Virus record (IMG/VR): IMGVR_UViG_3300045974_000166
Coordinates: 62,001 to 126,000 of that record
DNA length: 64,000 nucleotides
Direction: 5' to 3' (one strand)
Origin: a virus
In this document: positions 1-64,000 of the stretch, in pieces
Position numbering within the stretch: the first letter of the stretch is position 1
Layout: every line of letters begins with the position of its first letter
Position numbers and translations under genes: made by a program
The notes under the pieces: generated by a model
Told to the model about the DNA's origin: nothing
The model's database searches: none
What the model saw: only the letters and a program-made list of their open reading frames with translations

Positions 1-872
1 AGACTGGTTCTGCACAAGATTTAGGTAAGTTAGACAAAATTACCAATAAATTTAACCCACTGACTTCAAACAAATATCTAGAAGGTCGGCAAGCAGATCA
101 AGACCTATCTACTAGATATGGTAAAGCCGCTGTAAGTAAAGAAAATTCTAAAGGTTGGACAAAGAAATTTGGTCTTACTAAGCTAGACAAAGTTATAGTT
201 CTCCCGATGCCAGCTGACTATTCTGTTGATACTGCAATTAATTATGAACCTACTGAATCTGGGGATTTATCTAAAATTTTAGATGCGGCCGCCTCAATAG
301 AATCTGGTGGTATTTCTGCATATCTTAAAATGGCGGCAACAAGCATAGCAGCATCTATTGGCGCCGGTGCTATTAATGCAGCCAAAGATGTAATGGGTAT
401 GAAACCTGGTTCTACAGAAGATATGACTAGAAAACTCTATGCTATGAGTAGAGAAGCAGAAAATCCAAAGAAAGAAATTTTGTTCAAGGATATCGGTTTC
501 AGAAACTTTACTTTCGCTTATGTACTTTCTCCAAAGAATGCACTTGAATCTGCTACAATACAAGAAATAATCAGAACACTTAGATATTATGCTCTACCAG
601 AACTACAAAAGGGTAAACTTTTCTATACATTTCCCGGTGAGTTTGAAATTGCAATGATGAAGGGTGGAATTGAAAATACAGCATTACCGAGAATTGCAAC
701 TTGCGTACTGGAAGATGTTGGGGTTACCTTTACATCTGGTGGTGGTACCTGGGGTAATTTACCAGACGGTATGACACCAATGGTTAATCTAACTCTTCAG
801 TTCAAAGAAATAGAAATCATTGATAGAAACAGAGTTTGGAATCGCGACTCTGTAATTACATCGGGTTATTAA
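1..872 (+). CDS. Baseplate tail-tube cap/initiator protein (gp48/gp54-like), 5' partial
   Basis: The reading frame is open from the first complete codon at position 3 to the TAA at 870-872, so the start lies outside the window; the ATG at 207 is internal. The C-terminal half shows the tube-fold pattern of T4 gp48 and gp54: a FRNFTFAY strand, a helix with EIIRTLRYYALPE, a phenylalanine/tyrosine-rich FYTFPGEFEI strand, then LPRIATCVLEDVGV and a closing strand of alternating hydrophobic residues. In T4 these proteins cap the hub and start tail-tube polymerisation. The gene is followed by gp53, gp27 and gp5, all baseplate genes, which supports the role. I cannot tell gp48 from gp54 because the N-terminus is missing. 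Confidence 0.75.
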   Translation, partial: TGSAQDLGKLDKITNKFNPLTSNKYLEGRQADQDLSTRYGKAAVSKENSKGWTKKFGLTKLDKVIVLPMPADYSVDTAINYEPTESGDLSKILDAAASIESGGISAYLKMAATSIAASIGAGAINAAKDVMGMKPGSTEDMTRKLYAMSREAENPKKEILFKDIGFRNFTFAYVLSPKNALESATIQEIIRTLRYYALPELQKGKLFYTFPGEFEIAMMKGGIENTALPRIATCVLEDVGVTFTSGGGTWGNLPDGMTPMVNLTLQFKEIEIIDRNRVWNRDSVITSGY

Positions 873-873
873 G

Positions 874-1419
874 ATGACATACTTTGCAAATTTTCCATAC
901 ACAACATTTGAATTCAACGGAATCGATTCCGTTGTGAAAAATGTTTTAGAACGCGCCCGGTTTATCACTGAGTATGCACCTTATACAGATTTGTTCCAAG
1001 TTTATGAAATAAGCAATGGTGAAACCGTTCAATCTATTGCCAATGATTACTATGGTTCTGCCACATATCATTGGGTAATCATGATCTTTAATGAAATACA
1101 TGATCTAGAAAATGAATGGCCCCGTGATAACTATCAGTTAGATATTTACTGCACAAACAAATACGGTTCAGCTAAAGATTCAGTTATGTCATGGATTGAT
1201 CCAAATGGTAATGTTGTCGGTGAAGTAAAGACATTTGTACTTGGTCAGATTTGGACTCCGCCAGCTAATCCAGGTACATTGGGCAATACTTATTATCTTC
1301 CGATGACATTTGTAGAATATGAAGAAAAACTCAATGAAGCAAAACGTATTATCAAAATTATGCGGCCAGAACTACTTGGTGATTTTGTCAAACAATTTCA
1401 TGATAAATTAAATGGCTGA
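874..1419 (+). CDS. 53: Baseplate wedge subunit gp53
   Basis: The 181-residue product is close in size to T4 gp53 (196). It opens with a YFANFPYTTFEF segment and contains a LysM-like stretch around residues 45-75 (GETVQSIANDYYGSATYHWV), the domain that T4 gp53 is known to contain and uses to clamp neighbouring wedges during baseplate assembly. A tail with HDLENEWP follows. The start is 1 base after the previous stop, and its last bases overlap the next gene by 8. Position directly before the hub genes gp27 and gp5 agrees with a baseplate wedge role in the virion. Confidence 0.88.
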   Translation: MTYFANFPYTTFEFNGIDSVVKNVLERARFITEYAPYTDLFQVYEISNGETVQSIANDYYGSATYHWVIMIFNEIHDLENEWPRDNYQLDIYCTNKYGSAKDSVMSWIDPNGNVVGEVKTFVLGQIWTPPANPGTLGNTYYLPMTFVEYEEKLNEAKRIIKIMRPELLGDFVKQFHDKLNG

Positions 1420-2671
1420 AAGTAAAACATCCATCTCATCTCCGGGTGAGATAAACATAAGACGTTTTGATCTTAGATCTACCAATGGTAAGATGTTTAG
1501 TCTTTCGACTCAGGTTGCAGATTTGACTCTATACGAAGATGTGTTTTCAAACACTATGTCTGGATATGCAATTATTCAGGACTCATTAGATCTTATTAAT
1601 ACACTTCCAATTATGGGAGAAGAAATTCTTTACATAGATCTTCAGACACCATCTTTGACTAAGAGTATAACAAAGACATTTTATGTCTATAAGTTAGCTG
1701 GCCTGGCTCAAAAGAAACGCGCCTCAACTTATATGCTTTATTTTTGTTCTTTTGAACTAATTAGTTCATTGAATTCAAAAATTTCAAAATCATTTAAAGG
1801 TAACATCACAGATACAGTTAAAGAAATCTTTGGTAGTAAACGATTCCTTGCATCAGAAAAGAATATTGTTTCTGATACTACAGCTAATGACTATTCATTT
1901 GTTGCTCCGTTTTGGTCGCCACTTCAGACAATCAATTGGTTGACTACTAAGAGTTTAAATAAGAGAGGTATCTCTAACTTCTTATTTTTTGAGAATAACA
2001 AAGAATTCAAATACGTTTCTATAGATTCTTTGCTCTCTACACAACCAGTTAGAAATTATGTTTTGTCCGACGTAAATTCAACTACTGTTGTTGGAAATGA
2101 TATGGATAAGAGATACTCATTTGTAGAACTTGTTGACATGCCGGTGACATTTGACTATATGAGAAATTCTTCTGCTGGTATGTATGGTGGTGTGCTTTAT
2201 ACATATGACTTAACAACAAAGAAAATTAAGAAGACTCAGTATGATTATCTAGTAGAATTCACTAAGGCAAATCATACAAATAAACTTCCTCTAAAATCTA
2301 AGAATCTATTCAACAATTTGAGATCAAACATTGACTTCTCTACTCAAAACGACTATTTGACTGGTGTATACAAATCTCAGAAACTTCATGATACCGTACT
2401 TCAACGAAATTCTTTGTTAGAACAAATCCGTGCATTCAAGTTCAACATCCGAGTTTTTGGTCGTACTGACATTAATGCCGGGCAAACTATAACTTATACA
2501 TCACCCAAGCAAAGAGAAATTGCCAAAGACGAAATTCAGGCTAACCCAGACTCTGAGTATTTTACTGGTAAGTATCTCATTACTGCTATTCGTCACCAAA
2601 TTATTCGTGGTCAACACCACATGGAAATGGAAATTGTTTCCGATTCATTCGTTAAAGATATTTCAATATGA
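1412..2671 (+). CDS. 27: Baseplate hub subunit gp27
   Basis: The 419-residue product is similar in length to T4 gp27 (391), the trimeric torus that joins the tail tube to the gp5 spike. Visible family features are an N-terminal beta domain (FSLSTQVADLTLYEDVF, about residues 29-45), a central stretch FVAPFWSPLQTINWL at about 163-177 and a C-terminal beta domain ending in HHMEMEIVSDSF. The gene overlaps gp53 upstream and the spike gene downstream by 4 bases (ATGA), so hub and spike are probably translationally coupled. Nothing in the chain looks broken. Function rests on pattern similarity and context. Confidence 0.85.
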   Translation: MAESKTSISSPGEINIRRFDLRSTNGKMFSLSTQVADLTLYEDVFSNTMSGYAIIQDSLDLINTLPIMGEEILYIDLQTPSLTKSITKTFYVYKLAGLAQKKRASTYMLYFCSFELISSLNSKISKSFKGNITDTVKEIFGSKRFLASEKNIVSDTTANDYSFVAPFWSPLQTINWLTTKSLNKRGISNFLFFENNKEFKYVSIDSLLSTQPVRNYVLSDVNSTTVVGNDMDKRYSFVELVDMPVTFDYMRNSSAGMYGGVLYTYDLTTKKIKKTQYDYLVEFTKANHTNKLPLKSKNLFNNLRSNIDFSTQNDYLTGVYKSQKLHDTVLQRNSLLEQIRAFKFNIRVFGRTDINAGQTITYTSPKQREIAKDEIQANPDSEYFTGKYLITAIRHQIIRGQHHMEMEIVSDSFVKDISI

Positions 2672-5217
2672 CTGACTTTTTTGTAGGTATTGTAGAAGAT
2701 AGAATTTCAGATCCACTTAAGTTGGGTAGAGTAAAAGTTCGTGTCTTTGGTGTACATTCTGAATCTATAATTGATGTACCAACTGCCGATTTACCTTGGG
2801 CAATTCCGTTGATGACTGCTGGTTCTGCATCGCTTTCTGGTATTGGTGATGCGGTGCCACAATATTTAGAAGGAAGTACCGTATTCATATTCTTCCAGGA
2901 TGGAGAATCAAAGCAGCAGCCTATCATCTTGGGATCACTTGCCGGTATTCCAATCAACAAGAATCCACTATCTAATACTTCAGAAGAAGTTTCTTCTAAT
3001 ATTGCAACACCTAAGTCAACTGTACTAGAATCAAGTTCTGGTACTCTTACTGACTCTTCTGGCCAAGCAGTAACAGACTCTTCAGGTACAGCCGTCAAAT
3101 CTGGCACTTCAGATTTGGTCCCACCTTTAGACATCACTGATATGGTTGCTAAATTTGGTGATAACGTTACTCTGGTATATCAAACTCTACTGAATTTTGG
3201 CATCAAAGATCCTTATGCTCTAATCGGCATTCTCTCTAATGTTGGCAAAGAATGTTCGTTTAAAGTTACTCGTGAAAGTCTAAATTATACTACAGTTGTA
3301 CGTCTTAAAGAAATATTTCCTTCTAAGTTTGGGTCAATGCCAGAATCAGTAGTTGCTACATATCTCGGTGATGAACAGAAAGTTGCTAATCTAGTGTATG
3401 CAAATAGATATGGTAATGGCACTACTGACTCTGGTGACGGTTATAATTTTCGCGGTGGTGGCTTTATCCAACTTACGTTCAAGAACAACTATCGCGATGT
3501 AGGTTCAAAAATAGGACTAGATCTTGTTTCTGATCCATCTCAAATTTCTGATGTAAAGGTAGCCGCAAAAACTTGTGCCCAATTCTTTATAAACTCATTT
3601 GGAGGCCGCGGCCGACTAAGTTTCTCAAGTTTAGATGAAGCACTTACTACAATTACGAAGAAGGTCAATGCTGGTGGATTTGCAAATGACTACCCAAAGG
3701 TAGTAACATATTCTAAACTTTGTAAAATCATCGATGATACAAATACAACAAGTAAGCAAGTAACAGAAGAAATTGCCAAGCCAAATAATCCAGAAAATGA
3801 CGTCAACAAGTCTGCCACTCAAGAACAGATAAACACTGGAATAGCATCTAAAAATAAACCTACTGGTGGTGGAACAGGTTTCAGAGACCCATCTGGCAAG
3901 TACCCTTTGTCTGCATTACTAAATGAACAAGATACTTCTCGCCTAGCTCGTAGAAATACTGCAGGTACCTCAATCGAAATTAGAAATAATAAGCGATTAA
4001 CTGGTCTCAAGAATACTTCTGGCACAACATTTGATGAACCAGCCCCAGCCTACAACTCACAATATCCGTACAACAAGGTTCATACAACTGAATCTGGACA
4101 CACCATAGAATTTGACGACACACCGGGCAATGAACGTATAAGTCAATTTCATGCAGCAGGCACATATACAGAGATTGACAAATATGGTAATACGGTTAAC
4201 AAAATTGTGGGTGATAACTATTCTATCACAGAACGCAACGGTTATATCTACATAGACGGTACAGCTAGAATCTCTGTTGGTTCTGATGTTAAGTTATATG
4301 TTGCTGGAAATATGGAAGTTGAAGTAGATGGAGATTTAAACTACAATGTGGGTGGGTCTGTAAATTGGAAAATTGGTGGCAATCTAATACAGGGTGTTGG
4401 CGGCCAAAATTCATTGAAATCTAGTGGGTCTACAGATATAGATTCTTCTATGGTTAACTTTAACTCTGGTACTTCTATATCTAACCCTCCATCTGCACGG
4501 TCTGGTGTTACCAATGATTACCCTAAACAAATACCAGAAAATTTCCTTGGTGGAGAAATTATCAAGTTTGATGATGCAGACCCAACTGTCGTTGATGCGC
4601 ATCATACGGAACAACTAAAGTCTGGTGCTATCACACAAGAAGAATTAGATAAAGGTACGGCCGCCAAAGCTATCGAAAAGAATGAAGAACCAGCTACAAT
4701 CAAAGAGGCACCAGTATTAAGTTCATGCACTATATTTGACAATAAGGATGACATTCCAGACACAACTCAAATATCTAAGTACTTTACTATAGGTATGCTT
4801 TCATCAAATGCCGTTGTGTCTCACTACAAGATAACAGCTCAACATAGTTTAACCAAAGCTCAAATAGCATGCAATCTCAAGAATTTAGCAGAGAACTGTC
4901 TTGATGTTATTAAAGCAAAATACTCAAACATGAGAGTTACTTCTGCATTCAGAATTGGAAGTACAACTTCTCAACATGAACTTGGTATGGCTGCTGACAT
5001 GCAATTTACTGGCATAACTAACGCAGATTACTATGACATAGCGGTTTGGATCAAATCTAATGTGATTTGTGATCAGCTTTTACTTGAGTATAAAACTACT
5101 GGAACTGGGCTTCCTTGGATTCATATTTCTTATAATATGGCCGGATGCAGATCACAAGTTATGACTTTTATGAATGATAAGAAATTTGCAGCTGGTCTCC
5201 AGAAACTTGAAGGATAA
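2668..5217 (+). CDS. 5: Baseplate central spike gp5 with GH19 lysozyme and M15 peptidase domains
   Basis: The 849-residue chain is much longer than T4 gp5 (575). Residues 1-95 form the OB-fold collar (GRVKVRVFGVH). After a Ser/Thr-rich linker, residues about 155-355 match a chitinase-like GH19 muramidase: E195 and E203 lie in the usual NVGKECSF...RESLNY context, with FRGGGFIQLTFKNNY downstream. Residues about 510-580 show short strand repeats with G and V at fixed spacing (GNMEVEVDGDLNYNVGG), the triple-stranded spike helix. Residues about 690-849 resemble an M15 D,D/L,D-peptidase, with zinc ligands H770, D777 (HELGMAAD) and H819 (WIHIS). In T4 the spike punctures the outer membrane and its lysozyme opens the wall. 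Here both glycan and peptide bonds could be cut. Domain calls are by eye. Confidence 0.85.
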   Translation: MTDFFVGIVEDRISDPLKLGRVKVRVFGVHSESIIDVPTADLPWAIPLMTAGSASLSGIGDAVPQYLEGSTVFIFFQDGESKQQPIILGSLAGIPINKNPLSNTSEEVSSNIATPKSTVLESSSGTLTDSSGQAVTDSSGTAVKSGTSDLVPPLDITDMVAKFGDNVTLVYQTLLNFGIKDPYALIGILSNVGKECSFKVTRESLNYTTVVRLKEIFPSKFGSMPESVVATYLGDEQKVANLVYANRYGNGTTDSGDGYNFRGGGFIQLTFKNNYRDVGSKIGLDLVSDPSQISDVKVAAKTCAQFFINSFGGRGRLSFSSLDEALTTITKKVNAGGFANDYPKVVTYSKLCKIIDDTNTTSKQVTEEIAKPNNPENDVNKSATQEQINTGIASKNKPTGGGTGFRDPSGKYPLSALLNEQDTSRLARRNTAGTSIEIRNNKRLTGLKNTSGTTFDEPAPAYNSQYPYNKVHTTESGHTIEFDDTPGNERISQFHAAGTYTEIDKYGNTVNKIVGDNYSITERNGYIYIDGTARISVGSDVKLYVAGNMEVEVDGDLNYNVGGSVNWKIGGNLIQGVGGQNSLKSSGSTDIDSSMVNFNSGTSISNPPSARSGVTNDYPKQIPENFLGGEIIKFDDADPTVVDAHHTEQLKSGAITQEELDKGTAAKAIEKNEEPATIKEAPVLSSCTIFDNKDDIPDTTQISKYFTIGMLSSNAVVSHYKITAQHSLTKAQIACNLKNLAENCLDVIKAKYSNMRVTSAFRIGSTTSQHELGMAADMQFTGITNADYYDIAVWIKSNVICDQLLLEYKTTGTGLPWIHISYNMAGCRSQVMTFMNDKKFAAGLQKLEG

Positions 5218-5219
5218 AA

Positions 5220-5618
5220 ATGGCAACGTTAACACGAAATTCGCGAGACTATGTAGATGTAGACTTTAAGTTTACCAAACACCCAGAGTCTTATAATTTG
5301 GCAATCAAGAAGAACATTAATGCAGTAAAACAATCTATTGTAAATTTGCTTCTACTAAAAGAAGGTGATAAACCGTTTCACCCGGAGATCAAATCACCTA
5401 TTTTTGACAATTTGTTCGAACTAAGTTCAGTAGTTGAGAAAATTGTTCTTGAATCGGAAGTACTAAGGTATATCAACTCTTACGAGCCCAGAGTTCTAGT
5501 AAGTTCAGTTTCTGTATCGTTTGACTCTCCAAATGCTATATCATGTTCGGTAGTTGGTCAAATCATCAATCTACAGCAGCCGTTTGAGGTAAATATTCTA
5601 GTAGATCGTCTGAGATAA
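5220..5618 (+). CDS. 25: Baseplate wedge subunit gp25
   Basis: At 132 residues the product is exactly the length of T4 gp25, the conserved lysozyme-like-fold wedge protein shared by contractile injection systems, where it joins the gp6 core bundle and the sheath initiator site. Family features visible are a FKFTKHPESYNLAIKKN start region, the segment LLLLKEGDKPFHPEIKS and the central SPIFDNLFE. The start lies 2 bases after the spike stop. A late promoter-like ATTAAATA begins 2 bases after its stop codon, separating it from gp6. Confidence 0.9.
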   Translation: MATLTRNSRDYVDVDFKFTKHPESYNLAIKKNINAVKQSIVNLLLLKEGDKPFHPEIKSPIFDNLFELSSVVEKIVLESEVLRYINSYEPRVLVSSVSVSFDSPNAISCSVVGQIINLQQPFEVNILVDRLR

Positions 5619-5620
5619 GC

Positions 5621-5628
5621 ATTAAATA
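5621..5628 (+). promoter_or_regulatory. Putative late promoter ATTAAATA before gp6
   Basis: The octamer differs from the T4 late promoter element TATAAATA only in its first two bases and lies 20 bases before the gp6 start in a short gap. The same motif precedes several other transcription blocks in this window. Confidence 0.55.
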
Positions 5629-5648
5629 AAACAATAAAGAAATAAACT

Positions 5649-7487
5649 ATGGCCACAAATCCTCTCATTGATCTAGATTTTGATCAGATTAAAACAGCTA
5701 TTATAGATTATATCAAGAACTCAAATTCGACGTTCACTGACTATAATTTTGAAGGTTCTGCTTTAAATTCTATCATAGACATTCTTGCATATAACACACA
5801 TACAAATGCGTACTATGCAAACATGCTGCATTCAGAAAGTTTCTTGGACACAGCTCAGAAAAGATCTTCTGTAGTTTCTCGTGCTAAAGAACTTGGGTAT
5901 ACACCAAAGTCTATTACTGGTTCAAATGCTTATATAAACATTTATACTACTGGTTTATCTAGCCAAAGTACAGTATTTTACATCCCCCGTGGTTCTGTGT
6001 TTACATCTTCTAATGAATCTGGATCTTATCAATTTTTAGCTAAAAATGATTATTTTTCTAAATTGGATGGTGTAAATGGTACTGGTAACCGTCACATTTT
6101 TTCAGATGTAAATCTAATTTCTGGTGTTTATCTATCCAATTCCTTTACGGTTGATATACTTTCTAACGTTCGGTCAATCTTTACTATTCCTAATGAATCT
6201 ATAGACACAAATACACTTCGCGTGTTTGTAAAAGATTCTGCAAATTCGGTTGAACGGACAGAATATAAACTTGCATCAAATGTTTTTGATGCAGAACGTG
6301 GTTCTTTAATCTATTACCTACAAGAATCTTATACTGGGAATTTTGAAATATTCTTTGGTGACAACATTCTTGGCAAACAACCAGTCAATGGAAATGTGAT
6401 TGAGATTGATTATTTTGCATCCGAAATGCCAGACTCTCCTAACGGCTGCAGATTCTTTGCTTCTGATATTACATTTGATGGTGGAGTGGGAGTTGCTTCT
6501 ATTGAAACTACTCAAGTTGCATTTGGTGGTTCTTATAAGGATCCTCTAGAAACTATTAGGTTTAATGCATTGAACACAAATATTTCTAAGAATCGCGCGG
6601 TCACTGCTTCGGATTATTCTACGCTTTTAATCTCAAACTTCTCATTCATTAAGTCTGTAAATTCTTGGGGTGGCGAGGATAATCTACCGCCAGTTTTCGG
6701 CAAAATTTTCTTATCTCTACAACCTGTAACCGGATTTACTATTTCTGATTCTGTTAAGAATTCTCAAATTTTACCTGTGATTAAGAAGAATTCTTTAGTT
6801 ACTATTACTCCAGAATTTGTTGATCCTGCATATACATTCTTGGAATTTACTACTAAAGCAAAGTATGTTAAAAACCGAACTCTACTTACTAAGTCTTTGA
6901 TAGAAAGTTATATCAGAGCTACAATCTCTACTTATGTTTCTAATATTTCTTCGTTCAATTCTGAGTATCTTCATTCACAGTTGATCAAGGAATGTTTGGC
7001 GATTGATGCATCAATCTCTTCTGTAGACATTAAAGTCAATATTGCAAAAAACATAGTACCTTATATCGGCGTAAGTACTACTTCTATGTTTAGTTTTAAT
7101 AACGAATTGACCGACGGTTCTATTACATCTACAAATTACTACATGATCTCCAATGGAGAAACCGTTCTTGTTTCACTGAAACAGATTCCTGGGTCATATT
7201 CGGATGCTATCAATACTATCCCTTTCATTGGCGCGTATAATTCAGACAACCAACTTATTAGAAATGTTGGGACAATAAATCTAAAAACTGGTGAAGTAAA
7301 TATCACAATCAATGTGTCGGCCTTTGTGACTTCTACAGTCAAGTTTGTAAAGTTAAAAGCTACTACATATGACTTAAATATATCAACTAAAAACAATCAA
7401 ATTTTAGCTCTAGATGCAAATCTTAAGGATGGTCCTTCTGGTCTAATTGACAACAATTATATTCTCGTAGAAGAATACTTAAAGTAA
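5649..7487 (+). CDS. 6: Baseplate wedge subunit gp6
   Basis: The 612-residue product compares with 660 in T4 gp6, the dimeric wedge protein that forms the inner baseplate ring and, with gp25 and gp53, the (gp6)2-gp7 core. The N-terminus is characteristic: an LIDLDFDQIKTAI helix, FEGSALNSIIDILAYNTHTNAYYANM, then ESFLDTAQKRSSVVSRAKELGYTP. A baseplate-J-like middle region includes ALNTNISKNRAVTASDY at about residue 310. No truncation is visible. It follows a putative late promoter and precedes gp7 by 9 bases. Confidence 0.9.
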   Translation: MATNPLIDLDFDQIKTAIIDYIKNSNSTFTDYNFEGSALNSIIDILAYNTHTNAYYANMLHSESFLDTAQKRSSVVSRAKELGYTPKSITGSNAYINIYTTGLSSQSTVFYIPRGSVFTSSNESGSYQFLAKNDYFSKLDGVNGTGNRHIFSDVNLISGVYLSNSFTVDILSNVRSIFTIPNESIDTNTLRVFVKDSANSVERTEYKLASNVFDAERGSLIYYLQESYTGNFEIFFGDNILGKQPVNGNVIEIDYFASEMPDSPNGCRFFASDITFDGGVGVASIETTQVAFGGSYKDPLETIRFNALNTNISKNRAVTASDYSTLLISNFSFIKSVNSWGGEDNLPPVFGKIFLSLQPVTGFTISDSVKNSQILPVIKKNSLVTITPEFVDPAYTFLEFTTKAKYVKNRTLLTKSLIESYIRATISTYVSNISSFNSEYLHSQLIKECLAIDASISSVDIKVNIAKNIVPYIGVSTTSMFSFNNELTDGSITSTNYYMISNGETVLVSLKQIPGSYSDAINTIPFIGAYNSDNQLIRNVGTINLKTGEVNITINVSAFVTSTVKFVKLKATTYDLNISTKNNQILALDANLKDGPSGLIDNNYILVEEYLK

Positions 7488-7496
7488 TCCTGCTCC

Positions 7497-9524
7497 ATGA
7501 TCAATTACCAAAATAGTGTAGTAGATAATTATCCTCTGTACCAAGCATTCATTGACTTATACTATGCATATGTAAAGCAAAGAAATGCTCCAGTTGGCGA
7601 GATAAATAATCATGCCGCTAAACTAGATCTTGATCGCGCACTTTCTTCTGAGATTGATAAATTTTATTCCGTATATGCTATTGATCTACCAAAGACTATA
7701 GCATATGACAAAAGAAATCTTGCAAAAATTCTAAATCAGATATATGAAGCTAAGGGAACCGAGAATTCTCTTAAATTATTGTTTCGTCTTATCTATAATG
7801 AAGACATTCAGATTTCATACCCAGTACAAAATATTCTAAAACCTTCAGATGGTAGATGGATAAAAGAACAATACTTTACCGCATATAAGTATTCTGGCAC
7901 ACCACCCATAGAAAACACAAGAATTGTTTTCTCAAATGAAAAGGGTGACTTTTCACTAATCGTTACTGGTGTAGAAATTATCAATGCCGATGTTTGTCGA
8001 ATTAGATTCTCATCTTTGAACCGAGTTAATTTACCTCTAGAACAAATAGTAACGGCTACAGATGGTGAGCATGTATATTTTATCGGTAAAGTTATCCCAT
8101 CACCAGATAAACTTAGAATTTTAAAGCCTGGTAAGTATTGGAAGAAGGGTAAAGCAATTGTTATACCTGGTTCTATTAGAAACACAGTAGCCGTTGTATC
8201 ATCTGTTTCAACTGGTGGTGTAATTACCGGTATAGAAATTTTGGAATATGGTATCGGCCACAATGAAAATCAAATTTCTATAATTTCTCCATTTCCAAGA
8301 AAGCCAACCGGCTCACTACAAGATCTATCTTTTCAAATTACTGCTATCAATACAGCGGCAATTGGTGCCGGCTTCACAAACCATCCCGGTGTTGTGTATC
8401 ATCACACTGTAAACATAGAAGATTATGTAGATGGTCTAGCAGACGAAGTAATCGGTATATCAGCTGGGTTTACTCATAATTCTTATTTTCTGTCTGACTA
8501 TTTGGCCGCAGATTATTTGGGTACAGAAGAAATTCATACAAATACTACATCCGTTAAAAGTATAGATAACGTTGGTAGAGATACAGACATTAGAACCTGG
8601 CAAGAATCTCTTGCACTTCTAATGTACGAACACGGCCCACTTGTCGATGTAAAGGGTAAATATTCTGGTGATGAAGGTCAACTTTCCAATCAGCTGATTA
8701 AAATACAGGATTCATATTTCTATCAGGCATTCTCATATCTTTTAGAAAGTATACAAGATCCAAAATTATATAAGAAAATGGCGGACCTGTTTCACCCAGC
8801 AGGCACCAAAAGATTCTCGGGATACATTAAACAAATAGATGAAGCTTTACAATATGAGTTCCGTAGAGCATTCTTAGTTGATACAATTGTTCTTCGTGAT
8901 CAGCAGACTTTCTTAGATGCAGATTCTTTGATATTTGTTAAGAAAGTAATCGACTCATCTACACCTGTTGATTCGATACGATATAAGATTGTAGTTAAAC
9001 AATTGACAGACTCTGTGACTCCAAATCCAGATGTCAAGATGAAGAATCTTACTAAGAATTTGTCAGAAATTACTACTTATATTGATGTCTATCAAAAGAC
9101 TATTTTTAAATCTTTTACATTAGATTCAGTTGTTCCAGCCGAAACTGAGTTCAATAAGGACCAAACAAAGTACTTTACTACTGACTTTGTGACTAGTAGT
9201 CACACAAACCCAATATCACTGAGTAAACCCCGCGTAGATACTACAACAATCACAGATCCCCAATACTCAAAAATCTTTGGTAAAGGTTTTACCGAACTTG
9301 AAACTATTGTTGAAACTAAACCAAAACTTACAACTAATAGAACATTAAATGAATTAGAAACTATATTAGAAGCATTTTCCAAAAATGCTGCCAAAAATAT
9401 TGCATCTGACTTAGTCACTATAGTTTCTACCGATTCCAATGGAACTCTCGTCGATGGCCGATGGGATGTATCTTATTCTATTGGCGATTACTCAGAACCA
9501 TACAAATATCTATCTTTTAGTTAG
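7497..9524 (+). CDS. 7: Baseplate wedge gp7-like protein
   Basis: The 675-residue chain matches the C-terminal part of T4 gp7 (1032 residues) best. Near residue 85 it has YEAKGTENSLKLLFRLIYNE, which parallels the gp7 segment that includes STKGIEASYKFLFKVLYNEE. T4 gp7 is the first protein of wedge assembly and binds gp10, gp8 and gp6. The N-terminal half of T4 gp7 appears to be absent. Residues about 220-265 contain a beta repeat (VITGIEILEYGIGH) of the same type as the gp8-like and 16038-18308 proteins. Its place between gp6 and gp8 is what a gp7 would occupy. I regard it as a shortened gp7 with moderate certainty. Confidence 0.65.
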   Translation: MINYQNSVVDNYPLYQAFIDLYYAYVKQRNAPVGEINNHAAKLDLDRALSSEIDKFYSVYAIDLPKTIAYDKRNLAKILNQIYEAKGTENSLKLLFRLIYNEDIQISYPVQNILKPSDGRWIKEQYFTAYKYSGTPPIENTRIVFSNEKGDFSLIVTGVEIINADVCRIRFSSLNRVNLPLEQIVTATDGEHVYFIGKVIPSPDKLRILKPGKYWKKGKAIVIPGSIRNTVAVVSSVSTGGVITGIEILEYGIGHNENQISIISPFPRKPTGSLQDLSFQITAINTAAIGAGFTNHPGVVYHHTVNIEDYVDGLADEVIGISAGFTHNSYFLSDYLAADYLGTEEIHTNTTSVKSIDNVGRDTDIRTWQESLALLMYEHGPLVDVKGKYSGDEGQLSNQLIKIQDSYFYQAFSYLLESIQDPKLYKKMADLFHPAGTKRFSGYIKQIDEALQYEFRRAFLVDTIVLRDQQTFLDADSLIFVKKVIDSSTPVDSIRYKIVVKQLTDSVTPNPDVKMKNLTKNLSEITTYIDVYQKTIFKSFTLDSVVPAETEFNKDQTKYFTTDFVTSSHTNPISLSKPRVDTTTITDPQYSKIFGKGFTELETIVETKPKLTTNRTLNELETILEAFSKNAAKNIASDLVTIVSTDSNGTLVDGRWDVSYSIGDYSEPYKYLSFS

Positions 9525-9531
9525 AAGCCGT

Positions 9532-9539
9532 ATTAAATA
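9532..9539 (+). promoter_or_regulatory. Putative late promoter ATTAAATA before the 9579 gene
   Basis: The exact octamer is repeated 39 bases before the next start, in a 54-base gap. It is followed by an AT-rich leader and a ribosome site AAGGATAT, so this probably marks a new late transcript. Confidence 0.55.
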
Positions 9540-9578
9540 AAACATAACCCAACCAACCCCGTTATAAGGATATCTAAA

Positions 9579-10043
9579 ATGATTAATGACTCACTAAAAC
9601 CAACCGGCGAACTTCTAATTGTTCTTCGTGGCCCAGACGGCAAGATTAAAGAACAAAAGACCGTTCCTAACTTGATCGTCACCACTGGCAAAAATGCAAT
9701 TGCTTCACGTCTTGCTGGTGTTACTACCGGTGTGATGACTCACATGGCTCTCGGCACTAGTGCCGTGGCTGCTGATGTAGCACAAGCTAGCCTTGGCGTG
9801 TCAGAATTCACAGGCGGTTCTAATGTGCGTGCCGCTCTATCTGTTTCTGGTGGTTCTGTTTCTGGCAACCAGGTTACTTTCACTGCTACTTTTGCCGCTG
9901 GCAACTGTACTGGCGCTGTGACTGAAGCAGGTATTTTTAACGCCTCGACTGCCGGTATAATGTTAGCTCGTACAACATTTTTGCCAGTCAACAAAGATGC
10001 TTTGGACACGCTGACTATCTCTTGGATCGTGACTGTATCGTAA
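9579..10043 (+). CDS. Small virion structural protein, tail-associated family
   Basis: The 154-residue product begins with a strand pair (GELLIVLRGPDGKIKEQKTV), followed by NLIVTTGKNAIASRLAG and a conserved MTHMALGTSAVAA segment. It ends in ARTTFLPVNKDALDTLTISWIVTVS. Proteins with this order of motifs are common among tailed phages and are usually annotated as virion or tail-fibre-associated, without a proven role. The codon use is somewhat richer in GC than its neighbours. It sits between gp7-like and gp8-like genes with its own late promoter motif and a good AAGGAT ribosome site, consistent with a protein needed in quantity. The function is unknown beyond a virion component. Confidence 0.6.
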   Translation: MINDSLKPTGELLIVLRGPDGKIKEQKTVPNLIVTTGKNAIASRLAGVTTGVMTHMALGTSAVAADVAQASLGVSEFTGGSNVRAALSVSGGSVSGNQVTFTATFAAGNCTGAVTEAGIFNASTAGIMLARTTFLPVNKDALDTLTISWIVTVS

Positions 10044-10049
10044 TATAAA

Positions 10050-12140
10050 ATGTCTAATTCAATCAGAGCCGGCCTCCATTTTAGCGTCGCTGATACTATT
10101 CTCAAAGAGATTCAGTATCAGCGCTCTAACTATTTTTTCTTCCTTGGAAAGATTGACAAATGGAATGTAGATGATGTCTATGTTGACGCCAATCTGATTA
10201 ATTCTGATTATGAAAATAGTAATATTAGAACTAACATTCTATACATCAACAAGGTTTCTCCTACTGATGTGTCATTAGTTACGAAAAGAACACTTTGGAC
10301 TGCATCTACAGTTTATGATCAGTACGATCATACTAAAGATCTAAACACACTAACGTTCTTTGTAGTGACAGATGACTATAATGTTTACAAATGTCTTTCA
10401 AACAACAATAACGTTCCTTCTACTGTTAAACCGGTAGGAAAACCAACAATTCCTTTAAAACTTGCCGATGGATATATCTGGAAGTATATGTATGCAATTC
10501 CTTCTTTCAAGAAGTCGAAGTTCATGTCATATTCCTACATCCCTGTCCAAACTGCACTTTCTGATAGTTTTTATAACAACGGTTCCGTTGATGATGTAAT
10601 TGTCGAATATGGTGGTTCGGGTTATTCAGATACACCAAATGTGACAATCAGTTTAGCAGGTGCAGTTACCACAGGATCCGGAGCTACTGGCCACGTCACG
10701 GTTGATTCTTCTGGCCGTATTACTGGGATAGTAATAGACACAGGTGGTTCTGGATATACAGCGGGTGTTAGTCTTTCTGTTACTACTCTATCTGGAGCTG
10801 GTGCAGAACTTACACCTATCATTGCTGCTGGTGTTGTGACCGGAGCTAATATAGTTAGTGCTGGAATTTCTTATCAAAACGGAAATGTGATAAACTTTTC
10901 TCTTGGTGGTGCAATTTTAGTAGCAGGTGTGTCTCAAAGAATCTATGATGGTAGTTTAGCTTTTGTTTCTGGCGGCAGTATTACTAAGGTAACAATCGTT
11001 AATCCGGGTATTGGGTATGCTGTTGCACCAACACTCACGGTTGTTTCCGCTGATGCCTCAGGTACTGGAAAATATGGAGCTGGTTCTGCGTTACTTTCAT
11101 CTGTTGTATATCAAGGGAAAATTGTTCAGGTAAACATACTTGATTCTGGTATAAACTATGCTAATGGTATCGGCACCAATATTTCTGTATTTGGTGACGG
11201 TACTGGTGCTAAATTCACACCTGTTATCTATAACGGCTCTATTGTAGATGTGGTCGTAGATAATCCAGGCAAAGATTACTCAGAAGTTATAGTTTCAATC
11301 TCTGGTTCTACAGTAAATCCTGCTAAAATTACTCCCGTGTTGGCTTCATCTGACTTTTCTTCCGATCAATATATTATTGAACAGACTTCTGTTGCTGGTG
11401 CAATTTATGCAATTGTAATAACAAATCAGGGTACAAATTATACGGCCAATGCAGCTGTGAATGTTGTAGGTGATGGTACCGGAGCAATAGCTATACCAAC
11501 TGTGATAGATGGCAAAATTACTAAAATTACAATGACCAGCTATGGTCAAGACTATACTTATGCTAGTATTAGTATTACCGATGCTCTTCGTGCAGTTAAC
11601 ATAACCAATATAGATTTAGTATCATATGCTGTGATATCTCCAAAATATGGCCATGGTAGAGATGCGGTTCGCGAACTTAGTTCTTCTACAATTGCATTTA
11701 CGAATGTGATTAAGAAAGACCCATCTATTATTGATCTAGCTCAGGATTATAGATATTTTGGTCTTATAAAAAATCCAAAAAATATTCTTACTGGTGAGAT
11801 GATACGAGTTCAAAATAATGTTATAGCCCACTATGTTACCTTCACATCACATACTGGGTTGGTGATTGATGAAGTTCTTCTTAAGGCTGGTGCTAAATAC
11901 CGTGTTGTAAGTATTACAAATAATGATGTTGTTTTGCAACCGCTTGGTTCTGGATATATGACTTCAGCCGGTACCTACGTTGCAGAAACTAATTCTTCAA
12001 GAACTTATACAACTAGTGCAGTTTCTTATACTCCGGTCGTTGATAAATATTCTGGTGACTTACTCTTTGCCTCAGCAGAAAATCAATTTACATTTACAGC
12101 TGACCAGACATTCGTTATCAAAACTTTCCTAACAGTTTAA
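10050..12140 (+). CDS. 8: Baseplate wedge gp8-like protein with inserted beta repeats
   Basis: Residues 1-180 resemble T4 gp8, with WTASTVYDQYDHTKDL, FNVYKCL-like VYKCLSNNNNVPSTVKP and ADGYIWKYMYAIP. Residues about 560-640 resemble the other gp8 part (YGHGRDAVREL). Between them, residues about 185-530 hold about seven divergent copies of a repeat whose signature is a GGSGYxxxP turn, a GDGTGAKFTPVI strand and a following xGSIVDVVVDNPG strand. T4 gp8 is only 334 residues and lacks this insert; longer gp8 proteins with such repeats are known from aquatic T4-like phages. gp8 is a peripheral wedge dimer near gp7 and gp10. The insert probably makes an elongated beta structure on the baseplate edge. 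Confidence 0.8.
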   Translation: MSNSIRAGLHFSVADTILKEIQYQRSNYFFFLGKIDKWNVDDVYVDANLINSDYENSNIRTNILYINKVSPTDVSLVTKRTLWTASTVYDQYDHTKDLNTLTFFVVTDDYNVYKCLSNNNNVPSTVKPVGKPTIPLKLADGYIWKYMYAIPSFKKSKFMSYSYIPVQTALSDSFYNNGSVDDVIVEYGGSGYSDTPNVTISLAGAVTTGSGATGHVTVDSSGRITGIVIDTGGSGYTAGVSLSVTTLSGAGAELTPIIAAGVVTGANIVSAGISYQNGNVINFSLGGAILVAGVSQRIYDGSLAFVSGGSITKVTIVNPGIGYAVAPTLTVVSADASGTGKYGAGSALLSSVVYQGKIVQVNILDSGINYANGIGTNISVFGDGTGAKFTPVIYNGSIVDVVVDNPGKDYSEVIVSISGSTVNPAKITPVLASSDFSSDQYIIEQTSVAGAIYAIVITNQGTNYTANAAVNVVGDGTGAIAIPTVIDGKITKITMTSYGQDYTYASISITDALRAVNITNIDLVSYAVISPKYGHGRDAVRELSSSTIAFTNVIKKDPSIIDLAQDYRYFGLIKNPKNILTGEMIRVQNNVIAHYVTFTSHTGLVIDEVLLKAGAKYRVVSITNNDVVLQPLGSGYMTSAGTYVAETNSSRTYTTSAVSYTPVVDKYSGDLLFASAENQFTFTADQTFVIKTFLTV

Positions 12141-12155
12141 ACACGGTTACCAATT

Positions 12156-15100
12156 ATGCCTACAAATTTATCCGCAGCACCTTACTACGATGACTACAAT
12201 CCAGCATCTGACTACCATCAGATTCTGTTTAAACCTGGTGTGTCTGTTCAGGCTCGTGAACTTACTCAAATGCAAAGCATTACAAGAAATCAGATTGCAG
12301 CATTTGGTGGTCACGTTTTTAAACATGGTTCAGTTGTCGTACCAGGTAATGTCACAACAGATTTTGAAGTCTCATATGTAAAGTTAACTATTGTAAACTT
12401 TGACGTTACTAGATTAGTAGGTAGTAAGCTTACTGGCCAAACTTCTGGTCTTACTGCATATGTTAAATTTGCTGTGAATGCGGTAGCGACCGATCCTGCA
12501 ACTATTTTTGTGACATACTATAATGTTGGTACCAATGGTGAACGTGTATTCACAGAAGGTGAAACTATCACAGACAATGTTAACAATTTTGTTGTATGGA
12601 CAAAACTTGTGTCAGACACTACGGAGTCTAGAGGACAATCTGTTCTTGCTTCTGTTAATAAAGGAACATTCTTCGTTAATGGTACTTTTGCTAATGTATC
12701 ACCACAGACGGTAGTATACTCAAAATATTCTGGTATTCCATCTGGTTCTGCATTGTTGAAGATTACTGAATCCATTGTTGATTCGAATACTGACCCAACA
12801 TTACTAGATCCAGCACAAGGTTCTTATAACTATGCTGCACCCGGCGCAGATCGTCTTAAAATTACCCTTACATTAGTAACACTTCCACTTGGTGCTACTT
12901 TTGGCGAAGATTATATTGAACTTATGCGGTATGACAATGGAGAACTTTTAGAACTTCTTCGGTATTCTAAGTACTCAGAACTAGAAAAGAATCTTGCACG
13001 TAGAACATATGAGCAATCTGGTGACTATATTACATCTGGCCTAGATATATCGGTGCGTGAACACCTTAAGAAAACTGTTAATGGTGGCAAATATGATGCA
13101 CCTACAGGTGATGCATCAAAATTCATTGTAGATGTTTCTGCTGGTAAAGCATATGTTAACGGATATGAGTGCGAAGTATTTTCTAAACGTGAAGTCGTGG
13201 TTGATAAGGCACGTTCTGCCGATCATATCAAAACATCTACCGCTAATTTAGTACCATCATTTGGCCAATATGTCCTGATTACGGATTTAGCTGGACTTCC
13301 AGTTTTCTCTACTCAAGAAACTATTACGTTCTATGATAATACTACTGCTGGTACCGTGATCGGTACGGCTTCTGCTCTAGCCGTAGATTATAATCAGACT
13401 GCCGGTGCAAATGAAACTTCTTCTATCTATACACTATTCATTTCAAATGTAGTATTGCAACCAGCTAAGTCTTTAGTTGATGTTGCTCGATGCACCTATA
13501 CTGCTGGTTCTTCAAAGGTTGTGCAAAAGATTAATATTGCTTCATCATCAGCAGTTGATTTTGTATTGGGTGAACTTGTCTCTGCTGGTGCTACTGGCCG
13601 ATCTGCAACCGTTCGTAAATACAACCGATACACTGGTGAACTGTTTGTGATCAAGAATGGTGCAAATACTGTACCAATTATCAATGATTTTCTTACTGCA
13701 GTATCTACTTCTTCTGGTAAAATTTTGTCTATTGATGCTATATTTAAGAATTCAACTGACAATCTTATCATTCAACTTCCAAAGAAATCTGTTAATGCAG
13801 TTAAGAATAGTGCAAATGCAGTTGATACTACATATAAACTTTACTATAATACCACCGTAACATGTGTCGCTGGCAATGCATCATTCTCTGTGACTGGTAT
13901 GACTATTGATCCAAAAGAACAAGGCAACTTCATGGTCGTTGGTGCTACACAGGTTTATCCGATCTCTGTTGCAACAGTAACAACCGACGGTTTAACCGTT
14001 AACATTACTGGTATTACTCCTACAACAGCAGTTCTGCAAATTACATGTGCCGCTACGAAAACTCTTACTGGTTCTACTCCAAAGACAAAATCTAAGAGCA
14101 CTTCTACCGCCGAAGTATTTACTCTAACTTCTGGGTTTGGCCAACTAAAATATGCCGATGGTATTAGATTAATTTCTGTTATTTCATCCGTTGACGGTAA
14201 TGTCACTTCTCGGTTTATGTTCGACAACGGCCAGCGCGACTATGTATATGGTCGTTCAGCCGTAGTATTAATTTCTGGAACTGCTCCTACAGGAACTCTA
14301 ACAGCAACATATGATTACTTTGCTCATAATGCTGGTTCTGGTGATCACTTCACTGTTGACTCATATGTCTCATCTGGCCTCGTAGATTATTTTGAATCAT
14401 CACTTTTATACTACACTAGCAAATCTGGTGGAACTAAATATGATCTAAGAAACTGCTTAGACTTTCGTCCACGTGAAGGTGTGGCCGGAGGTATTACTGG
14501 TGTGTCTTCTCTTACAAATTATCTACCACAGGTTGACTCTAGAATTACTACATCTGTACAAAGTTATGTAGGTCGCTATGATGTTGTTGTAATTGATAAA
14601 GCTTCAAAAATTAGTACTCTTACTGGTGTACCTTCGGAAACACCTTATGTGCCAAAGATCAATTCTGAGATCATTTCTCTTGGAACTATCTACGTACCAC
14701 CATATACTTACTCTGTCAACGATATGAGATTGTCAAAGTCTAATAATTCTACTTATAGAATGAAAGACATCTTTGGTATCGAAAACCGAATTGCTAATCT
14801 TGAAGATTATGTGACGATTAATGCAACAGAAGCATCAATCATCAATTATGATGTTATCGATGCACAAACTGGTTTATCTAGATATAAGTCTGGTTATTTA
14901 GTTGACACTTTTGACAATCCAGACATCATTTCAGATATTTTGGGTAGTCAGTTTACTATCACTTATTTTTCTGGCAATATTATTCCACAATTTGAAGTAT
15001 ACGAAACTCCGCTTGTGACTTCTTCTGCTGGTACTTTGTCTATTACAAATAATGTAGTGATGCTACCCTTTACAGAGATTGTCTTTGCCAAACAACCAAT

Positions 15101-16037
15101 GTCATCTAAGATTACTAACATCAATCCGTTTTCTGTATTTTCGTGGCACGGTATTATGAGTATCCAACCAAAATCTGATTCGTGGGAAGAAATTCAAAAT
15201 TTACCTACGGTGTTGAATACTCACAACCAAGTGTTAAACAATACGGTTGTTAACATTACTACAGAAACTATAAATGTTAGTCGGCCATGGGATTGGGTGC
15301 CACCTTCTGGTGCTTTAGTTTCTTATGCTGCTGCACCAACACCTGTTGTTGCTCCACCGGCTTCTGGCGGGGGTGGGGGTGGATGTTTTACTGGTGAAAC
15401 ATTAGTTACTATGGCAAATGGTAAAAAGAAAGCAATCTCGGAAATCGTTGTGGGTGATCTTGTTAAGGGCACAACTAAGGATGCATTCAATGAAGTTCTA
15501 TATGTGGAATCTCTTGAGAACAACATGTGGAATCTTTACTCTCCAAACGAGACATTCATTCCATTTGCTACTATCAACCATCCATTCTACATCAATGGCG
15601 TTCTAACTCTACCAAAAGAATTGATGGGCAAGATTAACTATTCTTGGCTTGGCAATATCCAGTATGAAGCATTTGGCAATGTACAAGAACTTAATAAGTC
15701 TAGATGCCGTGTATACAATCTTTGGTTAGATGGTGACGGCACTTACCTTGTAAATGGACTTCCAACAACTTCGATTTTGTTAGACACAAAATTCCTAAGA
15801 AACATAATTAAATATGAGCATGTAACTCATGATCAATGTATGGAAATTATTAATGCCGTTCAATCGGATATTAATTTGCTAAATGGATCTTATGCAGTTT
15901 CTAGAATTTTAGGAAAACTAAATTTAAGATTCATAGATCGTACAGTTGCATGCACATTCAATGACGGAAAAATATCTAAGAAAATATTGTTTGGTTTCTT
16001 AAAAATCGTCGGTTCTCTAGTTATAAAGAAAAAATAA
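12156..16037 (+). CDS. DUF4815-type baseplate protein ending in a Hint (intein-like) domain
   Basis: The 1293-residue chain starts with YYDDYNPASDYHQILFKPG and VQARELTQMQSITRNQI, the typical opening of the long DUF4815 baseplate/fibre-network proteins of aquatic T4-like phages. A LDFRPREG segment lies near residue 770. After a Pro/Ala linker and a run of six glycines at residues 1071-1076 comes C1077 and a Hint domain (see the separate entry). About 95 residues follow, ending in a Lys-rich tail. In related phages, as I remember them, the DUF4815 part continues into sequence that here is the next gene, which starts directly after this stop. The baseplate role is inferred from neighbours. The Hint domain is clear by motif. 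Confidence 0.75.
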   Translation: MPTNLSAAPYYDDYNPASDYHQILFKPGVSVQARELTQMQSITRNQIAAFGGHVFKHGSVVVPGNVTTDFEVSYVKLTIVNFDVTRLVGSKLTGQTSGLTAYVKFAVNAVATDPATIFVTYYNVGTNGERVFTEGETITDNVNNFVVWTKLVSDTTESRGQSVLASVNKGTFFVNGTFANVSPQTVVYSKYSGIPSGSALLKITESIVDSNTDPTLLDPAQGSYNYAAPGADRLKITLTLVTLPLGATFGEDYIELMRYDNGELLELLRYSKYSELEKNLARRTYEQSGDYITSGLDISVREHLKKTVNGGKYDAPTGDASKFIVDVSAGKAYVNGYECEVFSKREVVVDKARSADHIKTSTANLVPSFGQYVLITDLAGLPVFSTQETITFYDNTTAGTVIGTASALAVDYNQTAGANETSSIYTLFISNVVLQPAKSLVDVARCTYTAGSSKVVQKINIASSSAVDFVLGELVSAGATGRSATVRKYNRYTGELFVIKNGANTVPIINDFLTAVSTSSGKILSIDAIFKNSTDNLIIQLPKKSVNAVKNSANAVDTTYKLYYNTTVTCVAGNASFSVTGMTIDPKEQGNFMVVGATQVYPISVATVTTDGLTVNITGITPTTAVLQITCAATKTLTGSTPKTKSKSTSTAEVFTLTSGFGQLKYADGIRLISVISSVDGNVTSRFMFDNGQRDYVYGRSAVVLISGTAPTGTLTATYDYFAHNAGSGDHFTVDSYVSSGLVDYFESSLLYYTSKSGGTKYDLRNCLDFRPREGVAGGITGVSSLTNYLPQVDSRITTSVQSYVGRYDVVVIDKASKISTLTGVPSETPYVPKINSEIISLGTIYVPPYTYSVNDMRLSKSNNSTYRMKDIFGIENRIANLEDYVTINATEASIINYDVIDAQTGLSRYKSGYLVDTFDNPDIISDILGSQFTITYFSGNIIPQFEVYETPLVTSSAGTLSITNNVVMLPFTEIVFAKQPMSSKITNINPFSVFSWHGIMSIQPKSDSWEEIQNLPTVLNTHNQVLNNTVVNITTETINVSRPWDWVPPSGALVSYAAAPTPVVAPPASGGGGGGCFTGETLVTMANGKKKAISEIVVGDLVKGTTKDAFNEVLYVESLENNMWNLYSPNETFIPFATINHPFYINGVLTLPKELMGKINYSWLGNIQYEAFGNVQELNKSRCRVYNLWLDGDGTYLVNGLPTTSILLDTKFLRNIIKYEHVTHDQCMEIINAVQSDINLLNGSYAVSRILGKLNLRFIDRTVACTFNDGKISKKILFGFLKIVGSLVIKKK
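15384..15770 (+). other. Hint domain (intein/hedgehog-type autoprocessing module) coding segment
   Basis: Coding residues 1077 to about 1205 of the 12156-16037 gene. Block A is CFTGETLVTMANGKKK then ISEIVVGDLVKG. The block B TxxH is T1139-I-N-H1142, followed by PFYING. Block F is VYNLWLDGDGTYLVNG. The residue before C1077 is glycine, as expected for an N-to-S acyl shift. The block G His-Asn pair and a +1 nucleophile are absent, so protein splicing is not expected. N-terminal cleavage or transfer through a thioester at G1076 is possible. Confidence 0.8.
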
Positions 16038-18308
16038 ATGGCTACATCATTACTAAGCACTTATGGCACTACTCAATCTATTAGTAGAACTGATCTAGTT
16101 GGTCTAACATCTGTTTCTTTCATCAGACCACAAAGAATTAGTTTCTCTGTTTCTGGTACAAAACCAAATACAAGACTTTATGCATTTTTTGATGGTCAGG
16201 TAGTCTCACAATATGTAGCACAGACAGGCAAAAACAAGGGTGACCCAATCATTGCTGATAGCGCTGGCAGTGTCACTGGTTACTTTGATGTCCCACCTGT
16301 CACTTTTAACACTGGTGTTCGGACATTTTTGCTTCAAGATGATCCAGTATATTCTACTACGGTTATACCTGGAAATTCTGTGGGTACTGCCCAGGCTAAT
16401 TTTTCGGCCGCTGGTATTCTTAAGACATTCCAACAAACAACAGATGTTACAAATACTACGTTTAATACATTTAAACAAGATATTACTAAAACTGTAACAA
16501 ACAACATCATTGCAGCCAAACCTGTTCCTCCGCCAGCTCCCGCACCAGTTGTATCTACATGGTCCGGCGGAAATGACGGTGGAGGAGGTGGGGGAGATCC
16601 TCTCGCCCAGACATTTTTTACATATGGTGTAAAGGGTGGTTGTTTTATTACTGCTATTTCTGTGTTCTTTCAAAGTAAAGATGCATCTTTACCTATTACG
16701 TTACAGATTAGAAATACTAACAATGGTTATCCAACGGATTCTTTAATTTCGGAGTATGCTTCTAAAACATTGTCACCAGTTTCAATATTCACTTCTAACG
16801 ATTCAAGCCTAGAGACTAAGTTCGCATTTGATAGACCAATTTATCTTCAGGAAAATCAAGAATTCTGTTTTGTTTTGATGGCAAATTCTAACGGCTACAA
16901 TGTTTGGACTTCAGAATTTAGTAAAGTGTCAGTAGAAACAGGCAAGACAATTTTTGAACAGCCTTATGTTGGTACAATGTTCAAATCAGAAAATAATTCT
17001 ACTTGGACTGCTGAACAAGCTGAAGATATTAAGTTTACAATCTATCGTGCATCTTTTAATACTGCACCACGTGAATACACATTTAAAGCTAATGCACCTA
17101 CTATACTAGTGCCTGGTTATAATTTCTCTACTACATCTGGTGTCAGCCCAATAATCACTGCATCTTTTGACACACAGCACGGTCATAAAACTGGTGACAA
17201 AATTGTTCTTGCAACTCTTACGGGTGCAACATATAGAGGTATGACTGCTGCTACACTTGGTGTAAATACTGGTTTTTCTGTGACAGTTATAGATGATTAT
17301 TCTCTCACTTTTACAGCAACTGGTTGTACATCAACATCTGCCGGTCTTTTGTCGGCATCAGGAATTCTAAATCAGATTTCTGTAATTGCCCCCGGTACAG
17401 GTTATACAGCTTCTCCTTCAATTGTAGTTTCTGGTGGTGGAGCTTCTGTACAAGCTACTGCTCATGCAGTTGTAGTTTCTGGTAAGGTAGCTTCTGTTAT
17501 CATTGATACGGTTGGTACAGGATATACTTCTAAACCATCTGTTGCTATTACGGATGGTTCTGGGTCTGGTTGTATACTTGATGCAGTGTCAGAAGCAATT
17601 TTTGTAGTTTCTCTGAACAAACAATATCAAAATTTGCTGCCTGTTGTCGATACATTTATTCCACAATCTACAACAGTTGATTGCACTATAAAAACTATGA
17701 CGTCAGATTACATTCAGGGCATACATGAATTGTCGTCTCTTACCGTTCCTCGTCAATTGGTTAAGAATGCAGTTTTACTTAATTCTGGAACTGAAACTGT
17801 TGTTTCGTCTGGTGTGAATTCTACCGAAATTAAAATGACATTTTCTACGGATAATGCTAATGTTTCTCCAATGTTAGATTTAGCTAATAAACCTAGACTT
17901 CGGGTACATAATTTTATTGTAAATAACTCTTCAAATGCAGCATCAGAAACCTCTGCCACAACAGGTACAGCCCAGTCTAAATACATCTCTAAAATTGTAA
18001 AGATCGACACACCTTCTAAAGGTGCCAAGATATTTGTATCTGGTGCTTCAATTAAACAGACATCGTTTGATGTCTTTATTCGTACTTCGATAGGTAGTGA
18101 TAACCATACTCTGCTTGCTTGGACTCCAATGAACTGTGACATTCTTCGTAATGTTTCAAGTACATGGGATGAATACAGAGACTATGAATTTTACATCGAA
18201 AATCTTGCTATATTTGATACGTACGATATTAAGATAGTTTTGTACTCAGATGTTAAATACTTATTCCCAAAGATAGATAATTACCGTGTGATTATCCTAG
18301 CATCATAA
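16038..18308 (+). CDS. Baseplate/fibre-network structural protein (DUF4815 C-terminal-type)
   Basis: The 756-residue product begins immediately after the previous stop codon. Residues 25-60 hold FIRPQRISFSVSGTKPN and RLYAFFDGQVV. At about 185 a second poly-glycine run precedes DPLAQTFF, then FITAISVFFQSKDASLPITLQIRNT and a YLQENQEFCFVLMANSNGYNVW segment. In several aquatic T4-like phages these motifs occur downstream of DUF4815 in one long protein, so this looks like the detached second half. Residues about 450-530 carry two beta repeats (GTGYTASPSIVV, GTGYTSKPSVAI) like those in the gp8-like protein. A virion role is likely; the exact place on the baseplate is unknown. Confidence 0.65.
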   Translation: MATSLLSTYGTTQSISRTDLVGLTSVSFIRPQRISFSVSGTKPNTRLYAFFDGQVVSQYVAQTGKNKGDPIIADSAGSVTGYFDVPPVTFNTGVRTFLLQDDPVYSTTVIPGNSVGTAQANFSAAGILKTFQQTTDVTNTTFNTFKQDITKTVTNNIIAAKPVPPPAPAPVVSTWSGGNDGGGGGGDPLAQTFFTYGVKGGCFITAISVFFQSKDASLPITLQIRNTNNGYPTDSLISEYASKTLSPVSIFTSNDSSLETKFAFDRPIYLQENQEFCFVLMANSNGYNVWTSEFSKVSVETGKTIFEQPYVGTMFKSENNSTWTAEQAEDIKFTIYRASFNTAPREYTFKANAPTILVPGYNFSTTSGVSPIITASFDTQHGHKTGDKIVLATLTGATYRGMTAATLGVNTGFSVTVIDDYSLTFTATGCTSTSAGLLSASGILNQISVIAPGTGYTASPSIVVSGGGASVQATAHAVVVSGKVASVIIDTVGTGYTSKPSVAITDGSGSGCILDAVSEAIFVVSLNKQYQNLLPVVDTFIPQSTTVDCTIKTMTSDYIQGIHELSSLTVPRQLVKNAVLLNSGTETVVSSGVNSTEIKMTFSTDNANVSPMLDLANKPRLRVHNFIVNNSSNAASETSATTGTAQSKYISKIVKIDTPSKGAKIFVSGASIKQTSFDVFIRTSIGSDNHTLLAWTPMNCDILRNVSSTWDEYRDYEFYIENLAIFDTYDIKIVLYSDVKYLFPKIDNYRVIILAS

Positions 18309-18318
18309 AGATAGAACC

Positions 18319-19797
18319 ATGGCCGCAAACATAATTTATAGAGCTTCAGTAACTCCGGTCGTAGCCTCTGCTACTATTGCAAAAAATTCTGCCCTTTCTA
18401 ATGCAGAAATGGATGGAAACTTAAAAGCAATTGCTAACGAATTGGAAATAAAAGCAAATCTAAATGCACCCACATTTACGGGCACAGTTGTTCTACCAGC
18501 AACTACTTCAATTGGCACCGTATCTTCTGTAGAGTTAGGGTTTTTGGATGGAGTAACTTCTAGTATTCAGACGCAATTGTCATCTAAAGCTTCAATAGCA
18601 AGTCCTACTTTTTCTGGTATTCCAACTGCACCTACTGCCGCACCTGGTACTAGTACCACACAAGTTGCAACAACGGAATTTGTTGCAACTTCTTTTACGG
18701 CAAAAGCACCAGTCGCTTCTCCTGCATTTACAGGTACTGCTACTGCACCTCAATTTATTTCTACTGCTGCCATTGGTACTCCTCCGTTTGCGGTAACTTC
18801 TACTACTGTCGTCACAAATCTAAATGCGGATTTCCTTGACGGTCAATCAGGAGATACTGCTGCAACACCAAGCACAATCGTAATCAGAGATGTTTCTGGT
18901 GGAGCTGCTCTTACAAATCTGAATACTACACTAGCTGATGTTAATACAATTTCCGGAGCTCTTGTATTTAGAAATGCAGGTTCTCTGGGTTACTGTTCAT
19001 CTACAACTGCTATTAAGACTTATCTTGGTGTTCCAACTGGTTCTGGTACTTCTACTGGTAGTAATACTGGTGATCAAACTTCTGTTACAGGTAATGCCGG
19101 CACAGTAACTAACGGTGTCTATACGATTGGAGACCAAACGATAGGTGGTAATAAGACATTCTCTCTTCCAATCGTTGGAACACTATCTGGTACTGCTACT
19201 TACGTTTCTACTACACAACAGACAAATATGATTACTGGTTCTAACACTCCAGTAAACATTGCTCTAGCTAATTCAACTAATAACGGTTCATTCGTCTGCC
19301 GAGCAGCTGGTGCATCTGACGGTAATTCTAATTTAGCAGGTCTAACATTTTGGCATGATTCTTATGCAATCAAGATGGGTGTTCGTGCCGATGGTATGTT
19401 TGGTATTGGTGGTTGGTCTAGAGGCGCATGGTCGTGGTATTCTGATTCTGCTGGCAACTGTGTGGCCTCAGGTAATGTGTCTGGTTATTCAGACCCGAGG
19501 CTTAAAGACAATGTACAACTTATAGCTGATCCATTTGCTCTTATAGATGCTATCAACGGAGTAACATTCACCTGGAATGAACATTCTAAACTCATACAAC
19601 CTAAATGGGGAAAACATGATTATGGTGTCCTATCATCAGAAGTAAAATCTGTGATGCCAGAAATCATTACTCAGTCAATTTCTGATGAAGAAACAGGTGA
19701 GATTTATGATACAGTCGACTACACCAAATTGGTACCAGTTCTTCTAGAAGCAATAAAACTATTGAAAAGAGAAGTTGATCTCTTAAAAGCAAAATGA
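18319..19797 (+). CDS. Tail fibre with C-terminal S74 intramolecular chaperone
   Basis: The 492-residue chain has an N-terminal attachment region (SNAEMDGNLKAI), then fibre repeats of the SPTFSGIPTAPTAAPGT type, and a C-terminal domain from residue 391 with the S74 signature YSDPRLKDN. In this family the serine-aspartate at the start of the domain (S391-D392) is the self-cleavage point: the C-terminal 100 residues trimerise, help the fibre fold and are then cut off. A coiled-coil end (LLEAIKLLKREVDLLKAK) fits the chaperone. The N-terminus closely parallels that of the 21528-24245 fibre, so the two are paralogues. It overlaps the next gene by 4 bases. Confidence 0.85.
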   Translation: MAANIIYRASVTPVVASATIAKNSALSNAEMDGNLKAIANELEIKANLNAPTFTGTVVLPATTSIGTVSSVELGFLDGVTSSIQTQLSSKASIASPTFSGIPTAPTAAPGTSTTQVATTEFVATSFTAKAPVASPAFTGTATAPQFISTAAIGTPPFAVTSTTVVTNLNADFLDGQSGDTAATPSTIVIRDVSGGAALTNLNTTLADVNTISGALVFRNAGSLGYCSSTTAIKTYLGVPTGSGTSTGSNTGDQTSVTGNAGTVTNGVYTIGDQTIGGNKTFSLPIVGTLSGTATYVSTTQQTNMITGSNTPVNIALANSTNNGSFVCRAAGASDGNSNLAGLTFWHDSYAIKMGVRADGMFGIGGWSRGAWSWYSDSAGNCVASGNVSGYSDPRLKDNVQLIADPFALIDAINGVTFTWNEHSKLIQPKWGKHDYGVLSSEVKSVMPEIITQSISDEETGEIYDTVDYTKLVPVLLEAIKLLKREVDLLKAK

Positions 19798-20699
19798 CTA
19801 TAAAGCGCTCTGGTATAATCGGACTTGCCGATATTCAGAATGAATTTGGGGGCAATGCCCCTATAGATATAAGTGAATACTATAGAAGTGGTGCATTTAC
19901 CACTTCAAATAATATAGCAGTCCCAACTGCCGGGCTTGTTTCTTTAGATAAATTTTATGGGACATCAAAATACATACCAGGTACTTCTGGTGTTTTAACT
20001 GCTTCAACTTCTATTGTACTTCCACCTCAATGTGGTACCACAGTATACTACTATTGTATTGCTGGCGGGGGTGGGGGTGGTGGAGGATCATCTCGCATAT
20101 CTTATGGTTATGGCGCAGGTGGTGGTGGCGGCACTGGTGGAAATTCTTATGGTTCATTTTCTGTTGTACCCGGAGATACTTTAGATGTTATAGTTGGTGG
20201 CGGCGGCTCAGCTGGCGCAGCCAGAGACGGCCCATATTCATTTGGAACAACCGCGGGTGAAGGTGGACTTTCTAGGATAAACAAAAATGGAATCCCTGTG
20301 GTTACGGCAAATGGTGGACTATACGGTACTGTTGCGCAATATGGTATAAACTCCAGTTTAGTAACTCCGGGTGGATCTATAGGTACTATATCTGGGGGAA
20401 CTACAATAGAGGCTGGTGATGTAGGTCAATATGGACAAAATGGAGTTTGGTGGGCAATTGGTGGGTCAGGCGGCCGCGGATTCTCTCTATCTTTATCTAA
20501 TAATGTTGGAGTATACACACGTGGTGCTTTGGGCGCCGGCGGCATCGGATACTATAATGGATACGGATCTGCTAGAAATGCAGTCTCTGGAACTGGATAT
20601 GGTGCTGGTGGATCAGGTGGTGGAGCAATGATGAATGCAGATTCACAAACATATCAGGGTACTCCGGGTGTTCAGGGTGCAGTATTAATCTGGTGGTAA
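19794..20699 (+). CDS. Glycine-rich tail adhesin
   Basis: The 301-residue product begins with a tail-associated motif (GIIGLADIQNEFGG, then ISEYYRSG and LVSLDKFYG), often seen at the N-terminus of phage tail-tip proteins. Residues 85-300 are dominated by glycine runs (an eight-glycine run, then GGGGGTGG, GGGGSAG, GGSGGRG, GAGGIGYYNGYG, GAGGSGGG) alternating with hydrophobic strands. Polyglycine sandwiches of this kind form the receptor-binding adhesin of T-even relatives such as the S16 gp38 protein. The gene lies between two fibre genes, which supports a host-recognition role. Whether it is a gp38-type adhesin on a fibre tip or part of the baseplate rim cannot be told. Confidence 0.65.
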   Translation: MTIKRSGIIGLADIQNEFGGNAPIDISEYYRSGAFTTSNNIAVPTAGLVSLDKFYGTSKYIPGTSGVLTASTSIVLPPQCGTTVYYYCIAGGGGGGGGSSRISYGYGAGGGGGTGGNSYGSFSVVPGDTLDVIVGGGGSAGAARDGPYSFGTTAGEGGLSRINKNGIPVVTANGGLYGTVAQYGINSSLVTPGGSIGTISGGTTIEAGDVGQYGQNGVWWAIGGSGGRGFSLSLSNNVGVYTRGALGAGGIGYYNGYGSARNAVSGTGYGAGGSGGGAMMNADSQTYQGTPGVQGAVLIWW

Positions 20700-20712
20700 A
20701 TTAGGAAATAAA

Positions 20713-21321
20713 ATGGAATATTCTTGGAAAATTGAGCATGTAGATGATGTATCTAATACAATGACTGTTAAGTATACATTTAACACGTCGTACCCATTAG
20801 ATTCAGTTCTAGTAAATATGTCTAGATGTCCGGCCGGCGTGAATGTAAATGATCATATACGACAACATACACCAACTTCTGTGCTTTCTCCGGGTGGTTT
20901 GTATAACAACTCTGCTGTGACTGGTATGACTGGTCTTGATTCTGTGTATGTAGATTCTATTATCAAGATGGATTCTATTACTCTTGATGACTATAAAAAA
21001 CTAAAGCGTGAAGAACTTGCAGCTAAGAGATTTGAATACGAAACTTCGGGGTTTGATTTTAATGGTATTAGAGTAGATACTTCTAGACAATCTCAAGCAA
21101 CTCTTGGCAATGCTTATGTCTCTATGAAGAATAACCTAATCCCATCGGTAGATTGGAAAGATTCTACGGGTAACTTCATCACTCTTACACTGACACAAGT
21201 AGAACCATTAGCAATTGCTGTGGCAGAATTTGTTCAGGCCGCGTTTTCCAAAGAGAAAACTTTGATACAACTTGTGAATGCAGCTACTACAAAGTCCGAA
21301 GTAGATTTAGTTGTTTGGTAA
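20713..21321 (+). CDS. DUF4376-type fibre-associated protein
   Basis: The 202-residue product has a C-terminal DUF4376-like domain (about residues 100-202): RFEYETSGFDFNGIRVDTSR, then QATLGNAYVSM, DWKDSTGNFITLT and a helix AIAVAEFVQAAF. Such domains are found in tail fibre assembly proteins and at the ends of tail-tip proteins. The first 70 residues are a beta-rich part with no recognised relatives. It stands between an adhesin and a fibre gene. A fibre assembly or attachment role is inferred. Confidence 0.6.
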   Translation: MEYSWKIEHVDDVSNTMTVKYTFNTSYPLDSVLVNMSRCPAGVNVNDHIRQHTPTSVLSPGGLYNNSAVTGMTGLDSVYVDSIIKMDSITLDDYKKLKREELAAKRFEYETSGFDFNGIRVDTSRQSQATLGNAYVSMKNNLIPSVDWKDSTGNFITLTLTQVEPLAIAVAEFVQAAFSKEKTLIQLVNAATTKSEVDLVVW

Positions 21322-21322
21322 A

Positions 21323-21538
21323 ATGAAGCAAATTGTTGATGCTTCTGGTACTCCAATTAAGGGTCTTTTTAAGAATGCAGATGGATCGGTAATCGTAAAG
21401 AATGATGTCGAACTTAAAAAGAATCTAAAACAGCATGAGACGTTCGACCGATTAAATAATCAAATAAATGATCTGACGATTAGAGTATCGGAGATAGAAA
21501 ATCTTCTTAGAAAAATGAGAATAAACAATGACAGCTAA
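21323..21538 (+). CDS. Small coiled-coil protein in the fibre cluster
   Basis: ATG at 21323 is one base after the previous stop; a TTG start at 21311 would overlap that gene and is less likely. The 71-residue product opens with a hairpin (GTPIKGLFKNADGSVIVK) and ends in a predicted coiled coil (LNNQINDLTIRVSEIENLL). The size, position and overlap with the next fibre gene suggest a fibre linker or accessory. No family is recognised. Confidence 0.55.
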   Translation: MKQIVDASGTPIKGLFKNADGSVIVKNDVELKKNLKQHETFDRLNNQINDLTIRVSEIENLLRKMRINNDS

Positions 21539-24245
21539 CATTACATATAGACTTACTACTGCTGGCACCCCACCAGTTTCAACTACATTTAAAAATTTAC
21601 CTCTATCTAATGCAGAAATTGATGGTAACTTAAAGTCTATTATCACCGATGTAGATCTAAAAGCTCCGATTGATTCTCCTACATTCACCACAACAGCGGC
21701 CGCACCAACACCAGCACTAGCCGACAATACTACAAAAATTGCTACCACAGCATTCGTACAAGCAAATACTGTACCGCTACGCGCAGCTTCAACAGCAGGC
21801 ACATTTGATCAGTCTGCCACAACACCCACAAGTGTTACTCGTCTAAATTATTCTGGTGTATTTTGGCCAACAGCTATTAATTTGACAGGTACTGCAGATA
21901 CAACAGTTGCTGCCACAAATTATTTTGTAGAGACTGCTACCGATGGGGTTATACGTCCAAAACTTCTAGCAGATGTTAAAACAGAACTTGTTACAACCGC
22001 CGCAGTTAATTCTGCACTAGCTACATCAGTTGGTACAGTATTGACAGGCAATTGGCAAGCGACAGCTGTCGGAGTAACTTATGGTGGTACTGGTTTATCT
22101 TCATATGCCGTAGGTGATATTCCTTATGCTTCTGCTTCTAATGTAATTTCTAAATTGGCCGATGTTGCCGCCGGTTCTGTAATTATTTCAGGTGGTGTCG
22201 GCATTGCTCCATCATACGGTAAAGTAGGTCTTACGACTCATGTATCTGGAACATTGCCAATTGCTAGTGGTGGTACTGGCCAGACTACTGCTCAGTTAGC
22301 TATTAATGCTCTTACCGGTACAACTACCGGTACGTATCTTCGTGGCGACGGTGTAAATGCATCAATGTCGCCAATCCAGATACTCGATGTTCCAACTCTG
22401 AACCAATCAACTACTGGCACTGCTACAAATGCAGTTAATCTAAATGGCACTGGTACAGCACAAACAGCTGCTACTGCCGGTTCTGGTTATGGATTGTGGG
22501 CATCTGCTCCAATCACCTATGGCACTATGATGTCTGCTTCGACAGATATAACTTATGGTGGTAGAAATGGTACAGAAAGTACATCTGACTACAATATGTA
22601 CTTTACCATGGCCGGTGGTATAAATCGTGGATTCTTATTTAGATCAGCATACGGCGCAAATTTACTTTCGGTCAATCCAGATGGTATTAGAACCGGCATT
22701 GCTATTAATGGTACAGATTTAATTCTCTCTGGTAATTTAACTGTTAATGGTACTACGACAACTATTAATTCTACAACAATTTCCGTAGATGATATCAACA
22801 TAGAAATCGGTTCTGTTGCGGTACCAACCGATGTTACGGCAAATGGCGGCGGCATTACTCTTAGAGGAACTACAAATAAAACTCTTACTTGGGATTCTAC
22901 TAATACGAATTGGACTTCTTCTGAACATTGGAATATTCCAACTGGTAAGTCTTATAAAATCAACAACATTGCTTTGCTTACCGCTACTACGGTGCTTGGT
23001 AAAACTGTCGGTGATTCTACTGCTGGTGCCATCGTCACTATTGATGGAATACAGACGCTAGCAAACAAAACATTTACTGCACCTGCGCTTGGTACTCCTG
23101 CTTCTGGTGTCTTGACTAATTGTACTGGTACAGCTGCTGGCCTAACTTCTGGATCTGTTACTAATGCTACCTTGTCTACGGCTCTGACAGTCAACACAGG
23201 TTCACTTACTTTAGCTGGTAATATAGCAAATACATCGGTACTTACTGTTGGTGCGGGCGCATCCTCTGTCTCTGGCTCAAACACAGGTGATCAGACTGGT
23301 GGCACCCCTGCGCTAGTTTTTGGCACCACAAATACAGCTGGCGCTTCTACTAATTTCCTACGTAGAGATGATACTGTAGCAATATTTGATGGTACTGTGG
23401 GTGTTGTACCTACAACTGTTGCAACATCTGGTTTATCTACTGCTGGCACCGCCGCATTCGCTGCTCGACAAGATCATACTCACAACATTCCTATTTTAAG
23501 TGGCACAGTTTCTGGTATTGTAGCTACACAAGGTACTAGTGCTACTAATCTTTGGCTTAACGGTAATGGTGCTTGGTCGGCACCCACTTATGCTCAGATT
23601 GGGGCCTTGGGTGCTTCTGGTTCTGTGTATCTGGGCACAACCCCAGTTTTATATAATAGAGGTCCTGGTGCACTTTCATTGGCTGGTGTAAGTATTGATG
23701 GATCGGCTGGTACAGCAGGTTCAGCAAGCTCGGCCGATGCTTTAAATACTGCTAATTCTTATCAAGGTGTAAATTTTACTTCTACTGGTAGATTCTTAGC
23801 GGCCAGCGGTTCAGCAGCTGTGCCATCTATTGCTTGGTCAGCTGATGGTGGAACTGATACTGGATTTTATTGGGGCGGTGATGGCTATACATTCTTTACT
23901 AATAATAGTGTTTATAGCGGACAGATCGGCCCAGGCGGCAATCTTATTATGGTTGGCAATGTCACTGCTTATTCAGATATCCGAATCAAGACTAACATCA
24001 CAAAGATTACTGGCGCACTAGATAAAGTAGATCAACTAAATGGTTATACATTTGATCGTACCGATGTAAATTTACCTAGACAGACCGGTGTGATTGCTCA
24101 GGAAGTTCTTAAGGTACTTCCGGAAGCAGTCATGGGCACTGAAGAAACTAAATACTCTGTTGCTTACGGTAACATGGTTGGTCTATTGATTGAAGCAATT
24201 AAGGAACTTCGAGCAGAAGTTGCAGAACTTAAGGGATTGAAATAA
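21528..24245 (+). CDS. Long tail fibre with C-terminal S74 intramolecular chaperone
   Basis: The 905-residue chain is a paralogue of the 18319-19797 fibre. Its N-terminus carries LPLSNAEIDGNLKSI, residues 60-800 are fibre repeats rich in Thr, Ala, Gly and Ser (YGGTGLSSYAVGDIPYA, ASGGTGQTTAQLAINAL), and the C-terminal domain starts at S816 with the S74 signature YSDIRIKTN. A coiled-coil end (LIEAIKELRAEVAELKGLK) closes it. In this family the S74 domain assists trimer folding and is cut off by itself. The fibre presumably contacts the host surface. The middle is the part most likely to vary among relatives. Confidence 0.85.
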   Translation: MTANITYRLTTAGTPPVSTTFKNLPLSNAEIDGNLKSIITDVDLKAPIDSPTFTTTAAAPTPALADNTTKIATTAFVQANTVPLRAASTAGTFDQSATTPTSVTRLNYSGVFWPTAINLTGTADTTVAATNYFVETATDGVIRPKLLADVKTELVTTAAVNSALATSVGTVLTGNWQATAVGVTYGGTGLSSYAVGDIPYASASNVISKLADVAAGSVIISGGVGIAPSYGKVGLTTHVSGTLPIASGGTGQTTAQLAINALTGTTTGTYLRGDGVNASMSPIQILDVPTLNQSTTGTATNAVNLNGTGTAQTAATAGSGYGLWASAPITYGTMMSASTDITYGGRNGTESTSDYNMYFTMAGGINRGFLFRSAYGANLLSVNPDGIRTGIAINGTDLILSGNLTVNGTTTTINSTTISVDDINIEIGSVAVPTDVTANGGGITLRGTTNKTLTWDSTNTNWTSSEHWNIPTGKSYKINNIALLTATTVLGKTVGDSTAGAIVTIDGIQTLANKTFTAPALGTPASGVLTNCTGTAAGLTSGSVTNATLSTALTVNTGSLTLAGNIANTSVLTVGAGASSVSGSNTGDQTGGTPALVFGTTNTAGASTNFLRRDDTVAIFDGTVGVVPTTVATSGLSTAGTAAFAARQDHTHNIPILSGTVSGIVATQGTSATNLWLNGNGAWSAPTYAQIGALGASGSVYLGTTPVLYNRGPGALSLAGVSIDGSAGTAGSASSADALNTANSYQGVNFTSTGRFLAASGSAAVPSIAWSADGGTDTGFYWGGDGYTFFTNNSVYSGQIGPGGNLIMVGNVTAYSDIRIKTNITKITGALDKVDQLNGYTFDRTDVNLPRQTGVIAQEVLKVLPEAVMGTEETKYSVAYGNMVGLLIEAIKELRAEVAELKGLK

Positions 24246-24246
24246 T

Positions 24247-24867
24247 ATGGTGATGCCGGCATCTGGTGGACTTAATTTAGCTGGTACTTCTACTCCAGTT
24301 AGTGTAGCCCAAGAACTTGGTTTGGGCTTAACAACTACAATATCAATGAACCAGGCAGCAGTTAGAACTTTGGCGGGTGCTGGGGGTTCTGGTACTTCTT
24401 GGAGTATGAGTTCTTTATATGGGAAAAGTAATGCAGCAAGTGTTATTACATCCCCTTATTTTGTCGCAAGTGCGGCTATGAATATAGAAGGCGCGGCCAC
24501 CGCGAGAATAACCTTCAGCGGGGTTACGGGTTTAATAACTACGGTTGCAAATGCTGGCGGCATCACCGGAGGTACACTTGCTTCTGCTTGGTTGACCTCA
24601 GGGCTTGCTGCTGGCCAAACTGTTTATCTACGACTCCATGTAAATAGTAAATCAGCCACCGGCACCAATTTAACCGCTTTTGGAAGTCCTGTAACGGGCG
24701 CGACTAGCGCATGGTATGGTGTTACCTCTGCCACTGCTATGCAAATCTCTGCAGCAGCATCCATAAATTTTATGTACTCGGCTAGTGTGTATTTTCAAGT
24801 GTCCTTGGATGCCTCGACAGTGCTTGCAACGACACCTACTATTGTTATTGTCGCTAATAACATATAA
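24247..24867 (+). CDS. Tail-associated virion protein with beta-rich C-terminus
   Basis: The 206-residue product shows a motif order common in tail-tip genes: SGGLNLAGT, VAQELGLGLTTTISMNQAAVRTLAG, then SMSSLYGKSN. About 140 beta-rich residues follow. This N-terminus is found in many phage tail proteins just after the fibre genes and probably docks to the baseplate or fibre. The base composition of this gene is slightly richer in GC than its neighbours, which could indicate recent exchange, common in receptor-binding modules. The function is inferred from context. Confidence 0.55.
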   Translation: MVMPASGGLNLAGTSTPVSVAQELGLGLTTTISMNQAAVRTLAGAGGSGTSWSMSSLYGKSNAASVITSPYFVASAAMNIEGAATARITFSGVTGLITTVANAGGITGGTLASAWLTSGLAAGQTVYLRLHVNSKSATGTNLTAFGSPVTGATSAWYGVTSATAMQISAAASINFMYSASVYFQVSLDASTVLATTPTIVIVANNI

Positions 24868-24882
24868 GCAGTAAATCTAACA

Positions 24883-26400
24883 ATGCTCAACGAATCAGTA
24901 CAAAATCTAACAGAAAAGACCTTTGGTACGACAAAGCAAGCACCAGTAGACTTTGACCCAAAAACACCAGAAGAATATGATCTGGTCTACGGTCCAGCAC
25001 TAAAGCAGGCAGAAAAGAAGGGTGACAAAGTTACAGTTCATATTCTTGAAAATGAACGTGCCAAATTGGTAGCTAAAACTACGGCTGCTGTGGCCCCAGC
25101 TAAAATTCCAGATGCCATAGTTGCAATGGAAGCTGCGGTTACAGAACAACCCACAGAAACAAAGTCTCAAACACCTGAATTATCAGAAGGTGTTACAAAA
25201 AATAAAAAGAGTGAATTTACAAGACTAAACAAGATGTTAGAGGCATTTTGTAATGCCGAGCTCTATGTAAATAAACAAACTTTAGATGAAGTAAAAAAGA
25301 CAAACGAATTTCTTAAAAAGAAAGAAGAAACTGCTAAAAAGAAGGATGTAGCACCCCCAAAAGCTATAGTGCCAACTCCAACTGCGGTCAAAGTAGAACC
25401 ACCTCCCGTTCCAGAACCAATAGTAAAACCTGCACAAACAGAGAGAACTCAGGTCCCGGAACCAATAGTCAAATCCGATTCACCAGAACCGACTCCTATT
25501 CCCCGCGTAAGAAAAAGAGAAGTAGAACCAGCAGATGATCAACCTCGGCAATCTATTCTAGATAAAGCATACAGCAAATCATACAACGCAGTTACTAATC
25601 TACTTACTGGAAGCAAATCTGATAACTCAGAAGTAGACGAAGAAATTCTTGTCGAGGCAAAGAAAACAAACGAACTGTTAGAAGATGCCGCCGAGGAAAG
25701 AAAAATGGCTCATGCACTAGCAGATGAAACTGCTTCGGAACGTGTGTCACCTGTAAAATCAGCCGCGCCTAAAGATCTACAAAAGAAAAATATAGAAGTA
25801 GAAAATAAGCCACGCACTTCGCTTACTTCTACAATTCTTGAAAAGGGTGCTGGAATATTGGGTTCTGCAGGTAAAATGGCCCTTCCAGCACTGGCAGTTG
25901 CCGGAGCCGGAGCAGCTGGATATGCAGCTGGAAACTGGCTCAATGAAAACACAAACATCCAAGAAAACATTGCCGGTGGTGTAGAAACCGTCAAGGGTTG
26001 GTTTGGCAATTCATTTGAAGATAAGCAGAAAGAAGCTGATAAGAAATCCACTCAAGATCTTTATGAGAAAAAGGTAAAAGAAGGTAAACTTACTGCTAAA
26101 TCTGCTGCATTCTTTGAAAAGCAAGGTGTCAAGGTAGATAAATCTAAGATAACAGAAGTACCAGAAGCGGCCAAATCTTCTGTAATTACTTCTGTAGAAA
26201 AATCTGTTGCAACTAAGGATGCCAATACCGATGCAGCAAAAACTCAACAAGTGACACCTCCACCGATGGTATTAAATACTACAAATAATGTAGGTTCTGG
26301 CAGTTCTTCACCTACTATCATTTCTGGTATGAACATAAGAAATTCCGAAAGTACATTTGACCGAGTTCAAATGCAAAATTACTGGTCTAGGACAATATAA
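24883..26400 (+). CDS. Coiled-coil virion protein of unknown function
   Basis: The 505-residue chain is charged and low in complexity: two similar helices (LDEVKKTNEFLKKK near residue 140 and VEAKKTNELLEDAAEERKM near 255), a long Pro/Val/Glu linker at about 165-215, then a small hydrophobic Ala/Gly segment (MALPALAVAGAGAAGYAAG, about 331-349) that could cross a membrane. The C-terminus ends in IRNSESTFDRVQMQNYW, similar to the ends of some phage tail proteins. It could be a tape-measure-like or tail-internal protein, since no gp29 homologue was seen in the window, but this is only a possibility. It overlaps gp13 by one base. Confidence 0.45.
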   Translation: MLNESVQNLTEKTFGTTKQAPVDFDPKTPEEYDLVYGPALKQAEKKGDKVTVHILENERAKLVAKTTAAVAPAKIPDAIVAMEAAVTEQPTETKSQTPELSEGVTKNKKSEFTRLNKMLEAFCNAELYVNKQTLDEVKKTNEFLKKKEETAKKKDVAPPKAIVPTPTAVKVEPPPVPEPIVKPAQTERTQVPEPIVKSDSPEPTPIPRVRKREVEPADDQPRQSILDKAYSKSYNAVTNLLTGSKSDNSEVDEEILVEAKKTNELLEDAAEERKMAHALADETASERVSPVKSAAPKDLQKKNIEVENKPRTSLTSTILEKGAGILGSAGKMALPALAVAGAGAAGYAAGNWLNENTNIQENIAGGVETVKGWFGNSFEDKQKEADKKSTQDLYEKKVKEGKLTAKSAAFFEKQGVKVDKSKITEVPEAAKSSVITSVEKSVATKDANTDAAKTQQVTPPPMVLNTTNNVGSGSSSPTIISGMNIRNSESTFDRVQMQNYWSRTI

Positions 26401-27359
26401 TGACAATAACATCAAAAGTAGATCTAATTGAATATGCTCTGAAGAAACTTGGAAAGCCAGTTATCAATATAGAGGTAGATGCTACTCAAGTAGAAGATCG
26501 TGTAAATGAAGCTCTCCAGTTTTTCCAAGACTTCCACTATGATGGCACCGAGCGTATCTATTTGAAGCATCAAGTTCAACCAACAGTGATCACCGTATCA
26601 ACTACTGCTGGATTTTCTATCAATGAAATTGTTTCATCTCCAGATGGAACTCATTTTGGTATCATAGCTATGACGGCAACTTCGTTTGCCACCCGAGCTA
26701 TTCTGACCGCACACGATTCTCCTGCTGCACTCTATACGGTGGGTGATGTTTTAACTGGTAGATCTACTGGTTCTGTGTGTACATTTGTTTCATCTGTACA
26801 GGGTGATATAGAATCTGGTTCTGTACCAATTTCAGACATGGTCACCGGCATCATTCGTGCAATTCCTTGGTTCCAAGGTATCAATTCATCTAACTTCATG
26901 TTTGACCCAAAATATCAAGTTATCATGTCGACATTCCAAAATCTTGGTTCATCATCGATGGTCTATTTCGAACAGTTAATGCAACACATTAGTCTTATTG
27001 ATCAAGTACTTCGGCCGATAGATTCGGTGCGGTTTAACCGGAAAATGAGCAAAGTTTATTTAGATATCGACTGGGCACTTGCTAACCCAGGTGACTACAT
27101 TGTGTTTGAATGCTATCGGATTCTTGATCCAGAAGTATTCACCACGATCTATAATGATCGGATGCTCAAGAAATTAGTTACAGCTTGCGTAAAGCAGCAA
27201 TGGGCCACAAATACTCAGAAATATTCTGGTATCCAACTTCTCGGTGGTGTAACTATAGATGCTAGTACTCTTATGTCGCAGGCCGCGGCAGAAATTGCCT
27301 CTGCTGAACAGGAAATAAGAGATTCATACCAAGAAATGCCAATGGGCTTTATAGGCTAA
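26400..27359 (+). CDS. 13: Neck protein gp13 (head completion)
   Basis: The 319-residue product matches T4 gp13 (309) in length and motifs: a LIEYALKKLGKPVINIEVD start, VNEALQFFQDFHYDGTE, then FQNLGSSSMVYFEQLMQHISLID and FNRKMSKVYLDIDWA with YNDRMLKKLVTACVKQQWATN. gp13 with gp14 forms the neck that seals the filled head for tail joining. It is followed not by gp14, as in T4, but by a lysis cassette. The start overlaps the previous stop by one base (TAATG). Confidence 0.88.
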   Translation: MTITSKVDLIEYALKKLGKPVINIEVDATQVEDRVNEALQFFQDFHYDGTERIYLKHQVQPTVITVSTTAGFSINEIVSSPDGTHFGIIAMTATSFATRAILTAHDSPAALYTVGDVLTGRSTGSVCTFVSSVQGDIESGSVPISDMVTGIIRAIPWFQGINSSNFMFDPKYQVIMSTFQNLGSSSMVYFEQLMQHISLIDQVLRPIDSVRFNRKMSKVYLDIDWALANPGDYIVFECYRILDPEVFTTIYNDRMLKKLVTACVKQQWATNTQKYSGIQLLGGVTIDASTLMSQAAAEIASAEQEIRDSYQEMPMGFIG

Positions 27360-27360
27360 A

Positions 27361-27603
27361 ATGATACAAGAAGACAAAATAAAACATTTTTTAGCTGGCG
27401 CCGGAATAGTTTTTATTTCTAAATTATTTGGATTTAGTTTAGGAATTGGATTACTGATTGCTATAGCGGCTGGTGTGTTTAAAGAAATTTGGGACTATTA
27501 TCACCCAGAAACCAATACGGCAGAATCTGCCGATACTGTAGCCACGGTCTTTGGCGCTATGATAACAACACTATTACTACATTGGATAAATTATGGATAT
27601 TGA
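27361..27603 (+). CDS. Small membrane protein, candidate holin
   Basis: The 80-residue product has hydrophobic segments at about residues 9-40 (probably two short membrane passes or a hairpin, broken at KLFGFSLG) and at about 59-76, with charged residues between (FKEIWDYYHPE). It overlaps the muramidase gene by 11 bases and stands first in the lysis cassette, which is the usual place for a holin that opens the inner membrane at lysis time. The KHFLAGAG...KEIWDYYHPE...ADTVATVFGA pattern also occurs in phage membrane proteins of unknown function, so the holin call is by context only. Confidence 0.5.
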   Translation: MIQEDKIKHFLAGAGIVFISKLFGFSLGIGLLIAIAAGVFKEIWDYYHPETNTAESADTVATVFGAMITTLLLHWINYGY

Positions 27604-28126
27604 AGATACACTCACATCACTACTTAAAGTAGAAGGCGGATATACTAATGACCCACGTGACTCTGGTGGAGAAACTAACTGGGGTGTTACAAAAGCAGTA
27701 GCCGATGCATTTGGTTATACAGGTTTAATGAAGAATATGACTGCTGACCAAGCTAAGGATATCTATCGTGCTCGGTATTGGGTTCAACCAAAGTTTGACC
27801 AGTTATATCTTCTTGATAAAGACCTAGCTCTTATGCTGTTTGATATTGGTGTGAACATGGGTCAGGCAACCGGTGTAAAATTCCTACAACGTGCTCTGAA
27901 TGTGCTCAATCAAGGTGGCACAACATACCCAGATATGACCGTAGATGGTGGTCTTGGTGCCATGACTCTAGATGCAGTGAAGAAATTCATTGCTCTTCGG
28001 AAAGATGCATCAGTTCTTAAGAAACTTGTTAATGCCCAACGCGCCGTGAAGTATATCGAGATTGCCGAAGCATCACCTAAGAATGAGGCATTTGAGTATG
28101 GTTGGATTGCCAACCGGGTGGCTTAA
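27593..28126 (+). CDS. Endolysin, GH108-type muramidase
   Basis: The 177-residue product has the GH108 N-terminal signature: VEGGYTNDPRDSGGETNWGV, with E14 as the expected catalytic acid, then a C-terminal peptidoglycan-binding part with DIGVNMGQATGVKFLQRALN and VDGGLGAMT. Enzymes of this family cut the glycan strand of peptidoglycan. No signal peptide is visible, so it should need the holin to reach the wall. It is followed after one base by the spanin gene. The order membrane protein, muramidase, Rz, Rz1 is a complete Gram-negative lysis cassette. Confidence 0.88.
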   Translation: MDIEDTLTSLLKVEGGYTNDPRDSGGETNWGVTKAVADAFGYTGLMKNMTADQAKDIYRARYWVQPKFDQLYLLDKDLALMLFDIGVNMGQATGVKFLQRALNVLNQGGTTYPDMTVDGGLGAMTLDAVKKFIALRKDASVLKKLVNAQRAVKYIEIAEASPKNEAFEYGWIANRVA

Positions 28127-28127
28127 T

Positions 28128-28637
28128 ATGTGGCCAATCCCATTCTCTCCAAAACTAATTGCTGCAGCTATTGGTCTTGCAGCCGTACTCGGCCTAGGTT
28201 ATGTAGCTTATAACCATGTCTATGACAAAGGTGCCGCGTCCGTACAAGTTCTCTGGGACAAAGTTGAAGCCGATAGAAAAGCCGTAATAGACGATCTAAA
28301 GACTAAAGCTGCACTCTCTGAGCTTACCATGAAAAAAGAATCTGAAAATCAAGTGAGGTTATTAAATGAAAAAAATAAAAGTCTTGTCGCTACTGTCGCT
28401 ACTATTACTCGTGAGTTGCAAAACCGCCCCAACCGTCCAAGTGGCACAGATCTGTCCAGCAATCCCGCCCCTGTCTGCCCAGGTGCCACCGGAAAAGAGC
28501 TTTATCGAGCCGATGCAGAATTTCTTATCGGGGAAGCTGCCAGAGCCGAAACAGTAAGAAACCAACTAGAATACTGTGTTTCTCAATACAACTCTGTGTA
28601 TCAAGAATATTTAAAGCTTCAAACTCTTCCAAAGTAA
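28128..28637 (+). CDS. Rz: Inner-membrane spanin (Rz-like)
   Basis: I take the ATG at 28128, one base after the endolysin stop; an earlier in-frame ATG at 28062 would lie deep in the endolysin gene. The 169-residue product has one N-terminal membrane anchor (LIAAAIGLAAVLGLGYVAY) and then a long charged helical region (about residues 40-90), followed by a Pro-rich stretch and a final helix. This is the pattern of an i-spanin, which spans the periplasm together with the outer-membrane partner encoded inside it in the +1 frame. Spanins fuse or disrupt the outer membrane in the last step of lysis. Confidence 0.85.
   Translation: MWPIPFSPKLIAAAIGLAAVLGLGYVAYNHVYDKGAASVQVLWDKVEADRKAVIDDLKTKAALSELTMKKESENQVRLLNEKNKSLVATVATITRELQNRPNRPSGTDLSSNPAPVCPGATGKELYRADAEFLIGEAARAETVRNQLEYCVSQYNSVYQEYLKLQTLPK
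28366..28557 (+). CDS. Rz1: Outer-membrane lipoprotein spanin (Rz1-like), embedded in Rz
   Basis: A 63-residue reading frame lies wholly inside the Rz gene, shifted by +1. Its N-terminus is a lipoprotein signal: MKK, a leucine-rich core and the lipobox LVSC with C18 as the lipid anchor. The mature part is Pro-rich (CPAIPPLSAQVPPE), as is typical for Rz1. A ribosome site GTGAGGT lies about 8 bases before the ATG, inside the Rz coding sequence, which argues that it is translated. The embedded arrangement is like that of phage lambda and T7. This gene is easily missed by automatic annotation. Confidence 0.88.
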   Translation: MKKIKVLSLLSLLLLVSCKTAPTVQVAQICPAIPPLSAQVPPEKSFIEPMQNFLSGKLPEPKQ

Positions 28638-28640
28638 TAC

Positions 28641-29399
28641 ATGGCAGTCAATTCGTATTTTCAGACGACCGAAAACGGTTATGCTTCTGAGCAGAATTTA
28701 GTTGAGTCTCTGAACATAGAGGCTATTCAGATAGCCGGCCAGAACTATATCTATATTCCGCGGACGTTGAATAAGTTAGATCAGATCTTTGGTGAAGATG
28801 TACTTTCTTCTTTTGACTCCTATGCCGAAATAGAAATGTACATGCTAGACTTCCAAGGGCCCGGTGGCGCATCTGAAATTCTTACTAGGTTTGGTATGGA
28901 AATTCAGGATACGGCCTCGTTCATTGTAGCTCGTAAGCGCTTCACTGAGACAGTAGTACCAATTGTTCCTGCTACTCGTGACCCAAAGGTGGCATGGAGA
29001 CCAAACGAAGGTGATCTAATCTTTGCTAAGCATTCTAAGTCTCTGTTTGAAATTAAGTTTGTAGAGGATGAAGAACCTGGTTACTATCAGTTGAATAAAA
29101 AGTATGTATGGACTCTTCGAACAGAATTGGTCCAGTTTAACAATGAAAAATTTGGTACTGGATATGCAGATGTAGATGCATATTATGGAGTAAGTTTAAA
29201 TAGATTAGATATGGGTATTGCTCTTGAAGATGGTTCTGGTATTTTCCTAATGGAAAGTGGTGGCGACGTACTACTTGAAGAATATGTAGTATCTAAAGAA
29301 TACGATGATATGCATGGTTTTGGTGATAACGATGTTATCAAGCAAGAGTTTGTTAAGATCATGAATTTTAACGAGAAAGATCCCTTCGCTGGGACATAA
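28641..29399 (+). CDS. 14: Neck protein gp14
   Basis: The 252-residue product is close to T4 gp14 (256) and has the family pattern: YIYIPRTLNKLDQIFGED, then FDSYAEIEMYMLDFQGPGG, a TRFGMEIQDTASFIVARKRF strand and PNEGDLIFAKHSKSLFEIKFVE. The protein joins gp13 in the neck collar. The start lies 3 bases after the spanin stop, so neck and lysis genes are on one transcript. Confidence 0.9.
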   Translation: MAVNSYFQTTENGYASEQNLVESLNIEAIQIAGQNYIYIPRTLNKLDQIFGEDVLSSFDSYAEIEMYMLDFQGPGGASEILTRFGMEIQDTASFIVARKRFTETVVPIVPATRDPKVAWRPNEGDLIFAKHSKSLFEIKFVEDEEPGYYQLNKKYVWTLRTELVQFNNEKFGTGYADVDAYYGVSLNRLDMGIALEDGSGIFLMESGGDVLLEEYVVSKEYDDMHGFGDNDVIKQEFVKIMNFNEKDPFAGT

Positions 29400-29402
29400 A
29401 GC

Positions 29403-30194
29403 ATGATCACAGCTATCCCATTTTACCACGGCACTACAAGAAATCTTGTTGTAGCATTTTGTGGTTTATTCTCTAATATTTTCCTTCGCACCAGAGACGC
29501 AGCCGGAGTTTCTCAGAAGATTGTAAATGTACCTATTTCATATCTGAACAAAGAAAAGTTTCTTGTTCGGTTGACACAAGATCCTGGAATGAACGAAGAT
29601 ACGGCACTAGTACTTCCACGTCTTTCGGCCGAGATTACTAGCATACAATACGACTCATCTCGGCAGTTCAATAAAGTAAATAAGGTAGTTGGATCTACAG
29701 GTTCTCGGGCAATCTACTATTATTCACCTGTACCTTATACAGTTACATTCTCTCTGTATTCTTATACGAAGACCGTAGAGGATAATCTTCAGATCATGGA
29801 GCAAATTCTTCCATTCTTCTCTCCGGACATAAATCTGTCTATTAAGATGTTAGAAGATCCAGTACTCATTCAAGATATTCCGATGGTCTTGAACTCTGTA
29901 AATACAGATGATTCATACTCGGGTTCATTTGAGAACATGCGTACGATTATCACATCGTACTCGTTCTCAATGAAAACTTTCTATTATGGCCCGATCCTTA
30001 ACTCAATAGATCCAGAAGGTCACTTTGCATCTGGATCTGATGCTCAGATTATTAAGCAAGTTTCTATTAATGTAACTAATAACAATAAATATACAGCCGT
30101 CATAAATCCATTTGCTGCAACAGCTATGGATCCTTATTCAATTGATGAAAATTGGGTAACAATCATACCTAAAGCTGGAGATCCTATATTATGA
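29403..30194 (+). CDS. 15: Tail sheath/tube terminator gp15
   Basis: The 263-residue product is close in size to T4 gp15 (272), the hexameric ring at the head-proximal end of the tail that binds sheath and neck. Seen in the sequence are GTTRNLVVAFCGLFSNIFL, then VPISYLNKEKFLVR, PRLSAEITSIQYDSSRQFNK and YTVTFSLYSYTKTVEDNLQIMEQILPFF. It overlaps gp16 by 4 bases (ATGA). The order 13-(lysis)-14-15-16 follows T4 apart from the insertion. Confidence 0.87.
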   Translation: MITAIPFYHGTTRNLVVAFCGLFSNIFLRTRDAAGVSQKIVNVPISYLNKEKFLVRLTQDPGMNEDTALVLPRLSAEITSIQYDSSRQFNKVNKVVGSTGSRAIYYYSPVPYTVTFSLYSYTKTVEDNLQIMEQILPFFSPDINLSIKMLEDPVLIQDIPMVLNSVNTDDSYSGSFENMRTIITSYSFSMKTFYYGPILNSIDPEGHFASGSDAQIIKQVSINVTNNNKYTAVINPFAATAMDPYSIDENWVTIIPKAGDPIL

Positions 30195-30631
30195 GTACAC
30201 CAAAAGTAGAAGCATCACTGAGTTCTATATTCAATGTCGATCTTCAAGAAGTAGATCCAAATCGTTCTCTGGCAGAACTACAGGCAGAGGCACAGGCTAA
30301 ATCGATAGATAGTCTTGAATCTCAAAGAGATTATGTAAAGGCTAATCTGGTAAAACTTATTGAGCGTGGAATGGTTGCCGTAGGTGATCTCAATACTATT
30401 GCAAACTCTACGGAAAAATCTCGTGACTTCGAAGTTATGGCGGGACTCATTAAGACGTTAGTAGAAACCAATGTTGAGCTCCTCAACGTAGAAGTTGCTC
30501 ATAAACCAAAACTTGGTATTCCTGGTGCAAACGGCCAAGAAGCAACAACGATTAACAATAATACAGTATTTGTAGGACAGACAAAAGATTTGGCGGCATA
30601 TCTGAAATCTACCAATGTGATTGATAATTAA
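30191..30631 (+). CDS. 16: Terminase small subunit gp16
   Basis: The 146-residue product compares with 164 in T4 gp16, which oligomerises on DNA and activates the large terminase. The helix pair RDYVKANLVKLIERG and SRDFEVMAGLIKTLVETNVELL resembles the gp16 coiled-coil core; a VAHKPKLGIPG region follows. In T4 the large subunit gp17 comes next. Here it does not: a late promoter motif and an unrelated gene follow, and no gp17 was found in the window. Confidence 0.78.
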   Translation: MSTPKVEASLSSIFNVDLQEVDPNRSLAELQAEAQAKSIDSLESQRDYVKANLVKLIERGMVAVGDLNTIANSTEKSRDFEVMAGLIKTLVETNVELLNVEVAHKPKLGIPGANGQEATTINNNTVFVGQTKDLAAYLKSTNVIDN

Positions 30632-30637
30632 ACTTTA

Positions 30638-30645
30638 ATTAAATA
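30638..30645 (+). promoter_or_regulatory. Putative late promoter ATTAAATA before the head-cargo island
   Basis: The exact octamer lies just after the gp16 stop and 33 bases before the next gene. It would start transcription of the 30679-41166 island. Confidence 0.5.
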
Positions 30646-30678
30646 ATGATATTGCAACACATTAATCGATGAACTAAT

Positions 30679-31749
30679 ATGACTAAGACTTTAAGAGAAC
30701 GGTATCTAAATAATGAGATTCTTTTGATAGGGGAAATTGTAAAAGATCAGACTACAGGTGAAGACGTAAAAATTCTTGACCGCGGTTCAAATTACGTTAC
30801 AGTTGAATCATCGGCGGGAATCCAGAAAAAATGGATACAAGATGTCATTTCCGAATCGGAACCGGAAACTAAAGTCGAGCACATAGTAGAGGAAGATTTT
30901 ACCCTTCTTGAATCTGGCCAAGTTAAACTTTTTGGGTTTGAAACTCAAAATTTCTGTGTAGAACTCTCGTCATTCATCATTGAACAATTTAAAGAATTCG
31001 ACGATTTATACTCCAAGCATCAGATCATCAAACTATTGGATTATGCTCTTACCGAATCTAATATTGACAAGAAGTACGAAAATCTAGAAAAGATTAGTGC
31101 CTTCTATAAAAATAATTCAATCCAAGAACCTCTAATTGTCGAAGGCCTTAAGAATTCAATTGAACGTCTTCGTTTGGCACAGATCGTAGCTTCTATTGCC
31201 GAAATTGATACTAAACCAAGCCCATACGAAACCGTAAAGGATGCTGTTACTGCTCTTAGAAAGAAGTATACAGATCCTAAGCAGTGGCAAGTATTATGGC
31301 CATTTTTCCGTATGGTAGATGCCTCGGGCATCACTGGTATTCTTCAGATGCTTCCTTTCAAACCAACAGCACAGACACCGGTAGGCCAATCATCTAGAGT
31401 AACAGAAGAAATTCTTTCTATGATGGAAGAAAATGTTGATGAATTATTTGAGTCTCTTTGCGTTGAAGATATAATGGAAACATACTCTGCAGATGAACTA
31501 GTTGAGGCATGGGCAGTCAAAGGTTTAGATGTACTTACTCCTGCCGTAAATACTTCCGTCCTATCTGATAGAACTAAGAAACTTGCCGATACTATGATTG
31601 CACGGAGAATGTTCCAAAAATCAATGCCAGACTTAACTTCAGATGATAAGAACACATTTGGTGAAACAGTTAACCGCCGCAAACTATTGGTAGCACAACT
31701 TGCACAAAAACTACTACCAAAAGTTAAGGCTCTACAGGAAACACCATGA
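30679..31749 (+). CDS. Head-region protein of unknown function with N-terminal SH3-like domain
   Basis: The 356-residue product begins with a small beta domain (residues about 15-58, GEIVKDQTTGEDVKILDRGSNYV...KKWIQDV) of the SH3/KOW type that recurs in phage head proteins. An acidic linker and mainly helical sequence follow, with a GFETQNFCVELSSFIIEQF segment at about 95. It overlaps the next gene by 4 bases (ATGA) and so belongs to the island of capsid-targeted proteins, but its own N-terminus lacks the TFxEYLxE tag. I do not recognise a function. Confidence 0.5.
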   Translation: MTKTLRERYLNNEILLIGEIVKDQTTGEDVKILDRGSNYVTVESSAGIQKKWIQDVISESEPETKVEHIVEEDFTLLESGQVKLFGFETQNFCVELSSFIIEQFKEFDDLYSKHQIIKLLDYALTESNIDKKYENLEKISAFYKNNSIQEPLIVEGLKNSIERLRLAQIVASIAEIDTKPSPYETVKDAVTALRKKYTDPKQWQVLWPFFRMVDASGITGILQMLPFKPTAQTPVGQSSRVTEEILSMMEENVDELFESLCVEDIMETYSADELVEAWAVKGLDVLTPAVNTSVLSDRTKKLADTMIARRMFQKSMPDLTSDDKNTFGETVNRRKLLVAQLAQKLLPKVKALQETP

Positions 31750-32897
31750 AAACATTTCTAGAATATTTAGCAGAGCAAGCAGAGTCAGATGGTAAACTCA
31801 AACATCTCCAGCACCTAGAAGATCTACATGTCGACCATGGCCAATCTGGCTTTAAGCACGCAGCTGGTGAACTTGACCGCGTAAAGAAACATGTAGAATC
31901 TGGTAAGACATCCTCTTCCCTAACTCAAAAGATTGATGGTTCTCCAAGTATTGTTATGGGTCATCACCCACAGTCTGGTAAGTATTTTGTCGCATCTAAA
32001 TCTGCATTCAATAAAACTCCAAAGCTTAACTATACTCATGCCGACATTGAAAAGAACCACGGCCATGCACCCGGTCTAGTGGAGAAACTTAAATCTGCTC
32101 TTGACCACGGCCATAAGATTCTACCAAAGCATGGTGTGTTTCAAGGTGACGTGCTTCACTCCGGTACAGATGTAAAGCATGGCAAGACTACTGCTACATT
32201 CAAACCTAACACGATCGAATATACAGCCCATGGTGCCGAAGCTGATAAGGTGAAGAAATCTAAGTTTGGTGTAGCTCTGCACACAGAATATCATGGCAAG
32301 ACTCTAGATGATATGCATGCCGAGCCTATTAAAGATCACTCTAAGTTTTCTCACCACGAAGATGTCTATTCGCCTTCTGTTGCATATAAGTCTGCCGGTA
32401 AGAAAATGTCTCCAGATGATAACCAAAAATTTCATGAGCATATAGCTGCTGCAAAGACCGCACACGAAAAGACTAACTACTCTCATATTTCTCCACACAA
32501 AGAACATATTAACACTTATATCAATCAAACAGTGAGATCTGGTGAAAAGCCAACTCACGAAGGATATGTAAAGCACTTAGAAGCGATTAAGACAAAAGCC
32601 GTAGGGTCTGTTAAGACAGAGAAAGCTAAAGCAGCTAAGGCTGATCTACATCAGTCTACAATCAATGCTGCGCAGGGTGATCATAAAGAATCTATTACTC
32701 ATGCTTTAAAATCTCACCATCATCTTCAGGCTGCCAAAGATCTGCTCGTGAAGCACATGGACCATTCAGCCGAAGGCCTTGAGGCAAAAATTAATGGTAA
32801 GAAAGTTGGCCCAGAAGGCTATGTGTCTAACCACGCAGGTAAATCAACAAAATTCGTTAACCGTGCCGAGTTCTCTCGTGCAAATTTTCAGAGATAA
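31746..32897 (+). CDS. Capsid-targeted ligase-like nucleotidyltransferase-fold protein
   Basis: The 383-residue product starts with MKTFLEYLAEQAE. This matches the capsid-targeting sequence of T4 internal proteins (MKTYQEFIAE then A), which the prohead protease cuts after the L/I-x-E motif; here the predicted cut is after E10. Residues 59-70 hold LTQKIDGSPSIV, with K62-x-D-G like motif I of ATP-dependent DNA ligases and RNA ligases. GVFQGDVL (about 138) and EGYVKHLEAIKTK (about 275) could be motifs III and IV/V. The rest is rich in His and Lys. Related proteins in aquatic phages are annotated only as a DUF (DUF6267 from memory, unverified). Ligase activity is a hypothesis. Confidence 0.6.
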   Translation: MKTFLEYLAEQAESDGKLKHLQHLEDLHVDHGQSGFKHAAGELDRVKKHVESGKTSSSLTQKIDGSPSIVMGHHPQSGKYFVASKSAFNKTPKLNYTHADIEKNHGHAPGLVEKLKSALDHGHKILPKHGVFQGDVLHSGTDVKHGKTTATFKPNTIEYTAHGAEADKVKKSKFGVALHTEYHGKTLDDMHAEPIKDHSKFSHHEDVYSPSVAYKSAGKKMSPDDNQKFHEHIAAAKTAHEKTNYSHISPHKEHINTYINQTVRSGEKPTHEGYVKHLEAIKTKAVGSVKTEKAKAAKADLHQSTINAAQGDHKESITHALKSHHHLQAAKDLLVKHMDHSAEGLEAKINGKKVGPEGYVSNHAGKSTKFVNRAEFSRANFQR

Positions 32898-32899
32898 AA

Positions 32900-33868
32900 A
32901 TGATAACATTCAAAGAATACCTATCGGAAGTAGCAATCAGTGGCACTGGCCTGAATGGCGAAAGACATTTAGCTAAATATGTGACACCACATCTAGGATC
33001 TTCTAACTTTACACATACTCTGGCAAGAAATCATGGTGATCTAGAACCGGGTTCTAAAGTTAAATTGCACAAAGTAGAAAACATAAAAGGTGTTACTCAT
33101 GTCCACGCAGAAGATGAATCTGGCCACAAACATGTAATACCAGTTACTAAACTACATAAACCTGGTACTCAAAAAGAAAATGCCGGCCATAAGTATGAAA
33201 ATGATTTTATCACTCATCTTAAGAAACATGGTGTTATGCCAGAACATTTGTCTGGCGCAGGGTCCACCGCAGGTACCGATTTCCAAGTAGAACATAGAAA
33301 ACTCAAAAGGAACCATGCTGGTAAAGTTCAAGGTAGTATGTTGAATGGTGAAACTAAGAATGGTGTGACTGGTGCTATGGGTCAGATCACAATTCACCAT
33401 GATCCTAAAAAGGGTGGCTGGCATATTCCAGATGATGCCCGTGCTAAGAGACCTAAGTATGCCGCCGAAGTTGAAAAAGCCGGTGTTTTGAAGCATATGA
33501 ATAAACACTATAACCCAGATAAGCATGACATTAAAACTACCGATTCGGGTAGAGCTCAATCTGTATACATTAAACATCCAAATCTAGAACCAGGCCATGC
33601 TTATCTGCAAGATCACCACGTGCATATCCTACAAGTTGGTGGTCATGGTACGTACCGTGTTGGCGATAAAGACCACACAGGCCATGGACTTCCAGCAATC
33701 TCCGGTAAAGGTAAATGGACTGTCCGTGAGAAACAAGCAGGAAATAAGAAGGCACGTACAGTTATGTTCCAACCAGATGGTAAAGCCGGTCTTGACAAAT
33801 CTCATGTAGATCTAGATAAACCAGATCATATCGAAGCATTCAAGAAGACTTTGGGAATTACTAAATGA
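32900..33868 (+). CDS. Capsid-targeted protein with PD-(D/E)XK nuclease-like core
   Basis: The 322-residue product starts with MITFKEYLSEVA, a capsid-targeting-like N-terminus with a predicted prohead-protease cut after E10. Residues 97-166 show the spacing of a PD-(D/E)XK nuclease: E100 in a helix (GHKYENDFITHLKKHG), D127 in GSTAGTDFQV, the pair E151-T-K153 (LNGETKNG) and Q162 in the following segment. The C-terminal half (about 205-310) is basic, His-rich and beta-like, without known relatives. The start lies 2 bases after the preceding stop. It could be a DNA-cutting or recombination enzyme packed in the head. The nuclease call is from motif spacing only. Confidence 0.5.
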   Translation: MITFKEYLSEVAISGTGLNGERHLAKYVTPHLGSSNFTHTLARNHGDLEPGSKVKLHKVENIKGVTHVHAEDESGHKHVIPVTKLHKPGTQKENAGHKYENDFITHLKKHGVMPEHLSGAGSTAGTDFQVEHRKLKRNHAGKVQGSMLNGETKNGVTGAMGQITIHHDPKKGGWHIPDDARAKRPKYAAEVEKAGVLKHMNKHYNPDKHDIKTTDSGRAQSVYIKHPNLEPGHAYLQDHHVHILQVGGHGTYRVGDKDHTGHGLPAISGKGKWTVREKQAGNKKARTVMFQPDGKAGLDKSHVDLDKPDHIEAFKKTLGITK

Positions 33869-34647
33869 AAACCACAGTGATGGCATTTGGCAGGATGTCT
33901 CCAGTTACGGCTGGCCACGCCAAGTTAGTACAGAAGGTGAAGGATACTGCTGCTGAGCATAAGGCAGATCACAAGATCATTCTGTCTCATACTCAAGATG
34001 CCAAAAAGAATCCGCTGCATGTTGATGACAAGGTTCGCTTTGCCAAGCATTACTTCCCGGGCACTCATATCGAGGGTGCCTCTAAAGAACATCCTACATT
34101 CTTACACCACGCTAAGAAACTATCAGACGAAGGCACAGAACACCTAGTCATGGTAGCTGGTTCTGACCGTGCCAAGGAATACCATGACATCCTGCACAAG
34201 TACAATGGCCCTGGTAAGAATCATAACTTCAAGAAGATTACAGTAGTTTCTGCTGGTGAACGTGATCCAGATGCCGAAGGCACCGAAGGTATGTCCGCTT
34301 CCAAACTTCGTGCTCATGCCGTTGCCGGCCACTATAAAGAATTCAAATCTGGTCTACCTAAGGGTGATGAAAAGATCCACAAAGAAATGTACCACAAGGT
34401 TCGCTCTGGCCTGAAACTAGAATGCTTCATCTATCGTGCTAAAGGCCTAGTTATGGAATATGCTGTATCCAAACATGCATCGGCAGCTGCAGAAGTTGAG
34501 CATTTACTTAGTAATGATCCTGGTAACAAAGATCTAATCGACTTAGCTCTCAAACATCATAAGCGTGCCGTTGCTGCTGCCACTTCTGAGACCGAAAAGA
34601 AATATCATTCAGACAAAATAGCCAAATTAAATAGACAATGCTCATAA
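33865..34647 (+). CDS. Cytidylyltransferase/NMNAT-like nucleotidyltransferase
   Basis: The 260-residue product has the nucleotidylyltransferase signature: MAFGRMSPVTAGHAKLV with T15-x-G-H18, the ATP-binding TxGH motif. It has a VMVAGSDRA strand-loop at about 95-103 and a SASKLRAH motif (144-151) equivalent to the ISSTxIR motif. Family members couple a nucleotide to a phosphate group, for instance in NAD synthesis. Residues 180-260 are an Ala/His/Lys-rich helical extension. It overlaps the preceding gene by ATGA and lies among capsid-targeted proteins, but it has no TFxEYLxE tag. Related enzymes occur near head genes of other T4-like phages. The substrate is unknown. Confidence 0.75.
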   Translation: MKTTVMAFGRMSPVTAGHAKLVQKVKDTAAEHKADHKIILSHTQDAKKNPLHVDDKVRFAKHYFPGTHIEGASKEHPTFLHHAKKLSDEGTEHLVMVAGSDRAKEYHDILHKYNGPGKNHNFKKITVVSAGERDPDAEGTEGMSASKLRAHAVAGHYKEFKSGLPKGDEKIHKEMYHKVRSGLKLECFIYRAKGLVMEYAVSKHASAAAEVEHLLSNDPGNKDLIDLALKHHKRAVAAATSETEKKYHSDKIAKLNRQCS

Positions 34648-34657
34648 GGATTTCATA

Positions 34658-36847
34658 ATGCAACTAGAAAAACACATTAACATCACAAAGACTCCAAACG
34701 GAGCTATTGTTTCTTTCGGCGGACAGGTTTGTCTCACTATCTCCGAGATGGGAACAGAATTCTTCTGGTCTGCTTCTCCTGTGTTTGCTAAGTTAACTTA
34801 TGGTGCATCCACTTTCTCCGATTTGCCAAGATCTTGGACTGGTCATTCTACAATGGCCGAAGCAATTGCAGATGGTCTTAACAAACTAGATGAAATGAAG
34901 GCATTCTATGGTATAGTAGATTTGGCCGATGACACGTATGGTGACAAGCTGAACGAATCGGAAGAACTAGACGAAGATACTTATAAAGATAAATCTAATT
35001 CTGCTTGGGAAAAAGTTCATGCAAAATCTAAAGGTCCAGTAGATAGATTTATCACAAGAGTTGCTGCTAGAGTATTAGATAAAACTAAAATTGATAGAAA
35101 AACTGGCAAAGTAGTTCAATCGGAAGAAGTGGTTGAACTAGAATTTGATCAAGCTGCTATCGTTGAAGCACTTGCCTCTATCAAGGAAGATTGCCGTGTC
35201 GAAGCACTGAGAATGTCCGATTCTCTTCTTGAAGCACAACAACTTGCCAATGAACTCTTTGAAGACATCACAGAAGAATATCTGAATGAATTGTCTAAAG
35301 CTACTTTGGGTTCATATGCTAAAAAGGCTGCTACAGATGCAGCATATAAAGAATTGAATGCTGGTCAAATGGGTATTAATAGAGCTGGTGGTTTTGGTTA
35401 TGCGGCTGACAAGAAAGCAAAAAAACGGCTACAAGGTGTCCATACTGCAGTTAATAAACTTACAGAAGTAGAAGAACTTGACGAAGTTTGGGCTGGTCCT
35501 AACCCAGACAAGCAACCAAAATCCTATGTCGCTAAACTGAAGGCTAAGAATACTGGCAAACAAGCTCCAGCTACCGATATTAAGTTCGATGACCATGAAA
35601 AACTTGGTGTGTGGAAGCGTAATGCCGGCCAAGGTGAGATGATTCTTCGTAAACACAAAAAGACAGGTCAGCACGAAATTGTTGCCAACAATGACCAGTT
35701 CTCTCATGTAGCATATCCTGACTCTGAAGCCGCAGGTAAGAAATATCTCAACTTGCTAGGCAAACTTCAAGAAGAAGAACTCGATGAATACTTTGTTCCA
35801 TATCTTTTGAAAGGCAAACAAAAGCCTTATGTGTCTTCTCTCGGCCCTGGCCATTATGAAGTTCTTGGTAATGTCGGTCAGGTAAAGGCGACATTTACCC
35901 GAGCAACACACGGTAAAGATGCTCATGCTATGGCTCAAAAACATCTAAGAGCTAAGTACAACGAATACATGGCCGAAGAAGTAGAAGTACTCGATGAAGC
36001 AAGATTCGGAATGGACGACATTGCCGTTGGTGGCACCGTTATCTATAAGACTCTGAAGGGTGACCACAAGATGTCTAAGGTACGCAACAAGGGTAATGGT
36101 TTTGCTCTGCACCTACAAGACGGTTCGACTATTCAGAATCATGCCGTTAGATCTACCGATGCTTCCGATTGGAAACACTTCGAAAACTTGAAGGAAGAAG
36201 TTCTAGATGAAAAGCTTGACCGCCATGGCGATTTCCACCGGTCTGTTGAAAATGGCATTTTTGCACATTCTAAACATCTCGATACTACTAAGAAATATTT
36301 GCATGACAAAGACACAAGAGGCAGCGACGGTCTCTCTATGCAATTAGCTACATTTGACCACGAAAAACATGCACAAGCAGCTGCTAAGAAACATGGTGGC
36401 AGAGTGGAACGTACTGATTTTGGAACTTATAGAGTTACCGAAGAAGTTCTTGATGAAGCAACTCGCCCACTATCCGGTGATGCATACTGGAAGTCCAAAG
36501 AAGTAGAGTCTAAGGAAGAATATCTTAAGGCTCAACGCAAAGCTCTAGGTCTTCCAGAGCCAGTGAAACGCGGCCGCGGCAAACCAACTAACATCGACCG
36601 TGACCTTCTTAAGACTCGTGCTCACTCCAATGTAGAGGCAGGCAAACGTCCAACAGCTGGTTTCGACCGTAACGAGAAGATCCACTTCGTTCGCCATCTT
36701 AAGGATCATCCAGACTTTGCAGAAAAGCATGTGTCACAAGCAGGCCGACCTGTTGGAACGACTAAGGTTGCCTCTCAACAACAAGCTTTGGTTAAGAAGA
36801 AACAAGACACGGCCTTCTCTATGTGGGCAGGATTGGGTAAGAAATGA
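34658..36847 (+). CDS. Polyprotein-like head protein with repeated EELDE/EEVLDE linkers
   Basis: The 729-residue chain is a string of small basic domains separated by short acidic linkers: ESEELDE, EVEELDE, QEEELDE, EEVEVLDE, KEEVLDE and TEEVLDE (near 34955, 35470, 35772, 35974, 36194 and 36439). Each contains L-x-E, the recognition pattern of the T4 prohead protease gp21. Residues about 208-275 carry an ELSKATLGSYAKKA module that recurs in three other genes here. Other modules look SH3-like or dsRBD-like. The last about 110 residues are basic, with KRGRGKP. I infer a head-internal polyprotein that may be cut during maturation. No enzyme motif was recognised. Confidence 0.55.
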   Translation: MQLEKHINITKTPNGAIVSFGGQVCLTISEMGTEFFWSASPVFAKLTYGASTFSDLPRSWTGHSTMAEAIADGLNKLDEMKAFYGIVDLADDTYGDKLNESEELDEDTYKDKSNSAWEKVHAKSKGPVDRFITRVAARVLDKTKIDRKTGKVVQSEEVVELEFDQAAIVEALASIKEDCRVEALRMSDSLLEAQQLANELFEDITEEYLNELSKATLGSYAKKAATDAAYKELNAGQMGINRAGGFGYAADKKAKKRLQGVHTAVNKLTEVEELDEVWAGPNPDKQPKSYVAKLKAKNTGKQAPATDIKFDDHEKLGVWKRNAGQGEMILRKHKKTGQHEIVANNDQFSHVAYPDSEAAGKKYLNLLGKLQEEELDEYFVPYLLKGKQKPYVSSLGPGHYEVLGNVGQVKATFTRATHGKDAHAMAQKHLRAKYNEYMAEEVEVLDEARFGMDDIAVGGTVIYKTLKGDHKMSKVRNKGNGFALHLQDGSTIQNHAVRSTDASDWKHFENLKEEVLDEKLDRHGDFHRSVENGIFAHSKHLDTTKKYLHDKDTRGSDGLSMQLATFDHEKHAQAAAKKHGGRVERTDFGTYRVTEEVLDEATRPLSGDAYWKSKEVESKEEYLKAQRKALGLPEPVKRGRGKPTNIDRDLLKTRAHSNVEAGKRPTAGFDRNEKIHFVRHLKDHPDFAEKHVSQAGRPVGTTKVASQQQALVKKKQDTAFSMWAGLGKK

Positions 36848-37284
36848 TTATTGACGAACTTAAAGTAACACTGGCCAACCACATTGAGTCGGCCCTGACC
36901 GTCTGGGGTTATCACTGGAATATCGAAGGAGTTGATTTCAACCAATATCATACATTCTTCTCTGAGATTTATAACGAATACTTTGATCAAGTAGATACGC
37001 TAGCCGAATATGTCCGAATTGTATCAAAAGCCGAGGAATATGTGAATGCTTCGGTTGATGTGGTGAAAGCTAATAAGACCGTGAAGAGTAAAATTGTTGT
37101 AGGTTCTAAACCAAAAGAAATGGTGAAAGAAATCCTTGTACTCAATGATGCTCTTCTAGCAGATATGGCTAATATGTTCAAATTGTCAACCGCAGCGGGT
37201 GAGCAAGGTTTGGCTAACTACTGCGCTGGTCAAATGGATGTATATGAAAAACTTCGTTGGAAACTCCTAACTGTGGCAAAATGA
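36844..37284 (+). CDS. Dps/ferritin-like protein
   Basis: The 146-residue helical product matches the Dps fold: H24 in YHWNIEG, H36, D51 and E55 fall at the spacing of E. coli Dps ferroxidase ligands H51, H63, D78 and E82. The D67 equivalent is a serine, with a glutamate one residue later. Dps proteins store iron, protect DNA from peroxide damage and often bind DNA. It overlaps both neighbours by ATGA, so it is produced with the polyprotein-like and capsid-targeted proteins. Whether it is packed in the head, protects DNA in the cell, or only uses the fold structurally is open. The family call is fairly firm. Confidence 0.75.
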   Translation: MIIDELKVTLANHIESALTVWGYHWNIEGVDFNQYHTFFSEIYNEYFDQVDTLAEYVRIVSKAEEYVNASVDVVKANKTVKSKIVVGSKPKEMVKEILVLNDALLADMANMFKLSTAAGEQGLANYCAGQMDVYEKLRWKLLTVAK

Positions 37285-37688
37285 AAACATTCAAAGAATA
37301 CCTAACTGAAGCCGAAGAGTTTGACTCTGGGAATATCCACCCCAGAGATCTACCAAAGCATCTTACTCCAGGTGAGATTAAAAGTATTCAGAAGCATCCA
37401 TACTTTAAAGAATATGTAGGCAACTATGTTCCGGGTGGGACGGTTGCTGCTCGTGTAACTAAGGACCGTGCTGGCTTCAAGAAAGTATACATGGGCAACT
37501 CCCAAGTCCTAGATACTACTCATGGTAAGATTCGGCGTATGGTGCAATTCGATATGAAGTACTCTGGTCACTCAGTCGACAATGCTCATTTGCACCACAA
37601 CGTAGATGGCAAGCGCCACACCCATGGCAATAAGAATATCTGGTGGGACCACATTAAATCACATAAGAACTACGAGAACGAAAAATGA
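37281..37688 (+). CDS. Capsid-targeted small protein of unknown function
   Basis: I choose the ATG at 37281, which overlaps the previous stop as ATGA; an upstream TTG at 37257 would add eight residues inside the Dps-like gene. The 135-residue product starts with MKTFKEYLTEAEEF, the clearest capsid-targeting sequence in the window, with the L-x-E then A cut pattern after E10. The mature part is basic and rich in His near the end (HLHHNVDGKRHTHGN). This resembles the T4 internal proteins IPI-IPIII, which are small, basic, packed in the head and injected with DNA. Its function is not recognised. Confidence 0.6.
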   Translation: MKTFKEYLTEAEEFDSGNIHPRDLPKHLTPGEIKSIQKHPYFKEYVGNYVPGGTVAARVTKDRAGFKKVYMGNSQVLDTTHGKIRRMVQFDMKYSGHSVDNAHLHHNVDGKRHTHGNKNIWWDHIKSHKNYENEK

Positions 37689-39934
37689 CAGATCAAATCG
37701 ACGAACTAAGCAACAACACTCTTCAATCTGTGGCAAAGAAACGTGCCGATCAGTCTAAAGAGGCAGGTGGTATTGGTGTGAATAATCCTACTCGTGCCAA
37801 GGCTATGGATCTTCTTCGGAAGTCCGATAATGCTAAGTATCGGCACACAGAACATCCATCTAAGGTAACTCCAAAGACTCCTGCTCCAGCACCTACCGAA
37901 GCCGATAAAGCAGCTCATGCTAAGGCAAACAAAGCCAAGGTAGATTCTCAGAACAACCGCGGCTATGGCGAAGGCCGATACATGGGTGATTCAGTAGAGC
38001 AGACGGAAGTTGAAGATCAGATTGACGAACTCTCAATGGACACAGTGAAGTCATACAAAGATAAGGTTAAAGCAAATCCTGCTCCATCTAAGACTACTCA
38101 CAACATTCTACACAAAGCTATTCGTAGATTTGCCGGTAAAGAACGTGCCGAAGATCGTATTCATTCAGATGAAATGAAGAAGATGCGTGAACGGCTAGGT
38201 CTGAAGAACGAAGAAGTTCTAGACGAAGATATTGGTTCTAGTATCAAGAAGGGTATCAAAAGCGTTAAACGCGGTTTTCAAGGTTGGGCAGATACAAGAA
38301 TGACACCCGGAAGTATTCAGAAAAGAACTAAAGAACTTACGGATGATGAATTGGCCGACCAAAGAGCTCAAAGAGATGAGCCAGGAAATACAGAACCCGG
38401 AAAACACTCACCTGTGGGTTTACAACGGCGACTACATGACAGAGAAAAAAGAAAACGTGATCTAGCTAATGAAGAAGTTATCACCGAAGGTGCTGGCATT
38501 GGTGATCTAGTCAAGTTCCACAAAATTGCCGGTATGAACGGTCATAGATATGCTCAAATATCTGGTTTCATTATGTCTAAGAAAGACGGTAACATTGATC
38601 CTATGACTGGCCGGGTTCATGGTACAGCTACTCACTATGTGGCTAAACTCAAGAAAGACCCACTGAACACAGTAAACTTCACCCCAGATGTTCATATCCC
38701 AGTTGGTGATGTGCATAAGGTAGATCAGTACGCCGAGATTCAGAACCACAAGGCCAAACAGAAGATGCTTGGCAAGATCAAGGGTGAGTCTATAGACGAA
38801 GAAGTTACATTCTCTGGCAAAGGTGCCAATGGTGTGCAATATAAAATCATCAAAACCGGTGATGATCATGCCATCCATGCAAACGGTAAACACATTGACA
38901 CCTACGGTTCTCACCAACGCGCTATGAGTGTTCTCAAGAATGAAGTTCCAGGTTTAAAAGCAGACCTAAAGGAAGAAGTTCTAGACGAAGATGCCGCTCA
39001 GAAGAATATGGGCCATGCAATGGATACTATTGAACCAAGCAAAAGAGATGCTGCTCGGAAACAATACGGAGCTGCCCGGTCTAAGGGTCTAACCCATGCA
39101 TCTTCTATTAGCCTAATGCACCAACGTTTTGGTGGCACAAATGAAGAAGTAGACGAAGCATTTGAAAAGCCAAAAGCCGCAAAGACTAAAGAAATTGAAA
39201 AGTCCGACAATGCTGCTCATGCTCGACTTAATAAGCCAATGCCAATTCAAAAACCAATACGAGTTGAAGAAGTAGAACAAATAGAAGAACTTTCTAATGA
39301 AACTCTTAAAAGTTACGTTAGCAAATCAAACAAGCATCGCACTCAAGCTTCGGTCGAACATCTAGGACAAGGTAAGTGGGATCCTAAGTTTGTTGATAAA
39401 ATGGATCGTAGAGCCGATCATTCCATAAAAGCTTATCATAAAATCAAGAATAAGCATTCAATGACTACCGAAGAAGTTGTAGATGAGGAAGTCAAAACAG
39501 AAAAGCCTAAGCACAAGGTTGGTGATACCGTTTGGGCAACTTCACCTACCAACAAAGCACTTACAATGACTGGCAAAGTTACAAAAATCGGTGTCACGCT
39601 AACTACCGTGAAGCATAAAGATGGTTCAGAAGCTCATTATCCACACAAACTTGTGAATAACGACTACGAAGTTCTACATCCAAATTCAAAGAAATGGCAA
39701 CGTGAACATCTAGAACAGACTGGGGAACTTCTCTCTTTGTCCGAAGTTAAATACATTCTAGAGAATGCAGCAGGAGGCGCTGGTGTCATTGCTCAACATT
39801 CCGGAGTAAATGACAGTGCTCCCCAAGGTACTGGCAGGGTTAAGAAAATGATGGGTAACAAAACTGATGCTGTAGCTATTGCTAAAATCATAGCAAATGG
39901 TGTAGCATCAAAAGAACAGAAAGAAAGTGAATAA
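37685..39934 (+). CDS. Second polyprotein-like head protein with gp21-type linkers
   Basis: The 749-residue chain repeats the plan of the 34658 gene. Three modules start with QIDELSNNTLQS, QIDELSMDTVKSY and QIEELSNETLKSY. Linkers include NEEVLDED, NEEVITEGAG (I-T-E then G, a classical gp21 site), SIDEEV, KEEVLDED, NEEVDEA and TEEVVDEE. Between them lie a KOW/SH3-like domain (GDLVKFHKIAG, about 275), a dsRBD-like domain (VQYKIIKTGDDHAIHANG, about 385) and another SH3-like domain (HKVGDTVWATS, about 615). It overlaps the upstream gene by ATGA. An internal-head or core role is inferred from linkers, basic composition and position between gp16 and gp18. Confidence 0.55.
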   Translation: MTDQIDELSNNTLQSVAKKRADQSKEAGGIGVNNPTRAKAMDLLRKSDNAKYRHTEHPSKVTPKTPAPAPTEADKAAHAKANKAKVDSQNNRGYGEGRYMGDSVEQTEVEDQIDELSMDTVKSYKDKVKANPAPSKTTHNILHKAIRRFAGKERAEDRIHSDEMKKMRERLGLKNEEVLDEDIGSSIKKGIKSVKRGFQGWADTRMTPGSIQKRTKELTDDELADQRAQRDEPGNTEPGKHSPVGLQRRLHDREKRKRDLANEEVITEGAGIGDLVKFHKIAGMNGHRYAQISGFIMSKKDGNIDPMTGRVHGTATHYVAKLKKDPLNTVNFTPDVHIPVGDVHKVDQYAEIQNHKAKQKMLGKIKGESIDEEVTFSGKGANGVQYKIIKTGDDHAIHANGKHIDTYGSHQRAMSVLKNEVPGLKADLKEEVLDEDAAQKNMGHAMDTIEPSKRDAARKQYGAARSKGLTHASSISLMHQRFGGTNEEVDEAFEKPKAAKTKEIEKSDNAAHARLNKPMPIQKPIRVEEVEQIEELSNETLKSYVSKSNKHRTQASVEHLGQGKWDPKFVDKMDRRADHSIKAYHKIKNKHSMTTEEVVDEEVKTEKPKHKVGDTVWATSPTNKALTMTGKVTKIGVTLTTVKHKDGSEAHYPHKLVNNDYEVLHPNSKKWQREHLEQTGELLSLSEVKYILENAAGGAGVIAQHSGVNDSAPQGTGRVKKMMGNKTDAVAIAKIIANGVASKEQKESE

Positions 39935-39936
39935 TT

Positions 39937-40263
39937 ATGTCTTATATGAGAACCAAACCGCGGTGGTGTCCCACGGTTGAAGCAACTGAACAAGGTTGGA
40001 TAAATAGTCTAAATGGAGAGCTTTTAGTTTCTCTTCGCAATTTGAAATCATTATTAGCCTTAGAACAAGCCGCACTAGATGCTGCTGCAGCAACTATCCC
40101 AAAAGAGGTCCCTATGCAAGTAATTAAAGAAGAAGTAGTTCCAGTTGTCGCCGAAGTTCAAGTACCAGTTACTGAAGAAACTATCAAAAAGCCAAAGAAG
40201 AAACAAAAAATTCTTGGTGAAGTAGTTGAATTTCCTGTTGACGCACAAGTTATTGGTGAATAA
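39937..40263 (+). CDS. Hypothetical protein with acidic/Val-rich tail
   Basis: The 108-residue product opens with PRWCPTVEATEQGWINS, has a leucine-rich helix (LLVSLRNLKSLLALEQAALDAA) and then a Val/Pro/Glu-rich tail with a KKPKKKQK patch. It overlaps the next gene as TAATG. No family is recognised. The position suggests a virion or assembly role. Confidence 0.45.
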   Translation: MSYMRTKPRWCPTVEATEQGWINSLNGELLVSLRNLKSLLALEQAALDAAAATIPKEVPMQVIKEEVVPVVAEVQVPVTEETIKKPKKKQKILGEVVEFPVDAQVIGE

Positions 40264-40655
40264 TGGCTGATACCAAAATCTCGGCTTTTACACCAGTTGT
40301 AACCCTTGGTCCAACCGATATATTTCCTATTGTACAAGGTGGCGTCAACAAATTTGCTACAATAGGGCAAATATCTAATCTAGCAGTTGCTGGTACCCAA
40401 GTTGTGACGACGTCGGCAGGAATTCCTGTAGCAGTTAGTTCAGATGTTGTGTTAGTTTCTTCGGCAGCCACACTAGGTTCTGGCACTGTTTCTGGAAAGA
40501 AATTAACAATTGTAGCTACTGGCCCCGGATCTATTGCATTTACTGCATCCTCAGTTCCAGTATTATATACTTATGCTGCCGGGTCTACTATGTCTTTAGT
40601 TTGGGCAAATTCTACTTGGAACATTCTGTCTATTTTTAATATGACACGTGTCTAA
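40263..40655 (+). CDS. Small structural protein with fibre-type N-terminal motif
   Basis: The 130-residue product begins MADTKISAFTPVVTLGPTDIFPIVQGG, then NKFATIGQI. This motif order (KISA, then PIVQGG) is the usual N-terminus of many phage fibre or spike proteins, where it serves as a capsid- or tail-binding part. Here only a short beta-rich region follows, so this is a stand-alone module. It overlaps neighbours on both sides by TAATG. It could be a small decoration protein. Function is uncertain. Confidence 0.5.
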   Translation: MADTKISAFTPVVTLGPTDIFPIVQGGVNKFATIGQISNLAVAGTQVVTTSAGIPVAVSSDVVLVSSAATLGSGTVSGKKLTIVATGPGSIAFTASSVPVLYTYAAGSTMSLVWANSTWNILSIFNMTRV

Positions 40656-40999
40656 TGATTCAAAACGACCAACATTTTTTGCTTCATGCATTTAAAGCGT
40701 ATGATAATCCTAGGATGATTTCTACTACCGAATTTGATGCAGATCTAAAAAGATTTGGTTACCTGAATACAATGCTTTCAAAGTATTCTAAAGATAAAGA
40801 TGAAGTTAAACTTAGAACATGTGTAAATCATATTGTTATAATTTCAAACTGTTTTTGTGAAGCATCTCTTGAACTCATAAGATATAAGATGCTTGAGGAA
40901 AACAGATCTATTACTGAGTCTATCATGTACTTTCTTAAAATGACGGATGACAAAGATTACGTGGATTTTAGCCTATTAAATACATTAGAACAACTATGA
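40655..40999 (+). CDS. Conserved T4-like phage hypothetical protein
   Basis: The 114-residue helical product has the pattern FKAYDNPRMISTTEFDADLKRFGYLNTMLSKY then LRTCVNHIVIISNCF. Small proteins with this pattern are frequent in T4-like phages near head and tail genes, without assigned function. It overlaps both neighbours by one and four bases, which indicates a tight operon ending before gp18. Confidence 0.5.
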   Translation: MIQNDQHFLLHAFKAYDNPRMISTTEFDADLKRFGYLNTMLSKYSKDKDEVKLRTCVNHIVIISNCFCEASLELIRYKMLEENRSITESIMYFLKMTDDKDYVDFSLLNTLEQL

Positions 41000-41166
41000 A
41001 CAACCAACAAGAATTAAAAGAAGATGGAGCAGTAGTAGCTCCCGGTAACGTTACTGCTGGAGTTGAAGGCCCAAAGCTTCCAATAAAACCAGCAAATGTC
41101 TTTAAGAGAGTTCAACTTCTTAAGAAGAAAAAAGATACGATCGAACCCAAAGTTCCATCTAATTAA
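40996..41166 (+). CDS. Very small hypothetical protein
   Basis: A 56-residue frame starts at an ATGA overlap with the previous gene and ends in TAA at 41164-41166. The product has a Pro/Gly-rich start and a basic C-terminal end (KRVQLLKKKKDT). The overlap with its neighbour and its filling of an otherwise empty 200-base gap support it as real. Its stop overlaps the late promoter motif before gp18. The function is unknown. Confidence 0.5.
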   Translation: MNNQQELKEDGAVVAPGNVTAGVEGPKLPIKPANVFKRVQLLKKKKDTIEPKVPSN

Positions 41167-41169
41167 ATA
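41162..41169 (+). promoter_or_regulatory. Putative late promoter ATTAAATA before tail sheath gp18
   Basis: The exact octamer lies 31 bases before the gp18 start, with an AATCGGAG ribosome site between them. A strong late promoter is expected before this very abundant protein. Confidence 0.6.
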
Positions 41170-41200
41170 ATAAGTATAGAATTAAATCGGAGTATAAAAT

Positions 41201-42883
41201 ATGGCAATTTATCAACAATCCCCAGGTGTACAAGTAGTTGAAAAAGATGCTTCAGCCGTTACGGTTGGGCTATCTACCACTATCGGTGCATATGTAGGAT
41301 CATTCCAGTGGGGTCCTGTGTTGAACCCTATGTTAGTGTCCAATGAAGGTGACTTAGTCAAAATCTTTGGTACTCCAGATACTAATACATATTCACACTT
41401 CTTTTCGGCGGCAAACTTCTTGTCTTATACCAATGCAATGTGGGTAACACGAGTTGTTGGTGCATCGGCATCTAATGCTTCCGTTGCTGGTTCTGCACTG
41501 TTGATTTCTAACTTTGACAACTATCAAGCATCTTTTTCATCGGGTGTTAACACCTACGGTACATTTGCTGCTCGGTATCCTGGTTCTAAAGCAAATGGTC
41601 TGAAGGTTTCTATTGCTGACTCTGCAACATTTGCACAATGGCCTTATGCAAATCTATTCTCTGCAGCACCAGGCACCTCTGACTATGCCCTTTCTAAGGG
41701 TGGTTCAAACGATGAACTCCATGTTATCGTTATCGATGCTCTTGGTAAATTTACAGGTTCTCCTGGTGCAGTCTTGGAAAAATATGACTTCCTTTCTAAG
41801 GCTTCTGATGCCATTTCATACCAAGGAACAAACAACTACTATGTTTCGGTTCTAGCTAATCGTTCTTCATATGTCTATTGGATGTCTCATGACGTCGATG
41901 GTGCAAACTGGGGTGGCATTGCTACCAATACGGCATTTGCAGCATTATCTGGAGTTCCTACTGACTTTGTCTATACTCTTTCCGGTGGCGTAGATAATAA
42001 TGCCGTATCCGACGGCAACCTACAACTTGGTTGGGATCTATTCTTGGATTCTCAAACATATGATGTAAGCCTATTAGTGACTGGTAATGCTTCTGAAGCA
42101 CTTTCTGCCTACGTTGTCAACAACATTGCAGCTGTTCGTAAAGATTGTGTTGCATTTACTTCGATCTGCAAGACTGGTGCTCCAATTCTAGGTACATCTT
42201 CTACTCGCATTGCTGATGCTAAGGCATTTAAAACATTCGATTCTTCATATGCAGTAATCGATTCTGGTTACAAGTACATGTATGATAAGTACAATGACAA
42301 ATACCGTTGGATCGCTCTAAATGCCGATACCGCTGGTCTTTGCGCTAAAGTTGATGCAACAAACGACACATGGTCTTCTCCTGCCGGTATGACCAAGGGT
42401 CAGATCAAGGGTGCCGTGAAGCTTGCTTGGAACCCAACTCAAGCCGAACGTGATCAATTGTATCCAGCAGCTATTAATCCAGTTATCAACCAAGTTGGTA
42501 AGGGTACTATTCTATTTGGTGACAAGACTGCCACTACTAAGCCATCGGCATTTGATCGCATCAATGTACGCCGGTTATTCTTGATTCTTGAAAAATCGAT
42601 TGCCAACTCTGCTAAGTATCAACTGTTCGAACTTAATGATGCAATCACTCGGCTCCAATTTATTGCTTCGGTTGAACCATTCCTGCGCGATGTTAAAGGT
42701 CGACGCGGCGTGCAAGACTACAGAGTTATTTGTGATGAAACCAACAACACCCCACAAGTTGTTGCTACTAACAATTTTGTTGGTACTATCTTGATCAAGC
42801 CTAACTACTCGATCAACTTCATTACTCTGAACTTTACTGCTGTTGGTCCTAATGTTTCATTCGAAATTGCCGCAGGCGTTTAA
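41201..42883 (+). CDS. 18: Tail sheath protein gp18
   Basis: The 560-residue product compares with 659 in T4 gp18, the contractile sheath subunit. The N-terminus (IYQQSPGVQVVEKDAS, then LSTTIGAYVGSFQWGP) and the C-terminal domain (FDRINVRRLFLILEKSI, FLRDVKGRRGVQDYRVICDE) are characteristic of sheath proteins. The C-terminal domain holds the handshake strands that link subunits. A late promoter motif and a good ribosome site precede it. The shorter length means a smaller protease-resistant outer domain than in T4. Confidence 0.95.
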   Translation: MAIYQQSPGVQVVEKDASAVTVGLSTTIGAYVGSFQWGPVLNPMLVSNEGDLVKIFGTPDTNTYSHFFSAANFLSYTNAMWVTRVVGASASNASVAGSALLISNFDNYQASFSSGVNTYGTFAARYPGSKANGLKVSIADSATFAQWPYANLFSAAPGTSDYALSKGGSNDELHVIVIDALGKFTGSPGAVLEKYDFLSKASDAISYQGTNNYYVSVLANRSSYVYWMSHDVDGANWGGIATNTAFAALSGVPTDFVYTLSGGVDNNAVSDGNLQLGWDLFLDSQTYDVSLLVTGNASEALSAYVVNNIAAVRKDCVAFTSICKTGAPILGTSSTRIADAKAFKTFDSSYAVIDSGYKYMYDKYNDKYRWIALNADTAGLCAKVDATNDTWSSPAGMTKGQIKGAVKLAWNPTQAERDQLYPAAINPVINQVGKGTILFGDKTATTKPSAFDRINVRRLFLILEKSIANSAKYQLFELNDAITRLQFIASVEPFLRDVKGRRGVQDYRVICDETNNTPQVVATNNFVGTILIKPNYSINFITLNFTAVGPNVSFEIAAGV

Positions 42884-42889
42884 TAAATA
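42882..42889 (+). promoter_or_regulatory. Putative late promoter AATAAATA before tail tube gp19
   Basis: The octamer differs from the T4 late element TATAAATA only at the first base. It overlaps the gp18 stop codon and lies 21 bases before the gp19 start, with AAGGAAAT as ribosome site. Confidence 0.5.
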
Positions 42890-42910
42890 AGATAACTTAA
42901 GGAAATAAAC

Positions 42911-43456
42911 ATGGCACGTATCGATGATTTCAGAGCATTTTTAACACATGGTGGTGCTCGCCCTACGCAATTCAGAGTAAATCTGGCTTTCCCTCAGGCA
43001 ATTGGTGTACAACAAAATGGTGCCGGTATTTCTGGCGTCTTTATGTGTACGGCCACTTCGTTGCCTGCTTCGACACTCCAATCTATTGATGTACCTTACC
43101 GTGGCCGGACTGTGAAGTTGGCTGGCGAACGTGTATTCCAAAATTGGCAAGTTCGTGTGCTCAATGACTCAAATTTCTTAATCCGTAAAGCTATGGAATC
43201 TTGGTCTTCTAAGATTCTTGGCCACGAAAGCACTAGTGGAGTTGTTGTACCTACTCTATATGCAGTTGATATGGAAGTAGTTCAGCTTGACCGGAATGAT
43301 ATGGAACTTAGAAAATATAGATTCCATAATTGCTTCCCAACTAACATCTCTGAAATTTCTCTTGACTTTGGTCAAATCACTCAGATCGAAGAATTCTCTG
43401 TTGAATTCTCTGTTGATTACTGGACTGTAGATTCTGGCGACGTACAAATCTATTAA
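42911..43456 (+). CDS. 19: Tail tube protein gp19
   Basis: The 181-residue product compares with 163 in T4 gp19. Typical tube features are the N-terminal FRVNLAFP strand, ATSLPASTLQSIDVPYRGR, and the hexamer-forming hairpin followed by FHNCFPTNISEISLDFGQ and a final EEFSVEFSVDYW strand. gp19 stacks as hexamers inside the sheath and carries DNA to the cell. Confidence 0.93.
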   Translation: MARIDDFRAFLTHGGARPTQFRVNLAFPQAIGVQQNGAGISGVFMCTATSLPASTLQSIDVPYRGRTVKLAGERVFQNWQVRVLNDSNFLIRKAMESWSSKILGHESTSGVVVPTLYAVDMEVVQLDRNDMELRKYRFHNCFPTNISEISLDFGQITQIEEFSVEFSVDYWTVDSGDVQIY

Positions 43457-43465
43457 GCTTGACAG

Positions 43466-45058
43466 ATGGCAAATAATAATGAATCGAATGGATTGAGTTT
43501 ATTTGGTTTCAACATCACTAAAAATAAAATCAAAGATGTTGAAACCAAATCTTTTGTTGCTGCAACAGATATAGAAGGTGGCATTGAAGTTGCAACCGGC
43601 TCTGGTGCTGGCTTTAATTCCTATTCAATTGATCTAGATCCTTCTGCAATAAAGAATGAGATTGAGCTAATTGGAAAATACCGTGAAATTTCTCTTGTTG
43701 CAGATATAGATCTTGCTGTATCTGAAATCATTGATGAATTCATGGTCATTGATGAAATCGAAGATCTTGTTACGATCGATTTCCAAGCAGAGTTCGACGA
43801 AAAGTATTCTAAGAAAACCAAAGAGGCAATTTCAGAAGAATTCAAGAATATTCTTGATCTGTTGAAGTTCCAACAAGTTGGTCCAGATATTGCACGGAAT
43901 TGGTACATCGATGGTAGATTAGCATACCACAAAATTGTAGACAAGGAAAAGTCCAAAGAAGGCATTAAAGAACTTCGGCCAATTGACGTTGCAAAACTTA
44001 AGCGTATTATTGAGATCAAAAAAGAAGTTGATCCAAAGTCTGGTATTTCTCTAGTTATAGGTCAGTCAGATTACTATATCTTTTCCGATATCCAGAAGAA
44101 TTCTACTACAGGTCTTCAGGGTGATCAGAAGCAAGGTATCAAGATTGCCCCAGAGTCTATTGCCTATATTACTTCTGGACTCATTGACAGAAATTCAAAT
44201 ATGTCGCTGTCTTATCTCCATAAGGCAATTCGACCACTGAACCAACTTCGTATGATGGAAGACTCAGATGTTATCTATCGTCTGACTCGTGCTCCACAAC
44301 GCCGTATTTTCTACATTGACACCTCTGGTATGGCTCGTACTAAGGCCGAACAGTACATCAAAGATGTCATGGCTCGGTACAAGAATAAGCAAGTGTATGA
44401 CGTCAACACCGGTACAGTTAAAGATGCAAAGAACCACCAGTCTATCTTAGAGGATTTCTTCCTTCCACGTACTACCGGTGGCAAGGGAACTGAAATTACT
44501 ACTTTGGATGGAGCTCCAAGTCTTGGTTCTATTGAGAATACTCAGTACTTCCAACAGAAGCTATATCAATCGTTGAACATTCCAATGACTCGCCTACAAC
44601 AAGGTCAGGGTTCATTCAACATTGGTCGGACGAATGAAATTACTCGCGATGAAATTAAGTTTGCGAAGTTCATTGCTAAACTTCGATTACGGTTTAACAA
44701 TCTATTCTTTGACTTGCTCAAGACCCAACTTCTGCTCAAGGGTATTGCCTCTGCTGAGGACTGGGCTCTTATCAAAGAAAATCTTCGGTTCCGTTATGCC
44801 AAGGATAACTTCTTTGCAGAACTCAAAGAATCTGACATGCTTCGTGAACGTCTACAGAATGTCCAGATTGCCGACATGTACACAGGCAAGTACTACTCTA
44901 AAGAATATGTCATGCGCTCTATGTTGAAGCTGACTGATGAAGAGATTGATGACATGGTAGAACAAATGGGCACAGAGAATGCAGCTGCGGCAAAATTAGC
45001 TGCTTCTCAACCTCAGCCCGATCAAAATGGTGCGGCCGCTGCACCACAGCAACAATAA
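43466..45058 (+). CDS. 20: Portal vertex protein gp20
   Basis: The 530-residue product is close to T4 gp20 (524). Family features visible are FMVIDEIEDLVTIDF, RNWYIDGRLAYHKIVD, YLHKAIRPLNQLRMMEDSDVIYRL (read as two adjoining parts), RAPQRRIFYIDTSG, then RTTGGKGTEITTLDG and the helix SLNIPMTRLQQ. The dodecameric portal sits at one vertex, starts head assembly and passes DNA. The C-terminal end is Gln/Pro/Ala-rich. The next gene is preceded by a late promoter motif overlapping this stop. Confidence 0.95.
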   Translation: MANNNESNGLSLFGFNITKNKIKDVETKSFVAATDIEGGIEVATGSGAGFNSYSIDLDPSAIKNEIELIGKYREISLVADIDLAVSEIIDEFMVIDEIEDLVTIDFQAEFDEKYSKKTKEAISEEFKNILDLLKFQQVGPDIARNWYIDGRLAYHKIVDKEKSKEGIKELRPIDVAKLKRIIEIKKEVDPKSGISLVIGQSDYYIFSDIQKNSTTGLQGDQKQGIKIAPESIAYITSGLIDRNSNMSLSYLHKAIRPLNQLRMMEDSDVIYRLTRAPQRRIFYIDTSGMARTKAEQYIKDVMARYKNKQVYDVNTGTVKDAKNHQSILEDFFLPRTTGGKGTEITTLDGAPSLGSIENTQYFQQKLYQSLNIPMTRLQQGQGSFNIGRTNEITRDEIKFAKFIAKLRLRFNNLFFDLLKTQLLLKGIASAEDWALIKENLRFRYAKDNFFAELKESDMLRERLQNVQIADMYTGKYYSKEYVMRSMLKLTDEEIDDMVEQMGTENAAAAKLAASQPQPDQNGAAAAPQQQ

Positions 45059-45061
45059 ATA
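45054..45061 (+). promoter_or_regulatory. Putative late promoter AATAAATA before the core polyprotein
   Basis: The motif overlaps the gp20 stop and lies 36 bases before the next start, the same arrangement as between gp18 and gp19. Confidence 0.5.
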
Positions 45062-45097
45062 GTATAACAAACAACAAGCAACAAGGGTGTAACGAAC

Positions 45098-46987
45098 ATG
45101 AATTTCCTAGACCAAATCTATCAAGACAAAGAAGAAGCTAAAGCCACTCTTACCAACGTGCTAAACCAAAAAGCATTTAGCCTACTAGATACATATGCCG
45201 ACAATTCGGAAGTTGAAGTAGTTACTTTTGAAGATGAAGAAGTTGCCAACGAAGAATTTGAACTTGAAGGTGTCGAACTCACCGAAGAACAACTCAACGA
45301 ATTTGAAGGTCTTAATTACACCATCGGTGGTAAAGTAGATAAAGATCATGTGTACCATGTACACCGTCAATCGAGAACAGCCAATGGCCCAGAATGGGAG
45401 CACCATGAACGCGACGTCTATCATTCGTTAGCCGATGCAAAGAAAGTTGCCGCAAATATGGGTGGTAAGTTTACAAAAACCAAAATCACTCGTCATGCTC
45501 GTACTAAACTGGCTGGTCCAGTTGGTAAACTTCCAGAAGGAGTTGAAGAACTCGACGAAGGTCTAGGTTCTCTTGCTGGTCTTTCCAAGCACCTTATCAA
45601 AACAGTTACTAAAGATCCATACTCTGGTCGTAAAGCAGGTGAACACTCAGATGTGGTGACTCACCCAATTAAGAACAAATCGGCACATCGTGAAGTACTT
45701 AACAAAGCGCTCGATGACGGTCATGTACCAGTTGTGTATGTAAACGGTAAGATTCACTCGGCCGGCCACTCTACTGGTTCTTCATATGGTCGTCCTGAGT
45801 ATCATATCCATGATGCAGACAAGCAAAAAGAACAAAAAGAAACTAAGTATCCAAAGGCCTACAAATCTGGTGGTAAGTATATCTATCCTCCATCACATCA
45901 AATTTCAAACCCTCGGTATAAGAAGGGTGATGCACTTGATCAATTGACTCCGGGTCATGAAGCTTCGTTCTACAAGGAAAACAAGGTCGAAGTTAAAGTT
46001 ATTCATCCAGACAAAGAACGCCTGGCAAAAATGAAGGCTCGTGGTGACAATCGTCCTCCAATGCAAGCCAACACAGTCAAGATGACTCCAGACGAAAAAG
46101 CTAAAAAGGGGTATTCTTACTCTGATTCTAAGACTGTTTCGCATACGCCAGAAGGCAACATGAAGGCAATCAAGGATGCAGCTGCACTTAAACTTGCCAC
46201 ACAGAAACTTGGTACCTCCGGTTCATCTGCCAATAAGAAGGCTATGGAACTTCATGCCGAACTTGGTAAACACCTTGCTGCTGGTAAACACACAGAAGCC
46301 ATCCGTGCTGCCAATGCTCTTTCCGATCATGTCCGTTCACAAGGTCTAGAAACTCATGCCGACAAGATCAAAGACTATGCTAGCACACTGAAAGATCTGA
46401 AGAATAACTGGGGCAACAAAGAATATGCTCACCAGAAACTTGCCAAGATGCGCGGTGAAAAGACCAATGAAGCAGAAGAATTGGTAGATGCTTTGGAAAC
46501 TATGCTTACTGAGATGTTGGACATCAATGAAGCAACTACGGTTGATAATACAGCAACAGCACTCCATACAGTATTGATCAATCAACATGCTAAAACTCCA
46601 GGTCATGGTCTAGATAAATTAGCTAATAGTGTTAGATCTTCTGTTTCTAAAGCTACATCACCTTTGGATCTTCATGCACGCCATGCAGCCGCTGTAAAGA
46701 AAATTGAAGCACATTACACAGAACACAATCTAGGTAAACCTGCTCTTCAAGGTGCAAAGTCTTGGCTTCCAAAAGCTAATGAAGAAGTAGATGAAGATGC
46801 CGAACAGATTGACGAACTCTCTAAAAAGACTCTTAAGTCTTACATCAAAAAAGCTAAGGCAGATTTTAAAGCTAAGACATCATATGACGACCATGACGGT
46901 TATGATTTTGCCCCAGGTGTATCACCTCAGAAAATGATGAAACGTTCAGAAACTATTGATGCTGCTAAAGCACAAGTAAAGAAATAA
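45098..46987 (+). CDS. Prohead core polyprotein-like protein (gp67/gp68 position)
   Basis: The 629-residue product stands where T4 has prohead core genes 67 and 68. Residues 1-70 are acidic and helical, as expected for a core protein, ending in ELTEEQLNEFEG. Beyond that lie basic modules separated by GVEELDEG, TNEAEELVDALETMLTEM, DINEA and NEEVDEDAEQ. The last module (QIDELSKKTLKSYIKKAK, ending in MMKRSETIDAA) repeats modules of the 37685 gene and of gp22. L-x-E motifs in the linkers suggest processing by gp21. I read it as a small core protein enlarged by cargo modules. Confidence 0.6.
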   Translation: MNFLDQIYQDKEEAKATLTNVLNQKAFSLLDTYADNSEVEVVTFEDEEVANEEFELEGVELTEEQLNEFEGLNYTIGGKVDKDHVYHVHRQSRTANGPEWEHHERDVYHSLADAKKVAANMGGKFTKTKITRHARTKLAGPVGKLPEGVEELDEGLGSLAGLSKHLIKTVTKDPYSGRKAGEHSDVVTHPIKNKSAHREVLNKALDDGHVPVVYVNGKIHSAGHSTGSSYGRPEYHIHDADKQKEQKETKYPKAYKSGGKYIYPPSHQISNPRYKKGDALDQLTPGHEASFYKENKVEVKVIHPDKERLAKMKARGDNRPPMQANTVKMTPDEKAKKGYSYSDSKTVSHTPEGNMKAIKDAAALKLATQKLGTSGSSANKKAMELHAELGKHLAAGKHTEAIRAANALSDHVRSQGLETHADKIKDYASTLKDLKNNWGNKEYAHQKLAKMRGEKTNEAEELVDALETMLTEMLDINEATTVDNTATALHTVLINQHAKTPGHGLDKLANSVRSSVSKATSPLDLHARHAAAVKKIEAHYTEHNLGKPALQGAKSWLPKANEEVDEDAEQIDELSKKTLKSYIKKAKADFKAKTSYDDHDGYDFAPGVSPQKMMKRSETIDAAKAQVKK

Positions 46988-46996
46988 GAGAAAAAT

Positions 46997-47539
46997 ATGC
47001 GAGTTACAACTTTACCCCGTGTAATTACTATTTCTAGTGCAACTTCGGATGCCACTACGACTACGATAACTACGACTGCATCTCACCTAATGGTAACGGG
47101 GGATGTAGTATCATTTCCTGGTTCTGTAAGTTTTAGAACAGCTACTGTTACTGGTGCAACAACTTTCACTGTGTTGAACCTTCCGACTACTGTCGGCCAA
47201 TCTTTAATCTATACACCAACGGGTGAAGTTTACATCAATGAACTCCGGACTGCTCTAGATGTATCACGTGCTATGGAAGCACCTTCATCTGCTAACAACT
47301 CATCTACTTTCCAAGTCATTGGCTCAACTACTGCAGCAGCAGGTGCCGTTTCTGTTGACATTGAAGTATCAAACAACAATGTTAACTGGTTGAAATTTTC
47401 GACGATTTCTTTAGTTCTTGCTACAACTGCTGCTACAGATGGAGTTGTATTAGATGCACCGTGGGGCTTTGTCCGCGCTAAAGTTGCATCAATCTCTGGT
47501 ACCGGCGCTAAAGTAACAGTTTTGCTTGGTAAGAATTAA
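46997..47539 (+). CDS. Head-region structural protein, beta-rich
   Basis: The 180-residue product is Thr/Ser/Val-rich with two beta domains. The second (VSVDIEVSNNNVNWLKFSTISL, then PWGFVRAKVASISGTGAKVTVLL) has the strand pattern of small capsid decoration or virion surface proteins in other phages. It overlaps the lectin-like gene by one base. No enzyme motif is present. A capsid decoration role is possible, from its place between portal and capsid genes. Confidence 0.5.
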   Translation: MRVTTLPRVITISSATSDATTTTITTTASHLMVTGDVVSFPGSVSFRTATVTGATTFTVLNLPTTVGQSLIYTPTGEVYINELRTALDVSRAMEAPSSANNSSTFQVIGSTTAAAGAVSVDIEVSNNNVNWLKFSTISLVLATTAATDGVVLDAPWGFVRAKVASISGTGAKVTVLLGKN

Positions 47540-49266
47540 TGACTTTAACCGTTTTCAGTAAGTATACCAAGTATGCCTCTAGACAACTTGGTCAAGTACT
47601 GCCGAAGACTTTCCATTTTACTAAAAAGTCAATGATAGACGGAATGAATGCTCTGTCGCTTGATCTTAACTTTTTAAGTGGTATATTGGATCCGCGCATT
47701 ACATTTGCAAGAGCTGATCTAACAAGTTGTGCCACGTATTTTAACTCTGCTGGTCTACTTACGACAGCTGCTGCAAATATTCCTAGATTTGAATATAATC
47801 CGAATGTGCCAGCTGGCACATATACAACTGAATACGTGCCAAATGGTACATTTGCTAATGCTACGGATTGGGCCCTGGGTGCCGGCATTACTATTTCTGG
47901 TGGTACTCTAAATTTTACTGCCGTAGCTTCCGGTACACCGGCATCATCTGCAACTACTGCCGCCGCGGCCGGCATGCAATTGGGTCGGACATATAAATTA
48001 ACAGTTGATGCAACTATTACTTCTGGATCATACCATTTTTGGACTGCTGGTGCTGCGGCCCTAACATACGTAACTACTAATGGTACGATCACCGTATATT
48101 ATTTGTGTAGTAACCTGGCGCAACCAGTCATACAAGTTCAAGCCATGGCAGCAAATAGTACTGCCACTTTTGACAATATTTCTATTAAAGAAGTATATTT
48201 TACTCCACAGGGATTGTTGTTAGAGGAAGGTCGTACTAACTTACTTCTTCAATCTCGTGATTCTACTAATGTAGCATGGACTAAAGTAGATATAGCGGCT
48301 CCGGCACGAAATCAATTAGGTATTGATGGTGTAGCAAATACCGCTATGTATATTGCCGAAGGTGTTGCACTCACCGGAGCTCTAAGACAATCTGCTACTA
48401 TTGTTGCAGCATCTACAGTAACATTTAGCGCAATATTCAAACGTACTGGAGCCCAGGCCTGGTTTCGCATGCGCGTGTGGGATGGAACTACTGTCGGCGC
48501 AGATGCTTGGTTTGATATCCTGAATGGGGTAAAAGGTGCGGCAACTGCCTTGGGTACGGCAACCGTCGTATCAAGTAGAATTACCGCGCTTGGTAACGGA
48601 GCCTATAGATGCAGTGTTACCGCCACATTGACTGGTTCTGCTTTAACTACATGCCAGGTTGAAGTTTCTAGTGCTTTGGCTAATAGTAGTGCAGTTCGCG
48701 TAGCTAGTGCTAATTACTATATGGATTATGCGCAACTAGAGGTAGGTGGTTTTCCTACGGCTCCTATTGCAACTACAACGGCCGCGGTAGGTCGGGTCGA
48801 TGACAGCGCAATAATGTCGGGTGTAAACTTTACAAGTTGGTTTACCGGTGGATCTAACGGTACTATCTTTATGTCTCATACAATTGATCTGGGATTTAAT
48901 GCAAACCGGAACTATGGATGGGCAATTGATGATGGTGGATTAAATCGTCTTGCTTATAGAGCAGCTAATACAAGTGGCGGTATCGGTGTCTGTATTATTG
49001 GAAATGGTGTGTCGGTACCTGTGATAAATACCACGGCACCAACGCTGACGAGTATAAATAATGTAGCACTTACTTATACTTCGACAGATGCATCTGCAGC
49101 CGTAAATGGAGCAATTACTGGTACAATGGCTACAGGTTATGTTCCAATTGCCGAAACTCAGATAACTTTTGGTTCTATTGGTAATAATCTAAATGGTCAT
49201 ATCCGTAGATTTAGTTACTACACCGTTCGACTTACAGATTCTACTATCCAATCGTTAACATTGTAA
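47539..49266 (+). CDS. Lectin-like fibre/decoration protein in the head cluster
   Basis: The 575-residue product holds the motif set LDPRITFARADLTSCATYF, then RFEYNP and GLLLEEGRTNLLLQS, which marks a common phage carbohydrate-binding structural family. It continues with a carbohydrate-binding-like beta domain (about 250-410) and a LamG/concanavalin-like C-terminal domain (NGTIFMSHTIDLGF to HIRRFSYYTVRL). Such proteins occur as tail spikes or capsid fibres. Here the gene lies between the portal and the prohead protease, not with the fibres, so a head fibre that binds sugars on cells or mucus is plausible. Codon use is like its neighbours. Confidence 0.6.
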   Translation: MTLTVFSKYTKYASRQLGQVLPKTFHFTKKSMIDGMNALSLDLNFLSGILDPRITFARADLTSCATYFNSAGLLTTAAANIPRFEYNPNVPAGTYTTEYVPNGTFANATDWALGAGITISGGTLNFTAVASGTPASSATTAAAAGMQLGRTYKLTVDATITSGSYHFWTAGAAALTYVTTNGTITVYYLCSNLAQPVIQVQAMAANSTATFDNISIKEVYFTPQGLLLEEGRTNLLLQSRDSTNVAWTKVDIAAPARNQLGIDGVANTAMYIAEGVALTGALRQSATIVAASTVTFSAIFKRTGAQAWFRMRVWDGTTVGADAWFDILNGVKGAATALGTATVVSSRITALGNGAYRCSVTATLTGSALTTCQVEVSSALANSSAVRVASANYYMDYAQLEVGGFPTAPIATTTAAVGRVDDSAIMSGVNFTSWFTGGSNGTIFMSHTIDLGFNANRNYGWAIDDGGLNRLAYRAANTSGGIGVCIIGNGVSVPVINTTAPTLTSINNVALTYTSTDASAAVNGAITGTMATGYVPIAETQITFGSIGNNLNGHIRRFSYYTVRLTDSTIQSLTL

Positions 49267-49270
49267 CATC

Positions 49271-49278
49271 ATTAAATA
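49271..49278 (+). promoter_or_regulatory. Putative late promoter ATTAAATA, very near the 49286 start
   Basis: The exact octamer lies only 7 bases before the ATG. If it is used, the transcript would begin at or about the start codon, giving a leaderless message for the first gene and a normal one for gp21. Confidence 0.45.
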
Positions 49279-49285
49279 AGATAAA

Positions 49286-49618
49286 ATGAATAAAGAATTA
49301 AAACCAATCCAAGAAGCATATAATCTTATGCTTGAAAGTTCTTTTGCCGCGGCAAACAAAATAGAGCACCCTGTCGAAAAACAGTGGCATCACTCAATTT
49401 TGTCTAAACACGGCTTTGAGCCAGATGAAGATTCAAAAGTAAAAACAGGTTTAGTTCGTTCATATAGTTATACTCATCCAAAAACTGGTGATAAAATTAA
49501 AGTAGCTACCGGTGCAAATGCTGATTATTGGGATGACAAGAAAAACAACAAACATGGCTATTGGCGCGAACTGGAATCGCATGCAAAGTCTCTAGTTGCT
49601 GCACACGAAGGTAAATAA
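49286..49618 (+). CDS. Small capsid-associated protein with EAYxxML N-terminus
   Basis: The 110-residue product begins ELKPIQEAYNLMLESS. The I-x-E then A pattern fits a prohead protease cut after E10. The same start (IKLISEAYMSML) occurs in the gene on the other side of gp21. The mature part has a strand set RSYSYTHPKTGDKIKV and GYWRELESHAKSL, a small domain common in phage proteins of unknown role. Position next to the protease and the shared N-terminus suggest an internal head protein. Confidence 0.5.
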   Translation: MNKELKPIQEAYNLMLESSFAAANKIEHPVEKQWHHSILSKHGFEPDEDSKVKTGLVRSYSYTHPKTGDKIKVATGANADYWDDKKNNKHGYWRELESHAKSLVAAHEGK

Positions 49619-49619
49619 G

Positions 49620-50270
49620 ATGAAATTCCTCACAGAAGTATTAAATGATCCATTAAGTCTCTTGATGGAAGCTGGTGCCGATGGCAAAAAGAACTTGTAC
49701 ATTCAAGGTCCATTTGCCGTGGCCGAATCAAAGAATAAAAATGGTCGCATCTATAAGAAGGAAATTCTTGAAGCTGCTATCAACAAGTATGACACAGATT
49801 ATATCAAGAACGCCAAGGCACTAGGTGAGATGAATCACCCACCACGTCTGAATATTGACTACGAACGTGCCACCCACATGATCACAGAGATGAAACAAGA
49901 TGGTAACATCTGGATCGGTAAAGCTAAGGTGTTAAATACACCCATGGGCTCGATCCTGAAGGGTTTGCTTGAGTCTGGTGTGAATGTTGGTGTTTCTACT
50001 CGTGGTGCTGGTTCTATTACCGAAGCCAATGGTATTAAACATGTCGGTTCGGACTTTTTCCTAACTGCTGTTGATGCTGTATCTGATCCTTCCGGTCCAG
50101 GTTGCATAGTAAATGGTATCATGGAAGGCTATGAATATGATCTAGACTCAAAAGGTCAGGCGATCATCGAAGACATTGCAGCACGCGCCAAGAAAGATTA
50201 CGACAAGAAGGTACTTACGGAAGCACGTAAGATTGAGTTATTCAAACAGTTATTGGAAGCTATCAAATGA
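49620..50270 (+). CDS. 21: Prohead core protease gp21
   Basis: I choose ATG 49620, one base after the previous stop; an in-frame ATG at 49596 would overlap it. The 216-residue product is close to T4 gp21 (212), a serine protease that digests the scaffold and trims capsid proteins. H73 in ALGEMNHPPR, S126 in VGVSTRG and D152 in TAVDAVSDP fit the catalytic triad. It carries its own L-x-E sites: LLMEAG near residue 17 and LTEARK near 202, probably for self-activation and removal. Its specificity (L/I-x-E then A, G or similar) matches sites seen in gp23 and the cargo proteins here. Confidence 0.92.
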   Translation: MKFLTEVLNDPLSLLMEAGADGKKNLYIQGPFAVAESKNKNGRIYKKEILEAAINKYDTDYIKNAKALGEMNHPPRLNIDYERATHMITEMKQDGNIWIGKAKVLNTPMGSILKGLLESGVNVGVSTRGAGSITEANGIKHVGSDFFLTAVDAVSDPSGPGCIVNGIMEGYEYDLDSKGQAIIEDIAARAKKDYDKKVLTEARKIELFKQLLEAIK

Positions 50271-50593
50271 ACCATCCAGAAATTAAATTAATCTCTGAAG
50301 CATATATGTCTATGCTTAGACCAAAATCTTCGGAAGTTTCTTCTCAAATTACTGCTCTTCTTGAATATCATGCAACAGGTACAGTATCTGGGGCAAAATT
50401 TCATGTAAAATATGCAGATTATCCATCTAATGCTGATATTGCTAAACAGAATAAACATTTAAGTAAAGATCAAGTAAACGCAGTCGGTGATCACATTGAA
50501 GCTCACTCAGAGGATGATTTCACTGGGACTAAATCCATACAAAATGGGCATAAAGTTCATGTTACTGCAAACGGTGGTTATCATGATGATTAA
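50267..50593 (+). CDS. Small capsid-associated protein sharing sequence with gp22
   Basis: The 108-residue product begins EIKLISEAYMSML, matching the start of the 49286 gene, with a possible gp21 cut after the glutamate of LISE. Residues about 23-35 (SSEVSSQITALLE) are nearly repeated in gp22 (SAEVSSQVAALLE), showing exchange of modules between neighbours. The remainder (about 40-108) is a small mixed domain. It overlaps gp21 by ATGA. An internal or scaffold-associated head role is inferred. Confidence 0.5.
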   Translation: MNHPEIKLISEAYMSMLRPKSSEVSSQITALLEYHATGTVSGAKFHVKYADYPSNADIAKQNKHLSKDQVNAVGDHIEAHSEDDFTGTKSIQNGHKVHVTANGGYHDD

Positions 50594-50609
50594 CCATAAG
50601 AAAATCAAT

Positions 50610-50617
50610 CATAAATA
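50610..50617 (+). promoter_or_regulatory. Putative late promoter CATAAATA
   Basis: The octamer shares seven bases with TATAAATA and lies in the 92-base gap before gp22. It is one of two late-type motifs in this gap. Confidence 0.4.
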
Positions 50618-50654
50618 GATTGAGTATTAATAACAGATGCACATTTTTGAAAAG

Positions 50655-50662
50655 ATTAAATA
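50655..50662 (+). promoter_or_regulatory. Putative late promoter ATTAAATA before gp22
   Basis: The exact octamer is placed 23 bases before the scaffold gene, with TTCGGAGA as ribosome site. With the copy at 50610 it may give high scaffold expression. Confidence 0.55.
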
Positions 50663-50685
50663 AATCATAATTCGGAGAATTAAAC

Positions 50686-51732
50686 ATGACCCTAGAAGAA
50701 CGAATCAAACAAATGCTTGAAGAAAGCACAAAGCAAGTAACTCCTGAAGTTGTTGCCGAAGAAATTGTTGAAGAAACTACTTCGCTTACAGAAGAAGAAC
50801 TTGATGAAATGACTCAAGAAGAATTTGATGCTATTGATGAAGAACAATTGGACGAATTGTCTAAAAAGACTTTGAAGTCTTATATCAAAAAAGCAGATCG
50901 CCAAAACTCTAACATGGATGTTGATGACCAAGCTGGTTTTAACAAATATATGAAGAGAAGCGATAATATTGATAGAGCAGAGGAAAAGCTAAATCCTAAA
51001 CGGAAAACCGAAAGTGCAGAAGTTTCTTCACAAGTAGCCGCCCTTCTTGAAGCTGAAGGTCTCTCAGAAGAATTCAAAATGCAAGCTGTAACGATTTTCG
51101 AAGCAGCTGTAACAGATCGCGTACTTCAGATCCAAGAAGAAATGGAAGCTGAATACAACGAAAAACTCGACGAAGCCAAGGCCGAACTCGAAACAAATAT
51201 TGATGGATTTTTGAATGAAGCTGTCCAGGAATGGGCAGATAATAATGAAGTAGCAATTGAGTCTAACTTCAAGATGCGCCTAGCAGAAAGTTTCATGGAT
51301 GGTCTTCAGTCACTATTGGCTGAACACAATATTGATCTGCCAGATGAATCAGAAGATGCGCTCGAAATTGCATTAGATGAAGTTAATAAACTTGAAGAAC
51401 AAGTCTCGAGTACAGATGAAGTGATTGCTGAATTGCAAGAACAAATCGACACTCTAAAGGCTGAAAAGATTCTTGAGTCATTCAAAGAAAAGATGACTGG
51501 CACAGAATTTGATCGCTTCGTTCAATTGACGGAGTCTGTTAAGTTTAAAGACGAAACTCAATATGCTAAACAACTCAGCATTGTGCTAGAGAATTTTGGT
51601 AAGATTGCCGCAAAGAAGGTAGAACAAACAGAACAGATCGTTGAAGAAGTTGCAGCACCAGTTGCTCAACCAATCGTCACCGAATCATTCTCTTCAGTTA
51701 ACCGCTACGCACAATATCTTGCCAAGAAGTAA
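50686..51732 (+). CDS. 22: Prohead scaffold protein gp22
   Basis: The 348-residue product is acidic and almost wholly helical, as in T4 gp22 (269), the main scaffold later destroyed by gp21. Residues 110-230 show the scaffold coiled coil (LQIQEEMEAEYNEKLDE, AVQEWADNNEVAIES), and C-terminal FSSVNRYAQYL is typical for binding the capsid protein. About 55 residues (roughly 54-108) hold an inserted QLDELSKKTLKSYIKKA module identical in design to one in the 45098 gene, explaining the extra length. It is followed by gp23 with a 40-base gap. Confidence 0.88.
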   Translation: MTLEERIKQMLEESTKQVTPEVVAEEIVEETTSLTEEELDEMTQEEFDAIDEEQLDELSKKTLKSYIKKADRQNSNMDVDDQAGFNKYMKRSDNIDRAEEKLNPKRKTESAEVSSQVAALLEAEGLSEEFKMQAVTIFEAAVTDRVLQIQEEMEAEYNEKLDEAKAELETNIDGFLNEAVQEWADNNEVAIESNFKMRLAESFMDGLQSLLAEHNIDLPDESEDALEIALDEVNKLEEQVSSTDEVIAELQEQIDTLKAEKILESFKEKMTGTEFDRFVQLTESVKFKDETQYAKQLSIVLENFGKIAAKKVEQTEQIVEEVAAPVAQPIVTESFSSVNRYAQYLAKK

Positions 51733-51742
51733 GTATTGAAAC

Positions 51743-51750
51743 AATAAAAA
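51743..51750 (+). promoter_or_regulatory. Possible late promoter AATAAAAA before gp23
   Basis: One mismatch from AATAAATA, 22 bases before the gp23 start and placed like the other motifs. An AAAGGAAAAA ribosome site follows. The match is weak on its own, but expression of gp23 must be strong. Confidence 0.35.
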
Positions 51751-51772
51751 TCCATAACTAAAAGGAAAAATC

Positions 51773-53116
51773 ATGGCAGTTCAAACCGTAGAACAATTAA
51801 TGGAAAAATGGGCACCAGTGCTCGACGCTGAAGGCGTAACTCCAATCACTAACATGCACAAACGTCAAACGACAGCTGTGCTCTTGGAAAATACCGAACA
51901 AGATATTATCCAAACTCGTCAACTCTTGTCTGAAGCAGCTCCAGGTTCACAAACCCAAGGCTACCCAACAGACGGTACCGGTCTTTCTAAGTTCGACCCA
52001 GTGTTGATCTCCATGGTTCGCCGTGCAGCTCCACAAATGTTGGCTTATGACATCTGCGGCGTTCAGCCACTACGTCAGCCTACAGGTTTGATCTTTGCAT
52101 TGCGTAGCCGCTACGGTGCACAATCAGGTGCTGAAGCTCAGTTCCTTGAAGCTAACGCAGCATTCTCTGGTGCTGCTGGTACTTCTCCTGGTACTTCTAC
52201 TGGTGCTGGCCAAGCTTTGTACACTAGCGATCCAACCAACGACTTCGTATTCTCTGACCAAGATCCAACTGCTACTACCTCGACAGCAATTGTTGCTCCA
52301 GGTCAAGGCCTAACGACTCAGGTCGGCGAAACTTTGGGTTCGACAGGTCCAGCATTTGCTGAAATGTCTTTCACCATTGAACAAATGTCTGTTACTGCTA
52401 AGACTCGCGCATTGAAGGCTGGTTACTCAGTTGAATTTGCTCAAGACGTTAAGAACCTACACGGTCTTGATGCTGATGCAGAATTGAGCAACATTCTTTC
52501 AACCGAAATCTTGTCTGAAGTGAATCGTGAAGTTCTTCGCACTATCTATCTTAGCGCTAAGGTTGGTGCCCAAGGAACTACTGTTGCTGGTATCTTCAAC
52601 TTGACCGCTGACTCTGATGGCCGTTGGTTGGCAGAACGTCATAAAGGTCTGTTGTTCCAAATCGAACGTGAAGCTAATGCTATCGCTCAAGAAACTCGTC
52701 GCGGTAAAGGTAACATCTTGGTTTGCTCCAGCGATGTGGCTTCTGCCCTTTCTATGGGTGGTATGTTGGATTATGCTCCAGCCTTGGCAAATGACATCAA
52801 CGTTGACGACACAGGCGCTACATTCGCTGGTGTTTTGAACAAACGTATGCGCGTCTACATTGACCCATATGCTGGTGTTGCCGGTACGAACTCTCAGTTC
52901 TTCATGGTTGGTTACAAGGGTGCTTCCGCTTGGGACGCTGGCCAGTTCTACTGCCCATATATTCCATTGCAAATCGTTCGCACTACTGACCCAGCTACAA
53001 TGAGCCCAGTGCTTGCTTACAGATTGCGTTACGGCATGGCTCGTAACCCATTCTTCAACACTGCTGGTCGTACAAATGCGTACTACCGTATTGCTGCTGT
53101 TCGTAACATCATCTAA
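51773..53116 (+). CDS. 23: Major capsid protein gp23
   Basis: The 447-residue product compares with 521 in T4 gp23 and keeps the HK97-type chain: PVLISMVRRAAPQMLAYDICGVQP, then TGLIFALRSRYG, EMSFTIEQMSVTAKTRALKAGYS and the C-terminal LRYGMARNPFF. The N-terminal propeptide ends in RQLLSE54, followed by A55, an exact L-x-E then A prohead protease site; T4 cuts after E65. Codon use is biased and GC is higher than average, as usual for this abundant protein. A strong terminator follows. Confidence 0.97.
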   Translation: MAVQTVEQLMEKWAPVLDAEGVTPITNMHKRQTTAVLLENTEQDIIQTRQLLSEAAPGSQTQGYPTDGTGLSKFDPVLISMVRRAAPQMLAYDICGVQPLRQPTGLIFALRSRYGAQSGAEAQFLEANAAFSGAAGTSPGTSTGAGQALYTSDPTNDFVFSDQDPTATTSTAIVAPGQGLTTQVGETLGSTGPAFAEMSFTIEQMSVTAKTRALKAGYSVEFAQDVKNLHGLDADAELSNILSTEILSEVNREVLRTIYLSAKVGAQGTTVAGIFNLTADSDGRWLAERHKGLLFQIEREANAIAQETRRGKGNILVCSSDVASALSMGGMLDYAPALANDINVDDTGATFAGVLNKRMRVYIDPYAGVAGTNSQFFMVGYKGASAWDAGQFYCPYIPLQIVRTTDPATMSPVLAYRLRYGMARNPFFNTAGRTNAYYRIAAVRNII

Positions 53117-53138
53117 TCTTAGAATTGGAAATGCAAAA

Positions 53139-53162
53139 GGGACCTTCGGGTCCCTTTTTTAT
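53139..53162 (+). terminator. Rho-independent terminator after gp23
   Basis: A perfect 6-bp GGGACC/GGTCCC stem with a TTCG tetraloop is followed by seven or more T residues, beginning 22 bases after the gp23 stop. It separates the late head operon from the replication and recombination genes. Confidence 0.93.
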
Positions 53163-53190
53163 TTTACAAGTCATTCTAATGTGATACAAT
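53163..53190 (+). promoter_or_regulatory. Putative sigma70-type promoter for the omega-like gene
   Basis: TTTACA at 53163-53168, 16 bases, then TACAAT at 53185-53190. It directly follows the terminator and ends 28 bases before the next start, with AAAGGATTAAAG as ribosome site. A second promoter of the same form lies at 53991. Confidence 0.6.
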
Positions 53191-53218
53191 TAAATATGTT
53201 ACTATTAAAGGATTAAAG

Positions 53219-53422
53219 ATGCAAGCTAAAAAACTCTCACGGCATGACCAAGTAAACATTGATAAAATTCGTGATGCAGGAAATATCTATCAGACTATTA
53301 TCATAGCTTCTGCCAGAGCTTATGAACTTCGTAAGGGTGCTCCATCAAAAGTTGTAGACCATGAAGATCCTTTCAATTCTGGTGTTATGACTGCTCTCCT
53401 AGAAATCCAAGAAGGATTGTAA
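53219..53422 (+). CDS. RNA polymerase omega subunit-like protein
   Basis: The 67-residue product aligns by eye with the core of bacterial RpoZ: GNIYQTIIIASARAYELRKG corresponds to the omega stretch with NRFDLVLVAARRAR, and VMTALLEIQEGL corresponds to VIALREIEEGL. Omega binds the C-terminal end of the RNA polymerase beta' subunit. It has its own sigma70-type promoter directly after the gp23 terminator. The bacterial C-terminal tail is absent. A phage omega could replace or compete with the host subunit. The similarity is strong over a short length. Function is inferred. Confidence 0.7.
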   Translation: MQAKKLSRHDQVNIDKIRDAGNIYQTIIIASARAYELRKGAPSKVVDHEDPFNSGVMTALLEIQEGL

Positions 53423-53425
53423 AAT

Positions 53426-53896
53426 ATGGATTACAATACTCTAAAGCAGAATTCGTTCCAGTTCTCAATTGAAAGAATTCCAGAAACGATGTTCAAGGTA
53501 ACTTCAGTTAACCTGCCTAATGTTTCTGTACCTGCTCCAATGGCTTCATCGGCCGCATCGAACCAATGGTTTCCAGGTTCTACGTCAGAATTTGCACAAT
53601 TAGATCTCACATTCATCGTTGATGAAAATCTAAAGAATTACGAAGAACTTTTCCGTTGGATTACACAGCAACGCTTTGCGATTGGTGATGACTATATTTC
53701 TAAAAATGTGAATGAAGAAAAATTAGTATCCGATGGTACTTTACTGACGCTCACTAATGCTTCGAATCCTAACCGTGTAATCAAATTCTACGATATGTTT
53801 CCTACTAATGTCTCGGCACTGAACTTTAATACTCATTCTTCGGACATCGTAGAATGTACGGTTACTTTTTATCTTTCTCGGTTCGTTTTCGCATAA
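53426..53896 (+). CDS. 3: Tail tube-fold protein, probable tail completion protein gp3-like
   Basis: The 156-residue product has the tube fold pattern: SFQFSIERIP, VTSVNLPNVSVPAP, LDLTFIVDENLKNYEELFRWI, NPNRVIKFYDMFPTNVSALNF and a final strand VECTVTFYLSRF. It shares the FPTNxSxL signature with the gp19 gene at 42911. In related aquatic T4-like phages the protein between gp23 and uvsY is usually gp3, which caps the tail tube at the head end. That placement, rather than clear sequence identity with T4 gp3, is the reason for the call. A second tube-like protein of unknown use is the alternative. Confidence 0.6.
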   Translation: MDYNTLKQNSFQFSIERIPETMFKVTSVNLPNVSVPAPMASSAASNQWFPGSTSEFAQLDLTFIVDENLKNYEELFRWITQQRFAIGDDYISKNVNEEKLVSDGTLLTLTNASNPNRVIKFYDMFPTNVSALNFNTHSSDIVECTVTFYLSRFVFA

Positions 53897-53990
53897 AACC
53901 GATTTTGACCCTTATAAGTTATTGATCTATAAAGGTATTTTCGGTCGTTTTCCGAGAATCTCGAGTTTCCGATGGTCTATACAGCAAAAT

Positions 53991-54018
53991 TTTACTTTCT
54001 TCTGTATCCATTTATAAT
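53991..54018 (+). promoter_or_regulatory. Putative sigma70-type promoter before uvsY
   Basis: TTTACT at 53991-53996, 16 bases, then a perfect TATAAT at 54013-54018, ending 18 bases before the uvsY start. It lies in the 140-base gap after the gp3-like gene, otherwise AT-rich with a few short inverted repeats such as CGAGAATCTCG and no clear terminator. It has the same design as the promoter at 53163. Confidence 0.7.
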
Positions 54019-54036
54019 GAAATTTTGAACTAAAAT

Positions 54037-54477
54037 ATGCTAACAAATGAAGAATTAATGGCCCAATGGGCATTAGATTGTAAAATAGACCAGTCGCGAC
54101 TCTCAGAGAGAATGTCTTCTCACCCCATTCTGCACTCGAAATATCTTACATTTCTCCAAACGTACAAAATCAAACTCCGGACACTTTCTCTTAAGTACCA
54201 GAAACGTCGGCAGCTCATGACAAAATACTACAATGGTGAGATGACCGAAGATGAACTGATGGGTAATTACTTGAAGCAATGGCTTTACAAGAAACCTCTG
54301 CGGTCTGAAATGGAAAGCCTTCTTGATGCCGATGAATCTTTACAGCTGATCAAAGAACAAATTCTTTATATAGAAACTATGATTCAGGCATGTGAAAGCA
54401 TTCTCAAGGATGTAGGCAATCAATACTACTTGTTTAAATCAATAGTCGACCAAAACAAATTTTTATCAGGAGTTTAA
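54037..54477 (+). CDS. uvsY: UvsY recombination mediator
   Basis: The 146-residue helical product compares with 137 in T4 UvsY, which loads the UvsX recombinase onto gp32-coated single-stranded DNA. Seen in order are KIDQSRLSERMSSHPILHSKYL, a LKYQKRRQLMTKYYNGEM helix, then LYKKPLRSEMESLLDADESL and ESILKDVGNQYYLFKSIVD. These follow the UvsY pattern in aquatic T4-like phages. A sigma70-type promoter precedes it. uvsW two genes downstream supports the call. Confidence 0.85.
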   Translation: MLTNEELMAQWALDCKIDQSRLSERMSSHPILHSKYLTFLQTYKIKLRTLSLKYQKRRQLMTKYYNGEMTEDELMGNYLKQWLYKKPLRSEMESLLDADESLQLIKEQILYIETMIQACESILKDVGNQYYLFKSIVDQNKFLSGV

Positions 54478-54478
54478 T

Positions 54479-54745
54479 ATGAATGCAGGTGCAATTGCTA
54501 TAGCTACGGAACTAATGATCCGCTCGGACAAGAAGATGGTAGAAAAGATCTTCGATTGGATTGAGATGAATGTAAACGGTCAGCATATGTATGTGGATCA
54601 CAAGGCCGATTGTACTTATATCATTGGTGAATCTGATCTATTTGACACCCCAGTTCTGCTCAATGACTATCCGGTGTACAATTTGATCTATGAAAAACGT
54701 AAAGGCTTTATGCTGTACAAAACTGTGTCAACTGTTAAGTTATGA
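54479..54745 (+). CDS. Hypothetical protein between uvsY and uvsW
   Basis: The 88-residue product has an N-terminal helix (MNAGAIAIATELMI, then KKMVEKIFDWIEMN) followed by a mixed beta region (MYVDHKADCTYIIGESD). The start is one base after uvsY and the end overlaps uvsW by ATGA, so it belongs to the recombination operon. No family is recognised. A role in replication or recombination is suggested only by position. Confidence 0.5.
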   Translation: MNAGAIAIATELMIRSDKKMVEKIFDWIEMNVNGQHMYVDHKADCTYIIGESDLFDTPVLLNDYPVYNLIYEKRKGFMLYKTVSTVKL

Positions 54746-56226
54746 CCGACATCGTTGTCACTAAACTCAACGAGTCTTTTGTCAGAGTAAAGTCCGATCC
54801 CGACATAGCACGAGAAATCTCAGACGTCTACACATTTGAAATTCCTGGTGCCAAGTTTACACCATTGTATAAGATGGGAAGGTGGGATGGAAAAATCCGC
54901 ATCTTCAATATTGGAGCCAGAACTCTACCATACGGTCTGGCTAATGAGCTCAAAAAGTTTGCCGAAGAAAGAAACTACTCATTCGAGCTTGACATTCCAG
55001 ACATGACCGATGCAGGTCTAACATACAAAGATGTAGCAGATTTTGCATCCACTCTGGGTATTGACAAAAGAATTCCACCTATTGAGATCCGTGACTACCA
55101 GATCAATGGTGCTTTCCAAGCACTAAAGAACAAACGTGCAATTCTCCATGCTGCCACTGGAGCCGGTAAATCTCTAGTTCTGTTTATCATCTGCCGTTAC
55201 ATCGTAGAAGAACTACAGATGCGAGTGCTTATTGTTGTACCGACAATCTCACTTACATCTCAAATGAAGTCTGACTTTGCCGATTATGCATCTGGCACAG
55301 ATTGGTCAGCCGATGTTAATGTTCATTGTATCTCAGCAGGAGCCGATAAGAACGTTAAGAAACCTATCACAGTCTCTACATTCCAATCTATTTACAAGAT
55401 GGATTCAGATTGGTTAAACCAGTACGGTTGCATCATTGGAGACGAAGGGCACAAAATTGTAGCCAAGACGATCACAGGTATATATGAACGCGCCACAGAA
55501 GTGCAGTACAAACTTGCCTGTACAGGTACTCTGCATGACATGAAGTGCAACATTTTGGTAATGAAAGGCATCACGGGAGATGTCCATGAAATTGCTACGA
55601 CTTCAACTCTGATTGAGAACAAACAGCTTGTACCGTTGACTATCAAGGCGATTATTCTCAACCACCCAGATCATGTCGCTAAGGCATTTAAGAAGGCAGA
55701 ATATGATGACGAAATTAGGTACATAGTTTCTCTGTCAAAGCGAAATGAATTTGTCGCTAAACTTGCCTCCCAGTGCAAAGGAACGACTCTGGTGCTTTTT
55801 AGGTTCGTAGATCTACAAGGCACTGCTCTATATAGTTTAGTCTGTGACAAGGCACCAACTCGAAATGTTCACTATATCGATGGCACAGTCACGGGTAAGG
55901 ACCGAGAACTCATTCGGAAAGATGCCAATACAGGTGATGACATTATTGTTGCGAGCTATGCAGTTTTTTCTACCGGAGTTAATCTCCCAGCTATCGAGAA
56001 CATCATCTTTGCCCACCCTGCAAAATCTGCCATTACCATCATCCAGTCAATCGGCCGCGGCCTGAGACTCAAAGAAGGTAAAGATAAATGTACTTTATAC
56101 GATATTTCAGATAATATGACATACGGTAAAAAGCCAAATATTTCTTATAGGCATCTAGGTGACCGATTAGGAACTTACACTAAGAATGGCTTCACCTATT
56201 CTATGGTAAATGTAAACTTTAAATGA
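54742..56226 (+). CDS. uvsW: UvsW DNA/RNA helicase
   Basis: The 494-residue product is close to T4 UvsW (503), a superfamily 2 helicase that unwinds D-loops and R-loops and stops origin-dependent replication late in infection. Motifs: Q-motif region RDYQINGAF, Walker A ATGAGKSL (K143), motif Ia VVPTISLTSQM, DEGH at 234-237, motif III ACTGTL, and motif VI QSIGRGLRLK. The N-terminal about 100 residues (GRWDGKIRIFN) match the UvsW DNA-binding domain. Complete and intact. Confidence 0.95.
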   Translation: MTDIVVTKLNESFVRVKSDPDIAREISDVYTFEIPGAKFTPLYKMGRWDGKIRIFNIGARTLPYGLANELKKFAEERNYSFELDIPDMTDAGLTYKDVADFASTLGIDKRIPPIEIRDYQINGAFQALKNKRAILHAATGAGKSLVLFIICRYIVEELQMRVLIVVPTISLTSQMKSDFADYASGTDWSADVNVHCISAGADKNVKKPITVSTFQSIYKMDSDWLNQYGCIIGDEGHKIVAKTITGIYERATEVQYKLACTGTLHDMKCNILVMKGITGDVHEIATTSTLIENKQLVPLTIKAIILNHPDHVAKAFKKAEYDDEIRYIVSLSKRNEFVAKLASQCKGTTLVLFRFVDLQGTALYSLVCDKAPTRNVHYIDGTVTGKDRELIRKDANTGDDIIVASYAVFSTGVNLPAIENIIFAHPAKSAITIIQSIGRGLRLKEGKDKCTLYDISDNMTYGKKPNISYRHLGDRLGTYTKNGFTYSMVNVNFK

Positions 56227-56240
56227 AAGGTGAACTTTAA

Positions 56241-56639
56241 ATGTCTAAAATTGCTAAAATTGAACATCCTTGTTTTGCTGTAAAATTATCCTCGGGAGAA
56301 ACTTTACTTACTGGCTCCTCTTATGTGGCAGAAGGGATGATGTTTTTTCTATACCCACTAAAGATAAATTTTACTCCTGTCCTTTTTGATGATAAAATTG
56401 TAACACAATACATTCCAACGCTGTACCAACCTTTTGGAGACAATAAATATATCCCCATCATTGCAGAACATGTTATTTCTATCCTAAAGGCTTCTGAAGC
56501 CGATACAAGATTTTACAACAATTCTCTTCATGGACTTATAATTGAAGAAACTAGAAGGTTGTTGGCTTTTGATTCTATAATGAATAGAGTCGATTATGAA
56601 GACAAATTAATTATGGCCCCACCAAATGCAATTCAATGA
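56241..56639 (+). CDS. Conserved aquatic T4-like phage hypothetical protein
   Basis: The 132-residue product begins with a small beta domain (HPCFAVKLSSGETLLTGSSY) followed by MMFFLYPLKINFTP, YIPTLYQPFGDNKYIPI and VISILKASEADTRFY. The order (short beta barrel, HPxxL/YPLKI, PF...IP...V) matches a hypothetical family found near uvsW in cyanophages and relatives. The fold may be Lsm/SH3-like. It overlaps the primase gene by 14 bases. The function is unknown. Confidence 0.55.
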   Translation: MSKIAKIEHPCFAVKLSSGETLLTGSSYVAEGMMFFLYPLKINFTPVLFDDKIVTQYIPTLYQPFGDNKYIPIIAEHVISILKASEADTRFYNNSLHGLIIEETRRLLAFDSIMNRVDYEDKLIMAPPNAIQ

Positions 56640-57657
56640 TGACTATTTTCTTCAAGTTTCATATGCTAAAATTTTAGGATCTAGGTTAGAAAGATTCCGG
56701 GTTAAAAAAGAATCTCCATTTTTGGCTGCGGCCAGATGTCCAGTCTGTGGTGATTCTGCTAAGGTAAAAACAAAGACACGATTTCAACTCTATGAGAAAA
56801 ATCATTCAATAAACTGTCTTTGCTTTAATTGTGGTCTTTCGACTACTCTAACTAGTTTCTTAAAGACTCACTATAAGCAGTTGTTTGATGAATTCATATT
56901 TGAGAAATTTAGACATAATGCACCAGCTGCAAAAAAAGAATTCGTACCGGAAATAGTAAAATATGAACAGTGTGACGAACCAGATGAATTGAAGTTGCAA
57001 TTGGTCTCTGACTTACCAGATGATCATTTTGCAAAGCAATACATAAAAGAGAGAAAACTTCCCGCTTACCCTTTTTATTATACGGACAAATTCTATGAAT
57101 ACTCTTCCCAGTTTAATGACACCTTCGAATCAAACACAAGAGACGAAGCCCGCATCATCATTCCCTTCTTCGACAGAAAAGGCAAGATCTTTGCGTACCA
57201 GGGAAGAGACCTTTCAGACCACTCAAACCAAAAATACATCACAGTCAAAATTAATGAAAAGACGCCTCTGTTATTTGGTTTCGAGCGACTTGACTTAAAT
57301 AAACCTATGACCTTGTTAGAAGGTCCTTTAGATTCTCTATTCATAGAAAATGCCATGGCATCTGTGAATGCATCTCTTGCGACTACTGCTAACTGGTTTT
57401 TAAAAGGAACTAAGATCAACAGTGATTTACTCACTGTTGTACTAGATAATGAACCGAGAAATAGAGCGGTAGTGAAGGAATATGAAAAAGCTATTGAGTC
57501 AGGATTAAAGATAGTAATCTGGCCAAAAGTCGTTGAACAATACAAAGACATAAACAACATGATTATCCATGGAATAGACCCAGTAACTCTGATCAAGAGT
57601 AATACATATAAGGGTTTAATGGCAAACTTAAAACTAAATGAATGGAAAAAGGTATAA
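56626..57657 (+). CDS. 61: DNA primase gp61
   Basis: The 343-residue product matches T4 gp61 (342) in length. It has an N-terminal zinc finger with C38-x2-C41 and C66-x2-C69 (CPVCGD, CFNCGL) and a TOPRIM core with MTLLEGPLDSLFIENA (E and D metal ligands) and VVLDNEPRN. gp61 makes pentaribonucleotide primers for lagging strands with the gp41 helicase. It overlaps both the gene before it and, if the earlier start is used, the reductase after it. Confidence 0.92.
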   Translation: MQFNDDYFLQVSYAKILGSRLERFRVKKESPFLAAARCPVCGDSAKVKTKTRFQLYEKNHSINCLCFNCGLSTTLTSFLKTHYKQLFDEFIFEKFRHNAPAAKKEFVPEIVKYEQCDEPDELKLQLVSDLPDDHFAKQYIKERKLPAYPFYYTDKFYEYSSQFNDTFESNTRDEARIIIPFFDRKGKIFAYQGRDLSDHSNQKYITVKINEKTPLLFGFERLDLNKPMTLLEGPLDSLFIENAMASVNASLATTANWFLKGTKINSDLLTVVLDNEPRNRAVVKEYEKAIESGLKIVIWPKVVEQYKDINNMIIHGIDPVTLIKSNTYKGLMANLKLNEWKKV

Positions 57658-57662
57658 ACACA

Positions 57663-59888
57663 ATGACACAAGAACGAGAATATTCAGGTAACCTAATGCT
57701 GGCGGAATCAAAATTTTATATGGGTTACTCTAGATGGGATGAAGCTAAGGGTGGGTATGAAACATGGGAGGAATCGGTAGCTCGTGTAATGAATATGCAT
57801 CGGAATAAGTACGCTAATATCATGTCTCCGGAATTGGATGAAGCATTGAAATTTGCCCAAGCCGCATACACCGAGAAACTTGTACTTGGTGCTCAACGTG
57901 CTCTACAGTTCGGTGGTGAACAGATCTTCAAACATGAATCTCGTATGTACAACTGTTCGGTCTCCTATGCCGACAGGCCAGCATTCTTTAATGAATGTAT
58001 GTATCTTATGCTTTCTGGTTGTGGTGTTGGTTTCTCAGTTGGTAAGAAACGTATCGCCAAACTTCCAAACATTGCTCGGCGTTCTCAAAAGAAGGTTAAA
58101 CTCTATCAGATTCCAGATTCTATTGAGGGTTGGTCAGAAGCATTTGGTGTTCTGTTAAGTTCATATTTCACAGAGGGTGCAACTCACCCAGAGTACCGCG
58201 GTTGCCAAGTTCACTTTGACTTTACTAAAATTCGCCCAGAAGGTGCTAAAATCTCTGGTGGTTTTAAGGCACCAGGTCCAGACGGTCTCCGTGCTGCTCT
58301 GATCAAATGTGAAGATGTTCTTGAAAATCTTCTAATTGAGAAACCTGTATCTAGACTAAATACTATTTCGGCATATGACTTTGTGATGCACATGTCTGAT
58401 GCCGTTCTTTCTGGTGGTGTTCGGCGCTCGGCAACTATTTGTGTATTTGATAAAGATGATCAGGCTATGTTGAATGCCAAAACTGGTGATTGGTTTGTTT
58501 CTAATCCTCAGCGCGGTCGTTCGAATAACTCTGCTCTCATTATCCGTGATGATCTTGAACGTGACGAATGGGCTCTAATTATGAAGTCCGTTAAAGAATT
58601 TGGTGAGCCAGGATTCATCTTTGCCGACTCAGATGACTTCATGTTCAATCCATGTGTTGAGATTGGTATGTTACCACAGACCGAAGATGGTCGCTCTGGT
58701 TTCCAATTCTGTAACCTCACAGAGATCAATGGTCGTAAGTGTGTAGACAAAGAAACTTTCCTACGTGCTTGCCGTGCATCCGCAATTCTTGGTACTGTCC
58801 AAGCGGGGTATACAAACTTCAAATACGTCTCGAAAGAAACAAAAGAGATTACAGACCGTGAAGCTCTCATTGGTTGTTCTATTACCGGTTGGATGAACAA
58901 TCCAGACATTCTGTTCGACAAAGACAACATGATTGAAGGTGCTAGATTAGTACTGGAAGTCAATGCTCAAATTGCCGACCTTATTGGTATCAACCATGCA
59001 GCTCGCGGTACTTGTGTGAAACCATCTGGCAATGCATCGACACTTCTTACTTCTGCATCAGGTATTCATGGAGAACATGCCGAGCAATTATTCCGTCATG
59101 TACAAATGAATGTGAATGACGAAGTTGCCAAGCATATTATGGACATCAATCCAAAAATGGTAGAGAAATCTGTGTGGTCATCCAACGGTACCGATATTGT
59201 GGTGGCATTCCCAATTGTTACCAAACCGGGTTCTAAGTACAAGTCCGAATTGCTCGGTGTAAAACAACTTGAGTATGTAAAACTTGCTCAACAGTACTGG
59301 GTCGAATACGGCACCAATGTAGAACTCTGTGCTCATCCAAAACTACGCCACAATGTTTCCAACACTATTACCGTAGACAACTGGGATGAAGTTGAGCAAT
59401 ATCTGTTTGACAACCGTGAGTTCTTTGCTGGTGTTTCTCTTATGGCAGGTTCTGGTGATAAGGCCTATGCTCAGGCTCCATTCACTGAGGTACTTACTTT
59501 TGAAAAGATTGTGAAAATTCATGGTGAAGGTTCCTTGTTTGCATCAGGTCTGATCGTTGAAGCACTCCGTGCCTACAATGAGAATCTTTGGTTGGCCTGT
59601 GACACAATGCAGGGTAAGGGTCTCAAACTCTCGGCTGAATCTGAAGATCTGCTTAAACGTGATTGGATTCGTAGAGCAACTAAATTTGCTTCTAATTATT
59701 TCAATGATGATCTCGACCGTATGATCGCTTGTCTTAAGGATTGTTACAATCTGCACAAGTGGAGTAACATCGTTAGGTCTATGTACTACATAGACTTCTC
59801 AAAAGAACTTCAGGCTCAGCAGTACGTAAGTGTAGATTCTTTGGCTGGTGCAGCTTGTTCTGGAGGAACATGTGAATTAGTTTGGTGA
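57663..59888 (+). CDS. nrdJ: Class II (adenosylcobalamin-dependent) ribonucleotide reductase
   Basis: I favour ATG 57663, which does not overlap the primase; an ATG at 57642 is possible. The 741-residue product carries the radical chemistry: C98 (MYNCSV) and C350 (QFCNLTE) as the reducing pair, and N329-P-C331-V-E333 as the radical cysteine and glutamate. The C-terminal CSGGTC can relay electrons from thioredoxin. LMLSGCGVGFSV and FGGEQI agree with the monomeric B12-dependent class. No small (NrdB) subunit or activase follows. It converts ribonucleotides to deoxyribonucleotides for phage DNA, without oxygen dependence but needing host or environmental cobalamin. Confidence 0.88.
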   Translation: MTQEREYSGNLMLAESKFYMGYSRWDEAKGGYETWEESVARVMNMHRNKYANIMSPELDEALKFAQAAYTEKLVLGAQRALQFGGEQIFKHESRMYNCSVSYADRPAFFNECMYLMLSGCGVGFSVGKKRIAKLPNIARRSQKKVKLYQIPDSIEGWSEAFGVLLSSYFTEGATHPEYRGCQVHFDFTKIRPEGAKISGGFKAPGPDGLRAALIKCEDVLENLLIEKPVSRLNTISAYDFVMHMSDAVLSGGVRRSATICVFDKDDQAMLNAKTGDWFVSNPQRGRSNNSALIIRDDLERDEWALIMKSVKEFGEPGFIFADSDDFMFNPCVEIGMLPQTEDGRSGFQFCNLTEINGRKCVDKETFLRACRASAILGTVQAGYTNFKYVSKETKEITDREALIGCSITGWMNNPDILFDKDNMIEGARLVLEVNAQIADLIGINHAARGTCVKPSGNASTLLTSASGIHGEHAEQLFRHVQMNVNDEVAKHIMDINPKMVEKSVWSSNGTDIVVAFPIVTKPGSKYKSELLGVKQLEYVKLAQQYWVEYGTNVELCAHPKLRHNVSNTITVDNWDEVEQYLFDNREFFAGVSLMAGSGDKAYAQAPFTEVLTFEKIVKIHGEGSLFASGLIVEALRAYNENLWLACDTMQGKGLKLSAESEDLLKRDWIRRATKFASNYFNDDLDRMIACLKDCYNLHKWSNIVRSMYYIDFSKELQAQQYVSVDSLAGAACSGGTCELVW

Positions 59889-59892
59889 TTGC

Positions 59893-59900
59893 ATTAAATA
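59893..59900 (+). promoter_or_regulatory. Putative late promoter ATTAAATA overlapping the hairpin
   Basis: The exact octamer ends on the first base of a perfect hairpin before the GIY-YIG gene. With the usual spacing, a late transcript would begin near 59906-59908, inside the 5' arm of the hairpin. Confidence 0.6.
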
Positions 59901-59926
59901 TCTACCAGAGTAACTTTCTGGTAGAT
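59900..59926 (+). promoter_or_regulatory. Hairpin enclosing the ribosome site of the GIY-YIG gene
   Basis: A perfect 10-bp stem, ATCTACCAGA (59900-59909) with TCTGGTAGAT (59917-59926), and a 7-base loop. The 3' arm contains the only ribosome-site-like bases (GGTAG) and ends one base before the ATG at 59928. Read-through transcripts should hide the start. T4 uses such hairpins for I-TevI, soc and lysozyme. Confidence 0.75.
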
Positions 59927-59927
59927 T

Positions 59928-60383
59928 ATGACTTGGATTTATGAAAACGAGCCGGTGACTGAGGTAGACCCAAAGTACATCGGCTTTATATATAGAATTA
60001 CGAATTTGATAGATGGCCGCATGTACATAGGTAAGAAAAAATCTACGTTCAAAAAGACATCTATCAAAACTGTAAAATTGAAGAATGGCGAAAAGAGAAA
60101 GAAAAAAATTCGATCTTTAGTTCCATCTGACTGGGATACCTATTATGGATCTTCGGAAGAATTAAAGAAAGATGTAGAAACTCTTGGTAAAGAAAATTTC
60201 AAACGAGAAATTACCAGGTGGTGTCGTACACTAACAGAGCTGACATATTTCGAAGCCCGAGAGCAGTTTGTTAGTGATTGTCTTTTATATCCAGATAAAT
60301 TCTATAATGCTTGGATTTCATGCAGAACTCGCAGAGATCATTTACTAAAATACGCACAAAATGAAAGTTGTATTAAAATCTAA
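59928..60383 (+). CDS. GIY-YIG family endonuclease
   Basis: The 151-residue product shows the GIY-YIG core: IGFIYRITNL (residues 18-27, G-F-I-Y in place of G-I-Y) and MYIGKKK (32-38), then a basic stretch, SDWDTYYGSSEELKKDV, and FEAREQFVSD with the usual glutamate, and YNAWISC. Free-standing phage homing nucleases and other single-domain nucleases belong here. It stands alone after the reductase gene behind a hairpin and late promoter motif, the control typical of T4 homing endonucleases. It overlaps the next gene by 23 bases. The target is unknown. Confidence 0.85.
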   Translation: MTWIYENEPVTEVDPKYIGFIYRITNLIDGRMYIGKKKSTFKKTSIKTVKLKNGEKRKKKIRSLVPSDWDTYYGSSEELKKDVETLGKENFKREITRWCRTLTELTYFEAREQFVSDCLLYPDKFYNAWISCRTRRDHLLKYAQNESCIKI

Positions 60384-60564
60384 AGAAGTAGTTGATGAAC
60401 TACCTTTTTATATTATTAAGAAGGTAATCTACATCTATGATACAGAACATTGCTTTATACTGCTTAGCAATCTGGCTCATACATTCATTGACGAATATGA
60501 AATTTCTTTCATTATAGATTCGCAAGGTATTGTGAATCCAAAGTCGATCAAAATAGTAAACTAA
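60361..60564 (+). CDS. Small hypothetical protein
   Basis: The 67-residue product is a beta-alpha-beta-type chain (MKVVLKSKEVVDELPFYIIKK read in two parts) with many aromatic and Ile residues. Its start lies inside the end of the GIY-YIG gene. No family is recognised. The overlap and AT-rich codon use make it moderately credible. Confidence 0.4.
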   Translation: MKVVLKSKEVVDELPFYIIKKVIYIYDTEHCFILLSNLAHTFIDEYEISFIIDSQGIVNPKSIKIVN

Positions 60565-60567
60565 CGC

Positions 60568-60584
60568 GTGAGGTCGTTCCTCAC
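60568..60584 (+). other. Small hairpin before the transglycosylase gene
   Basis: GTGAGG and CCTCAC form a 6-bp stem with a TCGTT loop, ending 10 bases before the ATG at 60595, in a region with little ribosome-site sequence. It may affect translation. No T-run follows, so it is not a terminator. Confidence 0.35.
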
Positions 60585-60594
60585 ACAAACTAAG

Positions 60595-61221
60595 ATGAAA
60601 CCTAACAAACTGCCTCCAAAGGCATCACAGAAGCCTTTTGCTTCTATTCTCAAAAGTAAAGCCTTTGATATTTTTAAGTATTCTACTTATGTTGTACTTG
60701 CATTAGCAATTTTGAGTGGAATGATATATCTTGATGTGCCTAAACAACCTGTGGTCGTGCAAAAATCTACTCAAGAAACTGAGATATTTCTTTTGAGCAA
60801 AACTGCCTCTATCATTGCCCGCGATGGCGCTATTCCTTTAGAATTGGCCAAGAAATATGCACTATGGATTTATGAGGCTGCAGCCAAGTACTCTCTTGAT
60901 CCTGTACTACTACTTTCTGTGATGTACACTGAGTCTGGTTTTAACTATAAAGCAGTTTCTGCCTCTGGTCCCATTGGACTATTCCAAATTGCAGCATCAC
61001 AGCATAAAGACAAAACCACTTATGTAGCTCTATTTGATCCACATAACAATATTATGGTTGGTGCACAGATCATCAGAGAATATGCAGATCGATCTAAAAA
61101 TATGGTAGAAACTTTGCTACGTTATAGCGGCACATTGGGTGAACCACCAGACTATGCTAATAAGGTCCTAAATACCAAAAAGCGGTACGACAATGAAATT
61201 ATGAAAGCGATGGCACTATGA
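60595..61221 (+). CDS. Membrane-anchored lytic transglycosylase (SLT domain)
   Basis: I prefer ATG 60595 (208 residues); a GTG at 60568 inside a hairpin would add nine. A basic N-terminus leads to one membrane segment (YVVLALAILSGMIYL, about 32-46), so the catalytic part would face the periplasm. Residues about 95-200 are an SLT lysozyme-like domain: E113 in MYTESGFNYKAVS is the catalytic acid, then GPIGLFQIA and NNIMVGAQIIREY. Such enzymes cleave glycan strands non-hydrolytically. It is far from the lysis cassette. It could remodel the wall during infection, help export through the wall, or act in superinfection control. It overlaps the AbrB-like gene by ATGA. Confidence 0.82.
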   Translation: MKPNKLPPKASQKPFASILKSKAFDIFKYSTYVVLALAILSGMIYLDVPKQPVVVQKSTQETEIFLLSKTASIIARDGAIPLELAKKYALWIYEAAAKYSLDPVLLLSVMYTESGFNYKAVSASGPIGLFQIAASQHKDKTTYVALFDPHNNIMVGAQIIREYADRSKNMVETLLRYSGTLGEPPDYANKVLNTKKRYDNEIMKAMAL

Positions 61222-61403
61222 ATTACACTCTAGAGGTAAAAGAAGCAGAAAACGGAGAACTGTATATTGAGTTTCCGTCTGAGATGATGGAAGCGCTTGG
61301 CTGGGCAGCAGGTGACACTTTGAATTTTGCCGTACAAGATGATGGTTCTATAATCATTAAAAATTGTACATGCAATTTTCTGCGTGATATAATTAAATCT
61401 TAG
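61218..61403 (+). CDS. AbrB/MazE-like swapped-hairpin protein
   Basis: The 61-residue product has the AbrB/MazE pattern: GELYIEFPSEMMEALGW, then AAGDTLNF and DDGSIIIKN. In bacteria this DNA-binding fold is found in transition regulators and antitoxins. Similar stand-alone proteins are common in cyanophages. No toxin gene lies beside it, so a regulatory rather than toxin-antitoxin role seems more likely. It is the last gene before the peptide-modification cluster, separated by a 62-base gap. Confidence 0.65.
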   Translation: MNYTLEVKEAENGELYIEFPSEMMEALGWAAGDTLNFAVQDDGSIIIKNCTCNFLRDIIKS

Positions 61404-61437
61404 ATGAAAACAGTTATTGAAATTTAAATCTTCAACC

Positions 61438-61445
61438 ATTAAATA
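61438..61445 (+). promoter_or_regulatory. Putative late promoter ATTAAATA before the RiPP cluster
   Basis: The exact octamer used before gp6 and gp18 lies 20 bases before the radical SAM gene, in a 62-base gap after the AbrB-like gene. It suggests that the cluster is expressed by the phage late programme. Confidence 0.55.
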
Positions 61446-61465
61446 GATAAAAGAAAGTTACCAGC

Positions 61466-62527
61466 ATGATAGAAATCCCAAACGGTTTTAGTAGAGAACA
61501 AATTGCCGCGGCCATATCACCTCGGCATCTTCATTTAACACTATTGCCAACGGAGAAATGTAATTTTCGTTGTACATATTGTTATGAAACGTTCGAAAAT
61601 GGCCGGATGAGTGAAGACGTCGTACAAGGTGTAAAATCTTTAATTGAACATCGAGCTAAGGACGGCCTTGATCTATTATCAATATCGTGGTTCGGTGGGG
61701 AACCACTTTTAGCACCAACTGTTGTTTTAGATATTATTACACGCGTCAGAGAACTCAAGGAAAAATATAACTTTGCAGTCAAGGGTGGCTTTACCACAAA
61801 TGGTTACTTACTTACTAAACAACTAGCAACCGAGTTAATTCGACTAGATCAATGGTTTTTTCAAATATCACTTGATGGTTGGGAAACCACACATGATCAA
61901 ACTAGAGTATTGGTTAATGGTAACGGCACATTTGATACCATTTTTAAGAATTTAGTTGCAATGAAGGACATTAAACAAGATTTTAATGTGCAATTACGTC
62001 TTCATCAAACTACTCAAAATGAAGAATCTATGGAGAAGTTAGGGCGAGAATTATATAAAGTTTTTAATGGAGATGATAGATTTACGTATGATATTCAGGA
62101 CGTTCGTGACTTGGGCGGGGACAAAGGAAAGAATATTGAAAAGTTACCAAAAAATTATTTTGAAATTAGAAGAGATAAATTGATTGCCATACTTTTCCCA
62201 GAGAATTTAAGAAATTCTGTAGACAAACACCACGAAGAAATAAAGGGAAATCCAGTATCATATATTTGTTATGCATCAAAACCGAATCATTTTTTGATTA
62301 GGTCAACGGGAAGAATTGGTAAATGTACTGTTGCATTAGAGGATGAACGGAATGATATAGGCGAACTTCATATAGATGGATCAATGACATTCGATAACGA
62401 TTTGCTAATGCAATGGTCGAAGGGCTTTAATACATTTGATCAAAAGAATCTTGCGTGTCCAGCCTGGAAGGTTGAGATGCCAAAAACGAGCAAACGCATT
62501 ATTCCAATTGGCGTAGCTACAACCTAG
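61466..62527 (+). CDS. Radical SAM peptide maturase (RiPP type)
   Basis: The 353-residue product has the radical SAM cluster motif C32-x3-C36-x2-C39 (EKCNFRCTYCYE), the FGGEP motif at 76-80 for SAM binding, and GGFTTNGYLL at 107-116. The C-terminal part has C268, C287 and C331 in a SPASM/twitch-like setting (ICYASKPNHF, GRIGKCTVA, LACPAW), suggesting an auxiliary iron-sulfur cluster. Enzymes of this build make thioether or other cross-links in ribosomal peptides. The next gene encodes a Cys-rich peptide with a leader and the next an exporter. Base use is like that of the neighbouring phage genes. No separate leader-binding (RRE) domain was seen. Confidence 0.85.
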   Translation: MIEIPNGFSREQIAAAISPRHLHLTLLPTEKCNFRCTYCYETFENGRMSEDVVQGVKSLIEHRAKDGLDLLSISWFGGEPLLAPTVVLDIITRVRELKEKYNFAVKGGFTTNGYLLTKQLATELIRLDQWFFQISLDGWETTHDQTRVLVNGNGTFDTIFKNLVAMKDIKQDFNVQLRLHQTTQNEESMEKLGRELYKVFNGDDRFTYDIQDVRDLGGDKGKNIEKLPKNYFEIRRDKLIAILFPENLRNSVDKHHEEIKGNPVSYICYASKPNHFLIRSTGRIGKCTVALEDERNDIGELHIDGSMTFDNDLLMQWSKGFNTFDQKNLACPAWKVEMPKTSKRIIPIGVATT

Positions 62528-62566
62528 GTTGTAATAATTTAAATTGGCTTTTAAAGGAAAATAGAA

Positions 62567-62785
62567 ATGAAATTCTCAGTAAATAAATTCGGTAAAACTA
62601 TGTTGAATGACGAAATGCTTTCGTCGATTGAAGCTAATGTGTCATTGGCCACGGCCGGTGGCCAGACTACCACCAATTCTAAGAATTGCAGTAGTTCAAC
62701 AAATGAAGTGTGTAGAAACACCGGTGATTGTACTAACGCCAATAATACACTTGTTTGTACTGGCACCAAAGTACTCCCTCAGTAA
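62567..62785 (+). CDS. RiPP precursor peptide with double-glycine leader and four-Cys core
   Basis: The 72-residue product starts with a helical acidic leader (LNDEMLSSIEANVSLA), followed by the double-glycine motif ATAGG at residues 28-32, the usual cleavage point of C39 peptidases. The remaining 40 residues are rich in Asn, Thr and Ser with four cysteines at positions 41, 49, 55 and 64 (spacing C-x7-C-x5-C-x8-C), no Trp, Phe or Tyr and only one Val-Leu pair. An AAAGGAAAA ribosome site precedes it. Lying between a radical SAM maturase and a C39 transporter, it is most likely modified at its cysteines (sactipeptide or ranthipeptide type) and secreted. The activity is unknown. Confidence 0.82.
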   Translation: MKFSVNKFGKTMLNDEMLSSIEANVSLATAGGQTTTNSKNCSSSTNEVCRNTGDCTNANNTLVCTGTKVLPQ

Positions 62786-62816
62786 GTAGTAATTATTTAA
62801 AATAGTCTAGTTTAGA

Positions 62817-62844
62817 TTTTAGGGGAAACTAGTTTCCCCTAAAA
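62817..62844 (+). other. Perfect palindrome between precursor and exporter genes
   Basis: A 28-base perfect inverted repeat: TTTTAGGGGAAACT is followed by AGTTTCCCCTAAAA. As RNA it makes a very stable hairpin. No T-run follows, so termination is uncertain. It could stabilise the precursor message or lower exporter expression. Confidence 0.75.
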
Positions 62845-62876
62845 AGTATATTTTGAAATATAATTATGAGAACTTA

Positions 62877-64000
62877 ATGTCTTTATCATTTGTCTTTGAT
62901 CATAAAAATAAATGGCCCAGTGTAAAAAGGCCATTCGTCCCATTACAAACAAATCAGGCAGAGTGTGGTGTAGTTGCCGCAACAGCACTTGCTTGGATGT
63001 ACGGTGTACGTGTTAGTTACTCTGCTCTTTTAAATGTTGCCGGTGGAGCAACTCGGGGTCTTACATTAAGTCAAGTAAGAAGTTTACTTCGTCGAACTGG
63101 ATTTCAATGTGAAGTATATACAAGTGATCCAGAAACAATAGCAAATCAGTCGGGTTGCTCAATAGTACTCAAAAAGACAGGACATTTTTTGACTTTGGGC
63201 CCGCTTACCAGATGGGGTACACGAGAAGTTTTTGACCCAGCATTCGGCTGGTCTAAAATTGGTGTGAAAGATCTTGCAGAAGCCATTGAACCATATTCAA
63301 TAGAAATACTGCCAATACAGTCGGGATGTAAACTTCCGTTGCACCCAAAATTCCCATGGAAGGAATTTTTGAAAGAAGTAATTAGTCAGCGAATGTTGAT
63401 TAAGACATTGCCGATTTTATTTGTTGCTCAATTAGTTGCCGTATTATTTCCTTTGCTATCTGCAAAGGCATTTGATTCTCAGTTCAATGCACCAACGCCT
63501 GGCCTACAATTAGCAGTATATATTGCTCTGGTAAGTGGCCTTGTTGGTACCGGAATTTCTTTAGTTGGTGGTTGGTTTAAATCTCAACTTAAAGCAGATT
63601 TGGTGGGTAGGTCAATCAATGACGCCGTCAAAAAAGTTTTTAATATAAAGTTATCATTTCTGAGAAATAAATCAACAAATTCGCTAATTGGACTAGTCAA
63701 TTCTGTGGAGACAATAACACAAGAGATTCTGAACATTGTATCCGACTCTGCGGTAACTCTTATATTAGCTTTAGCGGCCTTTGTGATGCTTATGAAGGCT
63801 TCACCGATAATAGGTTTAATGTCATTTGGTTTAATTTGCTTAAGATGGTTAATAGATGTTTCAACCTATAAACAAATGGAACGGCTGGGAGAAAAGCATT
63901 TTAAGAACAGTGTCAGAAGTAAGCTTATGGTTTCTGATATGCTCCGTGCTATTATCCCAATGAGAATTGGTGGTACACAGATGCAAGCAGCACAACTTAT
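62877..64000 (+). CDS. C39-peptidase ABC exporter, 3' partial
   Basis: The frame is open from ATG 62877 to the window end (374 codons seen). Residues 1-145 form a C39 peptidase: C30 in NQAECGVVAATALAW, H103 in TGHFLTLG and D120 in FDPAFGW fit the catalytic triad that removes double-glycine leaders. Hydrophobic segments from about residue 170 (LPILFVAQLVAVLFPLLSA; LQLAVYIALVSGLVGTGISL; later ones near 285-320) begin the ABC transmembrane domain. The ATP-binding domain should follow beyond the window. Such transporters cut and export bacteriocins and RiPPs in one step. It is the natural partner of the peptide gene before it. Confidence 0.88.
   Translation, partial: MSLSFVFDHKNKWPSVKRPFVPLQTNQAECGVVAATALAWMYGVRVSYSALLNVAGGATRGLTLSQVRSLLRRTGFQCEVYTSDPETIANQSGCSIVLKKTGHFLTLGPLTRWGTREVFDPAFGWSKIGVKDLAEAIEPYSIEILPIQSGCKLPLHPKFPWKEFLKEVISQRMLIKTLPILFVAQLVAVLFPLLSAKAFDSQFNAPTPGLQLAVYIALVSGLVGTGISLVGGWFKSQLKADLVGRSINDAVKKVFNIKLSFLRNKSTNSLIGLVNSVETITQEILNIVSDSAVTLILALAAFVMLMKASPIIGLMSFGLICLRWLIDVSTYKQMERLGEKHFKNSVRSKLMVSDMLRAIIPMRIGGTQMQAAQL

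Follow-up and report, generated by a model that had tools for sequence, protein, structure and literature searches.

A probable T4 internal-protein-type cargo locus between gp16 and gp18 of a phage known from environmental sequence

Background

Which genes fill the interval between gp16 and gp18 in a T4-like phage that keeps its large terminase elsewhere, and are their products carried in the capsid? The phage is known only from environmental sequence (IMG/VR record IMGVR_UViG_3300045974_000166, 192,097 bp), and the window, i.e. the whole stretch of DNA that was analysed, comprises 64,000 nucleotides of it (positions 62,001 to 126,000); genes of the window given with a coordinate range are on the + strand. 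Its T4-type head genes encode the small terminase (30191), the portal (43466), a gp21-type head maturation protease (49623..50270; phrog_207, E=3.3e-67), the gp22 scaffold (50686..51732; phrog_237, E=1e-47) and the gp23 major capsid protein (51773..53116; phrog_138, E=1e-139), which has a candidate propeptide ending LLSE/AAP (a slash marks a putative cleavage site throughout). The genes at 41201 and 42911 we take to be gp18 and gp19, from their position and earlier naming. The large terminase gp17 usually comes after gp16; here it lies at G000:19480 (G000 being the whole record), about 72 kb upstream, and the slot between gp16 and gp18 is filled by a run of eight genes (30679-39934) instead.

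The original prediction, made from sequence alone, read 30679-41166 as an island of capsid cargo, in which three basic, His/Lys-rich proteins begin like T4 internal proteins (MKTYQEFIAE) and are coupled by ATGA overlaps to ligase-like, nucleotidyltransferase and Dps-like genes, and proposed that the phage packs and injects these enzymes, for example for repair or defence evasion. In T4, the N-terminal ten residues of IPIII are enough for packaging, with residues 4 and 7 serving targeting and residues 8 and 10 needed for processing by gp21, which cleaves after L/I-x-E (PMC9026906).

Results

The three N-termini are all present (31746, MKTFLEYLAE/Q; 32900, MITFKEYLSE/V; 37281, MKTFKEYLTE/A), and the predicted composition also held: the tagged proteins have a pI of 9.3-9.6, and among 131 proteins the two large ones rank 1 and 2 in His content (10.4% and 9.9%), with the 135-aa protein at rank 5. 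The ATGA coupling held in part, with overlaps at 31746, 33865, 36844, 37281 and 37685, and gaps at 32900 (2 nt) and 34658 (10 nt). What needed correction is the separate ligase-like neighbour, since the ligase-like gene is the first tagged protein itself, while the nucleotidyltransferase and Dps genes are both without the tag in this phage. The extent of the island was likewise only partly upheld: 39937-41166, for which neither tag, module nor cargo homology was found, was excluded from the cargo set.

A relaxed motif for the capsid-targeting sequence (CTS) was taken from T4 genetics, i.e. a start codon, F/Y at 4 and 7, a hydrophobic residue at 8 and E at 10 (...[FY]..[FY][LIVMF].E). Over both strands of the 192-kb genome it follows only 4 of 13,485 possible (open) start codons, each the true start of a long + strand ORF; at the 1,075 internal Met codons it has no match. 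Three of these are the tags already named; the fourth, outside the window, begins a 230-aa protein with VLTFKQFISE from a GTG start (G000:161018-161710). These four proteins thus meet the definition of a tagged protein (a 10-mer with aromatic residues at 4 and 7, a hydrophobic residue at 8 and E10). In a full-length alignment of homologues of the first island protein (DUF6267), F/Y4 is found in 16/16 distinct N-termini and E10 in 14/16, and the most conserved tag positions are (besides Met1) 4, 7, 8 and 10, whereas 2, 5, 6 and 9 are variable (high entropy). Since these are the positions that T4 genetics marks, and hence predicts to be conserved, the CTS reading agrees in register with T4. It should be added that the homologues were fetched with six peptide patterns, one of which was the tag itself, so that the choice of homologues was not wholly independent of it.

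Beyond this genome the tag recurs on many unrelated families, nearly always at gene starts. In loci retrieved as homologous to the island proteins it was N-terminal in 80 matches versus internal in 6. A scan of viral contigs by the tag only gave at least 83 matches, in which an in-frame stop lies within 30 codons upstream of 82/82 scorable tags (74% for control ATGs), the median ORF behind the tag is 178 aa (15 aa for random ATGs), and the proteins fall into 46 unrelated sequence clusters. Among the bodies that could be identified are DUF6267, cytidylyltransferase, GNAT acetyltransferase, a lytic transglycosylase-type domain, lysozyme, HAD phosphatase and the anti-CBASS protein Acb1 (L182:2104-2571; PF23474, E=2.8e-23); a further contig, L175, carries seven tagged genes adjoining tail and portal genes, one of them for an ADP-ribosyltransferase (PF18760, E=1.5e-12). 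PADLOC assigned none of 44 tagged proteins to a defence family. With an ATG start the pattern recovers ipII, ipIII and gp61.1 (unknown) in T4, and nothing in lambda or T7.

A gp21-type protease together with a gp22/gp23 head, as expected of a T4 internal-protein (CTS cargo) system, is present in the genome studied here (phrog_207, phrog_237, phrog_138). That gp21 should be required in every tagged contig was considered and failed: phrog_207 was found in only 7/19, most contigs being fragments, and a T4-type portal in 4 of a partly overlapping 16, while no Peptidase_S78 was found in those examined. In three large tagged contigs (88-117 kb) no T4 head gene was found among those tested for, which is unexplained.

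Whether tagged proteins reach the particle was examined in published virion proteomes of relatives. For each, annotated CDS with the strict tag were compared with the proteins detected by mass spectrometry. In S-CREM2 all four tagged genes are in the virion, against 52 of 219 ORFs detected overall (P=0.003; PMC10665884), namely gp6 (a SAM lyase, PF23780), gp14 (a kinase), gp136 (whose gene lies directly after the small terminase) and gp154 (a cytidylyltransferase). In S-SCSM1 (counted as about 290 CDS, 45 detected) it is one of two, the NMNAT ORF91 (MKSFLQFLKE/A) being present and ORF30 (106 aa) undetected (PMC9602691); each of ORF89-93 is labelled a virion protein there. In S-SZBM1 it is none of two, i.e. 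genes 191 and 192 (105 and 165 aa; PMC9146016). Pooled, 5/8 tagged genes are in the particle versus 1.5 expected (P=0.008). The S-CREM2 part was not blind, as the detected list was known before the exact motif was fixed; the S-SZBM1 part was. It is possible, although this is our own inference, that the three undetected proteins (105-165 aa) were lost through shallow spectra, and the S-CREM2 authors state that carry-over of non-virion protein cannot be excluded (PMC10665884). The fourth tagged protein of our phage is 38.5% identical to S-CREM2 gp156, itself detected in the virion.

The run opens with an untagged 356-aa protein (30679..31749), of which residues 3-57 resemble residues 306-361 of S-SCSM1 ORF91, i.e. 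the C-terminal domain of the cyanophage virion nucleotidyltransferase is found here at the start of another gene. It is followed by the tagged 383-aa DUF6267 protein (31746..32897; PF19782, E=6.4e-85, 286 bits against a cut-off of 27). Its CTS-type propeptide (31746..31775) rests on the motif match, homologue conservation and low model confidence, residues 1-17 being below pLDDT 50 in a structure model with a confident body. Covalent nucleotidyltransferases (ligases) are recognised by motif I (KxDG), motif IV (EGxV) and a motif V lysine, all of which are met here (K62xDG, E357GxV, K369xV), with K62, D64, G65, E357, G358 and K369 invariant in 21 homologues. The four top PDB matches in a fold search are archaeal ATP-dependent DNA ligases, and these are weak (E=0.05-0.15, TM about 0.2), so that the protein may be ligase-like, its activity being inferred only. 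DUF6267 was not found in the published virion lists examined; some marine cyanophage DUF6267 proteins are untagged, among them that of S-SZBM1 (gene 141), which was undetected in the virion.

The next gene (32900..33868) encodes a tagged 322-aa protein with a PD-(D/E)XK-like signature (GTDF ... GETKN), in which E151 and K153 (ExK) are invariant among homologues. Its best fold match is the HhaI endonuclease (E=0.01, probability 0.90), and it could be a nuclease, although activity is again inferred; it had no match in the named phages. Three sister islands (L010, L011 and L017) retain the flanking genes but have an unrelated family in this slot, with LTE/G, LTE/A or LCE/S just ahead of the conserved body. 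The L-x-E is thus kept at the boundary between propeptide and body, while the leader itself differs. Exchange within one slot, with a leader retained in front, would be expected of a cargo system, and the swap therefore counts in favour of one.

The untagged HIGH-type nucleotidyltransferase (33865..34647; NMNAT/cytidylyltransferase-like, phrog_3041, E=2e-60) has tagged, virion-borne homologues in S-CREM2 (MKNFSSFLTE/A) and S-SCSM1 (ORF91). Also untagged is the 146-aa Dps/ferritin-like protein (36844..37284; PF00210, E=1.8e-14), which satisfies the ferritin-like profile. The third tagged gene (37281..37688) encodes a basic 135-aa protein of no assigned family that is kept in the sister islands; its mechanical ORF starts 8 codons earlier at TTG, and queried with the sister-type tag it had no match in the named phages. 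PDB sequence searches with the DUF6267 profile, the nuclease-like profile and the nucleotidyltransferase gave no credible homologue, and the family searches returned no T4 IP family.

The two remaining genes encode long untagged proteins of 729 aa (34658..36847) and 749 aa (37685..39934), which share a module of about 60 residues, beginning xIDELSxxTLxSYxxKA, with the gp22 scaffold (residues 49-108; 50830-51009). The former has one copy (residues 203-259) and repeated acidic [LI][DEN]E linkers, the latter three copies (IDELS..TL.SY), and a C-terminal copy is found in a 629-aa protein between portal and protease (45098..46987), a candidate core protein. Acidic [LI][DE]E sites number 12 and 9 in the 729- and 749-aa proteins, versus about 0.4 in shuffled sequence; this control neglects clustered acidic runs, and the excess may be overstated. 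Relatives have one to five module copies in proteins close to the equivalent cassette, while the module had no match in the named phages. That it offers another way into the core, and that gp21 cuts the long proteins, is inferred.

A separate observation concerns 49286 and 50267, where a possible second N-terminal type (I/LxE-AY..ML) resembles the virion-borne ORF89 of S-SCSM1; the cases are few.

Discussion

Following these results, the island is likely to be a cargo locus of the T4 internal-protein type, and the capsid-cargo reading of the original prediction is supported: the register fits T4 genetics, gp21, gp22 and gp23 are present, and tagged relatives occur in virions. Packaging of the three tagged proteins is likely as well, though inferred for this phage, of which there is no virion to test, whereas injection and the job of the cargo remain inference only. 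In the proposed mechanism, the N-terminal CTS (with its aromatic residues 4 and 7) would draw each tagged protein into the growing prohead core, where gp21 is predicted to take off the 10-residue propeptide after [LI]xE (E10 in the island tags), leaving the basic mature enzymes inside the head to pass into the host together with the DNA. The mature cargo would consist of the ligase-like DUF6267 protein, the exchangeable nuclease-like protein and the 135-aa protein; the untagged nucleotidyltransferase, the Dps protein and two long proteins would probably be part of the cargo too, with the gp22-type module as the entry route of the long ones. The cargo may act in the first minutes, either countering host defence or protecting or processing DNA. 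T4 IPI is anti-restriction and IPIII is needed host-specifically (PMC9391042), and by these precedents counter-defence or DNA end handling would be the most likely role.

Whether the tag implies delivery at all can be questioned. It could be a core-association peptide only, its bearers assisting head assembly and being destroyed or expelled at maturation, for which it speaks that the long island proteins contain the gp22-scaffold module and that the island lies among head and tail genes. This is unlikely, however, since no part in assembly is evident for the tagged Acb1, ADP-ribosyltransferase, SAM lyase and nucleotidyltransferases, several tagged proteins remain in finished virions, and the T4 internal proteins that bear the tag are injected (PMC9026906, PMC9391042). 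Still less credible is that the tag is a degron, a membrane signal or a chaperone signal that resembles the T4 CTS by coincidence. Some large tagged contigs without detectable gp21, gp23 or T4 portal genes would fit such a signal, but it leaves unaccounted for the register-exact fit to residues essential in T4, the recovery of ipII and ipIII by the same pattern, and the enrichment of tagged genes in virions.

A narrower version, in which packaging is confined to the three tagged proteins and the nucleotidyltransferase, Dps and long proteins are late intracellular enzymes sharing the operon, remains possible. It is favoured by the absence of an N-terminal tag from the latter and by the lack of virion evidence for Dps in any data examined; against it, nucleotidyltransferase homologues are tagged virion proteins, and the long proteins carry the gp22 module and are rich in acidic [LI][DE]E sites.

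The cargo-locus interpretation also has a bolder form, which the evidence does not quite favour: the tag would serve T4-like phages generally as a delivery code, i.e. a portable 10-residue label by which effectors of the first minutes (Acb1, ADP-ribosyltransferases, SAM lyase, nucleases, ligases and nucleotidyltransferases) are added, swapped and injected, and this lineage would have the gp22 module as a second address, on long precursors from which gp21 cleavage yields several capsid proteins. Phage-injected proteins are normally identified one by one via proteomics, and a sequence-readable tag matching the residues mapped in T4 would allow candidates for injected effectors and anti-defence proteins to be read off environmental genomes. 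Such a tag would also account for the nucleotidyltransferases and SAM lyase in cyanophage virions, and would make the old question of T4-type internal protein function testable over many hosts.

Several known systems resemble the island in part. The ejection proteins of the giant phages phiKZ and SPN3US are head-packed, several with propeptides that the prohead protease removes (PMC9026906, PMC7411985), and the Dar proteins of P1 are likewise head-packed; these systems use other propeptides and belong to other head lineages. The cyanophages S-CREM2, S-SCSM1, S-SZBM1 and S-SM1 carry virion-detected homologues of the island nucleotidyltransferase (NMNAT/cytidylyltransferases; PMC10665884, PMC9602691, PMC9146016, PMC3037559), tagged in the first two and with a tag one residue shorter in S-SZBM1 (MRFRQFIIE/A), whereas the enzyme of the window is untagged and has its C-terminal domain on a separate gene; in the relevant sections of these four papers the virion enzymes are not linked to a targeting tag. 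T4 Alt, an ADP-ribosyltransferase, is a head-packed enzyme that is trimmed by gp21 and injected, and a tagged ADP-ribosyltransferase occurs in L175, whereas none was found in the island. The closest likeness is to T4 IPI-IPIII and their CTS (Mullaney and Black 1996; PMC9026906), with which the island shares a 10-residue tag near MKTYQEFIAE, a gp21 site at residue 10 and basic cargo; it differs in that its cargo is enzyme-like (including ligase-like, nuclease-like and nucleotidyltransferase proteins), larger (135-383 aa) and encoded in a single run between gp16 and gp18.

A possible peptide cassette at the end of the window

From window position 60568 to 64000, and on into the adjoining stretch (L006:1-5204, i.e. 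G000:124001-129204 of the whole phage record), there is a row of genes for an SLT transglycosylase, a radical-SAM protein (PF04055 match, E=4.8e-15), a C39-peptidase ABC exporter (PF03412 and PF00005) and a CBM9-like exported protein, across which GC is reduced. Within a T4-like phage, this cassette looks like a host-derived unit for maturation and export of modified peptides.

Tagged and related proteins, mostly in other phages

In the cargo island of a sister phage (L017:8900-10963), the DUF6267 gene is interrupted by an ORF-bearing insert, and a further small, GIY-YIG-like ORF, MKFGFIYLWKDTKRNKFYLGSHQG, lies after the next cargo gene, which suggests that the island was invaded by an intron or homing endonuclease.

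The anti-CBASS protein Acb1 on another viral contig (L182:2104-2571) carries a perfect capsid-targeting tag, MKTFREYLAE|A (bar, expected gp21 cut), which suggests that the inhibitor may be injected, and not merely newly made. The uncharacterised, 54-aa gp61.1 of T4 (AF158101, 18966-19130) has the tag MKTFKEFIKE|D and its gene adjoins the anti-DarT gene 61.2 (adfA); it could be a so far unrecognised internal protein.

For S-CREM2 gp12 and gp13 (L261:4205-7047, minus strand), gp13, a virion protein, starts with MKDLHSFLTE, a tag variant with leucine at position 4. The Cas9-like nuclease of the S-CREM2 virion, gp12, has LRFASFMAE|A close to its annotated start, and this start is perhaps misplaced.

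Seven tagged genes, flanked by tail-sheath-like and portal genes, are found on a further contig (L175:3445-9422); the ADP-ribosyltransferase among them is alike in kind to T4 Alt.

Two small His-rich proteins on either side of gp21 (window 49286-49618 and 50267-50593) start with I/LxE-AY..ML, possibly a second leader type; the S-SCSM1 virion protein ORF89 (SLSEAYAAVY) resembles this start.
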